From positions 248,001 through 312,000 of the forward strand of contig NZ_FOFV01000009.1 in assembly GCF_900111005.1 (NCBI RefSeq): 64,000 nt of DNA, read 5' to 3'. Source of the stretch: Lentzea albida (GTDB taxonomy: Bacteria; Actinomycetota; Actinomycetes; Mycobacteriales; Pseudonocardiaceae). Below the pieces are notes generated by a model. That model searched no databases and had not been told where the DNA came from. It was given only the letters and a program-made list of their open reading frames with translations. This document shows positions 1 to 64,000 of this stretch, piece by piece (the stretch's first letter is position 1; every line of letters starts with the position of its first letter). The position numbers and the translations under genes were made by a program.

Positions 1-1
1 G

Positions 2-265
2 GGGGTGCGCTCCTACGCCGCCGCGATCGAACGGCTGCGTGCGGCCGTCGGGCTGCCCGCCTCGTTCGCGGAGGCGGGGGTGCCCGAGGCGGCGTTCCTG
101 AGCTCGCTGCCGCAGCAGGCCCTCAACGCGTTCGACGACCAGTGCGCTCCGGCCAACCCCAGGCAGCCGGTGCTGGCCGACATGGAGGAGCTGATGCGCA
201 CCGCTTACGCCAACGGGGCGGTGGACCTGGAAGACGTGCGCGCCGCGGCCCACGGCGGTCGCTGA
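2..265 (+). CDS. Iron-containing alcohol dehydrogenase (AdhE-type), C-terminal end only
   Basis: Partial gene cut by the left edge; the reading frame is open from base 2 to the TGA at 263-265. The visible 87 residues match the end of the iron-dependent alcohol dehydrogenase domain of AdhE-type proteins. A stretch around ALPxSFxEAGV is followed by the family signature FDDQCxPANPRxP and a helical tail ending near the stop. In the family this domain reduces acetaldehyde to ethanol with NADH, and the full AdhE also has an N-terminal acetyl-CoA-reducing aldehyde dehydrogenase domain. That part lies outside the window, so a stand-alone alcohol dehydrogenase cannot be excluded. The gene is closed by a strong hairpin and looks unrelated to the cluster that follows. 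Confidence 0.8.
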   Translation, partial: GVRSYAAAIERLRAAVGLPASFAEAGVPEAAFLSSLPQQALNAFDDQCAPANPRQPVLADMEELMRTAYANGAVDLEDVRAAAHGGR

Positions 266-266
266 G

Positions 267-306
267 CGATCCCGGTGGGTCCGCCCGTGCGGACCCACCG
301 GGATCG
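267..306 (+). terminator. Strong intrinsic terminator hairpin after the alcohol dehydrogenase gene
   Basis: A perfect 18-bp inverted repeat (267-284 with 289-306) around a 4-base CCGT loop begins two bases after the stop codon. There is no long T tract, as is usual in actinomycetes. It should insulate the dehydrogenase gene from the downstream cluster. Confidence 0.85.
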
Positions 307-1032
307 TCGTGTTCCGAGACGTAACTCGTGTGGTCACGTCTCGTTTGGGTTGTCCGCGACGTGATCGCTGAGGCAGACACGGGGGTCTAGGCGGGCAGTG
401 CGGAATCGGGCGCGCTCCTGCCCGTCGTGCCCAAGCCGCGCGGCGAGCCCGTGTTCCGCACACGGTGTCCCGGCGCGCTCGGCACCGCTCCCGCGGTGAC
501 GGCGGCCGTCACCGCGGAGATCACCGGGGGTGTGGCGACCGGACCGCTGCGGAATTCGGGTTCCGCCGACCTGGCGGGCAACGTCACCGCTGGTCACGAC
601 ATCAATGAGCAGCGAACCGCACGCTCCGGGTCACACCGCTCGCACAGGATCACCGGCTGCGGTGGACCGCCTCGCGACCGGATGGTGTGGACACCCTCGA
701 CGGCACCTCGCGCACGAGCGTTCCAGCACCGCACTTCCACTGCCGAAGTCCGGGAACCACGGCCTGTTCGCCGCCGATGTGGACGCGACGGCGACTGGCG
801 CGGCTGTCGTACTGTTCGCCCCGAAGCGCTGGCGGACGTCGAGGCAGCGGAGGCGACATGCTAGAGGAACCCGAGGGCCGGCTGTGGCCGGTGGACCCCG
901 CATCCACCACGCGGGCCGAGCCGGGAGGAGCGGCCGACATCCCGGTCGCGCACTCGCACGAGCAGCGGCTCGACACGGCGCCGACCCGGGTCAGCAGCGG
1001 GTTGACGTCGACTGAGCACTGCCGCAAACTCC
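307..1032. other. Gene-poor spacer, no supported gene
   Basis: About 730 bases between the terminator and the LAL regulator. Several open frames exist on both strands, but none shows a recognisable domain, a good ribosome-binding site or actinomycete-like codon choice. It probably contains the left boundary of the cluster and possibly old gene debris. Confidence 0.5.
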
Positions 1033-1052
1033 GTGCTAATTCGAATTTGCAC
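1033..1052. promoter_or_regulatory. Near-perfect 20-bp palindrome upstream of the LAL gene
   Basis: GTGCTAATTCGAATTTGCAC is symmetric except for one base pair and is conspicuously A/T-rich inside a G/C-rich region. It lies 115-134 bases before the start of the LAL regulator. The size and symmetry suit a dimeric regulator's operator, but which protein binds is unknown. Confidence 0.4.
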
Positions 1053-1166
1053 GCGGTCATGGCCGAGGGGTCCACCCTGCGCGACATGACGCCGCAGCAG
1101 GCCTGAGCCAGGCTGTGGCGTCGCTGGTGCTCACCAACCGGACCGACTCACGACGGAGCTCCGCAG

Positions 1167-4010
1167 ATGGCTCAGCAGCGCAACGAACCACATAGGACTT
1201 CCTCTGACGCGCCCCTGCCGGTCCACCGGGGCAAGGAGCTCGGCCGGTTGCTCAGCGCGCTCACCGCGGCGGAGACGAGCAGGCCGGCGGTGGTGCTGTT
1301 GGAGGGCACCACCGGCGTCGGCAGGACGACGTTGCTGGGCGAGGTGGCGGACGCCGCCAGGGCACGCGGGTTCCAGGTGGCCGGTGCCGTGACGTCCACT
1401 CTGGACAGTTTCATGTCGTTCTCCGTCGTCCGGCAGCTGTTCGAGAACCTCACCGCGGGTCCGGGGGCCGGCGCCCTGGAGTCGATCATCGGTGTGCGCG
1501 GTCGGCCGGGAGCGGACCACCGCACCGCGGCGGGCTTCGACGAACTGGCGACCCACCAGACCTACGACGACCTCTACCGGCTCGTGAGCGGCCTCGCCGA
1601 CCGCGGACCGGTCTGCTTCGTCGTCGACGACCTGCAGTGGGCCGACGTCTCGTCGCTGCAATGGCTCAACTACCTAATGCGGCGGGCGACCAAGCTGCCG
1701 CTCGCCGTCCTGCTCAGCTGCACGACCGGGGTGTACCCAGCGGACCCGCTCCAGGTCGCGGAGGTGCAGATCTACGCCGCTCGCGTGCGGATCGGCGGCC
1801 TCACCGCGGAGGAGGTGTCGCAGTTCGCCGAGCCGGTGCTCGGCAGCCGGCCCGAACCTGAGACCGTCAAAGCCCTTCACACGGCCACGGGTGGGAACCC
1901 GCTGCTCCTCCGCTCCCTGCTGTCGACGACCGGGGAGTTCTCCGTGCAGGAGATCCCGTCCTCGTACGGGGTGGAGGAGCTGGGCGAGTCGGTGCTCGCG
2001 CGGCTGCACGGCGAGTCCGAGCACCTCGTCCGGCTGGCCAGGACGATCGCGGTCGTGGAACCCCCGGACCTCGGGCTCGCGGCCGAGGTCGCCGGGATGA
2101 CGGTGCCGGAAGCCACCGACGGCGCCGACCGGCTGACGCGGATGGGACTGCTGACCGGCGCGGGCAAGCCGGCGTTCACCCACTCCGTGTTCACGGATGC
2201 GATCACCGGCTCGATCACGCGTGCGGCCAGGGACGACCTCCACGCACGGGCCGCCGCGAGCCTGCACGCGTCCGGGGCACGAGCGGCGCTCGTCGCACGG
2301 CACGTCCAGTGCACCTCCGCGAAGCTCGGCCGGTGGGCCGCCGACGCCCTCCACCGGGCAGCGGACGGCTTGCTGCACGACGGTGACGCGACCACCGCCG
2401 CGAGCTTCCTCACCAGGGCTCTGCAGGAGGACGTGCCGACCGAACTCAGGACGAAGCTGCTCGTCAAGCTCGGCCACGCCGAATCGTTCTTCGACCCCTA
2501 CCAGGCGGCCACGCACCTCAAACAGGCGTTGGAGGACATCGAGGAGCCCGAACTCCTCCTCGACGTCACCTCGCTGCTGTCCCGGACGCTGTACCTCGAC
2601 GGGCGCTACGAGGACGCGCGTGGGGCGTTGAGCGAGTCCATAGCCAGGATGTGCGCCTCGGCGCCGGAGTTCTCCGCTCAGCTGCGCCTCGCGCTCCGCG
2701 TCACCCTGCCGACCGAGCAGTCCGGGGAGCACGACGCCGCTCCGGACCGCGTCGCGGTCGACTGGCGGCGCCGCGACGCCCGTGGCCGCGGGCTGGCCGC
2801 CCTGGTGGCGGAGGACCTGAGCAACCGGGGAGAAGACCTCACGACGTCCCGCGAGGCCGCGCTGGCCGCGTTGTCGGTGGGCGCGGTGTCGATCATGCAG
2901 GATCCGCAGCGGATGATGGCCGCGATCACCTCGCTGATCCGGACCGACGAGCTCGAGCTGGCCCTGCGGTACTCCAGCGAGGCGATCCTGGAAGCCCACC
3001 GCCAGAAGCTGGACCTGGTGTTCGTCCTGGGCCACACGCTGCGGTCGAGGGTGCACTTCCACCGCGGGGCGCTGTCCCAGTCGGTCGTGGACGCCCGGCT
3101 CGCACTGGCCAAGGCCCAGCGGATGAACCTGCACCAGCGCCACCCGGGCCGCATCTGGCCGATGGACGCGCTCCTGTCCGCGCTGCTGCACCTCGGTGAC
3201 GTCGAGGCGGCACGGGAGCTGGTCGAGCCCATCGGCCTCACCCGCCCGCTGCCGAACAGCTGGCACCACACCAGCCTCCTGCAGGGACGCGGTCAGCTCC
3301 GCATGCGGCTGGGGGACGACGCCGGCGCGCTCATGGACCACCTGGAGTGCGGACGGAGGCTCAAGTCGTGGGGTGCTCCCGGCCCCGCCGTCCTGCCGTG
3401 GCGCTCGTACGCGGCCATTGCGCACCTCCACCTCGGTCAGTCGCTGGAGGCCGTGCAGCTGGCCCTCGAAGAGCTCGAGCTGGCCAAGAAGTGGACCTCC
3501 GCACCGAGTCTGGCCCGCGCGATGCTCACCGTCGGCCTCGCGACCGGTGGTGCGGCAGCGCTGCCGTGGCTCATGGAGGCCGAACACGTCCTGCGCAACA
3601 CGCAGGCCTTGCTGCTGCGCGCGACGATCCTCGTGGAGCTCGGGACGACGCGGTGGCACCACGGGCAGCAGAAGCTCGCCCGGGAGGAGCTGGCCCAGGC
3701 GAAGACGGTCGCCGAGCGGTGCGGTTCGCTGCCGTTGCTCACCAAGCTCGCCGAACTGCCGCCGGAGGCGGTGCGGCGGTCCGACGCCGTGCCGGCCGCT
3801 CCCGCTTCCGCGGGCTCTCCGCTGACACCGCAGGAGCACCGCGTGGCGAGCCTGGTGGCCGCGGGCTCCTCGAACGACGAGGTCGCCCGGAAGTTGTCCG
3901 TGTCCCGGCGGGCCGTCGAGTTCCACCTCACGCACGTCTACCGCAAGCTCGGGATCAAGCGGCGCACGCAACTGGCGGCGATGCTCTACTCGACCGGCAG
4001 CAGCAGGTAG
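1167..4010 (+). CDS. LAL-family (large ATP-binding LuxR) transcriptional regulator
   Basis: 947-residue regulator of the LAL/MalT type, a size typical of pathway-specific activators. Residues ~20-300 form an AAA/STAND-like ATPase, with a P-loop at 47-55 (GTTGVGRTT) and a Walker B at ~150-160 (CFVVDDLQWAD). The middle is a long helical, TPR-like region. Residues ~885-945 are a LuxR/GerE helix-turn-helix (LTPQEHRVASLVAAG, then SRRAVEFHLTHVYRKLGI). The start is supported by GGAG nine bases upstream of the ATG. The P-loop lysine is replaced by Arg53, which is odd for an ATP-binding protein. It is the first gene of the biosynthetic cluster and convergent with the salicylate synthase gene, so it is the likely cluster activator (inference). 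Confidence 0.9.
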   Translation: MAQQRNEPHRTSSDAPLPVHRGKELGRLLSALTAAETSRPAVVLLEGTTGVGRTTLLGEVADAARARGFQVAGAVTSTLDSFMSFSVVRQLFENLTAGPGAGALESIIGVRGRPGADHRTAAGFDELATHQTYDDLYRLVSGLADRGPVCFVVDDLQWADVSSLQWLNYLMRRATKLPLAVLLSCTTGVYPADPLQVAEVQIYAARVRIGGLTAEEVSQFAEPVLGSRPEPETVKALHTATGGNPLLLRSLLSTTGEFSVQEIPSSYGVEELGESVLARLHGESEHLVRLARTIAVVEPPDLGLAAEVAGMTVPEATDGADRLTRMGLLTGAGKPAFTHSVFTDAITGSITRAARDDLHARAAASLHASGARAALVARHVQCTSAKLGRWAADALHRAADGLLHDGDATTAASFLTRALQEDVPTELRTKLLVKLGHAESFFDPYQAATHLKQALEDIEEPELLLDVTSLLSRTLYLDGRYEDARGALSESIARMCASAPEFSAQLRLALRVTLPTEQSGEHDAAPDRVAVDWRRRDARGRGLAALVAEDLSNRGEDLTTSREAALAALSVGAVSIMQDPQRMMAAITSLIRTDELELALRYSSEAILEAHRQKLDLVFVLGHTLRSRVHFHRGALSQSVVDARLALAKAQRMNLHQRHPGRIWPMDALLSALLHLGDVEAARELVEPIGLTRPLPNSWHHTSLLQGRGQLRMRLGDDAGALMDHLECGRRLKSWGAPGPAVLPWRSYAAIAHLHLGQSLEAVQLALEELELAKKWTSAPSLARAMLTVGLATGGAAALPWLMEAEHVLRNTQALLLRATILVELGTTRWHHGQQKLAREELAQAKTVAERCGSLPLLTKLAELPPEAVRRSDAVPAAPASAGSPLTPQEHRVASLVAAGSSNDEVARKLSVSRRAVEFHLTHVYRKLGIKRRTQLAAMLYSTGSSR

Positions 4011-4023
4011 GGAACGGCTTCCG

Positions 4024-5304
4024 TCACGCAGTGCCCGCCACGAGGTGCGCCGACATGCCGCGCAGCTTCGCGCAGGTCTCCCTGAGCTCCCGCTCCGGGC
4101 GAGAGGACGCCACGATCCCCGCTCCCGCGCGCAACCACCGCCGTCCCTTCAGCTCGTACACCGCGCACAGGACGAGGCCGGCGTCGAGGAAACCGTCGTC
4201 CGACGCGAACAGCACGGCACCTGAGTAGACCCCCCGCGGTGCGGCTTCCGCCCCAGAGATGAACTCGCACGCTGCTTCCCTTGGCGCACCTGAGATCGTG
4301 GCGCCGGGGAACAGCAACTCCAAGGCGTCCCAGGAGGTCTTGCCCTCGGCCAGCCGGCCGCACAGCCGCGACGCCAGGTCGTGGACACCTCCCGGGGCCG
4401 TGTCCGCCAGCGGTTCCTCCACCACCACCGAACCCGGTTCGCACACCTCGGTCAGCCCGGCGAACGCGCACTCGACGGCGATCGCGTGTTCGTGCGCCTC
4501 GTCCGGGTCCGGCACCAGCTCGTCCGCACGGGTCTCCAGCCGCGGCCGCGTCACCACCTTCCCGTCGGACCCGGCCTCCAGCACCGTCTGCGGGCAGAAG
4601 CCCGTCGTCGTCAGGCCTCCGATCGACAACAGGAACGACCGCTCCGGTGCGGTGGCCGCGCGCCCGGCCAGGTAGGTCGCGACGAAGTCGACGGGTTCGT
4701 CCACGGGCACGCTGCGGGACAGGGTCACCTTGCGCAATGCGGTGGAACGGATCTCCTCCACCGCCTCCAGTACCGCGTCGCGGTACCGGCCGCCGCCCGC
4801 GTCCAGGTCCACCGGCACGGTCGCGCGCCCTGATGCCGGCGCGTCCTCGACCGGTGCCGTGCGCAGGTGTTCGAGCAGTGCGCCAAGCCGCGCGTCGCCG
4901 CCCCGCACGACGCTCGCCCTTCCGCTCTCGATGCGCACCTCCACCTCGGGCACCACGAGGTGCACGACCTCCGAGTCCCCGGCGAGGTCCGAGCGGTCGT
5001 TCATCACGTGCACGGCTTCGAACGCGATCCAGCCGCACACCGTCCACTCGGGCAACGACAACCGCTCCAGCGCCGCCCGTGCCGCGCGCACGGGCCCGCC
5101 GACGACCGGCCACGACTCCTCCACCGAGTCGCGCCGAACCCGCACACGGGTCGCGTCGACCACGATCTCCACGCGCACGCCCCAGGCGATCGTCCAGACT
5201 TCGCCGTGCTCGTAGAGGAAGTACGTGTCGAAGAACCCGGTGCGGATCAGTGCGGCGGCGAGCTCGGCGGACGGTTTCGGGGAGGGTTCCGGGAGAACGG
5301 CCAT
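4024..5304 (-). CDS. Salicylate synthase-like chorismate-utilising enzyme (MbtI/Irp9 family)
   Basis: 426 residues, close to the 434-450 of Irp9 and MbtI. The C-terminal two thirds carry the chorismate-binding fold signatures: KVTLSRSVPV, a SFLLSIGG strand, LFPGATISGAPREAA, RGVYSGAVLF and WLRAGAGIV with a terminal ETCxKL helix. These align block by block with MbtI-type salicylate synthases, which turn chorismate via isochorismate into salicylate and pyruvate. The ATG at 5304 was chosen because GAGGAG lies seven bases upstream; an in-frame GTG at 5367 has a poorer site. The neighbouring genes show no siderophore NRPS, so salicylate may serve as precursor or starter for the nearby PKS, or a siderophore pathway may lie elsewhere. 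Isochorismate synthase activity is the alternative. Confidence 0.82.
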   Translation of the reverse strand: MAVLPEPSPKPSAELAAALIRTGFFDTYFLYEHGEVWTIAWGVRVEIVVDATRVRVRRDSVEESWPVVGGPVRAARAALERLSLPEWTVCGWIAFEAVHVMNDRSDLAGDSEVVHLVVPEVEVRIESGRASVVRGGDARLGALLEHLRTAPVEDAPASGRATVPVDLDAGGGRYRDAVLEAVEEIRSTALRKVTLSRSVPVDEPVDFVATYLAGRAATAPERSFLLSIGGLTTTGFCPQTVLEAGSDGKVVTRPRLETRADELVPDPDEAHEHAIAVECAFAGLTEVCEPGSVVVEEPLADTAPGGVHDLASRLCGRLAEGKTSWDALELLFPGATISGAPREAACEFISGAEAAPRGVYSGAVLFASDDGFLDAGLVLCAVYELKGRRWLRAGAGIVASSRPERELRETCAKLRGMSAHLVAGTA

Positions 5305-5628
5305 TACCAGCTCCTCGGGTGTCGCGGGGGGAACCACGACTTCGGCGATCGGGCTTCCGGTCCACACCGGCCACCGTCTTTGCGCAGCTCCACGGTGATC
5401 CCGCGTCCCAGCACCAATAAAATTGGTCCCAAACGAACCTATTCACAACCGATCCATCCGGTCAACCAGCCGTGCCAACCGGTGGGACCTCTTCGGACAT
5501 CAGCGGGCGGTAACCCCGAGTGCTCGCAACGTTCACTCTTTCGCGTGCGGCTTTGTGGAACTCCGTAGCTACACAACGCGACGCCCTCAATACGGTGTGG
5601 TGGAACCCACAGGCGAAAGAAGAAAACC
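5305..5628. promoter_or_regulatory. Divergent promoter region between salicylate synthase and IclR genes
   Basis: 324 bases separating two divergent genes, with the most A/T-rich stretch at ~5411-5460. It must carry both promoters. It contains the palindrome listed separately, and no coding sequence is apparent. Confidence 0.6.
5413..5427. promoter_or_regulatory. Candidate operator ACCAAT-AAA-ATTGGT
   Basis: Perfect 6-bp inverted repeat with a 3-base spacer, A/T-rich, in the divergent promoter region next to the IclR gene. IclR proteins commonly bind short palindromes in such shared regions and autoregulate, so this is a plausible IclR operator (inference). Confidence 0.5.
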
Positions 5629-6465
5629 GTGATCACCAACCAGAACACCGCCTTGGAAGTCCCCGCGACCGTGCCGCCCGCGCGAGACCCCCACCCTTCG
5701 CGACGCACCGCGGCCACGAAGGTGTTGTCCGTGCTCCAGGCTTTCGGCGCGTGTGACGGCGCGGCGTCGCTGAACGAGCTCACCCGCTACGCCGACCTCC
5801 CGAAGTCCACCGTCCACCGCATGGTCGGCTTCCTGCGGGCCGAGGGGCTCGTCGAGATGATCGACAACCGCTTCCTCCTCACCACCAAGATCACCGAGTT
5901 GTCGACCGCCGTTCCCCTGGAGATCTCCGACCACACCCGCGAACGACTGCTGCCGGTGCTCGCGGACCTCTACGAGTCCACTCGCGAGGCCGTCCAGCTC
6001 TCCGTCCTGTGCGGCACCACGGCGCGCGTCGTCGAACGCCTGCACGGCAGGCAGTCGAGCGAGCTCGCGACGCGCCTGCGCGGTCCCCTCCCCCTGCACT
6101 GCACCGCACCGGGGAAGGTCCTCCTGGCCGGCGATCCCGGCCTGCTCCCCGTCCTGTGCGCCCAGGGGCTGGAAGCGCTCACTCCCGCCTCCATCACCTC
6201 CGCGGGGGTGCTGCAGTCCGCGCTGACCGGCGTGCGCAAGCACGGCGTCGCCTTCGACCGCAGCGAATGGCTTCCCGGCTTCACCGGTGTCGCGGCCCCG
6301 GTGTGGGGACCCGGCCCGACCCTCGTCGGCGCGATCTCCGTGTTCGGCCCCGTGCAGCGCCTCAGCCCGGACGCCGTCGCGCGCCGCGTCCACCACACCG
6401 CCGAGATCGCGTCCAGGGAGCTCCACTCCACTCCCCCGTCCACGGGTCACCGGCTCGCCGGATGA
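5629..6465 (+). CDS. IclR-family transcriptional regulator
   Basis: 278 residues, standard IclR layout. An N-terminal winged helix-turn-helix at ~25-85 (KVLSVLQAFG, then LPKSTVHRMVGFLRAEGLV) is followed by an effector-binding domain (RLRGPLPLHCTAPGKVLLA, HGVAFDRSEWLPGFTGVAAPV). The GTG start is preceded by an AGAAG-type ribosome site. IclR regulators usually sense small carboxylic or aromatic acids and often control the divergently transcribed gene. Here that is the chorismate-utilising enzyme, making an aromatic acid ligand attractive (inference). The gene faces the beta-propeller gene convergently. Confidence 0.92.
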   Translation: MITNQNTALEVPATVPPARDPHPSRRTAATKVLSVLQAFGACDGAASLNELTRYADLPKSTVHRMVGFLRAEGLVEMIDNRFLLTTKITELSTAVPLEISDHTRERLLPVLADLYESTREAVQLSVLCGTTARVVERLHGRQSSELATRLRGPLPLHCTAPGKVLLAGDPGLLPVLCAQGLEALTPASITSAGVLQSALTGVRKHGVAFDRSEWLPGFTGVAAPVWGPGPTLVGAISVFGPVQRLSPDAVARRVHHTAEIASRELHSTPPSTGHRLAG

Positions 6466-6479
6466 GCACGACCGCCCAC

Positions 6480-6519
6480 CGGCATCGGCCGTTCCACACA
6501 GGAGTGGCCGGCGATGCCG
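6480..6519. terminator. Possible bidirectional terminator
   Basis: An 8-bp stem (6480-6487 with 6512-6519, CGGCATCG/CGATGCCG), partly extendable, lies in the 61-base gap between two convergent stop codons. Confidence 0.45.
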
Positions 6520-6526
6520 ATCGGCG

Positions 6527-7510
6527 TCAGACCGCTCGTGCGATGGCGATGTTGCCCGCGAGCCGGTCGCCGGCCTCGTAGATCATGTATTCGCGTCCCT
6601 GGTAGGTGCCGAACGAGGGGGCGGCGGAGCGGCCGTTGTCGGGTGCGCCGGACAGTGAGTCGTGGAAGACGCCGAGGTGGCGGCGCTGGGTGAAGTCACG
6701 ACCGAGTTCTGTGATGAGGATGTTGCCGCCGCTGCCGATGTCGGTGTTGTAGACGACGTAGGCGCTGTTGTTGCGGAACAGCAGGTGCGGCCCGCCGACG
6801 TTGACGGCGCCGACGTCCTGGTGACGGATGAGCGGGGTCTGGGCGAACGTCCAGTCGCGGGCGTTCGGCGACCAGCCCCAGCCGATGTCGCGGTGGTCGG
6901 TCTTGTTGTTGATCATGAACACCATGACGTACCGGGCGCCGCGTGCGGGCAGGTCGTGGCGGAACACCCTGGCATAGGAGGTCTCGGTGGTGCCTGCGGG
7001 CATCAGCCGGGTGGACAGGACCTCCTTCTCGTAGCGGAAGTTGATGCCGTCGGCGGAGCTGGCCAGCCGGGTCACGGTGTTCTCGCCGTGGAAGTACAGG
7101 TACATGCGCTTGACGTCGTCGTTCCACATCGCGTGCGGAGACGACACGTGCGACACGCTGTACTCGCCGGGCCAGCTGCGGGTGATGATCGGGTTGCCGG
7201 GGTGCTCGGTGAACTCCTCGTCGAGGCTGTTGGCGTAGGCCAGGCAGATCCCGCCCGGTGCGTCGTGCGGCGCGTAGTACAGGTAGTACGCGGCGCGGGC
7301 GCCGGGGATCCGGTTCTTGGTGCCCCGGATCGTCGGGAAGATCAGCTCACCTGTCGGGTTGTACCGCAGCTTGCTCTTCACCAGCGCGAGCCCGCGGTAC
7401 CGGTAGTCCGGAAACCCCGCCGGCGCAGCGGCCGCGGTACCGGCCGCACCCGCGGTACCCGCCAGCAGAGCCGCACTGCCCAGCAGAAGACTGCGGCGGT
7501 TGACTGTCAT
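6527..7510 (-). CDS. Tat-exported five-bladed beta-propeller protein (glycosidase-like)
   Basis: 327 residues. The N terminus has a twin-arginine signal (NRRSLLLGSAAL, then an Ala-rich h-region ending AAAAPA), so the protein is probably exported folded. The mature part is rich in short W/Y/D blade motifs typical of GH43/GH62/GH117-like five-bladed propellers: SxPHAMWNDDVKRMYLYFHG, WGWSPNARDWTF, GGPHLLF and a final blade near EYMIYEAGDRL. No catalytic acid set can be assigned with certainty. The ATG at 7510 is preceded by GAGGAG at 7 bases. It sits inside the cluster on the opposite strand to both neighbours, and its role there is unknown: glycan hydrolysis, carbohydrate binding or a bystander. 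Confidence 0.72.
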   Translation of the reverse strand: MTVNRRSLLLGSAALLAGTAGAAGTAAAAPAGFPDYRYRGLALVKSKLRYNPTGELIFPTIRGTKNRIPGARAAYYLYYAPHDAPGGICLAYANSLDEEFTEHPGNPIITRSWPGEYSVSHVSSPHAMWNDDVKRMYLYFHGENTVTRLASSADGINFRYEKEVLSTRLMPAGTTETSYARVFRHDLPARGARYVMVFMINNKTDHRDIGWGWSPNARDWTFAQTPLIRHQDVGAVNVGGPHLLFRNNSAYVVYNTDIGSGGNILITELGRDFTQRRHLGVFHDSLSGAPDNGRSAAPSFGTYQGREYMIYEAGDRLAGNIAIARAV

Positions 7511-7782
7511 GGAACGCTCCTCGACGCTGAATAATCCACTGTGGACTGGACATCGCCGGCGGACGGCGCGTTCGTCGGCAGTGGAACGACGGTACGCCTG
7601 CGACTTCGAGGCCACAGCGGACGCGTACCACGCCGTGGGACCAGGGCGTGATCAACTCGCGGAACACCGCTAGCTTCGCCTCGGACGCTCCACCGCTCAT
7701 CGGTCAGCCGCAGACCGAAGACTTCTCACAGGTACCCGCCCATCGGGATGCGCGTACCCGCAGATCGAGAGGATTCGACCAC

Positions 7783-9468
7783 ATGACCGCGACCGCAGGT
7801 CCTCACGAGCACCCGCTCCTCACCTCGGCCCGTTGTCGGCAGACGATGCGCGACCTGCTGCGGGAGGACCTGTTCGATCCGCGGCTGCGGGACGACCTGT
7901 CCCTGCGCGACTACATGGACCTGACCATCGACCGGATGAAGGCGATCTTCCGGGAAGGCCTGGTGCACAACGACATGTGGATGGGCCGCCCAGGCGAGCA
8001 CGGGTTCCGGTCCATGTGCGACGTGATGGGCCTGACGGGAGCGTTCGACTTCGCGCTCACCTCGACCATCACCGACCACCTGATCGCGGGGAGCGCACTG
8101 TTCAACCACGGCTCTCCCGAGCAGGTGGCCCGCCACCACGACGAGATCACGCAGATGCGGCAGGTCTACGCCTTCTGCTGCACGGAGATCGGGGGCGGCA
8201 CCAACCTGCGGGAGATCCGCACGACGGTGTCCTGGGACCGCGCGGAGCAGTGCTTCACGCTCGACACCCCTTCGGACGCCGCGTGCAAGTTCTGGATCGG
8301 GAACATCAAGCACGCCGCGACCGTCGGCATGGTCCTGGCCCGCCTCGTGATCGACGGTGAGGACGTCGGCCACCACTGGTTCCGCGTCCCGCTGCGCGAC
8401 GAGGAGAACGGCCCTCCCCTTGCGGGCATCACGATCCTCTCCTGCGACCCCAAGGGAGGCATCCAGGCCAACCAGGTCGGAGGTGCCCGCTTCACCGGGG
8501 TCCGGCTCCCCCGCGAGGCGTTGATGGAACGGTACTCGCGCATCGACGAGAACGGACGTTTCTCCAGCACGCTGCCCGATGCCGGCACCCGCTTCGTGAA
8601 GTCGATCGAGACCTTCGTGCAGGAACGCATCTTCCCGCTCAGCGCCGGGGCGCGGGCCGCCGAGCTCGCGACCCACCTCACCTGGCGGTTCGCCGGCCAC
8701 CGCGAGACCCGCGGTGCGCCCCGGCGCAGGACCCTCCTGGACGAGCCGCTGTTCCGCGACCGCCTGTACCAGGTCCAGCTGCGCAGCCTCGCGCTGCGGC
8801 TGCTGGAACGCGCCGTCGTCAGGGGTGTCGAACGCGACTGGCACACCGACCCCGGTCGCAAGAACATGCACGTCCTCACCGCCACGGGGAAGTGCGGTTC
8901 CTGGCTGGCCCTGGAGGTCCTGGCCGCATGCCGGGAGATGTGCGGCTCGCAGGGTTTCCACGGCCACAACCAGATCGTCACCCTGCGGACCGACTTCGAG
9001 GTCAACGTGACCTTCGCGGGCGACAACTCCGTGATGGCCTACCAGGTGGCGCGCAGCGCCCTGGGGTCCGACCGGTTCGCCTCCCGCCCGCCGGTGACGT
9101 TGCCGGAACGGGTCGAGAGGGCGCTGACCGAGACGTGGCGCAGTCGGGAGAACGGGTCCTTCACCCACGCCGAGGCCGTCGTGCTCGTCCACGCCCGCAT
9201 GCTCGACCTCATCACAGCCGAGCACGACGCCGAGCCGCTGGTGCCGCAGCAGGTCATGGACGACCTGGTGGCCGACTTCGCCGCGCACCGGCTGCGCGAG
9301 CCGCACCGGCCGGTGTCGCCCGACCGGGAGAAGATCGACCTCCTGGCCGACCTGCTCGCACCTCTGCCGGAGCTCGTCACCGCCCCCATGGTCGACGACC
9401 GCTACCTGACCGAGTTCACCTCCTCGGCGCGGGCCCTGGGCGTGCACATCCCGGAACAAGGCAGGTGA
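7783..9468 (+). CDS. Acyl-CoA oxidase-like flavoprotein lacking the usual catalytic Glu
   Basis: 561 residues with the acyl-CoA oxidase/dehydrogenase layout. There is an N-terminal helical domain and the FAD-contact strand FCCTEIGGGTNLREIRTTV. A middle beta domain (KFWIGNIKHAATVGMVLARL) precedes the C-terminal helical domains with CGSQGFHGHNQIVTLRTDF. In the family a Glu in the TxEGDN/TYEGEN motif abstracts the alpha proton; here the motif reads TFAGDN, so that Glu is Ala. The start at 7783 follows GAGAGG. It leads a three-gene operon with the hydrolase (9-base gap) and the dehydrogenase (ATGA overlap). It may introduce or rearrange a double bond in a CoA- or ACP-bound chain using another base, or may have lost that chemistry. 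Confidence 0.85.
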   Translation: MTATAGPHEHPLLTSARCRQTMRDLLREDLFDPRLRDDLSLRDYMDLTIDRMKAIFREGLVHNDMWMGRPGEHGFRSMCDVMGLTGAFDFALTSTITDHLIAGSALFNHGSPEQVARHHDEITQMRQVYAFCCTEIGGGTNLREIRTTVSWDRAEQCFTLDTPSDAACKFWIGNIKHAATVGMVLARLVIDGEDVGHHWFRVPLRDEENGPPLAGITILSCDPKGGIQANQVGGARFTGVRLPREALMERYSRIDENGRFSSTLPDAGTRFVKSIETFVQERIFPLSAGARAAELATHLTWRFAGHRETRGAPRRRTLLDEPLFRDRLYQVQLRSLALRLLERAVVRGVERDWHTDPGRKNMHVLTATGKCGSWLALEVLAACREMCGSQGFHGHNQIVTLRTDFEVNVTFAGDNSVMAYQVARSALGSDRFASRPPVTLPERVERALTETWRSRENGSFTHAEAVVLVHARMLDLITAEHDAEPLVPQQVMDDLVADFAAHRLREPHRPVSPDREKIDLLADLLAPLPELVTAPMVDDRYLTEFTSSARALGVHIPEQGR

Positions 9469-9477
9469 ACCGCCGCC

Positions 9478-10359
9478 GTGGCGATGCGCGTTCATGAGGA
9501 GACGCGTGCGGTGGGCGGACTGCGGTTCCGCCTGCGGCGCGCCGGAGAGGGCCCGCTGGTCCTCCTGCTGCACGGCTGGCCGCAGACCGGCCACGCCTGG
9601 CGCCACGTCCTCCCCGCTCTGGCGCGGGACCACGAGGTGGTCGCGCCGGACCTGCGCGGCTACGGGGCGTCCAGCCGCCCCCGCACCGGGTACGACAAGC
9701 GGACCATGGCGGCCGACATGAGCGGGCTCATGCACGAGCTGGGCCACGAGCAGGCCGTCGTGGTCGGCCACGACCGGGGTGCGCGCGTCGCCCACCGGTG
9801 GGGGCTGGACCGGCCGCACGAGATCAGCCGCCTGGTACTGCTCAGCGTCGTGCCGACGCGGGAGATGTGGCGGCACATGGACGCACGCGTCGGGACCGCC
9901 TACTGGCACTGGCTCTTCCACCTCGTTCCCGACCTCCCCGAGTTCCTCACCGAGGGGAAGGGCGGGGAGTACGTGCGGTTCATGCTGGCGGCCGGGGCGT
10001 TCCGGCACGAAGCGTTCACCGAGGAGGACCTGCGCCACTACGCGGAGACCTACGCCCGGCCGGGGGCGCTCCGCGCGAGCTTCGACGACTACCGGGCCGC
10101 CCGCCACGAGGACCTGGAAGCCGACGACGCCGACGCGGAAGCGGGCCGCCGCCTGACGATGCCCGTGCAGCTGGCCTGGGGCGCGCAAGGACTCGTGGGG
10201 AGCCTGCCCGTGCTCGACCTGTGGCGGGACTACGCCACCGGGGTCGAGGGGGCCCGGATCGACTCCTGCGGGCATTTCCCCGCCGAGGAGCAACCCGACG
10301 TCCTGGTCGCGCGGATCCGGGCGTTCCTCGCCGACGAGAAAGCTGTGGAGGAAGAATGA
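9478..10359 (+). CDS. Alpha/beta hydrolase, fluoroacetate-dehalogenase / epoxide-hydrolase type
   Basis: 293 residues, alpha/beta-hydrolase fold with an Asp nucleophile. Visible motifs are the oxyanion HGWPQT, the nucleophile elbow GHDRGARVAHR (Asp plus the two Arg that bind the carboxylate in fluoroacetate dehalogenases), a cap-domain YWHW, a DYRAAR segment and the catalytic His in CGHFPAEE. The set matches haloacetate dehalogenase/epoxide hydrolase enzymes rather than esterases. Translation may start at GTG 9478 or ATG 9484; AGGTGA lies upstream. It overlaps the alcohol dehydrogenase gene by ATGA, so they are co-translated. In the pathway it could open an epoxide formed by the P450, or hydrolyse an intermediate (inference). 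Confidence 0.85.
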   Translation: MAMRVHEETRAVGGLRFRLRRAGEGPLVLLLHGWPQTGHAWRHVLPALARDHEVVAPDLRGYGASSRPRTGYDKRTMAADMSGLMHELGHEQAVVVGHDRGARVAHRWGLDRPHEISRLVLLSVVPTREMWRHMDARVGTAYWHWLFHLVPDLPEFLTEGKGGEYVRFMLAAGAFRHEAFTEEDLRHYAETYARPGALRASFDDYRAARHEDLEADDADAEAGRRLTMPVQLAWGAQGLVGSLPVLDLWRDYATGVEGARIDSCGHFPAEEQPDVLVARIRAFLADEKAVEEE

Positions 10360-11357
10360 GGGCGCTGGTCGTCACCGAGGAACGCGGGCTGTGCCTCGCG
10401 GAGCTCCAGGACCGCGAGCCGGCCCCCGGCTGGGTGCGCGTGGACGTGGCGTTCTGCGCCATCTGCGGCTCCGACCTGCACCTGCGGGCCATGCCGCACG
10501 TCGTCCCGGCCGGGGCCGTGCTCGGACACGAGATCTCCGGTCACGTCGCCGCACCGGGCGGGCAGCGGCTGGCGGAGGGACAGGCCGTGGTCGTGTGGCC
10601 GAAGGCGGGCTGCGGGGACTGCGGCGACTGCCGGGCGGGCGACAACCACCTGTGCGCGGTGCAACCGTGGCACCTGAGCTCCCTCGGCCTGGGCACCCGT
10701 CCCGGCGGCTACGCCGAGAGCATCGTGGTGCCCGAGCACACGGTCTACCCGGTGCCGGACGGCGTTCCGCTGCAGCACGCCGCCCTGACGGAACCGCTGT
10801 CCTGCGCGGTCCACGCGGTCGACCGCTCCGGGGTGTCGGCGGCGGACACCGTCACGGTCCTCGGAGGCGGCACGGTCGGCTTCCTGCTGGCGCACGTGCT
10901 GCGGCTGCGGGGAGTCGAGGACGTGTGGGTGGTGGAACCGAACGCCGTGCGGCGGGCACGCCTGGCCGCGACCGGGATCACCGCGGTGGACGTGGACGAG
11001 ACGACCGCGTCCGCGGACGTGGTGTTCGAGTGCGTGGGTTCGGTGACCGCGCTCGCGGAGTCGGCCCGGCGCGTGCGGACACGGGGAACGGTCGTCGCAC
11101 TCGGGGTGAACGAGCGGCCCACCGAGCTGGACTCGGTCGCCCTCATCACCAAGGAGATCCGGATCGTGGGCAGCTTCGCCCAGAACAGGGGCGCGTTCGA
11201 GGCGGCCCTGGGCCTCATCGCGGGTGGCAGCGTTCCGGTCGGCCAGATCATCACCGACGTCGTGCCGCTGGACGGCGGACCGGTCGCGGCGATGATGGAC
11301 GTCCTCAGCGGACGGCCGGGAGACCACCAGGTGGTCATGATCGCTCCCGGCCGGTGA
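10356..11357 (+). CDS. Zinc-dependent alcohol dehydrogenase (MDR family)
   Basis: 333 residues of the medium-chain dehydrogenase/reductase family. The catalytic zinc site is visible as CAICGSDLH and GHEISGHV. The structural zinc loop has four Cys (CGDCGDCRAGDNHLC). The Rossmann core carries the glycine motif VLGGGTVGFLLAHVL followed by an acidic residue (WVVEP), which suggests NAD(H). The family oxidises secondary alcohols or polyols to ketones. The start ATG is inside the hydrolase stop (ATGA) with GGAGGAAGA just upstream. It closes the operon begun by the oxidase-like gene. Substrate unknown; a diol released by the neighbouring hydrolase is one option. Confidence 0.9.
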   Translation: MRALVVTEERGLCLAELQDREPAPGWVRVDVAFCAICGSDLHLRAMPHVVPAGAVLGHEISGHVAAPGGQRLAEGQAVVVWPKAGCGDCGDCRAGDNHLCAVQPWHLSSLGLGTRPGGYAESIVVPEHTVYPVPDGVPLQHAALTEPLSCAVHAVDRSGVSAADTVTVLGGGTVGFLLAHVLRLRGVEDVWVVEPNAVRRARLAATGITAVDVDETTASADVVFECVGSVTALAESARRVRTRGTVVALGVNERPTELDSVALITKEIRIVGSFAQNRGAFEAALGLIAGGSVPVGQIITDVVPLDGGPVAAMMDVLSGRPGDHQVVMIAPGR

Positions 11358-11392
11358 TGTGCCTGACTTCGGTGCGCGGGGAACGCGGTCCC

Positions 11393-11414
11393 GGTCAGGC
11401 CGATCTGGCCGACC
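11393..11414 (+). terminator. Weak hairpin after the dehydrogenase gene
   Basis: GGTC and GGCC pair with GGCC and GACC around a GATCT loop, with one bulged A. It begins 36 bases after the stop codon. Confidence 0.35.
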
Positions 11415-11789
11415 ACGTGCGTTCAGTTGTCGCCACGGGCGGCGTTCTCGGCTTGAGAGCTGCCCGGCCGTACTCGACGCAAGTGGCGGTCATGCGTGGC
11501 GGTTGCTCGGAACAGTGTGGTGCCCACGCACATTTCACGAGCTCGGCTACGCCGATTACACGATCGAGAGGGTGCGAGCCCTGTTGACCCTCGACGGCAC
11601 TCCACCAGAACTGGGCTTGATGGTGGAGAGCGTCCGAGCGACGTAGCCACTCCGCAGCCGAGTCGGTGCAGCGTGACCTCGCACGCCGGCGTCCTGAGCT
11701 CTCGTTCACTATGGCTGGGCAGTCGGACACGTCGTCGAAGCAGCACTCGTACCCATCTCGAACACGGCCGGCTCACGTGAAGTCGTTGA
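11415..11789. other. Intergenic stretch between convergent genes
   Basis: About 375 bases with no convincing gene. A short plus-strand frame ending at the TAG 11644-11646 encodes a coding-looking peptide of about 39 residues (from ~11528) containing YTIERVRALL, with no good start. It could be a gene remnant. Confidence 0.4.
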
Positions 11790-13025
11790 TCACCTCACCG
11801 TCGTGGCGCCTTCCGGAAAGGAGCGATCCACCGGTACGACCTCGACAGCGAGCTTGGTGTAGCTGCGGGTGACCGCACGGGCCTGCCTCTCGGGCCTGCC
11901 CGCTTCCGTGATGGCGTCCACGCGCGCCGCCAGTTGCCGGAACGCGATCTCGCTCGTCACGAGCGCCAGTTCGGCACCGGCACACCGGTGCGCGCCCAGG
12001 CCGAACGACAGGACGTCCCGCACCGCAGGTTCCAGCGTGTCGAAGCGGTCCACCACGAACACGTCGGGATCGGCGAACCTCGCAGGGTCACGGCCGAGCG
12101 CACCGAAGCACACCAGCACCACGCTGTCGCGGGGAAGCGGCACTCCAGCGAGCTCGGTGTCCTCCGCCGCGACCCTCACGCCGTACTGGATCGGAGGGTC
12201 GTACCTCAGCGTCTCCTGGACGAAGGACCGCAGCAACGCGTCGTCCTCCCGCAGACGCGGCAACAGGTCGTTGCGCGCCGCGAGGCGGCGTACACCGGTA
12301 CCCAGCAGCGATCCCGTGGTCACCGTGCCCGCGCCGAGCAGGAACACCAGGTTGCTCATCAGGTCGCCGGCGCTGAGCCGGCCGTGGCCCGCGAGCGTGC
12401 GGACGAGCGGGGTCCCGCCGCCGGCCGTGGCGTCCAAGTGTTCCACGAGCCGCGTCGCCGCCTCGTCCGCCACCGCGAGCGCCTTGTCCGGTGGGTGCAG
12501 CTCGTTGCGTTCCAGGAAGCTGTTGACCCACCCTGCCAGGATCTCGTCGTCTTGCCGCGGCAAGCCGAGCAACTCGCCCATGACCCCGTTGGGAATCGTC
12601 ATGAACGTTCGCGCTGCGTCCACCACCGCATGGGCAGCGCCGAACGGTGCCGTGCCGGCTTCGGCGTGCCGGGTGATCATCGGTCGCATCCGCGCGACCT
12701 CGCCGGGACCGAAGAAGCGCGCGAGCAGCCGCCGGGCCGGCTGGTTGTCGGGCGCGTTGCGGAAGAGCAGGCTGCGGTAGAGCAAATCGGTCGACGGGAA
12801 CGTGCGCCACGCCGGCCACAGCCGGTCGGCGCAGTGGCGGTCGGGCACCGGGAAGAGCCTGGGGTTCACCAGGACGCCCACGCATTCTTGGTAACCGGTG
12901 ACGAGCAGGCGCTCACGGGTGATCGGCAGGACGGGCCAGCGCTCGATCAGATCCCGGTAGTACGGGTAGGGGTCGACGCGTCCCGCAGGCGACAGCAGGC
13001 CCAGCAGCAGGTCGTGCGGTCCCAT
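11790..13025 (-). CDS. Cytochrome P450
   Basis: 411 residues, typical size for a bacterial class I P450. The I-helix oxygen-activation motif is visible (LGAGTVTT), as are the K-helix ExxR (ETLR) and the heme-binding loop FGLGAHRCAGAEL with the proximal Cys. No ferredoxin or reductase gene is nearby, so generic partners are likely used. The ATG overlaps the stop of the KR-DH gene by one base (TGATG), placing it as the last gene of the PKS operon. It probably hydroxylates or epoxidises the polyketide product or an aryl precursor (inference). Confidence 0.95.
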   Translation of the reverse strand: MGPHDLLLGLLSPAGRVDPYPYYRDLIERWPVLPITRERLLVTGYQECVGVLVNPRLFPVPDRHCADRLWPAWRTFPSTDLLYRSLLFRNAPDNQPARRLLARFFGPGEVARMRPMITRHAEAGTAPFGAAHAVVDAARTFMTIPNGVMGELLGLPRQDDEILAGWVNSFLERNELHPPDKALAVADEAATRLVEHLDATAGGGTPLVRTLAGHGRLSAGDLMSNLVFLLGAGTVTTGSLLGTGVRRLAARNDLLPRLREDDALLRSFVQETLRYDPPIQYGVRVAAEDTELAGVPLPRDSVVLVCFGALGRDPARFADPDVFVVDRFDTLEPAVRDVLSFGLGAHRCAGAELALVTSEIAFRQLAARVDAITEAGRPERQARAVTRSYTKLAVEVVPVDRSFPEGATTVR

Positions 13026-15406
13026 CACGTCACACCGTCCCGTCCGCTCAGCACGAGCCCGGTCAGCGTCACGAGCGCGGTGCCGTCATCGGTGGCGGCC
13101 ACGCCGTTGGCGACGCCCGCCTCGTGGGTCACGTGCAGGCGGACGCTCGTCGCCTGGTCGGCCAGCGCGAGGTCGTTGTGACGGGTGTGCAGACGCACCT
13201 CCGTGATCGAGTGCGGTGTCGCGTACCGATGCGGAACGCCGGTGGCGCAGGCGGTCTGCAACAGCGCGTCGATCAGCAGCCACGGAAGCCGGTGCGAGGA
13301 GAAGAACTCGCGGGCGGTCAGCGACGGCTCCCACCGGGCCGAGGCGGTGTCGTCGGTGACGTGGAAGTCGCGGACCTGGTCGAACAGTCCTGACATGGAC
13401 ATCGTCGCGGGTGCGCGGCGGACACTCGGCTGAGGTGGCTGGAGGCGGACGGGCACGTCGTCGCCGAGCGGAACCGCCAGCTCGACGTGGGTGACGCGGC
13501 GGTCGCCGTTCCCCGCCCCGAGCTGTGACTGGACGGCGACGCGGACCACGCCGCCGTCCGGGCTTGACGGCACGAACGACGCGGCGACGGTGTACTCGGC
13601 CAGCTGCGGGTCGACGGCGACCGGAGCGCCGAACCTGATGTCCTGGAACCTGTCCACGAGACCGTTCCCGGCGAGGTGGTCGGTGGCGTGCGCGGCCAGT
13701 TCCAGTACGAGGGCGCCCGGCACGAGCGCTCGCGACTGGCGGACGTGTCCCCGCAGGTGGTCGTACCGAACGAGGTCCAACGGCCAGACGGTGTCGTCCT
13801 GACGGGTGTGCGGGGGGCTGCTCAGGTAGGGAAGCCGGATGCCGTCGTCGACCAGGCCGGGGAAACGCGTCCTCACCAGCCGCCGCTCCGCCTCGCCGAG
13901 CAGGACCGGCGAGGGGTGCCGCCCGATGCGGTCCGGCGCGACCAGGCTCGTGAACAGCCGCTGCCCTTCCGCGTCACCGAGGAGGCCGAGCTGCCCGGTC
14001 TTCGCCGTGTAGTCGGTGAACCCGGTGCGCGGACCGATCCCGGACTCGCCCCACAGGCTCCACCCGATCGCGCACTCGGCGGGCGAGCCGCGGCCCTGCT
14101 CGTAGCGGGCGGCGGCGTTGAGCACGTCGTTGGCGGGTCCGTAGTCGATCTCACCGGGCAGGCCGAACGCTCCGGCGACGGAGCTGAAGGTGCACCACGC
14201 CGATGGCGCGGGGTCGCGGAAGGCGGCCTTGAGGTTGTGGTGACCCGCGATCTTGGTGTCGCGCACCCGGCGGAACGTCGCGAGGTCCTTGGACTGAAGA
14301 CGGCGAGCGCCGCCGATTCCCGCTCCGTTCACGAGGAGGTCGATGCGCGACGAGTCCGCCGCGACCGTCGCCGCCGCACGCCGGACAGCGGCCGGATCGG
14401 TGACGTCGCACCCGAGGTAGCGCACCCGCTCCGCGCCGATCCGCTCGCGCAGGGCCTCGATGGTCGTGAGCGATTCGCGCGCCTGGCGGGCCCGGTCGTA
14501 GGTCGCCCGCAGCGTTGCGATGTGGACGCTCGGGTCCTCAAGGCGTTTCGCCCGCACGTAGTCGGCACCGCTGAGGTCACCGATCTCCGCGGACAGGGCA
14601 GCCATGGCCTCCGGTTCGGTGCTGCCGAGCAACCACAGCATCGAGGGCGGAGGGCTCATGCCTTCAAGACATCGCGCGGTGATGCCCCGCGCACCTCCGG
14701 CAGCGACCACCACGGGACCCTCGGCATCCGAGTGGCCGACGGCCGCGGCGAGTTCGCCGAGTGGGACGAGCCGTTCCTCCCACCGGCCCACCGGAACCGA
14801 CGCCGTGCGGTAGTAGGCGACGGGCAGGCCCTTGGCGCAGCCGGACTCCACGCGGAGCTGGGCCACTGCGCCGGAGAAGCCGGCATCGGTGACCAGGGCG
14901 TGCACGTGTGTCTCCGGCAGCTCCCACACGACGGACTTCGCCAGGCCGGTCAGCAGCGCGCAGTGCGGGTGCGGCACTCCCCCGTCCAGGCGGTCCAGCA
15001 CCAGGATCGCCACCGACGAGTCGTCGTGAGCGGAGCCGGCCAGCCGTTTCAACGCGACGAACACCGTCTCCTGCAGAGCGACCAGGCCCTGCCGGGGCGG
15101 GGCGGGCCACTCGGCGTCGCGCAGGGACGTGATCACGCGCAGGTGACCGCCGACCGGCCCCGCCGCGGCGAGGAGGCCTGTCACCGTTTCCTCGTCCGAG
15201 GTGGCCATCGTCTCCGGTACGAGCACGACCGTGACGCTGTGTCCGGCGGTGGCGCGTACCCGGTCAGCGATCTCCGCGTCGTCGGTGAGCACGAGCGCGC
15301 CGGGCGGCAGCGGCTCGCGTTCGGGGACCTGAGGCGTCGCGGGGCGTGCCACCAGCCTCAGCGCGTACGGCTGAACCACCCCTGCTGCCACGACGGCGGA
15401 CGTCAT
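13025..15406 (-). CDS. Ketoreductase-dehydratase (KR-DH) subunit of an iterative PKS
   Basis: 793 residues, two catalytic units. A structural Rossmann half (~30-230) precedes the catalytic KR at ~230-455, with NADP loop GGARGIT at 237-243, a Lys near 385, Ser408/409, Tyr422 and Asn426. A double hot-dog dehydratase follows (~535-793): catalytic His554 nine residues before Pro563-Gly564 (canonical HxxxGxxxxP, with Ser instead of Gly) and catalytic Asp713 in LLIDALLQTA. No KS, AT or ACP is present, so it acts in trans on chains held by the neighbouring ACP. It would reduce each beta-keto group and dehydrate to a trans alkene. No enoylreductase gene is seen, which favours a polyene. It starts at ATGA overlapping the KS-CLF stop. 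Confidence 0.88.
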   Translation of the reverse strand: MTSAVVAAGVVQPYALRLVARPATPQVPEREPLPPGALVLTDDAEIADRVRATAGHSVTVVLVPETMATSDEETVTGLLAAAGPVGGHLRVITSLRDAEWPAPPRQGLVALQETVFVALKRLAGSAHDDSSVAILVLDRLDGGVPHPHCALLTGLAKSVVWELPETHVHALVTDAGFSGAVAQLRVESGCAKGLPVAYYRTASVPVGRWEERLVPLGELAAAVGHSDAEGPVVVAAGGARGITARCLEGMSPPPSMLWLLGSTEPEAMAALSAEIGDLSGADYVRAKRLEDPSVHIATLRATYDRARQARESLTTIEALRERIGAERVRYLGCDVTDPAAVRRAAATVAADSSRIDLLVNGAGIGGARRLQSKDLATFRRVRDTKIAGHHNLKAAFRDPAPSAWCTFSSVAGAFGLPGEIDYGPANDVLNAAARYEQGRGSPAECAIGWSLWGESGIGPRTGFTDYTAKTGQLGLLGDAEGQRLFTSLVAPDRIGRHPSPVLLGEAERRLVRTRFPGLVDDGIRLPYLSSPPHTRQDDTVWPLDLVRYDHLRGHVRQSRALVPGALVLELAAHATDHLAGNGLVDRFQDIRFGAPVAVDPQLAEYTVAASFVPSSPDGGVVRVAVQSQLGAGNGDRRVTHVELAVPLGDDVPVRLQPPQPSVRRAPATMSMSGLFDQVRDFHVTDDTASARWEPSLTAREFFSSHRLPWLLIDALLQTACATGVPHRYATPHSITEVRLHTRHNDLALADQATSVRLHVTHEAGVANGVAATDDGTALVTLTGLVLSGRDGVT

Positions 15407-17652
15407 GACGGCGGGAGCACGTGGACGGCAGGACCGGACTCGGCCGAGAACCACCGTGGAAACTCTCCGCGCACGACGCACCGCACGACGTCGAGCACGC
15501 CGTCCGCGGCCCGGTAGCGACCGCTTCCGCGGCGCGACGGCTCCGGCGCCGGGCCGAGATCGGTCCGGACTCGCGCGAGCACCTCCCAGCCACGGGCCGT
15601 GGCGATCTCCCGGCGGGTGAGCGCGACCGCGACCGCACCTTCGGCGACGTCCTCCTCCCCGAGGCCGAGCGAGCGTGCCGCGTCCTGCGGCGCGGAAGCG
15701 TTCCACGCCATGACCAGGGCGAGGTCGACGTCGCCGCGCCGCAGGTAGCTACCCGCTGTGTGCAGCGCGGCGAGCCCGGACGTCTCACCGGTGTCGACCA
15801 TCATCGTGGGACCGCGCAGGTTCCTCCGGTTGCTGACCCAGCCGAGAGCGGTGGACGACATTCGTCCGACCAGGCTGTAGGGGCTGATGGGCGCGACTCG
15901 TCCGCGAAGCTCGGCCAGGTAGGCCGCGGCGGCCGCCTTCTCCTCGCCTTCCAGCGTCTCCACGAACCCATCACCCAGGCACAGCACGGTGGACTCGACG
16001 GCCGACGTGCTGAGGCCGTACTGGGCGCCGAACACGCCGGTGCGTTCCTCGACCCCCTCCCAGAGGGGCGCACCGCCGGCCGGACCGGCGAGTCTGCTCG
16101 CCAGCTCGGCGGTGAGCAGCTGGCTCATGTCCAGCGCGGCCGCCACCTTGGGCGTGATCAGCGTGTCCGGGAACGGGGGAAGCGGATAAGGGGACTCGAA
16201 ACGGGTGTCGTCGGCCGGCTCGTCACCTCGGGCCAGCCGGGCCGCGATCTCGTCGTCCGACGGCTTGCCCGGCAGCAACGCGCTCCACCGCACGAGCACC
16301 AGCTCGTCGCCGAGGTCCGGCGGGGCGGACCGCACGTCGCCCACCTGTCCGTGGGGCGAGCGGAGCAGCTGGTACCCGTTGATGCCGCCGAGCCCGCAGG
16401 CGAACACCCCGACGTACGAGGAGTCTTCCTCCGGCAGCGGCACCGGCGCCGAGGGCACCCGCAGAGACAGTGAGCGGGCGTACTCCGGCAGCTCCACGTG
16501 GTTCGGCTGCCGCGGCACCGTCGACCGGTGCAGGCCGGCCGCGGCCTGGATGAGCGAGACGACACCGCAGGCCATGCCGGTGTGACCGAGATACCCCTTG
16601 TTCCCCGTCACCCACGGTTCGCCGCCGGGGTGAGCGGCCGCGATGGACCGCAGCTCCGTCGCGTCTCCCGCCAGCGTCGCCGTCCCGTGCCCGATCACCC
16701 ACGAGACCTCGGCGCCGGTCACGCCGTTGACCGACCTCGCCCGCGTCATCGCGCGGGTCTGTCCATCCTGGCTCGGCGCGAAGATGGCCTTGCTCTTGCC
16801 GTCCGAGGCGGCACCGAACCCGGCGAGCACGGCCAGCACGTCGTCGCCGTCCCGCAGCACGTCGCTCCACCGCTTGAGCACCACCACGCCGGCGCCCTCG
16901 GAGAACACCGTGCCGTCCGCGTCCACGTCGAAGGCACGCAGCTGTCCGGAGCGCGACAGGGTGCCCATTTCGGCGAAGTACACCTGCCGCAGTGGCCCGT
17001 GCGAGCTCACTCCCCCGCAGAACGCGACATCCACCGCGCCGTCCAGCAGGTGCCGGACCCCGAGGTCCACCGAGTACAGGGCGGACGGGCAGATGTTGTT
17101 CGACACGAGCGTTCTCGTGTCCGGCGGGAGCAGTCCGCGGGCAGCACGCGCGACCTGCCTGTGGGGGAAGAACTCGGTGTGTCCACGGCCCACGCAGGCG
17201 TCCGACTCGGCGAACCTGCGCCGGATCGCCTCGTACCGCTGGGCACGCCCGTTCTCCGGCGACCGCGCGGCGGCCTGTGCCGCGAGCGTGTCCGCGGCGA
17301 GCGCCAGGTCCATCTCGTAGCTCGTGTCGGTCGACGCGGAGACGAACAGACCCGTGCGGCCGGCCGGGGCGGACGTGGTGGCGAGGCACTGCCACAGGGC
17401 ATGGCGCAGCCACCCCACCTGGAGATCACCTGACCCGTCGGCCGTGAGGTCCCGCACCTCCCCGTACCTGAGGTCGTAGGGCAGACCGGTTTCGCTGTGC
17501 TTCAGCGTGGAGGCCAACCCGGTCCCGCCGAAGCGGTCGGAACGGCCGAACACGATCGGGCCGTCCTGTGCCCGCCGCCACAGCTCTTCGACGTTCTCGC
17601 AACCCGGCGTCACGACACCGGCCGCGATGAGACAGACCCGGTCGGTGTGCAC
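15403..17652 (-). CDS. Ketosynthase fused to chain-length-factor-like ketosynthase (KS-CLF)
   Basis: 749 residues made of two ketosynthase folds. The first (~1-430) has a complete active site: Cys188 in NNICPSALYSVD, His322 in GHGTATLAGD, Lys352 and His357 in NKGYLGHTGMA. The second (~445-749) is KS-like, but at the position of the nucleophile (usual DTACSS) it reads DTGETSG, so Cys is Glu623, and both catalytic His motifs are missing. That is the pattern of a chain length factor. A KS-CLF pair in one chain is known from PUFA-type synthases. Start is GTG 17652, three bases after the AT-ACP stop. It catalyses repeated condensations of malonyl units. The N terminus is otherwise a standard thiolase fold. 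Confidence 0.88.
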   Translation of the reverse strand: MHTDRVCLIAAGVVTPGCENVEELWRRAQDGPIVFGRSDRFGGTGLASTLKHSETGLPYDLRYGEVRDLTADGSGDLQVGWLRHALWQCLATTSAPAGRTGLFVSASTDTSYEMDLALAADTLAAQAAARSPENGRAQRYEAIRRRFAESDACVGRGHTEFFPHRQVARAARGLLPPDTRTLVSNNICPSALYSVDLGVRHLLDGAVDVAFCGGVSSHGPLRQVYFAEMGTLSRSGQLRAFDVDADGTVFSEGAGVVVLKRWSDVLRDGDDVLAVLAGFGAASDGKSKAIFAPSQDGQTRAMTRARSVNGVTGAEVSWVIGHGTATLAGDATELRSIAAAHPGGEPWVTGNKGYLGHTGMACGVVSLIQAAAGLHRSTVPRQPNHVELPEYARSLSLRVPSAPVPLPEEDSSYVGVFACGLGGINGYQLLRSPHGQVGDVRSAPPDLGDELVLVRWSALLPGKPSDDEIAARLARGDEPADDTRFESPYPLPPFPDTLITPKVAAALDMSQLLTAELASRLAGPAGGAPLWEGVEERTGVFGAQYGLSTSAVESTVLCLGDGFVETLEGEEKAAAAAYLAELRGRVAPISPYSLVGRMSSTALGWVSNRRNLRGPTMMVDTGETSGLAALHTAGSYLRRGDVDLALVMAWNASAPQDAARSLGLGEEDVAEGAVAVALTRREIATARGWEVLARVRTDLGPAPEPSRRGSGRYRAADGVLDVVRCVVRGEFPRWFSAESGPAVHVLPPS

Positions 17653-17655
17653 GGT

Positions 17656-18879
17656 TCAGGCCTGTCCCGCCGCGCCCGCGTCCCTGACCATCCCGGCGAC
17701 CGAGCGGACGGTGATCGTCGCGGGCGACTCGGCACGGGCGAGGTCGACCGACCACCGCTCGGCCGCCTTCACCAGCACCAGGCGGTGCTGCAGGGAGTCG
17801 AGCCCGAACTCCGCCTCGAGGTCCACGTCCGGAGTCACCATCTCCGCCGGGATCTGCAGCGCGGCGGCGTAGTCCTCGCGCAGGTGGCCGATCATGTCGT
17901 CGTTCGAGTCGGTCATGGCGTGCTCCTCGTGACTGGTGAGGTGGGCGGTGATCTGACGGATCTCGGCTTCGGCCGACCGTTTTCTGAACGGCGCGGACAC
18001 GCGCACCCGGTCACCGAGCGTCGCGGTGACCAGCCGTGTCGACGTGTCCTTCACACCGCATTCGACGAACTCGCCGACCCCGGCCGACCGCAACTCGGCG
18101 ACGGCGCCGCGAAAGTCCAGTGGCCGCACCATCTGGAGGGCGGCGAGCAGGACCAGATCGTCCTCCGGCTCGAGAGCCCTGGCGAGCACCGGGGACCAGA
18201 CCGCGGTGCGCAGCGGCGCGGCCTGGACGCCTCGCACGGACTGGAGGTAGCGCTCGAACGCGGGCTCGAGAGCGGGGTGGTGCTGGGCGTATGGCCCCGC
18301 GCGCAACGGAGTCACGGTGACGCCTCGGGCGCCGGCGAGGTCTCCGAGTCGCATCATCTGGTCAGCGGGACCGGACAGAACCACCTGTGCGGGACTGTTC
18401 ACCGCCGCGACTGAAACGCCTTCCGCCTGTTCGGCGAACGCCCTTCCCTCCTGTGGCGACAGCATGAACGCCGCAGTCGCGGCATCGTCATCCGCGTGGG
18501 CCGCGAGCGCGACGGCGCGTTCGCACAGCAGGAACGCACCGTCCTCGACGGTAAGGCCGTTCGCGGCCACCAATGCGGTGATCTCGCCGAGGCTGTGCCC
18601 GAGCAGAACGTCCGGGCGAACCCCGAACTCGTCCAGGAGGACTCGGTAGCAGGCCAGTTGCGCGTGGTAGGTCTGCAGTTCGAGCAGCGGGCTCCACGAG
18701 CTGAGATCGGGTCCGGTCAAGACGGACGGCCAGCCGTAGCCCGACGTGACGGCGTCGATCCGCCTCGCGATCCCGGCGGCGATGCCACGGCCGGCCGGGC
18801 AGTAGGCGAACGGATCGGCGAAAACGGCTCCCGCACCGGAGAAGCAGAAAGCTGTCCGCCAGCCTGCGGAGGTGGGCAT
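17656..18879 (-). CDS. Acyltransferase-acyl carrier protein (AT-ACP) of an iterative PKS
   Basis: 407 residues. The AT domain (~5-290) has its nucleophile Ser96 in GHSLGE, an Arg near 121 and a His200 in YAQHHP, at the site where malonyl-type enzymes usually read HAFH. The oxyanion motif normally written GQGxQ reads GAGAV. The ACP (~322-407) has the phosphopantetheine Ser362 in FGLDSLQ. Start ATG 18879 has GGAGGAGGAAG directly upstream. It leads the PKS operon: AT-ACP, KS-CLF, KR-DH, P450, with junctions of +3, -4 and -1 bases. It should load extender units and carry the growing chain. Malonyl specificity is assumed, not shown. Confidence 0.87.
   Translation of the reverse strand: MPTSAGWRTAFCFSGAGAVFADPFAYCPAGRGIAAGIARRIDAVTSGYGWPSVLTGPDLSSWSPLLELQTYHAQLACYRVLLDEFGVRPDVLLGHSLGEITALVAANGLTVEDGAFLLCERAVALAAHADDDAATAAFMLSPQEGRAFAEQAEGVSVAAVNSPAQVVLSGPADQMMRLGDLAGARGVTVTPLRAGPYAQHHPALEPAFERYLQSVRGVQAAPLRTAVWSPVLARALEPEDDLVLLAALQMVRPLDFRGAVAELRSAGVGEFVECGVKDTSTRLVTATLGDRVRVSAPFRKRSAEAEIRQITAHLTSHEEHAMTDSNDDMIGHLREDYAAALQIPAEMVTPDVDLEAEFGLDSLQHRLVLVKAAERWSVDLARAESPATITVRSVAGMVRDAGAAGQA
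17914..17928 (-). promoter_or_regulatory. Internal ribosome-binding site and start that could make a free ACP
   Basis: Inside the AT-ACP gene, exactly at the domain boundary, GAGGAG lies six bases before an in-frame ATG at 17916. Starting there gives an 86-residue stand-alone ACP with Ser41 as the carrier serine. This would supply extra ACP relative to the AT-ACP fusion, or it may be an accidental match. Confidence 0.45.
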
Positions 18880-19189
18880 CTTCCTCCTCCGGTCGGATGC
18901 CGGGACAGCCGGTACTCGGTCGTGCACCGGCATGGTACGAACACGCTCACACCGCAACCAAGGCACTGTCTCGTACGTTGGGACCACTGCGCATGGAACC
19001 CGCGACTGTCATCACCCCTTGTCCTCGTTGGAGGCTGTTGCACGACGCTTGGACCCCTCGCGGGCGCCGTGAGCGCGCTCGGGTGTCCGAGCATGAAGGA
19101 GGCCTCCTCGAACAGGCGGCCGATCTCGTCGTCGTGCATGGATGTCACGACGATCTGGCTCTTCAGCCAGCCGGCACCGGATGCAGCTC
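18880..19189. other. Spacer between PKS operon and SDR remnant, possible gene debris
   Basis: No complete gene. It should contain the leader of the AT-ACP gene. On the minus strand a coding-looking stretch around 19040-19150 contains MHDDEIGRLFEEASFMLGH, without a clear start or end. Together with the neighbouring SDR fragment it may be decayed sequence. Confidence 0.4.
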
Positions 19190-19407
19190 CTACCCGACCA
19201 CAGGACCGAGGCCGAGCGGTTCTCGGAGACCGGTCGTCTCGCCGCAATGCGATCCGTGCATCAGGTCGAGCATTTCGTCGCGGGCTTGCCGCAGTGACCC
19301 GGGCTCCCCGCCGGTGATGACGACCGCCGCTCCGGCGCGGCACATCTCCTCCGCGAAGACGCGACCGAACCCTGCGGCTCCACCCGTGACCGGAACCCTC
19401 TGCTCAT
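19190..19407 (-). pseudogene. Broken short-chain dehydrogenase (SDR) gene
   Basis: The ATG at 19407 overlaps the ligase stop as ATGA, the junction style of a real operon gene, but its own frame gives no recognisable protein. One frame over, immediately after the start, the sequence encodes an SDR N terminus: VPVTGGAAGFGRVFAEEM followed by AGAAVVITG (the glycine-rich NAD(P) motif and second strand). Removing one base in the AGAGGG stretch would join the start to this frame. Homology fades after about 50 residues and a TAG ends it at 19190. The gene therefore appears frameshifted and truncated, or the window has a sequencing error. An intact version would have been a pathway ketoreductase. Confidence 0.6.
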
Positions 19408-20939
19408 CGCGTTCCTCCGGCGCCGACGTCGTTCAACTGGTGCACCAGCGCTTTGCCCATGGCGGAACGCGGAATCCGGTCGACCGCGGTGATCGACCGG
19501 ATCTTCTTGTAGGGCGCGACCCGGCACGCCACGAAGTCGGTCACCTCGGACAACGCCACCGGCCCGCTCAGCACGACGTATGCGACCGGGATCTCGCCCG
19601 CGACCTCGTCCGGCGCTCCGGTCACGACGGCGTCGGCGACGTCGGGATGGCTGAGCAGCACGGATTCCAGCTCAGCGGGCGCGATCTGGTGGCCCTTGTA
19701 CTTGATGAGCTGTTTGATCCGGCCGACGATCGTGACGTGTCCGTCCCGCTCGCGCCGGGCGATGTCACCCGTGTGCAGCCAGCGCTCGTCGTCGGCGAGG
19801 CCGTGCACGGTGCCGTCCTCGCCCAGGAAGCCCGGCGACACCTGCGGGCCGCGAACCCAGATCTCCCCGGTCTCCCCGTCCAGTCCGGTCGCCGGGTCCA
19901 CGAGCCGGATCTCGGTGTCGGGCAACGCCTTGCCGATCGAGGTCGGCACCGCAGGGATGCCGTCGGGCGGGGCGAAGGTGCACCCGGCTTCCGTCATGCC
20001 GTAGCCCTGCACCACCGGCACACCGAGCAGGCGGGCACAGCTCTGGGCGACGTTCGCGGGGAGCGGGGCGCCACCTGAGTAGACCAGGCGCAGGCTGCTC
20101 GTGTCGCGGCCACCGGTGCCGCCGCGGCGGGCGAGCTCCGCGAGGATGCTCGGCACCAGGTACGCGACGGTGATCTTCTGCGTTTCGATGACCTCCACCA
20201 GGTCGTCGATGTCGAAGGGAGTGCGGACCGTGACAAGTGTGCCGCCCGCGCGAAGCGTGGGGTTCATCGCCATCTGCATGCCGTAGATGTGCCGGAACGG
20301 TGTCGTGGCGAGCACGACGTCGTCGGCGGCGAGCCGGTGCACCGCGCCGATCTGGTCCAGGTTGGACACCAGGTTGCGGTGCGTGAGCACGATCTGCTTC
20401 GGGAGCCCGAGGGACCCGCTCGAGGTGGCGAGCAGCGCCGGCCGTTCGCCTCCGACGGCCGGGCCCGCGTCGACGACCGATACGTCGAGCCACTGGTGCC
20501 AGCCGATCGTCCTGCCGTCAGACGACGACTCGTCGAGCACGACCACGGTGCGCAACGACGCGGCCGACGGGAGAGCGGACAGCTGCCGCCACGACTTCGA
20601 CGAGGCGACCACATGGGCGACACGGCACTGTTCCAGCACTGGCTGCCACTCGTCCGGGGTGCCGAGCGGTTCGAGAGGGAGCACGACGCCACCTGCGAGC
20701 AGGGTGCCGTGGTAGGCCACGACGAACTCGGCCGTGTTGTCGCACACAAGTGCAACAACCTCGTCCGGACGATGGAGCCGTGGACGCAGTGCGGCGGCGA
20801 ACCGTTCAGCAGCTCGTTTCAGCTCCGGGTACCGATACGAGCGTCCGCCGCTGTGCTCGATGAGCGCTGTGCGCTGGGACGTGGCGTCCTGCCAGACCGA
20901 CTCGGCGAGGTTCCTCGTCCAGTGCCCGTATGTCGTCAT
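19404..20939 (-). CDS. 4-coumarate:CoA ligase-like AMP-dependent acyl ligase
   Basis: 511 residues of the ANL superfamily. Visible cores are a P-loop-like TSSGSLGLPKQIVLTHRN (A3), PFRHIYGMQ (A4), a YSGGAPLP/QGYGMTEAG region (A5), the WLHTGDIA Asp (A7), GRIKQLIKYKGHQIAPAELE (A8) and the C-terminal catalytic Lys in PRSAMGKALV (A10). The HIYG and GRIKQLIKYKGHQ motifs are typical of 4-coumarate:CoA ligases and related medium-chain ligases. It would form an aryl-AMP and then a CoA or ACP thioester. Start ATG 20939 has GGAGAAGG upstream. It is divergent from the ammonia-lyase gene, which fits activation of the cinnamate-type product of that lyase. Confidence 0.87.
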   Translation of the reverse strand: MTTYGHWTRNLAESVWQDATSQRTALIEHSGGRSYRYPELKRAAERFAAALRPRLHRPDEVVALVCDNTAEFVVAYHGTLLAGGVVLPLEPLGTPDEWQPVLEQCRVAHVVASSKSWRQLSALPSAASLRTVVVLDESSSDGRTIGWHQWLDVSVVDAGPAVGGERPALLATSSGSLGLPKQIVLTHRNLVSNLDQIGAVHRLAADDVVLATTPFRHIYGMQMAMNPTLRAGGTLVTVRTPFDIDDLVEVIETQKITVAYLVPSILAELARRGGTGGRDTSSLRLVYSGGAPLPANVAQSCARLLGVPVVQGYGMTEAGCTFAPPDGIPAVPTSIGKALPDTEIRLVDPATGLDGETGEIWVRGPQVSPGFLGEDGTVHGLADDERWLHTGDIARRERDGHVTIVGRIKQLIKYKGHQIAPAELESVLLSHPDVADAVVTGAPDEVAGEIPVAYVVLSGPVALSEVTDFVACRVAPYKKIRSITAVDRIPRSAMGKALVHQLNDVGAGGTR

Positions 20940-21593
20940 ACCTTCTCCTGCCGCTCGCACACGGGCGCATCGAGGAACCCCCCGCCGCTCCGGGACGCGG
21001 CCCAGTCCATGCCCGGCTTCGTCACTTGACGGCTACATCAGGCGCCCACTGCGGGCAGCGTGCCCGGACCGCGCTCCGGAGCGGCAGGACGGTGACGACA
21101 CTAGAGGCAGGACGAGCAGAACACCCCTGTGGACTTCCGCAGTTGTCGCTCGTCCGGCCGCGGATGCCGCGCAGGCTCGTGCCCGTGGATCGCGATCCGG
21201 GCGGTGGACGCGTTCGCGATCTGGCCGGTGCTCGGTGCCGGCGTCGTGACACGACCACCTGGACACGAGCGCCCGAGAGTCGGTTGTGGACAGTCGCGGC
21301 ACCGTTCCCGCTTGACCGATGGCGTTGCTGTGCCCGACACCTGTCGAACCGCTGCGCGAGCGACGTCCCAGCTCGTGGAACGATGGGCAGACAGCGCGCG
21401 GCTGCCGACACACAATCGGCCGGTGGACATCGAAAGCACAACACCTACCTCCGTCAGGTGGATCACGTCGTTCGCGCCGTGGTCACCGACCGGTTTGGGA
21501 GGCGAGTGGAAGCACCGGGTGGTGCGCGGCCCCGGTCTCACGCCGGTCACCTGGTGACTTCGTCTCAACCCACCATCACCCACTGGAGCTCGC
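20940..21593. promoter_or_regulatory. Long divergent intergenic region between ligase and ammonia-lyase genes
   Basis: 654 bases with no gene I can support; open frames here lack domains and start sites. It must hold divergent promoters for the ligase operon (leftward) and the ammonia-lyase/methyltransferase operon (rightward). TTGAC hexamers occur at ~21026 and ~21312, but I cannot pair them confidently with -10 boxes. The length leaves room for regulator sites. Confidence 0.5.
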
Positions 21594-23168
21594 ATGTCGA
21601 CGGTTCACGACATCGTCACCCACGACGTCACCCTGCCGGGCCGGATCGACGCGGTGATGCTGGAGCGGGCGAGCGGGGTGCTCGACGTCGGGTTGTCCGA
21701 GTCCGGCCGCGGTGAGCTCGAACGCTGCCGCCGGTTCGTCGACTCGGTCGTCGCCGACGGCCACGAGGTGTACGGCGCCACCACGGGGTTCGGTCCGCTG
21801 GTGACCTACGCCGGCCGGGACACCGCGGCCGGGCAGTGCGACAACACTCTGCAGCACCTCACCGCAGGACAGGGCGCCGACCTGCCGATACCCGTGGTGC
21901 GGGCGACGGTCCTGGCTCGCCTGGCGTCGCTGACCAAGGCCAGGTCCGGTGTCACACCCTCCGTTGTGGACGGTCTGACCGCGATGCTGCGCACGACGTT
22001 CACCCCGGCGGTGCCGACCTACGGGTCGGTCGGAGCCAGCGGTGACCTCGTCCCGCTGGCCTACGTCGCACAGGCACTGCGTGGCACCGGTCACGCCTAT
22101 GTGGACGGTGCGCGGCTGCCCGCGGCCGAGGCGTTGCGGGCGGCCGGACTCACGCCGCTGGAGCTCGACGGGCGCGACGCGCTCGCCCTGGTCAACGGCA
22201 CCTCGCTGACCGCTGCCACCGCGGGTCTCGCGTGGCGGTCGATCGGCCGTTCGCTGCACACCGCCGCCGCGTTGAGCGCGCTGCTGGCGGACGTGCTCGG
22301 CAGCACCACCGCGTTCCTCGACCACCGGCTGCTCGCCGCGTTCGGCCACGCCGCCGCCGGTGAGGTCGGCGCACGCATGACCGCGATGCTCGACGGAACC
22401 CGACCGACCGGCCTGCGGCCGCTGCAGGAGCCGTACAGCGTCCGGTGCACCCCGCAGCTCCTCGGCGCCGCGACGTCGGCGCACCGGTATGCGGGCGGGG
22501 TGGTGCACGACGACCTGAACGGGGTCAGCGACAACCCGCTGTTCTTCGTCGACGACGAGGCCGTCGCGCACGGCGGCAACTTCTTCGGCCAGCCCTGCTC
22601 GTTCGTGAGTGACCTGCTCACCACGGTCGCGGTGCAGGTCGGCAACCTCACCGAGCGGCAGCTGGATCTGCTCGTCGACCCCAACCGGAACACCGGACTT
22701 CCGCCGATGCTGTCACCGTGTCCTGGTGTGCACCACGGGGTCCAGGGCGTGCAGCTGGCGTCGACGGCGATCGTGGCGGCGATGCGCCGGCAGGCGGTGC
22801 CCGCGAGCGTGCAGAGCCTCCCGACGAACCTGCACAACCAGGACATCGTCCCGTTCGGCACGCAGGCGGCGCAGAACGCGTGGGAGACCGCGCGGTTGCT
22901 GCGGCACCTGCAGGGCGGTCTGGCGGTCGCGCTGCGGCAGGCGGTGCACCTGCGCGCCGACCGGCCGACCGCGCCGTTCTGCGCCGGCCTCGCCGACCGG
23001 CTGGCCGAGGTGGTCCCGCCGATCGAGCAGGACCGGCCGCTGGACGCCGACGTGCGCCTGGCGGCCGGCGTCGTGGACGCCTACGTCGCCGGTGCCGGGA
23101 TGGCCGAGCCCGGTGACCCCGGTGGTTCCGGGGACGTCACGACCGCAGCGTGGAACCAAGGCCTCTGA
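21594..23168 (+). CDS. MIO-type aromatic amino acid ammonia-lyase, predicted tyrosine-specific
   Basis: 524 residues, the normal length for bacterial HAL/PAL/TAL enzymes. The cofactor-forming Ala148-Ser149-Gly150 lies in GSVGASGDLVPLAYV, the catalytic Tyr60 in YGATTGFG, and the NGTS, LQEPYSVRC and NLHNQDIVP blocks are present. The selectivity pair, at the place where HAL has Ser-His, reads His88-Leu89 (TLQHLTAGQG). This equals His89-Leu90 of Rhodobacter TAL and predicts L-tyrosine as substrate, giving p-coumarate, or caffeate from L-DOPA. Tyrosine 2,3-aminomutases share the fold and this pair, so a beta-tyrosine product is an alternative. The adjacent 4CL-like ligase and CCoAOMT-like methyltransferase favour the lyase. 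RBS GGAG is 6-9 bases upstream. Confidence 0.88.
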   Translation: MSTVHDIVTHDVTLPGRIDAVMLERASGVLDVGLSESGRGELERCRRFVDSVVADGHEVYGATTGFGPLVTYAGRDTAAGQCDNTLQHLTAGQGADLPIPVVRATVLARLASLTKARSGVTPSVVDGLTAMLRTTFTPAVPTYGSVGASGDLVPLAYVAQALRGTGHAYVDGARLPAAEALRAAGLTPLELDGRDALALVNGTSLTAATAGLAWRSIGRSLHTAAALSALLADVLGSTTAFLDHRLLAAFGHAAAGEVGARMTAMLDGTRPTGLRPLQEPYSVRCTPQLLGAATSAHRYAGGVVHDDLNGVSDNPLFFVDDEAVAHGGNFFGQPCSFVSDLLTTVAVQVGNLTERQLDLLVDPNRNTGLPPMLSPCPGVHHGVQGVQLASTAIVAAMRRQAVPASVQSLPTNLHNQDIVPFGTQAAQNAWETARLLRHLQGGLAVALRQAVHLRADRPTAPFCAGLADRLAEVVPPIEQDRPLDADVRLAAGVVDAYVAGAGMAEPGDPGGSGDVTTAAWNQGL

Positions 23169-23196
23169 GCCGCCGCACCGATCGAGGAGGTCTGGC

Positions 23197-23895
23197 ATGA
23201 GCGTGACCCTGAACGGCGCCACCCAGGTGGACAAGCGGATCCGGTTGACGCCCGAGATCCTCGACTACGTCCTCACCTGCACCGAGCAACCGGTGCCGGT
23301 GCAGCAGTGGCTGATCGACGCCACGACCGCGCTCGGGCAGGTAGCCGAGATGCAGGTCGCCCATGAGCAGGCGGTGCTGTTCACCCTGCTCGCGGCTGCG
23401 AGCAAAGCACACCGGATCGTCGAGGTCGGCACGTTCACCGGCTACTCCGCGCTCGCATTCGCCAGAGGCATGCCCGCCGAGGGCGTCATCGACACCTACG
23501 ACATCACCGACAAGTGGTCGTCGACCGCGCGGCGGGCCTGGCAGGAGGCCGGGTTCGCCGACCGCATCCGCCAGCACATCGGTCCGGCGGCGGACCTGCT
23601 CGACCAGCTGCCTCCTGAGCCGGCCGTGGGCCTCGTGTTCATCGACGCGGACAAGGTGAGCTACATCAGGTACTGGGAGCAACTGGTGCCCCGGGTCGTC
23701 GACAACGGACTGATCATCGCCGACAACGTGCTGTACGCCGGTGAGGCGACCAGCGTCCACGCCGAGGGCAACGCCGCTGCCATCCGCACGTTCAACGAGC
23801 ACGTGCGGGCCGACGACCGGGTGCAGGCGGTCATGCTGCCGCTGGCCGACGGGCTGACCATCGCGCGCAAACTACCCGCCGGGTACCGGCGATGA
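23197..23895 (+). CDS. Caffeoyl-CoA-type catechol O-methyltransferase
   Basis: 232 residues, the size of class I, Mg2+-dependent caffeoyl-CoA O-methyltransferases. The SAM motif I is EVGTFTGYSALAFA. The metal/substrate residues sit in FIDADKVSYIRYW and IIADNVLYAG (Asp-Asp-Asn set), and an N-terminal helix ends QVAHEQAVLFTLL. The family transfers a methyl group from SAM to the 3-hydroxyl of a catechol. The start has GAGGAGG upstream, 28 bases after the ammonia-lyase stop, so the two genes form an operon. A catechol substrate would need 3-hydroxylation of tyrosine or coumarate, for which the next gene or the P450 are candidates. Confidence 0.9.
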   Translation: MSVTLNGATQVDKRIRLTPEILDYVLTCTEQPVPVQQWLIDATTALGQVAEMQVAHEQAVLFTLLAAASKAHRIVEVGTFTGYSALAFARGMPAEGVIDTYDITDKWSSTARRAWQEAGFADRIRQHIGPAADLLDQLPPEPAVGLVFIDADKVSYIRYWEQLVPRVVDNGLIIADNVLYAGEATSVHAEGNAAAIRTFNEHVRADDRVQAVMLPLADGLTIARKLPAGYRR

Positions 23896-23924
23896 TCTGA
23901 CGAGGACGGTCTGAGCGCGGGCAC

Positions 23925-23963
23925 GGGGTATCGAGCTGACCGAGTCGGCCAGCTCGATCCCGG
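23925..23963. terminator. Bidirectional terminator hairpin
   Basis: A perfect 9-bp stem (23930-23938 with 23950-23958, ATCGAGCTG/CAGCTCGAT), flanked by GGGG and CCC that extend it after one bulged T. It lies in the 99-base gap between convergent stop codons. Confidence 0.7.
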
Positions 23964-23994
23964 TTCCGCCGGGACGGACGGACAGCCGGGACGT

Positions 23995-24828
23995 TCACGG
24001 CAGGGCGACCCCGATGGGCGCCTCGGCCGCCAGGGGCTCGCCGACGACGGCGATCAACTCGTCGACCATGCCGGGGAGGTCGGTGGGCAGAAGGGCGAAC
24101 ACATCGGCCCTCGCGTCGATCGGATCAGCGGCGAGGTCGTCCCGGACCGCGCCCAGCCGCGTCAGCATCGCGGCGGTGAAGCCGGCTTGCGTGACCGCTT
24201 CCCGGTGTACCAGGAAGAACTCGTCGAACAGGTCGCGTTCCGCGTCCGTGACGCCGTTGGCCGCGCGGCCTCCGTGGCCCTTGAACAGCGAGGCACCTCC
24301 GGGCACCAGCATCTGCGCCACGGTCATGTGCACCAGGCGGTTGCGCTTGAGCGCTCGCTTGAGCACGCCGTCGCGAGGCAGGCTCAGCGTGCTGAGCAGA
24401 CCGGCCACCCACTCGTGGTCGCGGGCCCACAGTCCGCTGAACGCCGGGTGCGTCGCGGCCATCCGCGGACGGATGGACCGGGCGTAGACCTCCGGGGTGC
24501 AGCTGCCCGCGTAGAGCAGCAGCGCGCTGTAGCAGTCGTACCACCACGCCGCCCGTGCCGTGCCGGCCTCGGACAGGCCGCCGGTTCGTCCCGCGTCGGC
24601 GAGCACGTCCGCGAGCATGCGCCACACGCCGAACGTCAGGTGGTGGCCGATCATCCAGCGGTAGAACGCCCGATCCGAGTCGTCGGCCGCCACCCTCGCG
24701 ACGGGTGCGGACGCCTTCGGCGCCACCGGACCGGTTCCGAAGACGGGGTCCGGCTCGGCCAGCGGCTCGCCGGGCATCGGCAGGCACAGGACGTCGAGCC
24801 CGAGCGGTCGCTCGCGTGCGGTCGTCAT
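23995..24828 (-). CDS. Alpha-helical protein, possible heme-dependent tyrosine hydroxylase (LmbB2-like)
   Basis: 277 residues, mostly helical. Notable blocks are RAFYRWMIGHHLTFGVWRML (two adjacent His), WWYDCYSALLLYAGSCTPEVY, then an MAATHPAFSG helix and a late GRAANG loop. There is no signal peptide or membrane segment. The length, the His-rich aromatic helices and the position beside a tyrosine-type ammonia-lyase and a catechol methyltransferase recall the LmbB2/Orf13 L-tyrosine 3-hydroxylases of the heme-dependent aromatic oxygenases. I recognise this only loosely. If correct, it supplies L-DOPA and explains the catechol methyltransferase. Start ATG 24828 has a weak ribosome site. It is transcribed convergently toward the methyltransferase gene. 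Confidence 0.45.
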   Translation of the reverse strand: MTTARERPLGLDVLCLPMPGEPLAEPDPVFGTGPVAPKASAPVARVAADDSDRAFYRWMIGHHLTFGVWRMLADVLADAGRTGGLSEAGTARAAWWYDCYSALLLYAGSCTPEVYARSIRPRMAATHPAFSGLWARDHEWVAGLLSTLSLPRDGVLKRALKRNRLVHMTVAQMLVPGGASLFKGHGGRAANGVTDAERDLFDEFFLVHREAVTQAGFTAAMLTRLGAVRDDLAADPIDARADVFALLPTDLPGMVDELIAVVGEPLAAEAPIGVALP

Positions 24829-25234
24829 CGCGCGGTCCGGATTCCGTCGGACGGGTTCGCGGTGCGCAGGACACCGACGCACTGACACCCGGACGAAGGG
24901 GAAATGCTTTGTGCGCACATGGTCATTCGCCTTCTCGGCCCGATGGCCCGGAAATGTCCCGCCCGGCGGAACGCCTGTTGTGCCGGCCGCCCGCGCCCTC
25001 CCGTGGTCGCCGGCGAAGCAATGGAAACCCGTTGCGCGGCAAGGGTGGAAGCGCGCGTTCCACTGTCCGGGACGAGTGCGGGTGCGCGGTGTGACCAATG
25101 GGCGTAGAGGAAAGCAAGTGTGCGCCCCATGCCCTTGTCGTCGTCTTTTCCTTGGCACCACCACGGCTGTTCGCCAGGCTGTGCCACACGCCGCCCCAGT
25201 CGGGCACATCCATGATCTTTTTGAGAGGAACAGC
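24829..25234. promoter_or_regulatory. Intergenic region with promoters for two divergent genes
   Basis: About 400 bases between the possible hydroxylase (leftward) and the small secreted protein (rightward). No gene is visible. It probably marks the right edge of the biosynthetic cluster. Confidence 0.45.
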
Positions 25235-25456
25235 ATGGTGAAGAAGTTGATCGCCGGTGCCGCACTCGCGTGCGCTTCGCTCGTGGTGGTCGCCCCGGCC
25301 GCGCACGCCGCGTCGTTCGCGGGCGTCTACCCCAACCACGACGCGGCGGTGAAAGCCTGCAAGCAGGGCGTCGCCCAGGGTCGTTGGTACAACACGTGCA
25401 TGTACCAGGCTTACCCCAACTCCAAGCAGGTCGGCCTCTGGGTCCAGCCCCGGTAG
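25235..25456 (+). CDS. Small secreted protein, function unknown
   Basis: 73 residues. A classic Sec signal peptide (KKL, a hydrophobic core ~5-22, then AHAA) predicts cleavage near residue 27. The mature part is ~46 residues with two Cys (ACKQG and NTCMY), which may form one disulphide, and several Tyr/Trp/Asn. Start ATG 25235 follows GAGAGGAA. It is followed directly by a strong hairpin, so it is probably a monocistronic, well-expressed transcript. I do not recognise the family; similar tiny secreted proteins are common in actinomycetes. Confidence 0.8.
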   Translation: MVKKLIAGAALACASLVVVAPAAHAASFAGVYPNHDAAVKACKQGVAQGRWYNTCMYQAYPNSKQVGLWVQPR

Positions 25457-25474
25457 TCCACTTCTGACTGCCCA

Positions 25475-25511
25475 CGGCCGTGCCCGGGCCGGTTCGGCTC
25501 GGGCACGGCCG
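25475..25511 (+). terminator. Strong terminator hairpin
   Basis: A perfect 12-bp inverted repeat (25475-25486 with 25500-25511, CGGCCGTGCCCG/CGGGCACGGCCG) around a 13-base loop, 19 bases after the stop of the small secreted protein gene. Confidence 0.85.
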
Positions 25512-25530
25512 AACGGGCCGAGGAGCCTTC

Positions 25531-26160
25531 GTGACCAGCTCGGTGGAAAACCTCCGGATCGAGTGGCCGGACGATCCCGCGGCGTTCTTCCGCCACCACA
25601 CCGAGGTGCTGACGCACATCGGCGCCAGCGCTTTCGCCCGGCCCGAACCTGTGATGAGACAACAGGTCGCCGACCGGTTCGCCCAGGCGACGCTCGCGCA
25701 GATCCTGCGGGTCGGCGGTGAGATCGTGGGCTTCGGCCTTTTCAACCAGTTGGCGCAGGACCTGTGGGTCGTCGAGGGACGGGCGATCACACCCGCTCAT
25801 CAGAGGGAAGGGCTGGGAACGCGGTGCTTCCGCGAGTTCGTGGACACGACCGGGGCGAACGCCGTCGCCACCGTCACGCGCAACCCGGCGGTGTGCCGGA
25901 TGATGGCGGCCGAGTTCCGCACGGTACTGCCCGACCTGACGTCTGACCGTCCATTGCGGACGCTGCACCACCCCGGCATCGCCACGGCTGTCCGCTCCTA
26001 CGCCGCACATCTCGGTGCCGACGCCGCAAGACTGCCGTTCATCCGCGACCGCTACCCCGGTGGGCTGTACGGAGTGCGCGACCCCGGCCTGCGCATGCCC
26101 ATGCCGGAGATCAGCCGTGACCCGTCGTGCGGGATCATCACCGCGGGAGTGGCGTGCTGA
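25531..26160 (+). CDS. GNAT-family N-acetyltransferase
   Basis: 209 residues. The acetyl-CoA binding segment QREGLGTRCFREFV sits after a central beta strand pair (AQILRVGGEIVGFGLF, then LWVVEGRAITPAH), the normal GNAT order. The C-terminal third is an extension without a recognised motif. GTG 25531 was chosen over an upstream in-frame ATG (25480) that lies inside the terminator hairpin; GAGGAG precedes the GTG. The substrate is unknown and nothing links it to the biosynthetic cluster. Confidence 0.8.
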   Translation: MTSSVENLRIEWPDDPAAFFRHHTEVLTHIGASAFARPEPVMRQQVADRFAQATLAQILRVGGEIVGFGLFNQLAQDLWVVEGRAITPAHQREGLGTRCFREFVDTTGANAVATVTRNPAVCRMMAAEFRTVLPDLTSDRPLRTLHHPGIATAVRSYAAHLGADAARLPFIRDRYPGGLYGVRDPGLRMPMPEISRDPSCGIITAGVAC

Positions 26161-26386
26161 CACGGGCGTCCGGCACGGTCAGCAGCGCACGCACCGTCGA
26201 GGCGACCGCCGCGGGACGGGTCAGGAACCCCTCGTGACCACCGGGCAGGACGGTGAGGCCCACTCCGAGCACGTCGGCCAGTCTGGCCGTGGTGCGACGC
26301 AGGGAGGGGTGTTCGCGCACAGTTCCTGCCCAAACGGACTCGAAAGCCCCGGTGCGGTCGAGAACCTCCGGCGATGGGACGAGCAT
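26138..26386 (-). pseudogene. Remnant: C-terminal piece of an alpha/beta hydrolase
   Basis: The minus-strand frame ends at 26138 and encodes a typical hydrolase tail: helix RRTTARLADVLGVG, strand LTVLPGG, the catalytic-His-type loop HEGFLTRP and a last helix STVRALL. The rest of the hydrolase, including any nucleophile elbow, is missing; upstream on this strand lies the start of a plus-strand gene. It overlaps the end of the GNAT gene by 23 bases. Most likely a truncated, dead gene. Confidence 0.55.
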
Positions 26387-26429
26387 CCCCACCGACCTGG
26401 TGAACGCCGAACGGACCGGAGGAGTCTCG

Positions 26430-26957
26430 ATGATCAGCTGGGACCGTTGCGGCGACTCCACCTACGTCGGAGTGCTGAGCAGGTACGAGATCAAGGTGCT
26501 GCGCAGCTACGCCAACGGGCTCGTCTCGTTGCTGGACCACCACCTCGCCCTGTTCGACACGACGCCGGACGGGTGGTCCTGGCCGCATCCCTCGCTGCAC
26601 AGCGACGTGAGAGCCACCGCGATCCTCCGTGCCGAGATCGGGGGGCAGGAACCCGACTGGGTCCACTCCGTCTCGGCGGCCGCGTGCCTGCGCGACGTCT
26701 CGACCCGCGCTCACCTGATGGCGTGCGCGCTGTCGTCCTCCACCGGCGTGGTCCGCCTCGCTTCCCGTGCGGAAGCGGAAGCCTGGCTGAGCTGCATCCG
26801 GCTCGTCCTCGTCACCATCACCGCGGTGGCCGATGAACGGGGAGAGGTGCGCGGCAACGCCTGCGAGCCGACGGTGTCCTGGTTGACCGAGGTGTCGGCG
26901 GGGCTCAGCGCGGTGCTGGACGGTACCGCCAGCCCGACGATGACGGCCGACCGCTGA
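26430..26957 (+). CDS. Hypothetical protein, weakly DUF2017-like
   Basis: 175 residues, helical, no signal peptide. An N-terminal segment EIKVLRSYANGLVSLLDHHL and a C-terminal segment (VVRLASRAEAEAWLSCIRL, then VTITAVADE) resemble the two conserved ends of DUF2017, an actinobacterial family of unknown function. There the second block usually reads EAEAWLRALNDLRLVLGTRLG. The match is partial. Start ATG 26430 follows GGAGGAG. No function can be given. Confidence 0.6.
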   Translation: MISWDRCGDSTYVGVLSRYEIKVLRSYANGLVSLLDHHLALFDTTPDGWSWPHPSLHSDVRATAILRAEIGGQEPDWVHSVSAAACLRDVSTRAHLMACALSSSTGVVRLASRAEAEAWLSCIRLVLVTITAVADERGEVRGNACEPTVSWLTEVSAGLSAVLDGTASPTMTADR

Positions 26958-26988
26958 CACTCGATGTCCTTTGTGGACTGAAAGCCGT

Positions 26989-27222
26989 TCACTCCTCGCT
27001 GGTGCGGAAACCCGGGTTTCGCGGGTTTTCCACCTGACGAGCGAGCAGCTCAAGGTGGAAGGCCACCGCTTCGTGATCGCCCCGCTCGAACGCGGCCATC
27101 ATCTCGGCGGCCGCGGCGGCGGCGAACTGGAGCTCTCCCAAGTCCTGCGCGGAGCGGCCCTCACCGGCGTTCCGCAGTGCCGAGCAGAGCCGGCGCAGCA
27201 CTTCTCCGAGCGACCGCGCCAC
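26989..27222 (-). CDS. Small hypothetical protein
   Basis: 77 residues, strongly helical, alanine- and glutamate-rich, with RSLGEVLRRLCSALRNAGEG and LQFAAAAAAEMMAAFERGD. No domain recognised. Its ATG lies 30 bases after the stop of the next small minus-strand gene, so they may be co-transcribed. Codon use looks coding. Confidence 0.45.
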   Translation of the reverse strand: MARSLGEVLRRLCSALRNAGEGRSAQDLGELQFAAAAAAEMMAAFERGDHEAVAFHLELLARQVENPRNPGFRTSEE

Positions 27223-27252
27223 GTCAGCCCACCTGCCGGGACGGGGAGCTCG

Positions 27253-27393
27253 TCAAGGTGCTTCCGGGAGGCGCGCGAGGCGTTCTCGCGCCGCGACGAC
27301 GATCCGCGCGGAGTCCGCCTCCACGGCCCTCGAGACGTCGTTCACCAGATCGACCAGGGAGCCGTGCTCGTTCTCCCCACCGGGCTCAGACAT
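27253..27393 (-). CDS. Very small hypothetical protein
   Basis: 46 residues, helical and acidic (GSLVDLVNDVSRAVEADSAR). ATG 27393 is preceded by CGGAGA. It may be a helical partner encoded with the following 77-residue gene. Unrecognised. Confidence 0.4.
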   Translation of the reverse strand: MSEPGGENEHGSLVDLVNDVSRAVEADSARIVVAARERLARLPEAP

Positions 27394-28084
27394 CCGTTCT
27401 CCGATCGCAGCGGTGGCCGCCGTCATCGGCGGTGATCGCGTAGAGCGACCGGAATCAGGTTCCCGCGTGTCGAGCGGCGCCTCAAGCTCGGTGCCCGAAC
27501 GAACTCCGGACTCTGCCTGAATCCCAGCGGCCGAAAACAGTCCTAAGTAGACATCAGCCTGCGGGCGGCTGCATCCCGGGCCCGGCCTGATGGCACGAAC
27601 CCGGGACGGGTACACCGTGGCGCGGCGTACAACGGCTGGATCAGCCGACGGCCACTGTACTTCGATCAGGCCGGCCGCGGTTCCGTTCTGCCTGAACGCA
27701 CACGAAATCGCGCCGCCCTGCACTTCCGGTCAGGCGATCAACTCGTTCCGCCCGTCGGGACGGGACGTTCTCCGGGGCAGCCCGGCGCCACAGCATCCTC
27801 TGGTCCGCACCGGTGAGCAGCCACGTCGGCACCGACCGGCCAGCTCGACGAACGCACAACCGGTGCGGGGCGAGCAGTCCTCCCGGCTCGAGGACGAAAC
27901 GCCGGCAGCTCCCGCCGCCCGCGACCTGCGCTGGTCGGATCACCTCGAAGGATCGGGAGACCTCGTGAGACGCCTTCCACCTTGCCGGTCACCGCGGTGC
28001 ACACATGAGCGGGGACGTGGTCGAGGTCCGCGGACACGTCCCGGCGGAGGCCGGCGAGGAGCACGGACGGCGCGCGGGCTCGGC
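27394..28084. other. Gene-poor region, no supported gene
   Basis: About 690 bases without a recognisable gene. Open frames exist on both strands, but their codon choice and composition do not look coding. Possibly eroded accessory DNA between the cluster and the secretion locus. Confidence 0.45.
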
Positions 28085-28546
28085 GTGCGCGGCTGCGTAG
28101 AGGGTCTGGCGGGTTCGGCGCCCGCGCGGCACCGGGAGGTCGACGCGGCGTTCAACGAGGTCGTGTCGTCATTCGCCGGTGACGACGGCTCCCTCGGCGT
28201 GTACAAGGGCAAGGTCGTCGACCACCTGGGAGTGGGCACCGTCGTCGGCCGCAACGAGTCCACCGCGCACGACCAGATGTTCCTCGCCGACGCCACCTGG
28301 ACCGCCGTGGCCGACAAGCTCCAGCGGGCGAGAGACGAGCGCACCGTCCTCGCGGTGGACAAGAAACCAGACCTGAGCGCGACTCGGGCCAGGCCCTTGC
28401 TCCTGGCGGACGGCGCTGCCCCGCCTGCCCTTCCGGATGGCGGATCCCGTCCAGATCACGGGAAATCCGGCCGCAGGTGGACCACAAGGGAGAACCGCGC
28501 TGCCCCTGAGCACCTGTTACCCCACCGGAGCGGAACGGGCTCCTAA
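28085..28546 (+). pseudogene. Coding-like fragment, unrecognised
   Basis: From about 28130 to 28390 this frame has strong actinomycete codon bias and reads as a soluble protein segment (VYKGKVVDHLGVGTVVGRNE, then MFLADATWTAVADKLQRA). Both ends look non-coding, and the only start is a GTG at 28085 without a ribosome site. It may be the surviving middle of a broken gene. I recognise no family. Confidence 0.3.
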
Positions 28547-28593
28547 CCTCGGAACCGCACTCACTCACGGGTGCCCCAGCGAGGAGGTGGCCG

Positions 28594-29094
28594 ATGGTGC
28601 TCACCAAGCCCGAGCCTGCACAGGTCGGCGCGCAGTGGTACCGCGAACGCATGCTCTGGAACACGGCCGTCGCCGGCGGGTCGATCGTGTTGTCGCTCGG
28701 CGGAGGGCTGGTCGCGTTCGAGACCACCGCTTCTCTTCTCCTCCGTGCGCGGAAGGTCATGGAGGACAGCGGGATCGAGATGCCTCCCACGGTGCTGGAC
28801 CGGCGCGGGAGGACCGCGGTGGTCCTCGCGGAGTCCGACGGTGCCGTGCTCGGGCAGTGCCAGATGCCCGGTGGCGTTCGCTACCTCATGGCACCCAGCA
28901 CGGTCGAGCTGCCGGTGGTGCACGTCGCCGCGGCCGCCCAGGACAGGAGCTGGGTGCGCTGCCCGAAGGCCGACGACCGCCGGCTGCCGTCCGCGAGCTC
29001 GGTACTGGCGGCCCTCATCGCGGTGGTTCCGCCCGGCCTGCGCCCGGCGAGGCCCGTCACCGCAGCCGCGCGGACGCGGACGCTCATCGGCTGA
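28594..29094 (+). CDS. Hypothetical protein with one possible membrane segment
   Basis: 166 residues. Near residues 24-50 there is a hydrophobic stretch (WNTAVAGGSIVLSLGGGLVA), followed by a soluble part with VLDRRGRTAVVLAESDGAVL and a basic tail. The start is well supported by GAGGAGG seven bases upstream. It precedes the Hsp70 gene by ~150 bases on the same strand, so it may belong to the type VII locus. No function assigned. Confidence 0.65.
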   Translation: MVLTKPEPAQVGAQWYRERMLWNTAVAGGSIVLSLGGGLVAFETTASLLLRARKVMEDSGIEMPPTVLDRRGRTAVVLAESDGAVLGQCQMPGGVRYLMAPSTVELPVVHVAAAAQDRSWVRCPKADDRRLPSASSVLAALIAVVPPGLRPARPVTAAARTRTLIG

Positions 29095-29241
29095 GACCGC
29101 ACCGGCTCCGCGGCCACCGGAACACCCAGGCCGGCCGGAGGCAGACATGTCTGCCTGTTCGGTTCGAGTTCCGACTGGCCGCCGCGATCTCCAGTTGACT
29201 GGGATGCCACCGCACTGCGGCAAACACCATGGAGTTCTCGC

Positions 29242-31287
29242 ATGTCTTACGGTTTGGGTGTCGACATCGGCACGACCTACACGGCCGCCGCGGTGTCGGA
29301 CGCCTCGGGCACCCGTGCCATCCCGCTCGGCCGCGACGTCGTCGTGTCCTCCGTCGTGTTCGCCACCGAGGGCGGCGAGCTGATCACCGGTGACGCCGCG
29401 GACGGGGAGTCGAGGAAGCAGCCGCTGCGGGCCTCCCACTCCCACAAGCGGCGGCTGGCCGACCCGACGCCGTTGAAGATCTGCGACGTGGTGCGCTCCC
29501 CCGCGCTCCTGATGGCCGCGCAGCTGCGCGACGCGATCTCGCTGGCGACCGCCACGCGGGGACGGCCACCGGAGTCGGTCGTGCTGACCTGCCCCGCGGT
29601 GTGGGGGCCGTACCGCCGCGAGCACTTCTCGGAGGTGCCGCGGCTGGCGGGCGTGCGGGACGCCGTCATCGTCACCGAGCCGGAAGCCGCTGCCATGCAC
29701 CACTCGGTGGAACGCCGGCTCGGCGAGGGCGAGATCGTCGGTGTCTACGACCTCGGCGGCGGCACCTTCGACGCCACCGTGCTGCGGGCGCGGCGGCACG
29801 GCATGGAGATCCTCGGCACTCCGGAGGGGGTCGAACGACTGGGCGGCATCGACTTCGACGACTCGCTCGTGGCGCTGGTGGACCAGCGGGTGGACGGCGA
29901 GATCACCCGGCTCGACCCGGCCGACGCCGCACACGCACGAGTCCTGCTGGCGGTGCGGGAGGCGTGCCGCAGGGCGAAGGAGGAGCTGTCCGCCGCCACG
30001 GACACCGTGCTGCGGCTGGACCTCCCGGACGGCACCCGCGAGGTGACCGTGACGCGCGCGGACTTCGAACGTGCCATCGCACCGCAGCTCGCGCTCACGA
30101 CGGACGCGTTCCGCCGCACGATCTCGTCGGCCGGCCTGCGCGCGGGCGACCTCGCGAGCGTGCTGCTCGTCGGCGGGTCCTCCCAGATCCCACTGGTGGC
30201 CGACACGCTGTCCAAGGCCGTCGGCAAACCGCTCCGCGCCGGACTGCACCCCAAGCTCTCCGTCGCCCTGGGCGCCGCTGCCCTGGCGCGCAACGCACTC
30301 CGGCGCTCCCCTGCCGTGCCGGCCGCTGCCCACCGGTCCGCTGCGCCTGCTCATGCGGTGCCCGGACGTCCGGCCGGGCCGCCGGTTCCGGCGGGTGCGC
30401 CGACCGCGGGCATGCCAGTGCACACGAACCCGCCTGCTCCCTCGGGCCCGTCGGCGCACGCAGGCCCCGCAGGCCCGCCGTTGCCCGGCATCCGGCCCGC
30501 CGCCTCCGTCGACGAGCTCCCGGTGCGGCGTCGCAACTTCACGGCGGCACCGCCCACCCGGTCCGCGCGCAGGCGGAACACCGCCGTGATCGCGGCAGCG
30601 GCCGTGACGGTGCTGGCCGCAGGCTCCATCACCGCGGCCGTGGTGCTGACCTCGGGAGGGAACTCCGCCGAACCGACGGCTCCAGCCGCGGCGAACGGCA
30701 CCAGCACTCCCCCGGCCTCCTCCGGTCCCCTGTTCCTGCACGACGGCCGGGACGTGGCGCCGTTCCACAGCATGGTCGGCTCCGAGGCCAACTGGGCGGG
30801 CACCGCGCTGACGGCCGACGGCAAGGCCTCGCAGCAGGCGGTCGCGGTCCGCCCCGCCGACGTCAACGGCTCGAAGGACGGGCGGCAGGTGACGTGGACC
30901 GGCAAGGGCGCGGCGCAGTTCTACGTGCAGAACCCCCAGGGCCGCCTGGACGCGACGTCCTACGTGGAGTCGGGCACCCTGACGTTCGACGTGGTCGTCG
31001 TCAAGGCGCCCACCGCCGAGGTGTCGCTCGCCGCGCACTGCGGTTACCCGTGCGCCGCGCAGCTCAACGCCACCAGCTCGATGCGGCGGCTGCCGATCGG
31101 TGAGAAGACGACGATGCGGATCCCGCTGAGCTGCTTCGCGGGCAAGGGCCTGAACGCGGCGGCCGTCGACGTGCCGTTCCTCGTGCACACCACCGGCACG
31201 TTCGAGGCCAAGTTCGCCGAGGTGCGGTGGGAACCCTCGGGGACAACGGGTTCGGCGCCGGTCATCCCGTGCGCCGACCTCTCCTGA
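29242..31287 (+). CDS. Membrane-anchored Hsp70-like protein with an extracytoplasmic C-terminal domain
   Basis: 681 residues. The N-terminal ~350 residues are a DnaK-type ATPase: phosphate-1 GVDIGTTYT, phosphate-2 VYDLGGGTFDAT near 168-180, and adenosine motif LLVGGSSQIPLV near 310. The usual peptide-binding domain and lid are absent. In their place come a Pro/Ala-rich linker (~355-440), one transmembrane helix at ~446-470 (VIAAAAVTVLAAGSITAAVV) and ~200 residues outside, beta-rich, with Cys in AHCGYPC, SCFAG and PCADLS. This suggests an ATPase that couples to an exported domain. It is convergent with the type VII operon and may serve secretion or stress signalling (inference). Confidence 0.87.
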   Translation: MSYGLGVDIGTTYTAAAVSDASGTRAIPLGRDVVVSSVVFATEGGELITGDAADGESRKQPLRASHSHKRRLADPTPLKICDVVRSPALLMAAQLRDAISLATATRGRPPESVVLTCPAVWGPYRREHFSEVPRLAGVRDAVIVTEPEAAAMHHSVERRLGEGEIVGVYDLGGGTFDATVLRARRHGMEILGTPEGVERLGGIDFDDSLVALVDQRVDGEITRLDPADAAHARVLLAVREACRRAKEELSAATDTVLRLDLPDGTREVTVTRADFERAIAPQLALTTDAFRRTISSAGLRAGDLASVLLVGGSSQIPLVADTLSKAVGKPLRAGLHPKLSVALGAAALARNALRRSPAVPAAAHRSAAPAHAVPGRPAGPPVPAGAPTAGMPVHTNPPAPSGPSAHAGPAGPPLPGIRPAASVDELPVRRRNFTAAPPTRSARRRNTAVIAAAAVTVLAAGSITAAVVLTSGGNSAEPTAPAAANGTSTPPASSGPLFLHDGRDVAPFHSMVGSEANWAGTALTADGKASQQAVAVRPADVNGSKDGRQVTWTGKGAAQFYVQNPQGRLDATSYVESGTLTFDVVVVKAPTAEVSLAAHCGYPCAAQLNATSSMRRLPIGEKTTMRIPLSCFAGKGLNAAAVDVPFLVHTTGTFEAKFAEVRWEPSGTTGSAPVIPCADLS

Positions 31288-31299
31288 GCTTCCGCCTGA

Positions 31300-31341
31300 C
31301 GTGATCAGGGGTTACAGCCGGAGCTGGAACCCCTGATCACG
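31300..31341. terminator. Bidirectional terminator between Hsp70 and type VII operon
   Basis: A perfect 14-bp inverted repeat (31300-31313 with 31328-31341), with a further CAGC/GCTG pairing inside the loop. It sits in the 62-base gap between convergent stops. Confidence 0.88.
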
Positions 31342-31349
31342 CCGGCCGC

Positions 31350-34300
31350 TCAGCCCACGGAGGCCAGCCCCTCCTCGGCGGCGACCCGCGACATCCCGCT
31401 CCTCATGAGCAGTTCGAGGTCGGCGGCGGTGAGGGTGCGGGAGGCCGCCGTGGTGGCGAGCCGCTGTGCGAGCCGGTGCACGTCCCTGGCCGTCCGGCCG
31501 CGGGTGTGCGGCAGGAGGTCGCGCAGCGCGGCCGTCACCTCCTCCGGCACCTCGTGCCCGCGCCGGGTCAGGTGGCGCACGACCAGCGCCGCCAACTGGT
31601 CCACGTCGTAGTCCTCGAAGTCCCACCGCTGGGCGAAGCACCCGCTCAGCTCGGAGGAGAACTCCAGCAGGCGGGCCAGCGCGAGGTCCTCACCGCTGAG
31701 CAGGACGACGGGTCCGGCCGGGTTGCGCCGGGTCACCTCCACCAAGGCCTCGAGCACCTCGATGCGCCGTTCCGCGGAGTCGGCGGCCCATTCGTCGTCG
31801 ACATCGAGCAGCAGGACGCCACCGCGCGCGTCGTCGAAGGCCGTGGCCATCAGGCTCATCGCCTGTCCCGGCCAACGCGGGCACAGGTCCGTGCCGAGCG
31901 ACAACCGCGTCACGTGACCGGAGTCGACGAGCCGCAGCTCCGCCAAGGCCTGCGCGTAGTGCGTGGCCACCGCGCGCCGTCCCATGCCCCTGCTGCCCGA
32001 CAGCACCACGTTCGCGTGCCGGCCGACGCCCTTGTTGCGCGCCTTGAGCCCGCACAGCTGCACCAGGGTGCGGCCGAGAGCTTCGCGGACACCGGTGAGC
32101 CCGGACATCGCGACGACGCGTTGCCAGCCGAGCGTCGCTTCCACGGCGGCGACGGGGTTCGTGGCCGAGTCAGGCCCTGCGCTCCTGGGCGCCACCTCAC
32201 CGAGCGCGCTGACCTCCGCGGCGAGGTCGTCACCGGTGAGCCTGTTCAGCTCGGTGTCCTTGTCCGGTGGCGCCAGCGCGAGCCGGGACGCCTGGTTGTT
32301 CACCATCGACTCGAACAGCTTGCGGGCCACGCGGCCGTTGCCGAACGTGTCGTTCTTCGGCACGCGCTCGAAGTAGTCGGTGAGCGCGTCGACCGCGTCG
32401 TCGGTCAGCTCGTAGTAGTGCTTGCGGCACAGGTTGGTGGTGATCGTGACGAGCTCGTCGACGCTGTAGTTGGGGAACTCGATGGTGCGGGAGAAGCGGG
32501 ACGCCAGACCGGGGTTGGAGGCGAGGAACTGCTCCATCAGCTCGGAGTAGCCCGCCACGATCACCACGATCTCGTCGCGGTGGTCCTCCATCATCTTCAT
32601 GAGCGTGTCGATGGCCTCCTGACCGAAGTCGGGACCGCTGCCGCCCGACCCGCTCGACAGGGTGTAGGCCTCGTCGATGAACAGGACGCCGCCCATCGCC
32701 TTCGTGACGACCTCGGCCGTCTTGATGGCCGTCGCACCGATGTACTGGGCCACCAGGTCGGCCCTGGCGACCTCGATCATGTGCCCCTTGGCGAGGATGC
32801 CGAGCTCCGCGAGGACGGAGCCGTAGAGCCGTGCGACCGTCGTCTTGCCCGTGCCGGGAGGGCCGGCGAAGACGAGGTGGCGGCTCATGGGCGGCATCGG
32901 CAGGCCCATCTGCTGCCGCCGCTGGGACATCTTGATGAGGTTGATCAGGCCGAGCACCTCGTGCTTCACGCCGTCCAGGCCGATCAGCGAGTCGAGCTCG
33001 GCCAGCGGGCCGTCCAGCTCGGCACCCATCGCACCGCCGAGCGCGGACGACGCCGGGGACCCGGCGTCGGAGGGGTGCTCCGGCGCGGCCGGCCTGGGTG
33101 GTGCAGCTGCAGGCTGGGCGGGCTGCTGGGAGGCCTGCTCACCGGTGGCGATCCCCGTGACGGACAACCGTTCGTGCTCGACCGCGCGGCGCACCGGGCT
33201 GCCACCGCTGCCGGTGACGGTGCAGTCCGCGACGGTCACCGCCTCCTCGGTGTCCAGCAGGACGCCGTCGCCGGCGCTGTCGGTGATCTCGCAGCCGCGC
33301 ACCTCTGCCCGCGCACCACTGAGCAGGTGCACGCCGTGCCGCCGGGCCGACCTCACCCGGCACCGCACCGCTTGCAGGACGCTGCCCGCACCGGCGCTGA
33401 GCCCGTCTCCCGCCGCCGCGACCACCTCGCTGTCCTTGATGGACAGTGAGGCGTCGTTCGCGTGGACACCGCCGCCGCGGACCAGGGTGGAGGCGAACTC
33501 CCCGCGGGCTCCGCTCAGCACGGTGACCAGGTGCTCAGCGGACCCGGTGACGCGCACGTCCGCCACCTCGGCCTGCGCCGCCTCCGCCAGCGAGATGCCC
33601 GCCGCGTCACCGACGTCGATCACGGCGTCGGCGAGCAGCAGCCGCGACTGCCCCTTCACCAGGACGGCGGGACCGCTCGCCGGGGTGGCGCGGAAGCCCT
33701 TGAGCTCCACCGCCGACCCGGAGTCGACCAGCACGGCGCCGCGGTCGCTGCCCTCAACCGTGAGCTTGCCGAACACGGCCTTGGACGCCGTGTCGACGAC
33801 CACCCCGACCGGGCTGGCACCGACGCGGCAGTCGTCGAACCGGGGTGAGGCCCCACCGGTGACGTAGACGGCGTTGCGGCCCGCCGAGGTGAAGTGGCAG
33901 CCCCGCAGCCGGGGAGAGGCACCGCCCGCGATGTGCGCGGACTGCACACCCGCGCCGGTGAACACTGAGTCGGTGACGGTGACGTCGCCGGTGCTGCGCA
34001 CGTAGAGGTCGAGGCTCGCGCTCTGGCTGATCTTGACGCCTCGGACGTCCGCGTTCGCCTCCTGCTCCACGACGAGCGCGGGCTTGTCCGCCTCGATGAT
34101 CTCGCAGTCCTCGACGACCAGCCGCGCGCGGCCGTTGGCGCAGATGCCGTTGCCGCCGGCCTTGCGCACGGCGACCCGGCGCAGCACGAGGTTGCCCTCC
34201 TCGGTCACCACGACGCCGGACGAGGCGTTGCCGACCACCTCGGAGTCCTCGACCGTGCTGAGGACGCTCGACGTGACGACGATGCCCGCGCCACCGGTGC

Positions 34301-34694
34301 TGGTGATCGTGCACCCGCGCAGGACCAGGCTTCCCCGCCCCTGCACGAGCACCGCCCACGAGGACGCCGAGACCCGGCAGTCGTTCAGCGCGATCTCGCC
34401 GGCCCGGATGTCGACGGCCGGCACACCGGAGTCGGCGCACGTGACCACCAGGCCGGAGAACTGGGCCGCCGCCGCTGCCACGACCGCGACGCTGCCGGTC
34501 TGGGCGACGAGCTCCACCGTGCCGGCTCCGTCCTCGGCGGTGATGGTGACCATCCGCTCGATGACGAGGTTCTCCTCGTAGCGGCCGGGCAGGACGCTGA
34601 TGGTGGCGCCGTCGCGGGCGTCCCGCAGCGCGGCGCCGATCGTCGGGTAGGCGCCTGGCCGGTCGGTGGCGACCACCAGAAGTTGCCGGTTCAT
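31350..34694 (-). CDS. EccA-like AAA+ ATPase with N-terminal right-handed beta-helix
   Basis: 1114 residues. The first ~500 residues are beta-helix coils of the NosD/pectate-lyase kind (PTIGAALRDARDGATISVLPG, then many repeats such as VVEDCEI and LRGCTI). The next part is a CbxX/CfxQ-type AAA+ domain with P-loop GPPGTGKTT near 609 and Walker B GGVLFIDEAYTL, the hallmark of EccA. A second AAA-like module follows with a degraded P-loop, GSRGMGRRA near 898, lacking the lysine, and LLLDVDDEW. EccA proteins are cytosolic ATPases of ESX systems. The ATG shares one base with the upstream stop (TGATG). It is the last gene of the type VII operon. The beta-helix may recognise substrates (inference). 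Confidence 0.88.
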   Translation of the reverse strand: MNRQLLVVATDRPGAYPTIGAALRDARDGATISVLPGRYEENLVIERMVTITAEDGAGTVELVAQTGSVAVVAAAAAQFSGLVVTCADSGVPAVDIRAGEIALNDCRVSASSWAVLVQGRGSLVLRGCTITSTGGAGIVVTSSVLSTVEDSEVVGNASSGVVVTEEGNLVLRRVAVRKAGGNGICANGRARLVVEDCEIIEADKPALVVEQEANADVRGVKISQSASLDLYVRSTGDVTVTDSVFTGAGVQSAHIAGGASPRLRGCHFTSAGRNAVYVTGGASPRFDDCRVGASPVGVVVDTASKAVFGKLTVEGSDRGAVLVDSGSAVELKGFRATPASGPAVLVKGQSRLLLADAVIDVGDAAGISLAEAAQAEVADVRVTGSAEHLVTVLSGARGEFASTLVRGGGVHANDASLSIKDSEVVAAAGDGLSAGAGSVLQAVRCRVRSARRHGVHLLSGARAEVRGCEITDSAGDGVLLDTEEAVTVADCTVTGSGGSPVRRAVEHERLSVTGIATGEQASQQPAQPAAAPPRPAAPEHPSDAGSPASSALGGAMGAELDGPLAELDSLIGLDGVKHEVLGLINLIKMSQRRQQMGLPMPPMSRHLVFAGPPGTGKTTVARLYGSVLAELGILAKGHMIEVARADLVAQYIGATAIKTAEVVTKAMGGVLFIDEAYTLSSGSGGSGPDFGQEAIDTLMKMMEDHRDEIVVIVAGYSELMEQFLASNPGLASRFSRTIEFPNYSVDELVTITTNLCRKHYYELTDDAVDALTDYFERVPKNDTFGNGRVARKLFESMVNNQASRLALAPPDKDTELNRLTGDDLAAEVSALGEVAPRSAGPDSATNPVAAVEATLGWQRVVAMSGLTGVREALGRTLVQLCGLKARNKGVGRHANVVLSGSRGMGRRAVATHYAQALAELRLVDSGHVTRLSLGTDLCPRWPGQAMSLMATAFDDARGGVLLLDVDDEWAADSAERRIEVLEALVEVTRRNPAGPVVLLSGEDLALARLLEFSSELSGCFAQRWDFEDYDVDQLAALVVRHLTRRGHEVPEEVTAALRDLLPHTRGRTARDVHRLAQRLATTAASRTLTAADLELLMRSGMSRVAAEEGLASVG

Positions 34695-37321
34695 CAGCTC
34701 TCCTCGTGGGTCGTGGTCCTGGTGAGCCCCGGCCGCTGGACGAAGCGCGCCAGCGACGACTCGGGGACCCGTGCCTCCCGCGTGCCCGACCCCCAGGTCT
34801 GCACGCACCGCCGCAACGAGTTGAGCGCCAGCTCGTCGAGCGCCTCGCGGTTGCGGTCGACCTTGCCCGTCGGGTCGATCTCGCCGGCGGCGAGCTCGCG
34901 CAGCAGCAACCGGCCGCGCGCACCGTCCGCGGGAGGGGTCAGCTCCAGCACCTTGAAGCTCGTGCCCGGGACGAAGAGCACGCGGTCGGCGACGGCGTCG
35001 GCGTCCGGTTCCAGCAGCTTCGTCCGCCGGGCGGTCATCGACCAGACGAGCACGTCGACGTCGTTCTGCTCGGACTGGCGCGCACAGGGCGCGCTCAACG
35101 CGTTGATGAAACCCCACTCCGTGAGCAGCTTGCGACCGCCGTAGAAGGCGAGCTCCTGCTCGGTCAGGGAGGTGGAGAACACCGCCGGCCCCCGGTGCGA
35201 CGGCAGCCTGCTCAGTCCCGACACGACGCAGCGCGCGAACGGCACGTGCGGACCGACCCCGCCCGAGCGCAGGGACTGGTCGAGGCCGTCACCGCTGGGC
35301 GACAGGTACAGCCGGATCGCCACAGCGTCGGTCAGCACCGCGCCGGACGACCGCTCGATCGCGCCCTGGAACCCGGGGTGTTCGGACAGCACGCGGTTCA
35401 CGGAGTTGGCCACGGCCGCGTACTCCTGGCTGAGCGTGCGGCGCAGCCACCCCCGTTCCTCCTCCAGGCCGCGCTGCGGAACGAGCGCCGCCGCGGCGGC
35501 CGCCGGAGTCGGTTGCACGGCCGTCACCACCGGGCGTGCCGCGGACCGCGGCGGTGCCGGTTCTTCGACCTGGGGCAGCTCGTCGGTCGGGGCCGCGGCA
35601 GGCTCCGTGGCCGCGGGTTCGACCGGACGCTCCGATGGCGGAGCAGCAGCGGGCTCGGCGACGGTCAGATCGGGTTCCGAGGGCGGGAGCAGCGGCGTGC
35701 TCGCCGGAGGCGCGGAAACCGGTGCGAAGTCCGGCATCGGCCGGGAAAGCGCCTCCGCCGGCGCCGAGCCGGAGACCAGCGGCGACTGCGCCGGCAGCGG
35801 GTCCGCGACCAGCTGCCCGTTCTCCAGGCGGACCGTCGCCGTCTCGAACGACGGCTCCAGGGCGAACGGCGCGTCGGTCGGCGCCGTGGCGAACTCGCGC
35901 GGGACGTGCGGTGCGGGTTCGGGGGTCAGCAGCGACGGAACGACGGGCTCGGCCACCGGCAGTGGCGCGACCTCGATGACCGGGGCCGGCACCGGGGCGG
36001 CGACCGGCTCGGCCGGCTGCTGTTCCACGACGCCCCACGCCTTGCCGCCGACCTGGTTGCGCTGCCGCGCGACCGCCAGCGCGGGCACCAGTTCGCTCAC
36101 CCGGCGCGTCTGCGAGTCGAGCCGGCCCAGCAGGTCCTGGGCCGCGCGCCGCACCTCCGGCGTCACCGCGTCAACGCCCTCCTCGAACAGCACCAGGTGC
36201 CGCTCGCCGTCCGGTTCGGCCGTCCGAACCGCCGGACCGTGGGCGACCTCCTGCTCCAAGCGAACCCACAGCCCCGCCGGAACGACCTCCAGCAGCACGT
36301 CCTGGGTGTACCGGTAGACGGCCGGTTCGACCTCCTCGATGCCGAACAGCGGGTCCCGGTAGCTCAGCAGGGTCGGCAGCGGCGCGGTCTGCCCCTGCTG
36401 AGCGGGGAAGTAGGCCACCTCCAGCGCGAACGGCTGCCAGCCCGGCGTGCCGTCGGAACGCAGGGTCACGATGCGGGGATCGGTGCGGGACCCGACCGGC
36501 AAACCGTTGTAGCAGGTGATCTGCTCGCCCAGCGCATCGGCGACGTGCTGGCCGTACGGACCGCTGTCGGGCAACGTCATCGGGCCGAACCGGACAAGTC
36601 GCAGCCTGGCCCGCAGGTCCTGGGGCAGCCAGCTCCAGAACCGGGTGATGTCGTAGAGCGTGATCGGAGCGGCGCCGGGGCAGCCCAGCACGATGGTGCA
36701 GACGTCGGGCTGGCACGGCATCGTTTCGATCAACCGCTGGCGGTGCTGCATCAGCAGGCTCTCCGACCCGCGCGGACGCAGCCACACCCCGCCCGGCAAG
36801 GGCTCGCTCACCGCGCTCGCGCTGGTCGGCATCACCTCGGCGAGCGCGGACACCGACTCCCACGTGGGCCTGGGGAAGCGCTTGCCATCGCGCTTGGGGG
36901 GCTTTCCCGGCTGGAACCGCACCCACCCGGTGCCCCACCCCGCGTCGACGAAGAGCGAGCCGCCGACGCCCGGCATCACCGCGCCGTCGGGTGCGATCAC
37001 GGTGCGGCCGAGCCGCTCGGAGAACCACTGGCCCGCGAGCACCGTCGTCTCCCTGGCGCGGCCACCGATGACGAGCCGCACGCCACGTCGCTTGCGCGGC
37101 AACAGCTTCGCCGCCGACTCCCACGTCGTGAACGAGCTCGACGGGGGCAGGTCGACCACGACGAGCTCGTGGTCGGGGTCGGCGGCGAGGTTCAGCGCCA
37201 TGTCGCGGACCTCGTCGCGCAGGACATCGCGCGGGTGCACCACGAGGGCGTTGCCGATCGTGTGACTGGTCATGTCCCGGTCACCACCGCGGTGATCCGG
37301 CCTCCTGGTCAGCAGGCTCAC
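34694..37321 (-). CDS. Type VII locus protein with degenerate ADP-ribosyltransferase-like C terminus
   Basis: 875 residues. The N-terminal ~330 residues are a mixed alpha/beta region (ALVVHPRDVLRDEVRDMALN, LVVVDLPPSS). A long Pro/Ala/Glu linker (~430-600) leads to a C-terminal ~250-residue domain. Its order (VVSGLSRLPSHRG, VDVLVWSMTARRTKLL, VLFVPGTSFKVLEL) matches actinobacterial ART-like domains. The expected catalytic Arg, Ser-Thr-Ser and Glu appear replaced: VFST where VFRG is usual, GFINA, and Ala before the VLF strand. It is therefore probably not an active transferase. GTG 37321 directly follows the eccB stop and has AAAGGA upstream; ATG 37273 is an alternative. Role in secretion unknown. 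Confidence 0.65.
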   Translation of the reverse strand: MSLLTRRPDHRGGDRDMTSHTIGNALVVHPRDVLRDEVRDMALNLAADPDHELVVVDLPPSSSFTTWESAAKLLPRKRRGVRLVIGGRARETTVLAGQWFSERLGRTVIAPDGAVMPGVGGSLFVDAGWGTGWVRFQPGKPPKRDGKRFPRPTWESVSALAEVMPTSASAVSEPLPGGVWLRPRGSESLLMQHRQRLIETMPCQPDVCTIVLGCPGAAPITLYDITRFWSWLPQDLRARLRLVRFGPMTLPDSGPYGQHVADALGEQITCYNGLPVGSRTDPRIVTLRSDGTPGWQPFALEVAYFPAQQGQTAPLPTLLSYRDPLFGIEEVEPAVYRYTQDVLLEVVPAGLWVRLEQEVAHGPAVRTAEPDGERHLVLFEEGVDAVTPEVRRAAQDLLGRLDSQTRRVSELVPALAVARQRNQVGGKAWGVVEQQPAEPVAAPVPAPVIEVAPLPVAEPVVPSLLTPEPAPHVPREFATAPTDAPFALEPSFETATVRLENGQLVADPLPAQSPLVSGSAPAEALSRPMPDFAPVSAPPASTPLLPPSEPDLTVAEPAAAPPSERPVEPAATEPAAAPTDELPQVEEPAPPRSAARPVVTAVQPTPAAAAAALVPQRGLEEERGWLRRTLSQEYAAVANSVNRVLSEHPGFQGAIERSSGAVLTDAVAIRLYLSPSGDGLDQSLRSGGVGPHVPFARCVVSGLSRLPSHRGPAVFSTSLTEQELAFYGGRKLLTEWGFINALSAPCARQSEQNDVDVLVWSMTARRTKLLEPDADAVADRVLFVPGTSFKVLELTPPADGARGRLLLRELAAGEIDPTGKVDRNREALDELALNSLRRCVQTWGSGTREARVPESSLARFVQRPGLTRTTTHEES

Positions 37322-38695
37322 TCAGCCACGTCCTTTCCCACTCACGCCCACGGCGGCCCGGCTGAGGCCCGGACCGCTGGGAATCTGCGCCAGCACCCCG
37401 GCGGCGACCGGTACCGGTGCGACACCGCCGAACCCGAGTGCGCTGATGCTGTCGTCGTCGGCCAGCCGGTACTTCAGGCCGCGATCGGTGATGAGGTAGC
37501 GGTCGGGTTTGGCACCGGCACCCTTCGGTGCGGGCACCGACGCGGCGAGCACACCCGTGGCGGGCTTCGCGCGCACCCCGACCCGTTCGTTCATGCCGAA
37601 CCCCGCGTCCGCGCGGTCGACCGTGACGGCCTGGCTCACGACCTCCGCGCCGTCGGGTTGCTGGCGCAGGCAGAACGCGCGCTCTCCTGCGGGGACCGGC
37701 TTCGCCGCCAGCAGGTCGGGAACGCGCGTCACGAGCGAGTCGTCACCCGAGTGCGGTGCGCTCGCCAGCACCTCGGACCCGATCTCGACGGCGGCGCCGC
37801 CGTTCTTGGCCTGCAGCAGCACGGCCTCGGTGCGCGACACCGGCGCCAGGCCGTCCTCGCGCAGCACGGAGAAGTTCTCGACGCCGTTGCCGGCCACGTG
37901 CCGGAACACCGTCCCAACCGGCCGCGCGACACCCCCGACGTCCACGTTCTTCCTGCCCTGCTGGGGAATGACCGCCGGTCCCACCTCGGGGCCGTCCGGC
38001 AGCGCGGAGAGCCACACGGGCGGCGCGACGGGCGGCTTGCCCCCGCCGAGGCCGAGTGCCAGGGGCACGACCGGGTCGGTGAGCCGCAGCTTCCGGTTGC
38101 CCCACACCACGTACTGCTGCCCTTCAGCGGACGCCACCCACAGGTACTCGGTCCCGGCGACGGGAGCCGAGGGCACGTCGGGGTCGACGGTCATGCTCAT
38201 CAGACCGGTGCCCTCCACCTCGACGCCCGCGCTGCGCGGCAGGCACAGCAGCCAGTGCCCGGCCACCAGCGAGGAGGCCGGGGGCACCGGGTCGGGCGCG
38301 TCGGGGATGCCGACCGGCTGGCCGCGTTCCAGGGCGGCGAGCGACGCCCGGGAGATGGACTCGACCTTGGCGCCGGCGCCCTTGAGCAGCATCGCGGACG
38401 CGTGGTTGAGCACGGGCACGAGCTGTCCCCGCTCGTACACGAACCGCGCGCCGCTCTCCTTCTCCACGAGGATGGCGTTGGGCTTCTTCCACGCCATGTT
38501 GCCGCCGGGGTTGATCAGCCCGTACACCCAGAACGCAACGCCGATCAGCAGCGCCAGCACCATCCCGAACACCAGGCCCATCAGGGCGCGCCGCGCGGGT
38601 GCCTCGCTGTAGTTGGTGTCCCCCAGCAGCAACGCCGAGCTCATCCGGCCGACGAGCGTCTGGTAGGCGTGGACGTGGTCCTTCTTGGTCTGCAC
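37322..38695 (-). CDS. eccB: Type VII secretion membrane protein EccB
   Basis: 457 residues, close to mycobacterial EccB (~480-500). A short cytosolic N terminus (KKDHVHAYQTLVGRMSSALL) is followed by one transmembrane helix at ~37-61 (LVFGMVLALLIGVAFWVYGL). A large extracytoplasmic region has EccB-type repeats (NAILVEKESGARFVY, VPVLNHASAMLLKG, HWLLCLP). EccB sits in the periplasm-facing part of the ESX core complex with EccC, EccD and EccE. It follows eccD by 3 bases. The two Cys typical of the family appear at the LLCLP and AFCLRQ positions and may form the usual disulphide. Confidence 0.95.
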   Translation of the reverse strand: MQTKKDHVHAYQTLVGRMSSALLLGDTNYSEAPARRALMGLVFGMVLALLIGVAFWVYGLINPGGNMAWKKPNAILVEKESGARFVYERGQLVPVLNHASAMLLKGAGAKVESISRASLAALERGQPVGIPDAPDPVPPASSLVAGHWLLCLPRSAGVEVEGTGLMSMTVDPDVPSAPVAGTEYLWVASAEGQQYVVWGNRKLRLTDPVVPLALGLGGGKPPVAPPVWLSALPDGPEVGPAVIPQQGRKNVDVGGVARPVGTVFRHVAGNGVENFSVLREDGLAPVSRTEAVLLQAKNGGAAVEIGSEVLASAPHSGDDSLVTRVPDLLAAKPVPAGERAFCLRQQPDGAEVVSQAVTVDRADAGFGMNERVGVRAKPATGVLAASVPAPKGAGAKPDRYLITDRGLKYRLADDDSISALGFGGVAPVPVAAGVLAQIPSGPGLSRAAVGVSGKGRG

Positions 38696-38698
38696 CGC

Positions 38699-40102
38699 TC
38701 ACCCCGCCAGTCCGCGGGCCCAGGCGAAGAGGCCCAGTGCGTGCAGGACGAGCGGCACCAGCGCGAGGCAGAGCAGGTTCTCCACGACGTCGCTCAGGTG
38801 CGGCCAGATCGGCAGCACCCGGCGGTAGGACGGGCGCAGCGCCGCCAGCACGAGCAGCAGGGCGGCGGCGAACAGCATCAGCACGCCGAAGAGGCGCTCC
38901 AGGTCGCTCATCCCGGACAACATGTGCAGTGCGGGCAGCACCGCGCCCCAGGTGCCGGCCAGCGCGAGGGACGTGCGCTGGCCGACGTTCAGGAACTCGC
39001 GTGAGCGCAGCAGCACCAGTGCCGCGAAGAGCCCGCTCAGCGTGTAGTCGAGCCAGCCGGGGTCCGCCACCAGGTAGACGAACCCGACGGCGAGCACGGC
39101 GGACGCCCCCGTCGCGAGCACGCTCAGGTAGCGGTCGGCGGTCCCGGTCTGCTCGATCACCTGCGCCGCGGGCATGGGCTCGACGTCGATCTTCATCTCG
39201 TCGGCGTTGCGGGGCAGCTGCGGGCCGCGCAACCGGGCGACCCTCGTCGCGAGCTTCGGCGCGAACAGCAGCAGCGCGAAGAAGGCGCTCATCAACGACG
39301 CCGCGATCTGCAGGCGGGTCAGCTCCAGCCCGAGGTGCAGCCACACCGCCAGCACCATCGCCACGCCCGCGACCGCCGCACACCCGAACGGGACGATCGG
39401 CAGCTTCGGCGCGAGCAGTCGTTGCACCACCAGCAACACCACCGACGTGGCCATGAGCGCGACGCCACAGATCAGCACGCCGTACGGGTCCAGGGCGAGC
39501 GCACCGTCCACACCGGCGACACCGATCAGGCCCGCCAGTCCGGCGTACCCGCAGCCCGCCACCCCGACCAGCCCGGCGAGCACGCCGTCCTCGATCGTGC
39601 GCGCGACGAGCACGGAGGCCAGGCACAGCACCAGCGCCAGGACGCCGGCCGTGGTCGTCGCCGCGACCGCGCTCGCGTTCTCGAACAGCGAGAAGGCGAT
39701 CGCGAGCAGCACGAACCCGCTCAGGCTGAGGAACAGCTTCCGGTTCACCGCCTCGTTCCAGCGGTTGCCCTGCCGGTTCACCGCCGTGGCCATTCCCTCG
39801 GCCACGTCGTCGAAGTCCAGCTCCGGCAACGGGTCCTCGGCGCGGGAGAGGTGGAACTGCTCGCCGTCGAGCCAGTCCAGCGTCTCCGGCGTGCCCTCCG
39901 GGTCGAACGGGGCGCCGCCGAGCCGTTGCAGCACCCACGAGCCGTACAGCTCACCCTCGTGACCCCGGTCGTGGTCGCGCACCACGTGCCGCACCAGCGT
40001 CGGCAGCAGCACCGCCACCGTCGTCGAGACCGGCACGGAGAGGTCGGCCTTGCCGCTGGGACCGTGCACGGTGATGCGACAGAGTTCGGAGGTCGTCGTC
40101 AC
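38699..40102 (-). CDS. eccD: Type VII secretion channel protein EccD
   Basis: 467 residues. The first ~80 form a ubiquitin-like domain (CRITVHGPSGKADLSVPVST, LPTLVRHVV). A linker then leads to about 11 hydrophobic membrane helices starting near residue 130 (LFLSLSGFVLLAIAFSLF), as in EccD, the main membrane-spanning subunit of the ESX core. Translation starts at GTG 40102, which overlaps the eccC stop (GTGA), so the two subunits are coupled. A loop carrying RNADEMKIDVEPMPAAQVIE matches the conserved cytosolic loop of the family. Confidence 0.95.
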   Translation of the reverse strand: MTTTSELCRITVHGPSGKADLSVPVSTTVAVLLPTLVRHVVRDHDRGHEGELYGSWVLQRLGGAPFDPEGTPETLDWLDGEQFHLSRAEDPLPELDFDDVAEGMATAVNRQGNRWNEAVNRKLFLSLSGFVLLAIAFSLFENASAVAATTTAGVLALVLCLASVLVARTIEDGVLAGLVGVAGCGYAGLAGLIGVAGVDGALALDPYGVLICGVALMATSVVLLVVQRLLAPKLPIVPFGCAAVAGVAMVLAVWLHLGLELTRLQIAASLMSAFFALLLFAPKLATRVARLRGPQLPRNADEMKIDVEPMPAAQVIEQTGTADRYLSVLATGASAVLAVGFVYLVADPGWLDYTLSGLFAALVLLRSREFLNVGQRTSLALAGTWGAVLPALHMLSGMSDLERLFGVLMLFAAALLLVLAALRPSYRRVLPIWPHLSDVVENLLCLALVPLVLHALGLFAWARGLAG

Positions 40103-43100
40103 ATGCCCTCGTTCCGCGCGAACGCGCCGGCACCGGCCGGCTCGTCCTGCGACTTGTCGACCGGCACCAGACCGGTCTGGATCAACTTGACGCCTCGTCG
40201 CGTCACCAGCTGGGCGCGGCCCTGTGGGAGGGTGCGCGGTGCGGCCTCGCCGAGGAACTTGCCCTCCTCCTTGGGGTAGGAGAAGAGCAGCGCGGGAGAA
40301 CCGAGCTCCCACAGCCTGCGCATGACCGGGTCCATCATGCCGCGCAGGGCGTTCGCGCTGCTGCGGGCGACGATCAGGTGGAATCCGATGTGGACGCCCT
40401 GCGCCAGCAACGGCAGCAGCGTGTCGAGCGGGGTGCCCATGCCGGTGCCCGAGGTCATCAGTTCGTAGTCGTCGACGACCACGAACAACTGCGGCCCCTC
40501 CCACCAGTCACGGCGGCGCAGCTGCTCGGACGAGATGTCCGGGCCCGGTACCCGCTTGTGCAGCGACACGGCCGCCTTGGTCGCGAGGTCGGTCAGCGCG
40601 TCCGAGCTGACCACGTGGCCGATCTTGTACTCGTCCGGCACCATGTCGTCGAGGTCGCGGCGCGAGTCGGCGACGAGGATCTTGGCCTCACCCGGCCGGA
40701 AACCCTCGACGATCGACCGGATCACGAGCCGCAGCGCGTTGGTCTTGCCGGTCTCCGCGTCCCCCATCACGAACAGGTGCGGGATGGCGTTGAAGTCGTG
40801 CCACACCGGGTTCAGGCGCTGTTCGTCGAGGCCCAGGCACACCTTCAGGCCGCCGTTCTGCGGCTTCGGCAGGTCGACGACCGGCAGCCGGGTCGGCAGC
40901 AGCCGCACACCGGGCGCGCTGCGGCCCGGCCAGAAGGTGCGGACCTCCTCCACGAAGGACTTGGTGGCGCTCGCCAGGTCCTCGGTCGCCGAGGACCCGT
41001 CCAGCCGCGGCAGGGCGGCGAGGAAGTGGAACCCGGAGCTGGTCAGGCCGCGGCCCGGCTGGTTCGGCACGGTGGCGGCCTTGCGGCTCTGCACCTCCGA
41101 CTCCATCGAGTCGCCGAGTCGCAGCTCGAACCGCGTGCCCAGCACGTCGCGCAACCACGGCCGGATCTCCGACCAGCGCGTCGAGGACACCACCAGGTGC
41201 ACGCCGAAGGAGAGGCCGCGGGCGGCGATCTCGGTCAGCTTCGTCTCCAGGTCGCCGAAGTCCTGGCGCAGGGTGAACCAGCCGTCGATGATCAGGAACA
41301 CCTCACCGTGGGCGTCCTCCACGCGACCGGCGTGCCGTGCGGCGCGGTAATCCGCCATCGACTCGAAGCCGTGCTCGGCGAACGCCGCCTCGCGCAGCTC
41401 CATGACCTGCACGACCTCTTCGAGCGTGCGCACCACGCGGTCGCGTTCCATGCGGGTGGCGACCGAGCCGACGTGCGGCAGACCGCTGATCGACATGATG
41501 CCGCCGCCACCGAAGTCGAGCCCGTAGAACTGGACCTCCTCCGGGGTGTGGGTCAGCGCCAGGCCGAGGACCAGCGTGCGCAGCAACGCGGACTTGCCGC
41601 TCATGGGGGCGCCGACGACACCGACGTGGCCGTCGGCTCCGGACAGGTCGGCCACCAGCAGCTCGCGCAGCTGCTCGTAGGGCAGGTCGACCACGCCGAC
41701 GGGCACCCGCAGGCGTCCTCGGGTGCCGGGGTCGTCCACGCACATGCCGAGCTCGGGGTGCGGCACCACGCTGGGCAGCAGGGCATCGAGGCTCGGCGAC
41801 GCGGACAGCGGCGGCAGCCACACCTGGCGGGCGGCGGGTCCCGCACCGGCGAGCCTGCCGATCAGCACCTCCACCACGCTCGGGGCGTCCTCCGCGGGCG
41901 TCTCCGCCTTCTCCTGCCTGGCCTCCGGTTCCGCGGGCTCGCTCTGCCGCAGCTCGTGCGCGCGCGGGCTGGGCTGGGTGTAGAACGGCACGATCTCGCC
42001 CGCCGCGCGGTCCTCACCGCTGATCGCACCCTGCTCGGGCGCGGTCGTGAGGCAGGGGCCGGACACGTACGCGCCCTTGAAGCGCGTCAACGTGGTCGTG
42101 TCGAACTTGAGGTACCCGTTTCCCGGACCGGGGGGCAGCTCGTAGGCGTCGGCGACACCGATGACGCTGCGCGACTCCATGGAGGAGAAGGTGCGCAACG
42201 CGATGCGGTAGGACAGGTGGCCCTCGACGCGGTGGATGCGCCCCTCGTCGAGGCGTTGCGAAGCCAGCAGCAGGTGCACGCCGAGGCTGCGGCCCAACCG
42301 TCCGATCGAGACGAACAGGTCCATGAACTCCGGCTTGGCGCTCAGCAGCTCGGAGAACTCGTCGACGATCACGAGCAGCGTCGGCAGCGGCGGCAGCTGA
42401 CCACCGGTCATGCGGGCCTTCTCGTACTCGAACAGCGACGAGTACCCGCTCTCGCGCAGGATCTCCTGGCGCCGCGTCATCTCACCGTTGATCGAGTCCT
42501 GCATGCGGTCGACCAGCGGGAGCTCGTCGGCGAGGTTGGTGATCACCGCGGAGGTGTGCGGCAGCTTCTCCATGTTGAGGAACGTCGCGCCGCCCTTGAA
42601 GTCCACCAGGACGAAGTTCAGGGTCTCCGACGAGTGCGTGGCCGCGAGCCCGCACACCAGGGTGCGCAGCAGCTCGCTCTTGCCGGAACCGGTGGCGCCG
42701 ATCAGCATGCCGTGCGGTCCCATGCCGCCCTGCGCCGACTCCTTGAGGTCGATCTCCACGACCTCGCCGTCCTCGGTGACGCCGATCGGCACCTGGAGGC
42801 GGGCGCGCTGCGGCGTCTTCTGCCGCCACATCGCGTTGACGTCGAACGTATGCAGGTCTCGGATGCCCAGCAGCGAGGGCAGCTCGAAGTCCGTCTCGAA
42901 AGGACGGTCCACGACGTCGACCGTGCCGCTGGTGCGCTTCGGCGCGATCAACCGGGCGAGCGCGTCGGCCTGCACCACGCCGAACGAGTCGTGCTGTGCC
43001 GTACCGGTCTCCTCTCCGACCGGGTACGTGACCTCGCCGTCGCGGCAGGTGAGCCGCAGCACCTTCGCACCACCGGGCAGCGCACCGGTGGCGTCGAGCA

Positions 43101-44130
43101 ACACCGTGTTGCGCAGGCCGGGACCGAGCAGCGGGGAGTGCTCCGGGATCGACGCCAGGTGCGCGACGACCACCACGAACGGTTCCACCACACCGGGCAG
43201 GACGGACTTGTCGTGGTCGCCGCGGTCCGTGACGTCCTTGCCGAGCAGGTCGACCAGCTCGTCGTGGTCGCAGGTGAGCATCCGCAACGGGCCGGCGGCG
43301 TCGCGGGCGGTGGGGTGCGCGAGGTGCGGCAGCCACTTCACCCAGTCCCAGTCCGCCTGGTTCGAGGGCGCGGTCAGCACGGCGATCCGCAGCTCGTCCG
43401 GCGCGTGGAAGGTGACCAGCTGACCGACCATCGCGCGCACCAGGCCGACGACGGCGTCCGGTTCGCCGGCGAGCTCGACGCTCGTGAAGCTGCGCAGCCC
43501 CACCGAGATCGGGATGCCGGTGACGGTCCGGTAGGTCTCGCTGAAGCGCCGCAGCGAGATCGCCGACAGCGGTTCGAGGTCCTCGATCGGCTTGGTCGAC
43601 GGCGGCAGGAACTCCATGGCAGCCTGCTGGGTGCCGAGCCCGATCCGCACGCGGGCGAAGTCGTCGTGGCTGCCCCGCCGTTCCCACAGCCGCGGCCCGG
43701 TGGCGACCGACCACAGCCACGCCGGGTCGGGGTTGTCCCACGCGACGGCCGCGCGCTGCTCGTTGCTCGTCTCCCTGGCCCGGCGCCGCAACTGCCCGAT
43801 GTAGCGCAGGTAGTCGCGGCGTTCCGCGTCGAGCTTGCGCTTGCGCTCCCCCGCGTTGCGGAAGAGCTGGTTGATCGCCATCGCGACCATGCCGATCGAC
43901 ATCGCGCCGGCCATGATGAAGATGAACGGCGATCCGCCGCCGGAGCCCATGGACGAGAAGATCAGGATCATGGCGATCGGCCCGAGCGCCATGGGCAGGA
44001 ACATCAGCACCGAGCTGAAGTCGCGCACGGCGGGTTCGGGCATCACCGGCGGTTCCTGGAGCTCCTCCTGGCCCTCCGGCATCGGGGGCCCCTCGGCGCG
44101 CGGCGCCCGCTTCGCCGTGACGGTGCTCAT
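40099..44130 (-). CDS. eccC: Type VII secretion FtsK/SpoIIIE-like ATPase EccC (undivided)
   Basis: 1343 residues, the length of a fused EccCa-EccCb. Two N-terminal membrane helices at ~45-90 (FLPMALGPIAMILIFSSM, FIFIMAGAMSIGMVAM) precede three FtsK/SpoIIIE ATPase domains. All three P-loops are intact: GATGSGKS near 477, GAPMSGKS near 839 and GDAETGKT near 1122. The first domain also has VLVDFKGGATF and the Walker B LLVIVDEFSELL. EccC recognises the C-terminal signal of Esx-type substrates through its last domain and powers export. Its ATG overlaps the stop of the upstream 1192-aa substrate-like gene (ATGA), an unusually tight link between putative cargo and motor. Confidence 0.96.
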   Translation of the reverse strand: MSTVTAKRAPRAEGPPMPEGQEELQEPPVMPEPAVRDFSSVLMFLPMALGPIAMILIFSSMGSGGGSPFIFIMAGAMSIGMVAMAINQLFRNAGERKRKLDAERRDYLRYIGQLRRRARETSNEQRAAVAWDNPDPAWLWSVATGPRLWERRGSHDDFARVRIGLGTQQAAMEFLPPSTKPIEDLEPLSAISLRRFSETYRTVTGIPISVGLRSFTSVELAGEPDAVVGLVRAMVGQLVTFHAPDELRIAVLTAPSNQADWDWVKWLPHLAHPTARDAAGPLRMLTCDHDELVDLLGKDVTDRGDHDKSVLPGVVEPFVVVVAHLASIPEHSPLLGPGLRNTVLLDATGALPGGAKVLRLTCRDGEVTYPVGEETGTAQHDSFGVVQADALARLIAPKRTSGTVDVVDRPFETDFELPSLLGIRDLHTFDVNAMWRQKTPQRARLQVPIGVTEDGEVVEIDLKESAQGGMGPHGMLIGATGSGKSELLRTLVCGLAATHSSETLNFVLVDFKGGATFLNMEKLPHTSAVITNLADELPLVDRMQDSINGEMTRRQEILRESGYSSLFEYEKARMTGGQLPPLPTLLVIVDEFSELLSAKPEFMDLFVSIGRLGRSLGVHLLLASQRLDEGRIHRVEGHLSYRIALRTFSSMESRSVIGVADAYELPPGPGNGYLKFDTTTLTRFKGAYVSGPCLTTAPEQGAISGEDRAAGEIVPFYTQPSPRAHELRQSEPAEPEARQEKAETPAEDAPSVVEVLIGRLAGAGPAARQVWLPPLSASPSLDALLPSVVPHPELGMCVDDPGTRGRLRVPVGVVDLPYEQLRELLVADLSGADGHVGVVGAPMSGKSALLRTLVLGLALTHTPEEVQFYGLDFGGGGIMSISGLPHVGSVATRMERDRVVRTLEEVVQVMELREAAFAEHGFESMADYRAARHAGRVEDAHGEVFLIIDGWFTLRQDFGDLETKLTEIAARGLSFGVHLVVSSTRWSEIRPWLRDVLGTRFELRLGDSMESEVQSRKAATVPNQPGRGLTSSGFHFLAALPRLDGSSATEDLASATKSFVEEVRTFWPGRSAPGVRLLPTRLPVVDLPKPQNGGLKVCLGLDEQRLNPVWHDFNAIPHLFVMGDAETGKTNALRLVIRSIVEGFRPGEAKILVADSRRDLDDMVPDEYKIGHVVSSDALTDLATKAAVSLHKRVPGPDISSEQLRRRDWWEGPQLFVVVDDYELMTSGTGMGTPLDTLLPLLAQGVHIGFHLIVARSSANALRGMMDPVMRRLWELGSPALLFSYPKEEGKFLGEAAPRTLPQGRAQLVTRRGVKLIQTGLVPVDKSQDEPAGAGAFARNEGM

Positions 44131-47100
44131 TCGATCACCCCCGGCGCCGCCTTCGTCCTGCCGCTGTCCGCCCACACCCCGGTGTCCTGCTTGAGCAGGT
44201 CAGCCGACGTGCGCTCGTCCTCCTCGTCCTGCTCGTCGTCGTTCACCGGCTCCTCGTCCTCGGGGGCGTCGAGGCCGGCGCACCCCAGGCCCGACACGTT
44301 CGGGTCGAACCGGGGCAGGTAGGACGACATCTCGATCGGCCGGGCAGTCGTCTCCGCCTGCAACCGCACAACCCCCTCACGTCCGGCGCTATGGCCCCAT
44401 GCCGCCGAGTCGCGCAGCGTGTAGTCGGGCTTCTCCGGCGCGCTCTCCTCGCGCAGTGCGGCGGCGGTGGGCAGCCAGGGCAGACCACCCGACGCCCCGG
44501 CGTCCCACGCGCTGAAGTCCTCTTCCCCGCCGGCGTGGACGAGCGCCACGCGGTCATCGTCGAAGGGGGTGATCAGCGGCTCGGCCGGTGGTGGTCCGGT
44601 CGGGATTTCGGTGATGGGCAGTGGCTCGCCTACGAGGGCCTCTTCGCGGCGCCTCTCGCCCGGACCCGCCGGGGCTGCCGGGGTTGCCGGAGCCGCTGGG
44701 GTGACCGGAGTCTGCGGGGTCGCCGCGGTGAGCGGAGCTGCCGGCACCGGCGGGATCGCCGGGATGATCGGCAGCACCGGAACCGGGGGCGCCGACGCCT
44801 GAGGCGCGGCAGGGTGGGCCACCGGGTGCTCGGGGACAGGTGCCTGTGGCACCAGGACCTCCTGCCCCGGAGCGTGAGCCGCGGGAACTTCGGGCGCGGG
44901 AACCTGTGGGACCAGGACCTCGGGCGCCGGACCGTGGGCCGCGGGAACCTGCGGCACCACGACTCCGGCCGTCGGAACCTGTGGCACCAGGACCTCCGAC
45001 CCCGGAACGTGGGCTGCGGGAACTCCGGGCGCCTGCGTCCACGGCCCGTCCTGCGTCCACGGCTCCGGCCGCCCACGCGGCGCCTCCGCACCACCCGGAT
45101 CACCGGTGGGCACCGCGGACGCGTGCTCCCACGGAGCCGTCTCACCGTCCACGAGTCCGGACGCGTCCGAGCGTTCGGCCGCGCCGGCACCACCCGCACC
45201 GCCGCCCTGTCCGGGCGCCATCGGCATGGGCGGCATCATCGGCGAGCCGGCACCAGGCTGAACGGCGCTCTGCGGTGCCGCGCTCCACTGCTCCGGCGTG
45301 CTCTTCTCCTGGCCGGCCGTGTCCGGGTCACCGACACCGGGCAACTCGACGCCCTCCCAGGGCTTGGCCTCCCCGCCGATCAAGCCGGCGGCATCCGGGC
45401 GCTCCGCAGCACCCGCACCACCACCGGTACCCGCACCAGGCGCACCCGGCGGCATCATCGGCATCCCACCCGGCATCCCACCGCCGGGCATGCCGACACC
45501 GGGCATTTCAGAGCCGTTGCCCTGCGATGAAGCCCACTCCTCCGGCTTACCGCCGACCTGGCCGATCGCCTGCGGCTCACCCAGACCAGGAGCGTCAACG
45601 CCCTCCCACGGCTTGACCTCTCCGCCGATCAGACCAGCGGCATCCGGACGCTCCGCAGCACCCGCACCACCACCGGTACCCGCACCAGGCGGCATCATCG
45701 GCATCCCACCGGGCATCCCGCCACCGGTCATGCTGCCGGGTAGCGAGGGGGTGTTGCGCTGGGACGAAGCCCATTCCTCCGGAGTCGACGGGAGCTCGGG
45801 GACATTGCCGTGCGGGTCGCCCAGGCCGGGGGTCTTCGAGCCCTCCCACGGCTTGACCTCGCCACCGATCAGACCGGAGGCGTCCGGACGTTCCCCGCCA
45901 CCCGAGCCGCCGCCGGTACCCGCGCCAGGCGCGCCGGGCGGCATCATCGGCATCCCGCCGCCGCCGAGGCCGTTGCGGTCGTCGTTCGACGCGCCCGAAC
46001 CCTTGCCCGCGGTCCAGTCCTGCGGGCTCGGTACCTCGCCCGGCTTGAACTCGCCCGGCGTGAAGTCAGCCGGAGGCGCACCTTGACCAGCACCGGGCGA
46101 CACCTTGCCGCCGGGGAATTCGCTCGGCTTGAACTCACCCGGCGTGAAGTCGCCGGGTTTGAACTCACCCGGCTTGAAGCCGCCGGGAGGCGCGACCTCG
46201 CCACCGGGCGGCGTCTTCCCACCGGGGAACTCACTCGGCTTGAAGTCCCCCGGCTTGAACTCACCGGGCTTGGGCACGTTGGGAACAGGCGTGTTCCCGC
46301 CACGACCGGACGCCGGCGGCCTGGAGCTCACGAACGAACCGGGAGGCGGAACCGCCCCCTGACCGCCGGGCAGGCCACCCCCGCCGGGACCGGTACCGGG
46401 CTTGAACTCGCCCGGCTTGAAGTCGGGCGGCGGCACGTTCCCGCCGGCGGACTTGCCACCGGGGAGCTGGGCAGCGTTGAAGTCACCCGGCTTGAACGAG
46501 TTCGGTGAGGGCACGCCCCCACCGCCCGACCCCGGCGGCATGAGGCCGTTGTCGAGACCGCCGGGTCCCGACCCGGGGGTGAACTCGCCGGGCTTGGGCA
46601 TCTCCGCGCCGGAGCCACCGGGCCCGGAACCGGGACCGCCCAGGCCGCTCGGGTCGAACTCGCCCGGCGGCGGCACGGCGGAGAAGTCCCCGGGACCACC
46701 GGCACCGCCGAAGGCGTTGCCGCCGGGCATGTCCGACGGCTTGAAGCCCGGGATCTCCGGCATGTTCGCCTTGGGGATCTCCGGGGACTTGACCTCGGGG
46801 ATCTCCGGCGTCTTGATCTCGGGTACGTCCGGGCCCTTGCCCCTGGGCGGCGGCGGGATCTCGGACTTCGGTGGCGGCGGGACCTCGATCTTGGCCGGTG
46901 GCGGAGTCTTGATCTTGGGCGGCGGCGGGATCTTGATCTCGGGTGGCGGCGGGACCTTGATCTTCGGGGGCTTCGAGTCGGGCCCACCACCCAACGGGTC
47001 CGGCTTCGGGATGGTGGTCAGCGTGGTGTCGTAGGACTGCTTCTCGTACTCCGCCGCGAGGGTCTTCAGCACCTGCCGCATGTCGCGGTCGAGCAGCTTG

Positions 47101-47705
47101 ACGATCTCGGGGAACTTGCTGATGTGGACGAGGTTTCCCTTGTCGCTCTCGATGATGACGTCCTCGCCCTTGATCGCGGCGATGCGCTGCGCCTCACGGG
47201 CGTAGAACTGGTCGATGTCGTGGACCGTCTTGATCGCCCACGCGAGGTGGTTGCCCGCCGCCCACAGCTGTTCGGGCACCGGGGAGAGCCGGGCCGAGCC
47301 GCCGTCGATCTGCGTGGCGTGGGCGGTGAACGACTTGGAGAACTCCTCCATCAGGCCCATGAAGGCCTTGGACGCCTCGCCCTGCCACGGGCCGCCCTCT
47401 CCGCCCAGCGCCTTGGCCTGCTCGGCGATGCTCCTGCCCGTGGAGGCGAGGATCTCCTTGACCATGCGGAAGCTCAGCGCGGCGTCCCACAGCGTCTGCG
47501 GGTCCGAGGCGGCGCTCGTCCCCAGCTCGGTGCGCTCCTCGGCACCGATCGCGGCCGACCCGGTGATGCGGGCCATGATCTCTTTCCAGCCCCACGAGTC
47601 GTAGTCCGATGTGGACGAACCAGACCCGTCACCGGTCGCCACCACGGCACCGTTGTCCTTGACTTCGACTTCCTGGCCGCCGGGCTTGGGCGGATCTTCA
47701 GCCAT
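44127..47705 (-). CDS. Large Pro/Gly-rich WXG100-headed protein, probable type VII substrate
   Basis: 1192 residues. Residues ~60-250 are helical with the WXG-like turn PWQGEASKAFMGLMEEF, as in WXG100/PPE-like ESX substrates. The rest is low complexity. First come PPPPKIK-type repeats, then tandem PGEF/PGDF/PSEFPGGK units, then four long copies of an ERPDAxGLxGGExxPWEG unit spaced ~80-90 residues apart, then VPQVPA-type repeats. An acidic tail ends the protein. No signal peptide or membrane helix. Such extended linkers could span the cell wall. ATG 47705 has AAGG upstream and the stop overlaps eccC. It could be a secreted surface protein or a structural part of the machine. Confidence 0.78.
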   Translation of the reverse strand: MAEDPPKPGGQEVEVKDNGAVVATGDGSGSSTSDYDSWGWKEIMARITGSAAIGAEERTELGTSAASDPQTLWDAALSFRMVKEILASTGRSIAEQAKALGGEGGPWQGEASKAFMGLMEEFSKSFTAHATQIDGGSARLSPVPEQLWAAGNHLAWAIKTVHDIDQFYAREAQRIAAIKGEDVIIESDKGNLVHISKFPEIVKLLDRDMRQVLKTLAAEYEKQSYDTTLTTIPKPDPLGGGPDSKPPKIKVPPPPEIKIPPPPKIKTPPPAKIEVPPPPKSEIPPPPRGKGPDVPEIKTPEIPEVKSPEIPKANMPEIPGFKPSDMPGGNAFGGAGGPGDFSAVPPPGEFDPSGLGGPGSGPGGSGAEMPKPGEFTPGSGPGGLDNGLMPPGSGGGGVPSPNSFKPGDFNAAQLPGGKSAGGNVPPPDFKPGEFKPGTGPGGGGLPGGQGAVPPPGSFVSSRPPASGRGGNTPVPNVPKPGEFKPGDFKPSEFPGGKTPPGGEVAPPGGFKPGEFKPGDFTPGEFKPSEFPGGKVSPGAGQGAPPADFTPGEFKPGEVPSPQDWTAGKGSGASNDDRNGLGGGGMPMMPPGAPGAGTGGGSGGGERPDASGLIGGEVKPWEGSKTPGLGDPHGNVPELPSTPEEWASSQRNTPSLPGSMTGGGMPGGMPMMPPGAGTGGGAGAAERPDAAGLIGGEVKPWEGVDAPGLGEPQAIGQVGGKPEEWASSQGNGSEMPGVGMPGGGMPGGMPMMPPGAPGAGTGGGAGAAERPDAAGLIGGEAKPWEGVELPGVGDPDTAGQEKSTPEQWSAAPQSAVQPGAGSPMMPPMPMAPGQGGGAGGAGAAERSDASGLVDGETAPWEHASAVPTGDPGGAEAPRGRPEPWTQDGPWTQAPGVPAAHVPGSEVLVPQVPTAGVVVPQVPAAHGPAPEVLVPQVPAPEVPAAHAPGQEVLVPQAPVPEHPVAHPAAPQASAPPVPVLPIIPAIPPVPAAPLTAATPQTPVTPAAPATPAAPAGPGERRREEALVGEPLPITEIPTGPPPAEPLITPFDDDRVALVHAGGEEDFSAWDAGASGGLPWLPTAAALREESAPEKPDYTLRDSAAWGHSAGREGVVRLQAETTARPIEMSSYLPRFDPNVSGLGCAGLDAPEDEEPVNDDEQDEEDERTSADLLKQDTGVWADSGRTKAAPGVIE
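44820..46990 (-). repeat. Protein-coding tandem repeats in the 1192-aa substrate gene
   Basis: Four repeat classes are nested in one gene: VPQVPA-like units (~44820-45010); four PWEG units (each ~45 residues of core, centred near 45100, 45350, 45590 and 45840); PGEF/PGDF/PSEF units (~46020-46720); and PPPxKI units (~46800-46990). Neighbouring PWEG copies are nearly identical at the DNA level over >60 bases, so recent duplication and copy-number change are likely. Confidence 0.8.
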
Positions 47706-47795
47706 GGTGGTGCCTTCGTGTTGCGCGGGTGCACTGCCCGCAGGGCCGACAGGGGTGGGACGCGACGCCGGGGAGGCCGTTGCTCGGACGACGCC

Positions 47796-48392
47796 CTAGG
47801 AGGCGGGGGTTGCTCCGCTGATCGCCTTGCTGACCTCGGCCCTCGCACCCGCGATGTGCTCGTTGAGGTCCTTGCCGGTGGCGGCGTTGAGCTCCTCGGC
47901 GGTGTCGTAGGCGCGCGCGAGCTTCTCGAGCTCGTCGGCGACCGTCGTGATCGCGTCGATGCTCCTGCGGAGGAACTCGCGGGTCGTGGGCTGGATCGCC
48001 GTGCCCTCACCGCCGCTGATGACCTTCACCTGCAGCTGGTGCGCGTCGTAGAAGATGCCGGGAGCGACCTTGACCTTCTCGATCTGCTCCAGCGCGGTCT
48101 TGAGGGTCGGGATCAGGGAGCGGATGTTGGTGGCGAACGTCTTCAGCGCCTCGGTGCTGACGCGGATGCCGCGGCCGGAGTGGTCCTTGTTGCGCGGCAC
48201 CTTGGGCGGCGGGTACTTGTTCGCGAAGTGCTCCCCCTCGGGACCGCCCCAGTCGCCGAGACCGTCCCTGGGCCCCTTGGCGTCGTACTCCTCGGGGTTC
48301 TTCTTGGCCTCCTCGTACGACTCCTTCTTCTCGATGCGGTCCACGACCGTCTTCTTCTCGTCCTCGGTCAGCTGCCGCGTGGTACCCGGCAT
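47796..48392 (-). CDS. Helical ESX-associated protein, probable type VII substrate or partner
   Basis: 198 residues. A charged N terminus (TEDEKKTVVDRIEKKESYEE) is followed by a coiled, WXG100-like helical region (STEALKTFATNIRSLIPTLK, DAITTVADELEKLARAYD). No clear WXG turn, signal peptide or membrane helix. Such proteins are often encoded with Esx pairs in actinomycetes and form part of the secreted set. ATG 48392 was chosen over GTG 48398 because AGAAGGG lies at a proper distance only from the ATG. It lies between the esx-like pair and the repeat substrate. Confidence 0.7.
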   Translation of the reverse strand: MPGTTRQLTEDEKKTVVDRIEKKESYEEAKKNPEEYDAKGPRDGLGDWGGPEGEHFANKYPPPKVPRNKDHSGRGIRVSTEALKTFATNIRSLIPTLKTALEQIEKVKVAPGIFYDAHQLQVKVISGGEGTAIQPTTREFLRRSIDAITTVADELEKLARAYDTAEELNAATGKDLNEHIAGARAEVSKAISGATPAS

Positions 48393-48432
48393 GGTCACAG
48401 CCCTTCTCTTCGATCGGTGTCACAGCGGAACG

Positions 48433-48463
48433 GGGGCGTCGCCGGGACGTCCGGCGACGCCCC
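48433..48463 (-). terminator. Hairpin between the esx-like pair and the rest of the operon
   Basis: A perfect 13-bp stem (48433-48445 with 48451-48463) with a GACGT loop, seven bases after the esxA-like stop. It could act as a partial terminator or mRNA 3'-end stabiliser, letting the small Esx proteins be made in excess over the machine components. Confidence 0.7.
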
Positions 48464-48469
48464 GGGGGC

Positions 48470-48772
48470 TTACTTCACGCTGTAGCCGCCCCAGGCGTTC
48501 ATGCCGGTGTGCTCGATCTTGAGGTAGCCGCCGGTGATGTTGTTGAGGGCGACCTCGGCCGAGTTCAGGCTGTGCGGCATGCGCGCGGCGGCGGCGTCCC
48601 ACTGGGACTTCGCGACCATGTACTGGTCCTTGGCGCCGTCCTGCCAGTCCCCCAGGCTCTGGAGGATCTGCTGGTGCATGCTCTCCAGCTCGGTCTGCAG
48701 GCGCTTGGTGACCGCGGCCATCTGGTCGCGGACCGAGTCCGCCATGCCGCGGTCAAAGGTGTAAGTGGGCAA
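48470..48772 (-). CDS. WXG100-family protein (EsxA-like)
   Basis: 100 residues, the size of WXG100 proteins. Two helices flank a turn around DWQDGAKDQYMVAKSQW, where the usual W-x-G reads W-Q-D. A second helix carries WDAAAARMPHSLN. The start codon is TTG at 48772, supported by AAAGGA seven bases upstream; the next in-frame ATG would remove nine residues. It follows the esxB-like gene by 45 bases, and the pair likely forms a heterodimer exported by the adjacent EccC. A C-terminal YxxxD/E signal is not obvious. Confidence 0.85.
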   Translation of the reverse strand: MPTYTFDRGMADSVRDQMAAVTKRLQTELESMHQQILQSLGDWQDGAKDQYMVAKSQWDAAAARMPHSLNSAEVALNNITGGYLKIEHTGMNAWGGYSVK

Positions 48773-48817
48773 AGCACTGTCCTTTCAGTGGCTGAGCGGG
48801 GTGGGGTGGGGCGGCGA

Positions 48818-49138
48818 TCAGAGGCCGGCCAGACCCGGACCGACGGGGATGTTCGACGCGGTCTCGGTGTTGGAGCTCTCACCGGCGGTGATGACCTGCC
48901 GGTTGCCGTTCATGACCTCGATCATCTCGCCGAGCTTGTTCACGATGAACGTGCAGTCGTCCATCCAGGCCCGCATCGAGGTGTCGAAGGCCGTGGAGGC
49001 GTCACCGCTCCACGTCGACTTCAGGGCACCGAGCGCGTCGCCGACGGTCTGGACACCGCTCTTGGCCACGTTCTGCGTGTTGCCGAGGTGGCCTGCCGCC
49101 GCCTGCATTCCCGGGGTAGTAGTTGACACTCCGGCCAT
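48818..49138 (-). CDS. WXG100-family protein (EsxB-like)
   Basis: 106 residues with the canonical turn STWSGDASTAF (W-S-G) between two helices (NVAKSGVQTVGDALGALK and WMDDCTFIVNKLGEMIEVM) and a flexible tail. WXG100 proteins are exported as helical-hairpin dimers by type VII systems. ATG 49138 has GGGAGA six bases upstream. First gene of the long minus-strand type VII operon, so its promoter lies in 49139-49487. Confidence 0.9.
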   Translation of the reverse strand: MAGVSTTTPGMQAAAGHLGNTQNVAKSGVQTVGDALGALKSTWSGDASTAFDTSMRAWMDDCTFIVNKLGEMIEVMNGNRQVITAGESSNTETASNIPVGPGLAGL

Positions 49139-49487
49139 TGGCTGTCTCCCTATGTGAACGAGCTAGTGGTCGCTGACAAACGAAGCTTGCTCAAGCAGCG
49201 CCCCGCCGCAGACGAGCTTGCTCCCACTCGCCGGGCCGATCAGCACTCTGCGGACGTTCTTTCCCTTCCACACACCTTTGGTGGCGCGTTCGCCCTCACC
49301 TTCGGTGAACCGCAGGTGACGGGCTTGTCCGGATCCGGACAAAAGCGTTTGCAGTCAACCGACCGGCGCCACTTCACCATTCACCGGGGACACCGATGTG
49401 AATGCGCGAAAAGCAATGAGAACAGCGAAAGATCGCGCACGGGCGAAAGACCGAATCCGGCGCTCTTCCCACCGGACGCCCAGGACA
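49139..49487 (-). promoter_or_regulatory. Promoter region of the type VII operon
   Basis: 349 bases before the esxB-like gene, with locally lower G+C (49150-49450). It contains the 18-bp palindrome listed separately. No gene seen. The operon promoter should lie here, reading leftward. Confidence 0.55.
49325..49342. promoter_or_regulatory. Perfect 18-bp palindrome, candidate operator
   Basis: TTGTCCGGATCCGGACAA is perfectly symmetric, 187-204 bases upstream of the esxB-like start. Its size and exact symmetry suit a dimeric repressor or activator. The nearby XRE-type regulators are candidates, without direct evidence. Confidence 0.5.
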
Positions 49488-50144
49488 TCACACCCAGGAC
49501 GTCACCGGTGCCGGTTCGCCGACGTCGCATGACGCGAGCAGTTCGCCGACCCTGCGCGTGACGTGGTCGTGCGCCATCAGCTCGGCTTCGCTCGACCCGG
49601 TCTCCGCCACGAGGTAGTGCTCGCCGTCCGTGCCGCACCACGTGAGAGCGGGGAGGGCAGAGGGCAGGCCACGACCGGAGAACCCGATCCGGCCGGTCGC
49701 GGGAGGTCCGTCCGCGGCACCCGAGCGAGCAGCGGACCAGCGGCTCTCCGACAACAGGTCGGTGATCGCCTCGGCCAGCTCGTCGGGCCTGATCGAGGAC
49801 AGCCACAGCTCACCGCCGGCGAGCACGGCGAGAACGGCGTCGTCCGCACCGCGAGCGGCGAGCGCCTGCAGCGGGTACCCCACGAAGGCGACCAGGTCGA
49901 CGGCCTCGCGGTAGTCCCCGAGCAGGTGCAGCATCCGGGTGAGGCGGGCGTCCGCGCGGTGCCCGCGGTCGGCCAGGCCCCGGTTGACCAGCTCCCGGTA
50001 GACCTCTTCGACCAGCACGGCACCGCACTGGGACCACCCCCCGGTCTTCGGGACCATCAGGGGGTACGGCATCGGGCCGGGGCAGACGTCCGCCCACAGC
50101 ACCTCGAAGTCGTACGTCGACAGCGGGAACTGCGGCATGCGCAT
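49488..50144 (-). CDS. EspG-family ESX secretion-associated protein
   Basis: 218 residues. The N terminus (PLSTYDFEVLWADVCPGPMP) and the middle (YREAVDLVAFVGYPLQALAARG, LSSIRPDELAEAITDLL) follow the EspG pattern, including the ending strand LTWCGTDGEHYLVAE. EspG proteins are cytosolic chaperones that bind PE-PPE-type substrates and keep them soluble before export. Start could be 50144 or 50138 (MRM...); neither ribosome site is strong. It sits just upstream of the esx-like operon on the same strand, separated by the operon's promoter region. Its partner here may be the 1192-aa or 198-aa protein, as no PE/PPE gene is visible. Confidence 0.72.
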   Translation of the reverse strand: MRMPQFPLSTYDFEVLWADVCPGPMPYPLMVPKTGGWSQCGAVLVEEVYRELVNRGLADRGHRADARLTRMLHLLGDYREAVDLVAFVGYPLQALAARGADDAVLAVLAGGELWLSSIRPDELAEAITDLLSESRWSAARSGAADGPPATGRIGFSGRGLPSALPALTWCGTDGEHYLVAETGSSEAELMAHDHVTRRVGELLASCDVGEPAPVTSWV

Positions 50145-50249
50145 CCCACGAGTCAACACCGCGACGGGCCGCCGTGCAGTCCGCCGCCCGTGTTTGAGCC
50201 CGTTCGATCGCCCGGTCCTTCCCACCCGGTCAGAAAACGGGCGATGAGG

Positions 50250-52481
50250 TCAAGAGATCCGGGCCAGCTCCATCTCCACGTTGGCGCAGCGGGTCGGCAT
50301 CGCCATCTCGTCGAAGACGGTCCACGCGTACTCGAGCAGCTCGCGCGCCTCGTCGAGCGCACCCGCGTCGATGCAGCACCGGCCCTCCCACAGCGCCGCA
50401 TCGGCCGCAAGCCCCGTGGCCCCCACCTCCTGCTGCATGACGCGGGACCGCGCGAACAGCGGCACGGCCTGGTCGCACCGGCCCATCGCGTGCAGGCAGC
50501 GGGCCATCCCCTCGACGAGAATGGCCGTCAGGCGGTTGCGGGACTTCGTCTCCTCGCCCGCCTGGCCGCGGCGCACCGCTTCCTCGTGCAGCGCCTCCAT
50601 GAGAGCAAGCGCCTGCTCGTGCTGTCCGTCGAGCAACAGCAGCGCACCGAACCGGTATCGGACCGGCAGCTGCACGGCCCAGAAGTCGTAGGAGGCGGCG
50701 AGTTCCACGGACTCCCGTGCGTGCTCCATCGCCGTGGCGCGGTCGACCTGGGAGTACTCGAAGTAGGAGGCGTAGGCCAGCGCCCACATCCGTTCCAGCC
50801 GGTCGCCGGCCACCTCGGCGCGGCCCAGGGCGAGCAGGTGCTGTTCCAGCGCGGCCTTGGTGTCGGCCACCATGGAATGCGCCCACCCCAGGAAGTTGAG
50901 CTGCTGCGCCTCGGCGGTCACGTCGCCCAGCGCCCGTGCCGCCTCGACACCGGCGCCGAAGACCTCGACCCACTCGACCACCTGCCAGCGGTCGTCGGAG
51001 TACCAGTGCATCGCCTGCGCGAGCGTCAGCACCTCGCTGTGCCAGCCCGTGCGCACCGCTTGCCGGAACGCGGCCAGCCAGCTCGACCGCTCCTGCTCCA
51101 GCCACGACCGCGCCTCGTCCAGCGTGTCGAAGACCTCGTTCGCGGGTTCCTCCGGCGAGAACCTCCTCCCCGCCGCGGTCGCCATGTCCAGCAGGTGCTC
51201 CACCACCGCTTCGGTCGTCAGCGCGCGGTCGGCCTCGTCGTGCTCAGCCTCCCAGCGCTCACGCGCGAACAGCCGCAGGAGGTCGTGGAACCGGAACCGG
51301 CCCTCCGCCGGACCGGCCAGCACCATGCTCGCGTCCACCAGCTCGTCGAGCTGGCCGAAGGCCTCCGACTCCGTCAGGCTTCCGACGACCTGGGTCAGCT
51401 CCACGCCGAAGTCCGCGCCCGGCACCGCCGCCAGCCGCCGGAACAACGTCCGGCCCTCCGGTGACAGCCCCCGGTAGGACACCTCGAACGCCGACCGCAC
51501 CTGCAGGTCGCCTGCGGACAACGACGACAGCCTCGTCCGCTCGTCACGCAACTGGCCCACGAGGTACCTCAACGTCCAGTGCGGCCGGCTCGCCAGCCGG
51601 TTCGCCGCGATCCGCAACGCCAGCGGCAGGTTCCCGCACAGCTCGATCAGCTCGCCCGCCACACCGGGCTCTGCCCGCACCCGGTCCACCCCGACGACGG
51701 CCTGCAGCAACGCCTCCGCGTCCCCGTCGTCGAACGGTTCCAGGTGCAACCACCGCACACCCTCGAGCCCCGCCAGCGTCCGGCGGCACGTCACGAGCGT
51801 CCGGCAGCCCGGAGCCGCCGCGAGGAACGGCCGGACCTGGGCCTCCGAGGCGGCGTTGTCCAGCAGCACCAGCACCTTCCGCTTCTCCAGCAGCGCCCGG
51901 TACCGGCTCGACTGCTCGTCCACCATCGCGGGGACGTTTCCCGGTCCCACGCCCAGCGCCTGGAGCAACCGGTCGAACACGACCTCCGCGGACAGCGGCC
52001 GCTCGTCCATCCCGCGCAGGTCGACGGCCAGGCAGCCGTCGGGGAAGTCCTCGCGCCTGAGGTGCGCCGCGTACGCCGCCAGGACGGTCTTGCCCACGCC
52101 GGGCTGCCCCACGATCGCCACCGTCGGGTTCGCCTGCAACAGCCGTTGCAGCTCTTCGAGGTCCGCTACCCGCCCGACCGGGTGGGAGGGCAGCGGCGGC
52201 ATCTCGGCCGAGCCGGCGGCCGGCAGCGAAGACCGCCGCCTGCGTCCGTGTTCCGCGACCCGCAGGAACTCCTCACGCTCCTCGGCGCCCAGCCCGAAAG
52301 CGTCCGCCAGCACCTCGGCCGACCGGCGCTGCGCCGCACGGGCCCGCCCCTGCTCCAGCTCCCGCAACGCCCGCACGCTGATGCCCGACCGCTCCGCCAA
52401 ACCCAGCTGGCTCAGCCCAGCGGCACGCCGGTACCCCAGCAACAGCTCACCAAAAGTCGTCTGGCCACCCGAGTCGCGCAC
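50250..52481 (-). CDS. XRE-NB-ARC-TPR regulator (STAND family), copy 1
   Basis: 743 residues. An N-terminal XRE helix-turn-helix (~10-75; RRAAGLSQLGLAERSGISVR, then ALRELEQGRA) is joined to an NB-ARC NTPase. That has P-loop VGQPGVGKTVLAAYAA, Walker B KVLVLLDNA and the GLPL-like CGNLPLALRIA. Half the protein is TPR-like helices. STAND proteins of this build act as switch-like transcription regulators of secondary metabolism and development in actinomycetes. It follows the paralogue at 52532 by ~50 bases on the same strand, so they are probably one transcript. Starts at GTG 52481 without a clear ribosome site. The target is unknown; it lies next to the type VII operon. Confidence 0.88.
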   Translation of the reverse strand: MRDSGGQTTFGELLLGYRRAAGLSQLGLAERSGISVRALRELEQGRARAAQRRSAEVLADAFGLGAEEREEFLRVAEHGRRRRSSLPAAGSAEMPPLPSHPVGRVADLEELQRLLQANPTVAIVGQPGVGKTVLAAYAAHLRREDFPDGCLAVDLRGMDERPLSAEVVFDRLLQALGVGPGNVPAMVDEQSSRYRALLEKRKVLVLLDNAASEAQVRPFLAAAPGCRTLVTCRRTLAGLEGVRWLHLEPFDDGDAEALLQAVVGVDRVRAEPGVAGELIELCGNLPLALRIAANRLASRPHWTLRYLVGQLRDERTRLSSLSAGDLQVRSAFEVSYRGLSPEGRTLFRRLAAVPGADFGVELTQVVGSLTESEAFGQLDELVDASMVLAGPAEGRFRFHDLLRLFARERWEAEHDEADRALTTEAVVEHLLDMATAAGRRFSPEEPANEVFDTLDEARSWLEQERSSWLAAFRQAVRTGWHSEVLTLAQAMHWYSDDRWQVVEWVEVFGAGVEAARALGDVTAEAQQLNFLGWAHSMVADTKAALEQHLLALGRAEVAGDRLERMWALAYASYFEYSQVDRATAMEHARESVELAASYDFWAVQLPVRYRFGALLLLDGQHEQALALMEALHEEAVRRGQAGEETKSRNRLTAILVEGMARCLHAMGRCDQAVPLFARSRVMQQEVGATGLAADAALWEGRCCIDAGALDEARELLEYAWTVFDEMAMPTRCANVEMELARIS

Positions 52482-52531
52482 GAGGTGAACGTAGCCGCCC
52501 GCTCTGAGCCGATCGAGACACCTACACCCGT

Positions 52532-54826
52532 TCAGACCAGTCCGTTTCCATCACACCCGGATTCGTGGTGCTCCACCAGCGCGGTCAGCTCGGCGTCCAC
52601 CCGGTCCCGATCGGCGCGGGAGACCGGGCCGTCCAGCAGCGCACGGGCGGAGAGCAGGCAGCGCCGGGCGCGGTCCGGTTCCCCTGCCGCGCGCCACGCG
52701 AGTCCCTCCCTGACCGCCTGGTCCGCCTCGTGGTGGGTCGACTCGTTCTCGGCGGACAGCCGGCGCGCCTCGTGGTGGCTCTCGGCCGCCTCCCGCCACC
52801 GGCCGAGACCGGTGAGGCAGAGACCGATGTTCTCCGTCAACAGCATCATCACCCAGCGCACCATTTCCTGGTCGGCCTCGTGCCGGTGCTCGTGCGCCTC
52901 GGTGAGCAGGGCCTGGTGCACCGCCAGCGCGTCCTCGTAGCGGCCAGCCTCCTGGAGAGCGACACCGAGGGTGCTGCGCATCCAGTACCGCATCTCGAAG
53001 AAGCCGTACTCCGCCGACATCTCGTGGGCCACGCGCAGGTGGGCCATGCCCTCCTCGACCTTCCCGAGCCGGGTCAGCTCGACGCCGAGGTAGCAGTGCG
53101 CGAACACCTTCCCGCGCTGGTCGCCGATCTCCTCCGCGAGCGCCAGCGCACGCGAGCTGGTGCAGAGGGCGAGCTCGTTGTCGTTGCGGCACATGTACTG
53201 CGCCCAGCCGAGCTGGTTGAGCATGTCCACCTCGGCCACCTGGTCACCGAGCCGCCGCGCGGCCTCGAGACCGAGCCGGTAGACCTCGTCCCAGCGGTAG
53301 TCGAACTCCTGGCTGTCCGCGAACCAGTGCATGGCCCGCGCCAGACCGAGCACCTCGGCGTGCCAGCCCAGCGCCGCCGCCTCGCGCTGCGCGGCCGACC
53401 AGTTCGTGCCCTCCCGCACCAACCAGTCCCCCGCGTTCGCCTGCGAGGAGAACGGCGAACCGTCCGCGTCAGGCGGGCCTTGGAACACGGACGCACCCGC
53501 GGCCGTCGCCATGCCCAGCAGGTGCCGGAGGGTACGGTCGCGCAGCTGCTCGCGCACGTCCTCCGCTTCCTCCTGGGCCAGCCGCTCGCCGGCGAAGAGC
53601 CGCAGCAGGTTGTGGAACCGCAGGCGTCCCGGCGCCCGCGCGGTGTCCAGCAGGGACGCCTCGACCAGTTCGTCGAGCAGTGCGCCGACCTCCGGCTGCG
53701 GCGCACCCGTGGCCACCGCGGCGAGCGCCTCGTCGAAGTGCTCGCCGGGGATCACCGCGAGGCGCCGGAGCACCCGGCGGGCGATCGGGGACAGCCGCCT
53801 GAACGACACCTCGAACGCGGAGCGCAGCTGGAGGTCGCCCGCCGACAGGGAGCTGAGCCGCATCCGCTCGTCGCGCAGCTGCGACACGAGGTAGGACAGC
53901 GACCAGTGCGGCCGCGTAGCCAGCCGGTTGCCCGCGATGCGGATCGCCAGCGGCAGGTTCCCGCACAGCGTCACCAGCTCGGCGGCCGCACCCGGTTCCC
54001 CGCACACGACGTCGTGGCCCGCGATGGAGGCGAGCAGGGCCACCCCGCTCTCCGTCGTCAGCGGCGAGAGCGAGACCCAGCTCGCGCTCGTCAGGCCGGC
54101 CAGGACGCGGCGGCACGTCACCAGGGTCACGCCGCGGTTGCCCGTGCCGAGCAGCGGCCGCACGTGCGCCTCGTCGACGGCGTTGTCCAGCAGCACGAGC
54201 ACCCGCCGGTCGCGCAGCAGTGCACGGAACAGCTCGACGCGGTCCGCCGCGGACTCGGGAACACCCCTGGCGGGCACGCCGAGGGCCCGCAGCATCCGCT
54301 CCAGCGCCTCGTCCGCCGCCCTCGGCCGGTCACCGGAACCGCCCAGGTCGACCGCGAGACAGCCATCGGGGAAGTGGGCGGCCAGCCGGTGCGCCGCCGC
54401 GACGGCGAGCGAGGTCTTGCCGACACCGGGCGGCCCGGTGACCACGACGACGCCGGCGGGTTCCGCGGTGCCGAGCCCGATCAGCTCGCACAGCTCCCGT
54501 TCCCTGCCGACGAGCTCGGTGACCGCGGGCAGCGAGTGGAGCATGGTGGGGTCGACGGGCTTGGCCGTGCGGCGACGACCCTCCCTGGCGAGCGTCAGGA
54601 AGACCTCCCGGTCCTCGCCGGTCAGGTCGAGGGCGTCCGCCAGCACCGCGGCCGAGCGCTCCTGGGCCGAGCTCGCCCTGCCCCGTTCCAGGTCCCGCAG
54701 GGCGCGCACGCTCATCCCCGACGAACGGGCGAGATCGGCCTGGGACAAACCGGACGCCCGCCGGAGTCCGAGCAGCATCTGACCGAAGGCGGGAATCGCA
54801 TCATCCGGGACGCTCACGGTCAGCAT
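52532..54826 (-). CDS. XRE-NB-ARC-TPR regulator (STAND family), copy 2
   Basis: 764 residues, same layout as its downstream neighbour and clearly paralogous. XRE domain at ~15-80 (LRRASGLSQADLARSSGMSV), P-loop VTGPPGVGKTSLAVAAAH, Walker B RVLVLLDNAVDEAHV, CGNLPLAIRIAGNRLATRPH and TPR-type helices to the end. The shared block with RPHWxLxYLVxQLRDERxRL is almost identical in both copies. It is the first gene of the pair and is preceded by a relatively A/T-rich promoter region. A tandem duplication that has since diverged, especially in the TPR part, is the simplest origin. Confidence 0.88.
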   Translation of the reverse strand: MLTVSVPDDAIPAFGQMLLGLRRASGLSQADLARSSGMSVRALRDLERGRASSAQERSAAVLADALDLTGEDREVFLTLAREGRRRTAKPVDPTMLHSLPAVTELVGRERELCELIGLGTAEPAGVVVVTGPPGVGKTSLAVAAAHRLAAHFPDGCLAVDLGGSGDRPRAADEALERMLRALGVPARGVPESAADRVELFRALLRDRRVLVLLDNAVDEAHVRPLLGTGNRGVTLVTCRRVLAGLTSASWVSLSPLTTESGVALLASIAGHDVVCGEPGAAAELVTLCGNLPLAIRIAGNRLATRPHWSLSYLVSQLRDERMRLSSLSAGDLQLRSAFEVSFRRLSPIARRVLRRLAVIPGEHFDEALAAVATGAPQPEVGALLDELVEASLLDTARAPGRLRFHNLLRLFAGERLAQEEAEDVREQLRDRTLRHLLGMATAAGASVFQGPPDADGSPFSSQANAGDWLVREGTNWSAAQREAAALGWHAEVLGLARAMHWFADSQEFDYRWDEVYRLGLEAARRLGDQVAEVDMLNQLGWAQYMCRNDNELALCTSSRALALAEEIGDQRGKVFAHCYLGVELTRLGKVEEGMAHLRVAHEMSAEYGFFEMRYWMRSTLGVALQEAGRYEDALAVHQALLTEAHEHRHEADQEMVRWVMMLLTENIGLCLTGLGRWREAAESHHEARRLSAENESTHHEADQAVREGLAWRAAGEPDRARRCLLSARALLDGPVSRADRDRVDAELTALVEHHESGCDGNGLV

Positions 54827-55097
54827 TAGACATAGAACAGCGGCTTGATAATTCCTTGATGTTCGCCCGGATGATGACTGCCGAGAAGATCGGCATCGAC
54901 GCGGACAGAGCCTTCAACCAGGTAAAATACTCGTGCCATCAGTTCCACGAGGGCACCGTGGCGCCTTGTGGGGTGAATTCACTCTGCACGTCCACACCAT
55001 GATCGATGTACGTTCGTACACACCCTCCGGCGCCGCATTACTCCCTTTCAGTGAATTCTCCGGAAGGCTCCACGGAATCTCTTCCGCCGTTCTCCGG
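54827..55097. promoter_or_regulatory. A/T-richer intergenic region upstream of the regulator pair
   Basis: 271 bases with the lowest G+C seen in the window (TTGATAATTCCTTGATG at ~54845). It should hold the leftward promoter of the XRE-NB-ARC pair and the 3' end of the giant gene. No gene or clear terminator seen. Confidence 0.5.
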
Positions 55098-58000
55098 TCA
55101 CCGCCTGGGCGGCTGAACCGGTACAGCCGGCTCCTGCGGTGCGGGGAGACCGAGCCGCTCCGCGACCTCTTCCGGCACCTCCAGCGCGTACGAGCCTGCC
55201 CTCTGCTTCCCGTCCGGCCAGTACCAGCGCCAGCCGTCGGCGGTGGGCCGGATCACCGCGACGCCCAGCCACGCGGCGAGGGCGGCGGCATCGGCGCCGG
55301 GGTTCGCGTCGTGCGCGGTGAAGAGCCGGACCGCCTCGGCTCCGTTCCACCCGGCGGCCAGCAGCACGCGCCGCGCGTCGTCCGCGTCGAGCGCGACGCC
55401 GTGGTCGAGCACCAGCGCCACCACGTCGTCCTCGTCGGGCAGGTAGCGGGCCGCGGTAGAGAGCGGACCATCCGGGTCGGCCCCGACGAACACGCCCGCG
55501 TCGACGCGGACCGCGCTCGCCGCGGGCAGGTCGACGCCGAGCCGCTCGTGCCGGTGGAACGCGGCGTCGTCGGCGAACAGCGACTCCGGCGCGGACCAGC
55601 CGTGGCGGTGGGCGAGGTCGCGGAACTCGGGCAACGCGTGCAGGCGCTGCCCCGTCCGCCGCGGGTCGCCGAGCGCGACCAGGTTCCTGCCGTCGTGCCG
55701 GACCGCCCTGACGTGCACGGCGGTGCTCCCGCCGTGCAGCACCTGCCCCGGTCCCGCGGCGAGCCACGACCAGAAGCCGTACTGCGACCGAGCGGTCGTG
55801 AGCTTCGTCGAGACCGGGACCAGGGGCTCCCCCGCGACCTCGGCGAACCCGCTCCCGAAGGCCGTTCCGTCCGGCTCGGGCGCGAACACGGCGCCCAGTG
55901 CGGTGAGGTACCCGGTCAGCTCCGGGTTCTGCCTGCGGCGCACCGGCATGTCGACGAGCTTCAGCGCGGCGACGAGCCCGCTGACGTGCAGACGACCGGG
56001 TGCGGTGATGGGGGTGAGCACGGGCAGCCGGGGCCGGGTGAGGTCCGTGGCCGCGAGCTTCTGCATCGTCCTCGACCACCGGTCGGTCAGGTCGCGCCAG
56101 GCCGCCGGGTTCCGGTCCGCGGCGGCGGCCAGTTCCCCGGCACTCGTGCGGAGCTCCGCGAACTCCTCTCGCGCGAAGGCGATCCGGTCGCGCACGCGGC
56201 TGCCCTGCACGCGGCCCAGTGGCCTGTCCCGGTGTGTGCGGAAGCCGGCGGACGTGGTGGGCAGCGCGGCTGCCATGGCGCTCACGACGGCGTCGCCGGC
56301 GTGCAGCATCGTCACGATCGTCAGCGCCCGGTCCCGCACGGCGATGTTCACCGCAGCCGCACCACCGGTCGTCTGGAAGTACCGGGACTCGTGCCCGGCC
56401 GAGGCGAACAGCGACTCCGCGAGCGCGTCCGGGCTGCCGAGCAACGCGGTGAACAGCGGGTCACCGAGCACCTTCGCGCGAGCCGGGCCGGTGAGGTTCA
56501 CGGTCGCGAGCACCGCCAGCCGCGACTGCAACGGGGCGCCCACGGGGTAGGAGATCCCGTGCAGGAGGGACCCCTCGGTGGTGAAGGGGTCATGTCCCCG
56601 TTCGAGGTGCCGGGCCACGTCGGTCAGCAGGTGGACGAGCCGGTCGGGGCTGAGCGGCCGGACGGCCTGGTGATCACCGGACTGCCCGTCGGCGTCACGG
56701 ACCGGTACGACCGTTGCGGCGAGCACGGCGTCGTTGAGCACCGCGCGCACCTGGTCGCGCAGAGCCACGCCGGGCACGGCCCCCAGCGCGTCGTCCAGGT
56801 TCCGCAGGAGTTCCGCCGTGCCGTCCGCGAGGTCGTGCTGCTCGACCGCGCCGGACGACAGTGCGACCGCCTCGTCCACCCAGTGCGCCAGGTCGGTCTC
56901 GGACAGGGGCAGCTGGGCACGTCCGCGGGTCACGCCGCGGTACGCCGAGGTCAGCCTGCTGCGCTGCCGCGGGTCCGCGACGGGCTGCGGGCGATCGGTC
57001 GCGGGCGAGTCCTGGCCGGCCGGCGGTCCCTGAGTGGTCGGCGGAGCGCTCTGGCCGGTGTCGGTGTCGAGCGATGTGAAGCCGAGTGCGCGCGCTCCCG
57101 CCAGGTCGACCTGCAGCCACACTTCGCCGTCCACGCCGTTCTGCCCGGTCGCGACGGCGGCGGTCCTCCCGTCCCGGTACTCGAGCGTGAGCGTGGGACG
57201 CAGCTCCGCCAGCACGAGGTGGACGTTGTCCCGCTGCACCCCGGCGGGAACCGGCTCGGCGTCGCGGGAGGTGTACCGCGAGGCGGCCAGCGTCCGCTCG
57301 ACCTCTCCCTTTCCGATGAGGTTCTCCGCGATCGGACCGTCGAGCAGGGCGGCCTTCGCGGTCACGTTCTCCTCCGTCGTGACGACCGGGCCGGACCCCT
57401 CCGCCGTCGTCTTGCGCAGCGACGCGCCGGGGATCGGGCCGAACAGCTGCCGCCGGCCCAGGTCGAAGGTGATCGTCGCCGTGGACACGGTCCTGCTGCC
57501 GACGTCGACCTGGTAGCCGTCGGGCGACAGGGCCGCCACGACGCGGCCGGCCAGCTGGGTCGCGGTCGTGGACACGAGCAGCCCGTTCGCCCGGCCCGCG
57601 TTCAGCTCCGGCCACAGCTCCGCGAGCCGGGCGTGCAGCCCCTCCGCGTGGAACGGCGTGGCGCTGATGGTGGCGTCGACGGGCAGGCCGGTGCCGTGCG
57701 TCAGGTCGCTCAACGGCGTGTCCACCGTTTCCAGCGGCGTCCTGGCGGGGTCCAGGACGGACGGCACCGGTGTCTGGATCGCCGACCCCACCGTGAAGCC
57801 CGGCAGCACCTGCATGTCCCGCACCGGTGTCTGCCGCAGCCCTGGCAGGTGCCTGCGGTAGACGCCCGAACGCGCCCAGGGCCGCACCTGCACGGTCACC
57901 CGCATGCCGTGGCCGTGCCGCCGCGCCCTACCGGACCACCGGTAGCCGACGGTGCTGCGGAACAGCACCCGGTCGTCCTGACCGCGGCGGGACTCCGCGG

Positions 58001-61000
58001 CCAGCTCGGCCGCCGGGTTGACCAGGCCGCCGGTCAGCGCCGACCCGATCCACGTCGGGATGGCCGGCGGCAGGGCCACGCCCGCGGACCTGGTCCACTC
58101 CGACCGCTCGCCCCGGCTCGTGCTCCGGGTCGTCGTCGTGACCTCGGAGTCGACCAGGAAGTCCTCCTCCACGCCCAGGTCCGCGCCGTCGACGCGCTGC
58201 GCGCTCACAACGACCAGCTGTTCGAGCTTGCCCGACTCCCCCAGCCGCTCGCCGAAGATCGGCGAACCGCCGTTGAGCACGTTGGCCAGCACCTGGTCCC
58301 CGCCGAGCTCCAGCCGCCTGCCGAACGCCCGCACCATCTCGTCGTGCAGCCCGGCGAACTGCTTGCGCACCTTGGGATCGGTGATGGTCTTCTCGTAGTC
58401 GCGCAACAGCTCCCGGATGTCCTGCATCATCCGCAGAGCCAGGTCCGGGCGCAGCGGCTCCGGCATCCCCAGCTCGATGCCGGCCTCGCTCATCGCGGTC
58501 GCCGGAGGTGTCACCGCGTCCGCCGTGTGCGCGGCCTCGTACGCCCGGAGGTCGTCGGGCAGCAGGACGTGGTCGAGGTCGTGCCGGCTGAGCTCACCGA
58601 TCCTCGGCACCTCGCTCGCCGGGATCCACAGGGTGACGGCCCGCGGCACGTACTTCCGCCGGTCGCCGCCGACCACCGGACCGTCGTGCTGCTCGCCGAA
58701 CGGACCGGTCCACGTGTGCCGGGCCGACGTCGTCAGCCGGTGTCGCGCGTCGAACTCGACCAGGTAGCCGCGCTCGACCCAGGCGACCTTCGTGCGCGCG
58801 TCCACGGTGGTGGTCTCGGTGGTCTCCGGACCGCGCAGGTAGGCGGTCGCCGCCTTCGCCTCGGCCGTGGCCACCTCTCCCAGCTTCACCTTCGCCGTGA
58901 GCCCGGCGTTCGGCCCGGTGCGCCGCCGCCGGTGCGACTCGAGCGTCGTGTGGGTGGCGTTGGAGCGGGTGAACTGATGGGCTTCGTCCACACCGATGAT
59001 CCGGGCGTTGCCGTAGGTGCTCGTCAACGTCGCCGTGCCGGTGATCCTGCGGCTGCCGAGCGCCGGCGGCGCGAACCCGCTCTCGCTGGTGTAGTTCTCC
59101 AGCCGCAGCTCGTCGCCGGGTCCCTCGGCGAGCCCCAGCCTGCCCTGCCGCGACTGCCAGCTCACCCACTGCTCCAGCGCCCGGCGCGACACGTCCTGCG
59201 CGTCGTCCTCGCCGGGGCTGCCCAGCTGTGCCGGGCGCGCGCCGACGAGCCGGTGCTTCGCCAGCTCCTCGGCCCTGGCGCGGAGGCCCTCCGGTTCGGG
59301 AACCGCCAGCAGCCCGGCGGTCTCGGCGCCCAGGCGGGTGATCGCGGCCATCGAGTCGACCTCGAACCGTTTCGGCAGGTCCGCGGCCCGCTCGAACTCC
59401 GTGGCACCGTTCGGTCGTGTCCCGGCGTCGACCCAGTCGCTCTCGGTCCTGGGCTCGACCGGCTCGGCGTCCACCGCACGACCCGGTCGCTGGGCGACCG
59501 CGATCTCCAGGTCCGCCGCGATGCCCGTGCGGAGCTCCGCGCCGGCCGCCGGGTCCGGGCGCTCGGACCACGTCATCGGCGGGTCCAGGTCCGACCAGTC
59601 GGTGCCGGTCCGCACCTCGATCTCCACCGGGTGCCGGTAGAGGTGGACCGGGACGTCCTTCCCGGTCCAGGCGCGTTCCTCCTCCGTCGTCTCGCTGATC
59701 CGGCCGCGCCGCTGCTCGGACCGCGTCACGCCGGCCGTGCCGCCGAGCTCGACCGGCCCGGCGTCGCCGTCGACCGCGACCTTGAAGCCCTTCGACCGCG
59801 TCCGCTCCGCCGTCAGCTTCGTCGTTTCGCTGGTCGCGACGAACCCCTGCAGCTCCTTCGTCGACACCTTCCTCACGTACTCGCCACCGCCCGGGGTGAC
59901 CACGCCGCCGAGGAACAGGTCCTTCTCCGCTCCCGGCAAGGAGATCCGCTTCGGGTCGCCGCCGAAGAGCGCCCTCGGGTCGTCGCCCAGGGCGTCGCGC
60001 AGACTCCGCTGGACGGCCTGCGCGTCCTGCGCGCCGGAGACCAGCCCGTCGGCGTAGAGCTTCCGCACGACCCGGCCGATGACCGCCTCACGGGACACGT
60101 CGCTGAGCTTCCACCGGCTCCGCGCGTAGCCGGCGACCTCGTCCGCGCGCAGCCCGGACCGGTCCCGCGCGCCGGCGGCCCGAGCCGGCACCATGGGCGC
60201 CGACTCGTCACGGACACCGGCGTCGTCGCCGCTGTCATTGTCCACAGGGGAGAACAGCAGCACCGCTGCGGCTTCGACGTGCAACGCCACCAACGGTTTG
60301 TCCTCACGTCGGAGGAACCCGAACGAACGGTGCGCATCGTCGGACGACAACGTTGCCAGCCGGTACGTCTTGCCCTCCTCCGCCATCACCACCAGGAACG
60401 GGAAGCTGATCGTGTCGTCGACGAAGTCACCCTTGATCCGCTCGGTCAGCTCGTGCCGCACCTGCGACACCCGCTCGGAGAGGTTCTGGTTCACCCTGCT
60501 GAAGGACACACCGGCCCCGATCTTCACCCCGACCAGGCCCGCGAGCTCCTCACCGGCGCTCACCCCCAGCTCGAACCCGGTCTCGTGGGTGCCCGCCGCG
60601 CCCAGCGAGTGCCGGTGGCTCGCCGCCACGGTGCGTCCCAGCGACCGCGCGGCCGCCTGCGCCAGACCGGGTGCGAACGACTGCCCCTCCAGCGCTTTCC
60701 CCTGGCGCACCACGACCTTCACGGGCTTGTGCCCCGGGAAGCGGAACGTCTCCTCGACCTGCTCGCCGGTGACGAGGCGCTTGCCCTGCTTCGGCCCGAG
60801 GTCGTCGAGCCACCTCTCCAGCCGGGTGATCTCCTGGTGCGACCCGGACAGCCGCAGCGTGGACTTGACCGCGCTGAAGACCGTGTCGATGCCGACGAAC
60901 CGGACGTGTTCGAGCGCTTCGCGCGCACGCTCGAAACCGGCGTGGCTGCGCGCCCTCGCGAGGGCGTCGGGGGTGGCGGCGAGGTCCGGGTAGCTCAGCG

Positions 61001-64000
61001 CGGGACCCGCCGTCAGCGGGGTCTCCGGCAGCGGGTCGCCCGGCTCGCTCGCGGTGGCGCCGAACTGCGGCCACGTCAACGTCATCGTGACCGACTGCTT
61101 CCACTCCACCGGCTCCGGCCGCTCGCGGTGGAGGTGCCGCTTCGGTGGCTGGATCCGCAGGCGGTGGTGCACGTCGTGCGACGTCCGGGTCACCTTGGCG
61201 CCCGCCTGGGTGATCTCCACGGTCTCCCGCGTCGTCCCGGTCGCCGAGGTGCGCCGCTCCGACGCGGTGCCCAGCAGGCCCTGCACCGAGAACGACACGG
61301 TCACCGGCCCGGCCGGCACCGACCCCTGCACCGGGTTCACCGGCGTCGAGACCACCTCGGCCGACGTGCCGTCCTCCGCCTCCCGGACCGTCTCCGACCT
61401 CGTCAGGTCCGCGGTCGTGCTGACGGCGTGGTGGTGGGGTGCTCCGATGCCGAGCGCGTGCACCTCGACCTCGAAGTCCTCCCACACCTCGCGGATGCCT
61501 TCGAGCGAGCGGTCCAGCTGCTTGAGCTTCGCGTCGGCGAACGTCACGTCGACCCACCGGCCCAGTTCCGCGGAGTCCTCGCCGAGCTCCCGCAGCTGGT
61601 CCCGCAGCGTGCTGCGCAGGTGGGCGAAGTCCGGTTCCCCGTCGACCTGCGGCTGGTCGACCTGTGCCCGCCAGGCCCGCGCCTCCTCCGCGGCCGTCAC
61701 CCAGGAGCCGGTCGTCGACAGGCTCGCGTTGCGCCGGTGCGGGCCCGACCTCCGCCTGCCCGGCCTCGGACTGCTCGGACCACCGGGTGTCCGGTGCACT
61801 TCCAGGGGACTGAGCAGGCTCGTACCCCGCCGGGGCCTCGACGCTCCCCCTCTCAGCGCGGGTTTCAGCCCGGCCTCGCGCGCCAGCTGCTCGGCGAGTG
61901 CCCGGACCGGTTGTCCCGGGGGCCGGCCCTCCTCCAGTTGGTACAACCGGTACGCGACCAGCTCCACCACGTCGTCGTGAGCCCGCTGGAACCGCGACCC
62001 CGGCACCGCGAACTGGTTCACCGTCAGCGTCGCCAGTGTCCGCAGCGACGCGACCCGTTCCGGTGACAGCTGCCGCCACTGCTGCGGCAACCGGCCTACC
62101 TCCGCGACGCTCGACAGCTCCGGCAACGACGAGACGGGCTGCGGCGGCCTGGACTCCGTCCGTTCGGCGGACACCGGCCGGGAGCCGGGGTGGTCCCCCG
62201 GCAGCAGCAAGGCCGGGCTCTCGGCTCCCCAGTCCGCTGCCCAGGTGACGAGCTCCGCCGCTGTGAGCACCGACGGGTGGCTCCTCATCGGGTCGCTCAG
62301 CACGAACACGCGGCGTCCCCCCACCACACCTGCGCGGAGGTGGACCGCGTGGTCCGGTGTCAGGACCACATGGCCGGGTGAGGAGGCGAGCCGACTCCAG
62401 AACTCCGCCCGCTGTGCGGGAAGGGCGAGGTACTCCGCCAAGGGCACGCGCGAGGTGGTCGCGGACTCCGCGCCGAAGAGGGTGGCGTCCGGTTCCGGTG
62501 CGAGCCCGTGCTGGAACAGGGCCGGGTACCGGTTGGGCGCGACACCGGAGAGCCGCCGAGGACCTCGGTCCACGAGCGCCGGTGCGGCCAGCAGCGCGCT
62601 GCTCCACCAGTGGCCCGCCACGACCTTCTTCGTCAGCACCGGCACGACGTCCTGGCTCAGGTCGGCCGCGGCGAGCTTCTGCATCGTCCGGCTCCAGCGC
62701 ACCGTCAGCGCACGCCAGTCGTGGCGCACGCCCGGATCGGCCTGGTCGGCGGCCACCAGCTGCAAGGCCCGGCGTTCGATGGCGTCGAACTCGGATCGCG
62801 CCGCTGCGATCCGCCCGCGTGCCATGTCCTCCAGGGAACGGCCGAACGGGCGGTCCGCGGCCGACCGGACCTCTGCGGCGGTCCTGCTGATGACCAGCTC
62901 CGCGGAGTCCGCGGCGGAACGGCCGAGGTGCAGCAGCGCGGCGGTGCCGGGGACGCGGTTGCGCACGGCCGCGTTCATCGCGGCCGCGACACACGTCGTG
63001 ATGAAGTACTGCTCCTCGTGGCCGGCACCCGCGAACAGCGACTCGGCCAGCGCGGACGGGTTGTCCCGCAACGCGGCGAACAGCGGAGAGGCGACGACGG
63101 CGGTCCTGGCCGCGGCGCTGAGGTTCACCAGTCCCAGCGCGGCGAGGCGGACCGGCAACGTCGTCCCCGCGTGCAGGTGGAGTCCCCGCAGCGAGGACCT
63201 CGCGGCGGTGAAGGGGTTCTCGCCGCGGGACACCACTGCGGTGAGGTCGTCCAGCACCGCGGTCAACCGGTCCGCGGTGATGGGCCGGATCTCCTTCGGG
63301 TCAACGGCGCGTCCGCGGCCCGTGAGCTTCGGCCCGAGCGGAACCTCCCGCGTCGGCACCAGTGCCGCGGCGAGCAACGCCTCGGTGACGAAGGCGCGGA
63401 CCTGCGCCGCCTCGACCGGCTCGACCGAGGTGGTCAGCGCGGCGTTCAGCGAGACGAGCCGCTCACGGGTGCCCGGCGGCAGGGCCAGGTGCTCCAGCCT
63501 CCCGCCGGCCGCGAGCGCGGCGTACTCGGCGGCCACGGCACGCACCTCGGTCCGCGGCACCTCCAGCGCGGTCAGGCCGTGCACGGCCCGGTCGTACTCG
63601 GCCTCGGCCCGCTGCGGTGCGGCCCGCGAGCCGTCGTGGTCGATCTCGACGGTGGCGCGGCGCATCTCCTCCGCGGGAACACCATCGTCGGCCGTGCCGA
63701 TCTCGGTGACGAGCCGGACCTCGACCTCGGCTGTGGAGCCCGGTGCGTCCTCACCCCGCAGGACGACCAGTTCCCGTTGCACCGCCGCGAGGAACTCGTC
63801 CCGCACGAGCTCCGCTCTCGCTCGTGCCGCCGTGGTGGGCACCGGCACCCCGAAGGGTCCTGACCGGCCGTTGCCCCGGCCCGTGATCACCGCCGTCGGC
63901 GGCGTGAGGCCGTGTTCTGCGCGCAGCAGTGCGGTCCGGGCGACCTGGCGCGCGACCGCCCGGACTGGAGCGAGTGCGTCCGCCGGTGCGGTACGCGCCC
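55098..64000 (-). CDS. Giant multidomain protein, C-terminal ~2,970 residues (N terminus beyond the window)
   Basis: The frame is open past the right edge: bases 63891-64000 continue with good codons upstream of the first GTG, so this is a partial protein of well over 2,967 residues. Two homologous ~430-residue modules sit near each end (63572-62290 and 56915-55660). In the first, a Cys in YFITTCVAAAMNAAV, a His in PDHAVHL and an Asp in VLSDP look like a papain/C39-type Cys-His-Asp site; the second has Gly and Thr there. The ~1,700 residues between are beta-rich with long repeating strands and an alpha/beta mix. No transmembrane helix or recognised toxin is visible. It resembles the giant 'lonely Cys domain' proteins of actinomycetes, whose function is unknown. 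Export by the type VII system is possible but unproven. Confidence 0.8.
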   Translation of the reverse strand, partial: ARTAPADALAPVRAVARQVARTALLRAEHGLTPPTAVITGRGNGRSGPFGVPVPTTAARARAELVRDEFLAAVQRELVVLRGEDAPGSTAEVEVRLVTEIGTADDGVPAEEMRRATVEIDHDGSRAAPQRAEAEYDRAVHGLTALEVPRTEVRAVAAEYAALAAGGRLEHLALPPGTRERLVSLNAALTTSVEPVEAAQVRAFVTEALLAAALVPTREVPLGPKLTGRGRAVDPKEIRPITADRLTAVLDDLTAVVSRGENPFTAARSSLRGLHLHAGTTLPVRLAALGLVNLSAAARTAVVASPLFAALRDNPSALAESLFAGAGHEEQYFITTCVAAAMNAAVRNRVPGTAALLHLGRSAADSAELVISRTAAEVRSAADRPFGRSLEDMARGRIAAARSEFDAIERRALQLVAADQADPGVRHDWRALTVRWSRTMQKLAAADLSQDVVPVLTKKVVAGHWWSSALLAAPALVDRGPRRLSGVAPNRYPALFQHGLAPEPDATLFGAESATTSRVPLAEYLALPAQRAEFWSRLASSPGHVVLTPDHAVHLRAGVVGGRRVFVLSDPMRSHPSVLTAAELVTWAADWGAESPALLLPGDHPGSRPVSAERTESRPPQPVSSLPELSSVAEVGRLPQQWRQLSPERVASLRTLATLTVNQFAVPGSRFQRAHDDVVELVAYRLYQLEEGRPPGQPVRALAEQLAREAGLKPALRGGASRPRRGTSLLSPLEVHRTPGGPSSPRPGRRRSGPHRRNASLSTTGSWVTAAEEARAWRAQVDQPQVDGEPDFAHLRSTLRDQLRELGEDSAELGRWVDVTFADAKLKQLDRSLEGIREVWEDFEVEVHALGIGAPHHHAVSTTADLTRSETVREAEDGTSAEVVSTPVNPVQGSVPAGPVTVSFSVQGLLGTASERRTSATGTTRETVEITQAGAKVTRTSHDVHHRLRIQPPKRHLHRERPEPVEWKQSVTMTLTWPQFGATASEPGDPLPETPLTAGPALSYPDLAATPDALARARSHAGFERAREALEHVRFVGIDTVFSAVKSTLRLSGSHQEITRLERWLDDLGPKQGKRLVTGEQVEETFRFPGHKPVKVVVRQGKALEGQSFAPGLAQAAARSLGRTVAASHRHSLGAAGTHETGFELGVSAGEELAGLVGVKIGAGVSFSRVNQNLSERVSQVRHELTERIKGDFVDDTISFPFLVVMAEEGKTYRLATLSSDDAHRSFGFLRREDKPLVALHVEAAAVLLFSPVDNDSGDDAGVRDESAPMVPARAAGARDRSGLRADEVAGYARSRWKLSDVSREAVIGRVVRKLYADGLVSGAQDAQAVQRSLRDALGDDPRALFGGDPKRISLPGAEKDLFLGGVVTPGGGEYVRKVSTKELQGFVATSETTKLTAERTRSKGFKVAVDGDAGPVELGGTAGVTRSEQRRGRISETTEEERAWTGKDVPVHLYRHPVEIEVRTGTDWSDLDPPMTWSERPDPAAGAELRTGIAADLEIAVAQRPGRAVDAEPVEPRTESDWVDAGTRPNGATEFERAADLPKRFEVDSMAAITRLGAETAGLLAVPEPEGLRARAEELAKHRLVGARPAQLGSPGEDDAQDVSRRALEQWVSWQSRQGRLGLAEGPGDELRLENYTSESGFAPPALGSRRITGTATLTSTYGNARIIGVDEAHQFTRSNATHTTLESHRRRRTGPNAGLTAKVKLGEVATAEAKAATAYLRGPETTETTTVDARTKVAWVERGYLVEFDARHRLTTSARHTWTGPFGEQHDGPVVGGDRRKYVPRAVTLWIPASEVPRIGELSRHDLDHVLLPDDLRAYEAAHTADAVTPPATAMSEAGIELGMPEPLRPDLALRMMQDIRELLRDYEKTITDPKVRKQFAGLHDEMVRAFGRRLELGGDQVLANVLNGGSPIFGERLGESGKLEQLVVVSAQRVDGADLGVEEDFLVDSEVTTTTRSTSRGERSEWTRSAGVALPPAIPTWIGSALTGGLVNPAAELAAESRRGQDDRVLFRSTVGYRWSGRARRHGHGMRVTVQVRPWARSGVYRRHLPGLRQTPVRDMQVLPGFTVGSAIQTPVPSVLDPARTPLETVDTPLSDLTHGTGLPVDATISATPFHAEGLHARLAELWPELNAGRANGLLVSTTATQLAGRVVAALSPDGYQVDVGSRTVSTATITFDLGRRQLFGPIPGASLRKTTAEGSGPVVTTEENVTAKAALLDGPIAENLIGKGEVERTLAASRYTSRDAEPVPAGVQRDNVHLVLAELRPTLTLEYRDGRTAAVATGQNGVDGEVWLQVDLAGARALGFTSLDTDTGQSAPPTTQGPPAGQDSPATDRPQPVADPRQRSRLTSAYRGVTRGRAQLPLSETDLAHWVDEAVALSSGAVEQHDLADGTAELLRNLDDALGAVPGVALRDQVRAVLNDAVLAATVVPVRDADGQSGDHQAVRPLSPDRLVHLLTDVARHLERGHDPFTTEGSLLHGISYPVGAPLQSRLAVLATVNLTGPARAKVLGDPLFTALLGSPDALAESLFASAGHESRYFQTTGGAAAVNIAVRDRALTIVTMLHAGDAVVSAMAAALPTTSAGFRTHRDRPLGRVQGSRVRDRIAFAREEFAELRTSAGELAAAADRNPAAWRDLTDRWSRTMQKLAATDLTRPRLPVLTPITAPGRLHVSGLVAALKLVDMPVRRRQNPELTGYLTALGAVFAPEPDGTAFGSGFAEVAGEPLVPVSTKLTTARSQYGFWSWLAAGPGQVLHGGSTAVHVRAVRHDGRNLVALGDPRRTGQRLHALPEFRDLAHRHGWSAPESLFADDAAFHRHERLGVDLPAASAVRVDAGVFVGADPDGPLSTAARYLPDEDDVVALVLDHGVALDADDARRVLLAAGWNGAEAVRLFTAHDANPGADAAALAAWLGVAVIRPTADGWRWYWPDGKQRAGSYALEVPEEVAERLGLPAPQEPAVPVQPPRR
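55660..56915 (-). repeat. Giant protein, module B (Cys/His lost)
   Basis: The second copy of the same module: DPFTTEGSLLHGI, DPLFTALLGSPDALAESLFA, YFQTTGGAAAVNIAV (Gly for Cys), WSRTMQKLAATDLT, APEPDGTAFG, and STAVHVRAV with a late GDP. The putative nucleophile and the first His are replaced, so this copy is probably structural or binding only. Confidence 0.7.
62290..63572 (-). repeat. Giant protein, module A (intact Cys/His)
   Basis: About 430 residues. Shared landmarks with module B: a NPFTAARSSLRGL-like start, SPLFAALRDNPSALAESLFA, the YFITTC block (Cys codon 62991-62993), WSRTMQKLAAADLS, APEPDATLFG and the final strand pair with His (codon 62349-62351) and a DP Asp near 62300. Confidence 0.7.

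What the first reader, a model, noticed from the sequence alone, without database searches (positions are those of the whole stretch)
13025..24828. Putative aryl-polyene pathway built from a tyrosine ammonia-lyase and a split PUFA-synthase-like PKS
Seen: a MIO lyase with a Tyr-type His-Leu pair, a 4CL-like ligase, a CCoAOMT-like methyltransferase, KS-CLF, KR-DH and AT-ACP, plus a P450, with no enoylreductase. Known: flexirubin-type aryl polyenes start from a tyrosine-derived aryl acid and use KS, KR and DH iteratively, while KS-CLF fusion and PS-type DH are PUFA-synthase traits. Inference: p-coumaroyl, caffeoyl or feruloyl starters are extended by malonate into conjugated polyenes. The combination of phenylpropanoid starter genes with this compact type I-like trio in an actinobacterium is not one I recognise.
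Basis: partly seen in the sequence, partly recalled or inferred. Interest (0 to 1): 0.85.

Follow-up and report, generated by a model that had tools for sequence, protein, structure and literature searches.

The report
Phenylpropanoid-fed polyene synthase in Lentzea
A soil actinobacterium carries genes that probably turn tyrosine into caffeic- or ferulic-acid-type building blocks, beside a compact, portable polyketide synthase that could lengthen them into a pigment-like polyene; the parts are real, but the product and the partnership are not proven.

Summary
The genes are real and intact: a Tyr-type MIO lyase, a 4CL-like ligase, a CCoAOMT-like methyltransferase and a coupled AT-ACP / KS-CLF / KR-DH / P450 operon without a recognisable enoylreductase, in a Lentzea genome. 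A heme-dependent tyrosine 3-hydroxylase homologue (23995-24828) points to L-DOPA, caffeate and ferulate. A salicylate-synthase-like gene tracks the cassette. The PKS operon is a portable four-gene unit inserted between older genes: decayed remnants lie at both junctions, and Lentzea G272 carries the same blocks on three contigs. Partnership of cassette and PKS is supported: the window-type cassette is in 3 of 24 Lentzea genomes, all with the PKS unit; a second KS-CLF clade (about 37% identical) is linked to the same cassette in two genera; L. flava has the unit beside a methyltransferase and 4CL fragments. It is not proven: G272 keeps them apart, and few KS-CLF PKS of the family have the cassette nearby (5 of 54 places). 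The window's PKS clade is a long branch, found intact only in Lentzea, with altered KS (NICPS), CLF (Glu), AT (YAQH) and ACP motifs. It works like flexirubin initiation but is no member of those dissociated systems. Product unknown.

The parts
1167..4010 (+). LAL-type LuxR regulator (AAA_16 + GerE)
   Evidence: Pfam; syntenic in G282 and G272:C129; 41-47% homologues beside C15-type PKS
4024..5367 (-). salicylate-synthase-like chorismate-binding enzyme
   Evidence: TIGR03494 316 bits, just under its cut-off of 325; window-type copy in exactly G000, G282, G272 of 24 Lentzea
5629..6465 (+). IclR-type regulator
   Evidence: Pfam IclR_C, HTH_IclR
7648..9468 (+). acyl-CoA oxidase/dehydrogenase-like enzyme
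   Evidence: Pfam ACOX_C_alpha1, Acyl-CoA_dh_1; membership in the pathway unproven
9478..10359 (+). alpha/beta hydrolase
   Evidence: Pfam; membership unproven
10356..11357 (+). Zn alcohol dehydrogenase
   Evidence: Pfam ADH_N, ADH_zinc_N; membership unproven
11405..11718 (.). remnant of an unnamed gene that stands as an open frame left of the cassette in G272 (left junction of the inserted PKS unit)
   Evidence: 80% nt over 317 bp to G272:C97 1996-2312; other fragments of the same gene at the same place in G282
11790..13028 (-). cytochrome P450; heme Cys and ExxR motifs present, I-helix AGTVTT without the usual acidic residue (consensus recalled)
   Evidence: Pfam p450; motifs the same in G282 and G272
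13025..15406 (-). KR-DH protein
   Evidence: Pfam KR; KR Ser/Tyr/Lys and DH His/Asp in place; DH fold. Start chosen at the ATG overlapping the KS-CLF stop
15403..17652 (-). KS-CLF protein; KS Cys-His-His present, Glu at the place of the Cys in the CLF
   Evidence: Pfam ketoacyl-synt N and C; alignment A1
17656..18879 (-). AT-ACP protein (start uncertain)
   Evidence: Pfam Acyl_transf_1, PP-binding 20.6 bits against cut-off 20.8; GHSLGE, YAQH and GLDSL motifs
19268..19399 (-). remnant (44 codons) of an SDR gene; right junction of the inserted PKS unit
   Evidence: 70% aa identity to G272 SDR residues 2-45; longer, open homologue in G282
19404..20939 (-). 4-coumarate:CoA-ligase-like enzyme
   Evidence: Pfam AMP-binding; best solved relatives plant 4CL
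21594..23168 (+). tyrosine (or DOPA) ammonia-lyase-like MIO enzyme
23197..23895 (+). caffeoyl-CoA/caffeate O-methyltransferase-like enzyme
23995..24828 (-). heme-dependent L-tyrosine 3-hydroxylase homologue
   Evidence: phmmer to 7kqr E 2e-26 and 8r2s E 4e-25; no Pfam or NCBIfam hit
25235..25456 (+). small protein of unknown role (signal peptide by eye)
   Evidence: no Pfam hit; conserved next to the cassette in G272 (89%)

Best explanation
The locus makes a phenylpropanoid-primed, partly reduced polyketide. TyrH hydroxylates L-tyrosine to L-DOPA, the MIO lyase deaminates it (or tyrosine) to caffeate (or coumarate), the OMT methylates it to a ferulate-type acid or its CoA ester, and the 4CL-like ligase makes the CoA thioester. 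KS-CLF takes this starter and extends it iteratively with the acyl unit loaded by AT on ACP; KR and DH work each cycle and, with no ER, leave conjugated double bonds, giving a short (hydroxy/methoxyphenyl)polyene acyl-ACP whose length is set by the CLF. The P450 tailors it. Shown here: gene families, catalytic residues, operon coupling, co-distribution. Inferred: every reaction, the order, the starter hand-over, chain length, release and product. The salicylate-synthase-like gene may add a second aromatic unit.
For: Families and residues. All 24 Lentzea genomes held were searched: window-type TyrH (80% or more) in 3 (G000, G282, G272), all among the 4 with window-type KS-CLF (also G182); a second TyrH type (47-49%) in 4 (G000, G253, G286, G051), the same 4 that hold a C15-type KS-CLF as grouped by the tree. 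The carriers' nearest rpoB neighbours are mostly non-carriers, in a tree of 23 of these genomes with weak deep nodes. The second KS-CLF clade, not sister to the window's, has TAL-TyrH-OMT-4CL within 15 kb in G231 and G015 (another genus) and G253; TyrH-OMT-4CL without a TAL about 20-24 kb away in G000:C15 and about 36 kb in G286; the cassette on another contig in G051. L. flava: the PKS unit stands beside an OMT and 4CL fragments. Since the insertion both blocks stayed intact in window and G282 (dN/dS 0.17-0.36) while the gene at the left junction decayed in both.
Against: G272 holds cassette, salicylate-synthase block and PKS unit on three contigs (C97, C129, C1), with other genes (isochorismatase, LCM methyltransferase, Iso_dh) beside the cassette where the window has the PKS. 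Its cassette genes are close to the window's (dS 0.17-0.23) but its PKS unit is far (dS 0.51-0.73), so the two have separate histories. Only 5 of 54 KS-CLF places listed in 297 family genomes have a listed TAL match within 30 kb (both lists are lower bounds). Of 29 named KS-CLF loci read with up to 10 kb flanks none has a TAL or TyrH hit and one, L. flava, an OMT. The cassette also occurs without this PKS in the 15-20 kb stretches read (G032, G218, G213, G269, G268), and TyrH is in 23 of 24 Lentzea. No thioesterase or second KS was seen in the window's 1-26 kb.
Confidence: 0.45

Rival explanations
1. Two neighbouring pathways. The cassette with the salicylate-synthase block is an older pathway making an aryl product of its own; the four-gene AT-ACP/KS-CLF/KR-DH/P450 unit is a portable polyene or fatty-acyl synthase that landed between them and uses an ordinary short-chain starter.
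For: Junction remnants show insertion; G272 carries the blocks on separate contigs, the PKS unit flanked by unrelated genes; block histories differ; 49 of 54 listed KS-CLF places in the family have no listed TAL within 30 kb.
Against: Window-type cassette only in genomes that hold the PKS unit (3 of 3, of 24); linkage seen again in L. flava and in a second KS-CLF clade.
Confidence: 0.3
2. Decoration model. PKS and phenylpropanoid genes serve one product, but the caffeoyl/feruloyl (and salicyl) groups are attached as esters or amides to a scaffold, and the PKS makes a separate acyl chain.
For: Salicylate-synthase-like genes are co-distributed in both systems: window type in G000, G282, G272; a second clade in G000, G253, G286, G051, plus G266, which has no KS-CLF at the threshold used. 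The C15-type clusters also hold PKS modules, a glycosyltransferase-like protein and, in G253, long multienzymes nearby that read like NRPS/PKS (named partly by eye).
Against: No amide synthase, condensation domain or glycosyltransferase was seen among the window's 1-26 kb genes scanned; only one AMP ligase is there for two aryl acids.
Confidence: 0.17
3. Salicylate-primed polyene: the 4CL-like ligase activates salicylate from the salicylate-synthase-like enzyme as the PKS starter, and the cassette serves something else.
For: Salicylate-synthase-like gene about 10 kb from the KS-CLF; a salicylate-AMP ligase is among the ligase's solved relatives.
Against: The ligase scores far higher against plant 4CL (252 bits) than against the salicylate-AMP ligase (152 bits) and sits next to the TAL; the window enzyme is under the TIGR03494 cut-off.
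Confidence: 0.06

Closest known systems
Flexirubin initiation (FlxA TAL + FlxY CoA ligase) and aryl polyene pathways
   Same: Tyrosine-derived hydroxycinnamate made by a TAL, activated as CoA ester, extended with KS, KR and DH into a polyene (PMC3992019, abstract and passages seen; the extension steps are that paper's proposal).
   Different: Those PKS are dissociated FAS-like/type II enzymes with several KS and thioesterases; here KS-CLF, KR-DH and AT-ACP are fused pairs, with an added tyrosine 3-hydroxylase and no DAR partner seen. The window TAL scores 257 bits against the FlxA model with cut-off 700; [quoted passage not shown]
Type II polyene PKS of actinomycetes (skyllamycin, ishigamide; named in passages of PMC11446937)
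   Same: KS-CLF with KR and DH for reduced chains in actinobacteria.
   Different: Separate KS and CLF proteins there, fused here; no TAL cassette in the passages seen ('tyrosine ammonia' has 0 hits in that text).
PUFA synthases (Pfa) and hybrid PUFA-type lipids
   Same: KS-CLF fusion, KR with GGARGIT motif and PS-type DH (the likeness to Pfa is recalled).
   Different: No recognised ER and no PfaA-like long protein; the KS scores higher with Pks13-type models than with PfaA, partly because two stretches match. Passages of PMC13291983 describe pfa-type clusters, not this layout.
[SDR-]KS-CLF-KR-DH plus AT-ACP family, e.g. own C15 locus, Saccharothrix carnea, Umezawaea endophytica, Streptomyces achromogenes, Burkholderia puraquae
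   Same: Same domain order, AT upstream.
   Different: Relatives are mostly one long protein, many with an N-terminal SDR; the window clade is split, lacks that SDR, is 34-39% identical to the aligned relatives and has altered motifs.

Membership tests
Aryl polyene / flexirubin pathway | Tyr-type ammonia-lyase and aryl-CoA ligase as starter enzymes | tested here: met
   (sequence only; no activity)
Aryl polyene / flexirubin pathway | Dissociated type II KS, CLF, KR, DH and ACP proteins, with further KS and thioesterase | tested here: not met
   KS-CLF, KR-DH and AT-ACP are fused; no second KS or thioesterase seen in 1-26 kb
Aryl polyene / flexirubin pathway | Aryl polyene product | not testable with these tools
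   needs chemistry
PUFA synthase | PfaA-type KS | tested here: not met
   PfaA model 109 bits against cut-off 1010; other type I PKS models score higher
PUFA synthase | Enoylreductase (PfaD) partner | tested here: not met
   no PKS-type or PfaD-type ER among the predicted genes of 1-26 kb that were scanned; a Zn-ADH of the MDR superfamily is present
KS-CLF-KR-DH / AT-ACP iterative PKS family | KS-CLF followed by KR-DH with an AT protein upstream | tested here: met
KS-CLF-KR-DH / AT-ACP iterative PKS family | Catalytic residues KS C-H-H, KR S-Y-K, DH H-D, AT S-H, ACP Ser | tested here: met
Heme-dependent tyrosine hydroxylase | Homology to solved enzymes | tested here: met
   7kqr, 8r2s
Heme-dependent tyrosine hydroxylase | Heme binding and 3-hydroxylation of tyrosine | not testable with these tools
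   needs assay
Salicylate synthase | Curated TIGR03494 score | tested here: inconclusive
   316 bits against cut-off 325; the C34 copy passes with 438

The most novel reading that the evidence does not exclude
The window's four-gene unit is a new branch of iterative KS-CLF synthase retuned for caffeoyl/feruloyl starters: KS nucleophile context NICPS instead of TACSS, Glu at the CLF's lost Cys, YAQH in the AT and GLDSLQH in the ACP changed together on one long branch. It travels as a portable polyene-extension module that is repeatedly recruited by a tyrosine/DOPA phenylpropanoid cassette, giving methoxylated and perhaps methyl-branched feruloyl-polyenes, perhaps joined to salicylate, in Gram-positive bacteria.
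Probability: 0.3. Interest if true: 0.7.

Novelty: new variant of a known kind. Interest (0 to 1): 0.5.

Why it matters
If the cassette feeds the PKS, an actinobacterium has reached the flexirubin/aryl-polyene logic with a compact, fused synthase and with a tyrosine 3-hydroxylase that shifts the starter to catechol/guaiacyl type. The natural comparisons (G272 with the blocks apart, L. flava with a decayed ligase, a second clade with the same cassette) make starter recruitment by iterative PKS directly testable, and the four-gene unit is small enough for heterologous expression.

Tried and rejected
Histidine or phenylalanine lyase for the TAL: the His-Leu pair and the best solved relative speak for tyrosine, although the histidine-lyase model gives the highest family score (352 bits, under its cut-off of 524); an aminomutase is not excluded (259 bits, cut-off 501). 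PUFA synthase proper: rejected on KS scores and lack of ER. Enediyne PKS: relatives of about 1950 aa suggested it, but the alignment runs through KS and CLF where an enediyne PKS would have an AT (that layout is recalled). Degraded copy: rejected by dN/dS and intact residues. A known product name: searches of open-access papers gave none in the listings; subscription papers are missing, so 'not in print' is not claimed. Plasmid-borne relatives: 15 records, all under 60% identity. Distribution: a sample of 394 genomes of the class gave no window-type copy besides the window's own; a decayed, rearranged copy of about 65% sits in G093.

Rows and limits: searches scored only 3, 5 and 2 first-look candidates per genome, so their counts are lower bounds; searches scored 40-45 or all. 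The 5 of 54 count was recounted by script from the typed lists. One search used 48 rows of those held: partial rows (L017 of G093, L031, L033) and a number of named loci were left out; Dictyobacter L144 was kept with 17 stops as X and its place is unsure. One search had rpoB from 23 of 24 genomes (G286 missing). G230 also has a 39% KS-CLF, outside the C15 clade and without a second TyrH. Core-type TyrH hits (42-48%) overlap the second type (47-49%) in identity; they were told apart by score and place, and one further copy (G213:C3) fits neither set. In L. flava an in-frame stop parts AT from ACP, so they are two proteins there or the gene is broken. The salicylate-synthase groups were checked with a tree of 18 rows: the four C15-set rows form a clade (93/92) with G266 next to it. 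Linked loci travel together, so hypergeometric figures (0.002 and 9e-5) overstate the case; of the carriers only G272, and perhaps the contig-split G051, are independent of linkage.
Full report
What is there. The window lies in a Lentzea genome (G000:C17:248001-312000; genus). Reading leftward, four genes are coupled: AT-ACP (17656-~18879), KS-CLF (15403-17652), KR-DH (13025-15406) and a P450 (11790-13028), with 4-base overlaps at two of three joints. To the left are an ADH, an abhydrolase, an acyl-CoA oxidase-like enzyme, a protein with a weak GH32-type match, an IclR regulator, a salicylate-synthase-like enzyme and a LAL regulator.

Quality of the parts. The lyase carries Ala-Ser-Gly and the His-Leu pair aligned with the solved 2o6y. 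The ligase's best solved relatives are plant 4CLs. KS keeps Cys-His-His; the CLF has Glu where the Cys would be. KR Ser, Tyr and Lys and DH His and Asp are in place in the window. Pfam gives the DH and ACP only near-threshold scores; the DH model (mean pLDDT 78, 14-row alignment) matches PKS dehydratases. Against G282 the 11 compared genes have dN/dS 0.17-0.36.

The PKS family. Over 297 genomes of the family, 41 have a match at E 1e-60 or better, in 54 places listed (3 candidates scored per genome). Most of these places lie in frames of 1000 aa or more; those read are KS-CLF-KR-DH proteins, many with an N-terminal SDR, with an AT-ACP upstream. In a 48-row tree the window clade (window, G282, L. 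flava G182, G272) is a single, fully supported group on a long branch (1.53 changes per column), its place among the others being unsure because long branches meet. Its members share NICPS in place of TACSS at the KS nucleophile, HGTAT in place of HGTGT, GLGGIN or GLGGVN in place of GFGGTN, YAQHH in the AT where relatives mostly have xFHx, and, in the three whose ACP was in the alignment, GLDSLQH where relatives mostly have GIDSIxQ or GVDSVKQ. G093 of another genus keeps a broken copy of about 65% with NICPS. A class-wide sample of 394 genomes gave no other window-type copy.

Does the cassette belong to the PKS? For: all 24 Lentzea genomes held were searched. Window-type KS-CLF (74% or more) is in G000, G282, G182, G272; window-type TyrH (80% or more) is in G000, G282, G272. 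The C15-type KS-CLF (38-39%, grouped by the tree; G230's 39% copy falls outside) is in G000, G286, G253, G051, and the second TyrH type (47-49%) in the same four. In an rpoB tree of 23 of these genomes the carriers' nearest neighbours are mostly non-carriers, deep nodes being weak. In another genus G231 and G015 have TAL-TyrH-OMT-4CL within 10 kb or so of a C15-type PKS, and G253 within 15 kb; G000:C15 and G286 have TyrH-OMT-4CL at about 20-36 kb without a TAL beside it, and G051 has the cassette on another contig. PKS-linked TALs need four changes on the TAL tree, and the two KS-CLF clades are not sisters, so the association probably arose more than once. In L. flava the PKS unit, cut by the contig end inside the P450, stands beside an OMT (64%) and 4CL fragments.

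Against: few members of the PKS family have the cassette; 5 of 54 listed places have a listed TAL within 30 kb, and of 29 named loci read with up to 10 kb flanks none has a TAL or TyrH hit and only L. flava an OMT (one of them, L120, is G286, whose cassette part lies beyond that flank). The cassette occurs without this PKS in the 15-20 kb stretches read of G032, G218, G213, G269 and G268. TyrH is in 23 of 24 Lentzea; in G000 the C19 copy stands with TAL, OMT, a luciferase-like oxidoreductase and a 4CL, with no PKS hit in the 35 kb read. In G272 the cassette is on C97 beside isochorismatase, LCM methyltransferase and Iso_dh genes, the LAL-to-ADH block on C129 and the PKS unit on C1 among unrelated genes; C129 and C97 both begin near these blocks, so they may join in a gap.

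How the locus arose. Between ADH and P450 the window keeps 317 bp (80%) of a gene that stands in G272:C97 left of the cassette, and G282 keeps other fragments of the same gene at the same place; between AT-ACP and 4CL the window keeps 44 codons of an SDR whose longer, open copies stand beside 4CL in G282 and, with an internal gap, in G272. The blocks on either side are 86-90% identical in nucleotides to G272:C129 and G272:C97 over their longest matches, the PKS unit only 77% to G272:C1. dS agrees: 0.17-0.23 for the TAL, OMT, 4CL and TyrH genes, 0.51-0.73 for PKS-unit genes. So a four-gene unit replaced genes between two older blocks, most simply before the window and G282 parted. Both sides stayed intact afterwards.

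A third partner. The salicylate-synthase-like gene of the window type (78% or more) is in exactly G000, G282 and G272 of 24; a second clade is in G000:C34, G253, G286 and G051, the C15-type set, plus G266, which has no KS-CLF at the threshold used. In G000 and G286 that copy lies on another contig than the PKS. In all, 12 of 24 genomes have some copy at E 1e-40 or better, several of them more distant, so the enzyme family is not special to these clusters. A chorismate-derived aryl unit may be part of these products.

Mechanism. Inferred, not shown: Tyr to DOPA to caffeate to ferulate to CoA ester, then iterative extension with KR and DH and no ER. The extender is uncertain: GHSLGE looks malonyl-like, YAQH lies between the malonyl (HAFH) and methylmalonyl (YASH) signatures (signatures recalled). 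Release is unexplained: no thioesterase was seen.

Comparison with the known. Flexirubin in Chitinophaga starts with a characterised TAL and 4CL and is proposed to be built by dissociated FAS-like enzymes (PMC3992019, abstract and passages). NaPDoS2 treats aryl-polyene and polyene KSs as type II and PUFA KSs as iterative type I classes (PMC9582728, passages). A Lentzea genome survey lists 15 hglE-KS and 15 arylpolyene regions; the passages found with my terms do not discuss this locus, and 'ammonia-lyase' has no hit in that text (PMC9120177). Of PMC11446937 and PMC13291983 I saw passages; other papers were seen only as listings. I found no description of this combination in the listings of searches, which cover open-access papers only.

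Verdict. Real, coherent and under selection; partnership likely but unproven; a new variant of known aryl-primed polyene biosynthesis if it holds.

Noticed in passing
L011:6141-11999 (G000:C17 about 242140-248000), apparently running on into window 1-265: One open frame of over 1950 aa combining MaoC, SDR, FkbH, a phosphopantetheine site and an AdhE-type acylating aldehyde/alcohol dehydrogenase; its 3' part is syntenic in G282, and it was not seen within about 5 kb beyond the LAL in G272:C129. A fusion I do not recognise; it could make or release a glycerate-derived unit.
   Followed up: partly
L106 (G000:C19:415000-434999), 11936-17636: A TAL, TyrH, OMT, luciferase-like oxidoreductase, 4CL locus; TyrH of this or another type in 23 of 24 Lentzea, so probably a genus-wide phenylpropanoid pathway of unknown product.
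   Followed up: partly
L009, L010, L105 (G000:C15:1-55000) and L108, L056, L247 (G253:C41): A second, larger cluster with SDR-KS-CLF-KR-DH, AT-ACP, a PKS module, LALs, 4CL (about 750 aa in G253), OMT, TyrH and, by eye, a glycosyltransferase and a multicopper oxidase; in G253 also HMG-CoA reductase and salicylate synthase; a DHQ-synthase-like protein was scanned in G231 and its like seen by eye in G253.
   Followed up: partly
L043:9718-11667 (Lentzea flava G182): A P450 followed by what reads like an isopentenyl-transferase (cytokinin-type) gene near the PKS unit; family named by eye only.
   Followed up: no
window 37322-48772: Type VII secretion genes: EccB (37322-38695) and EccC (40099-44175), with small proteins further on.
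   Followed up: no
window 29242-31287: Hsp70-like ATPase with a galactose-binding Exop_C domain.
   Followed up: no
L047:13265-14630 (G093): Broken copy of the window-type KS-CLF, one CLF piece inverted, in another genus.
   Followed up: partly
L122, L126, L135, L146: Genes that read like wax-ester-synthase/DGAT acyltransferases near KS-CLF PKS of Saccharothrix and Streptomyces achromogenes; family named by eye only.
   Followed up: no
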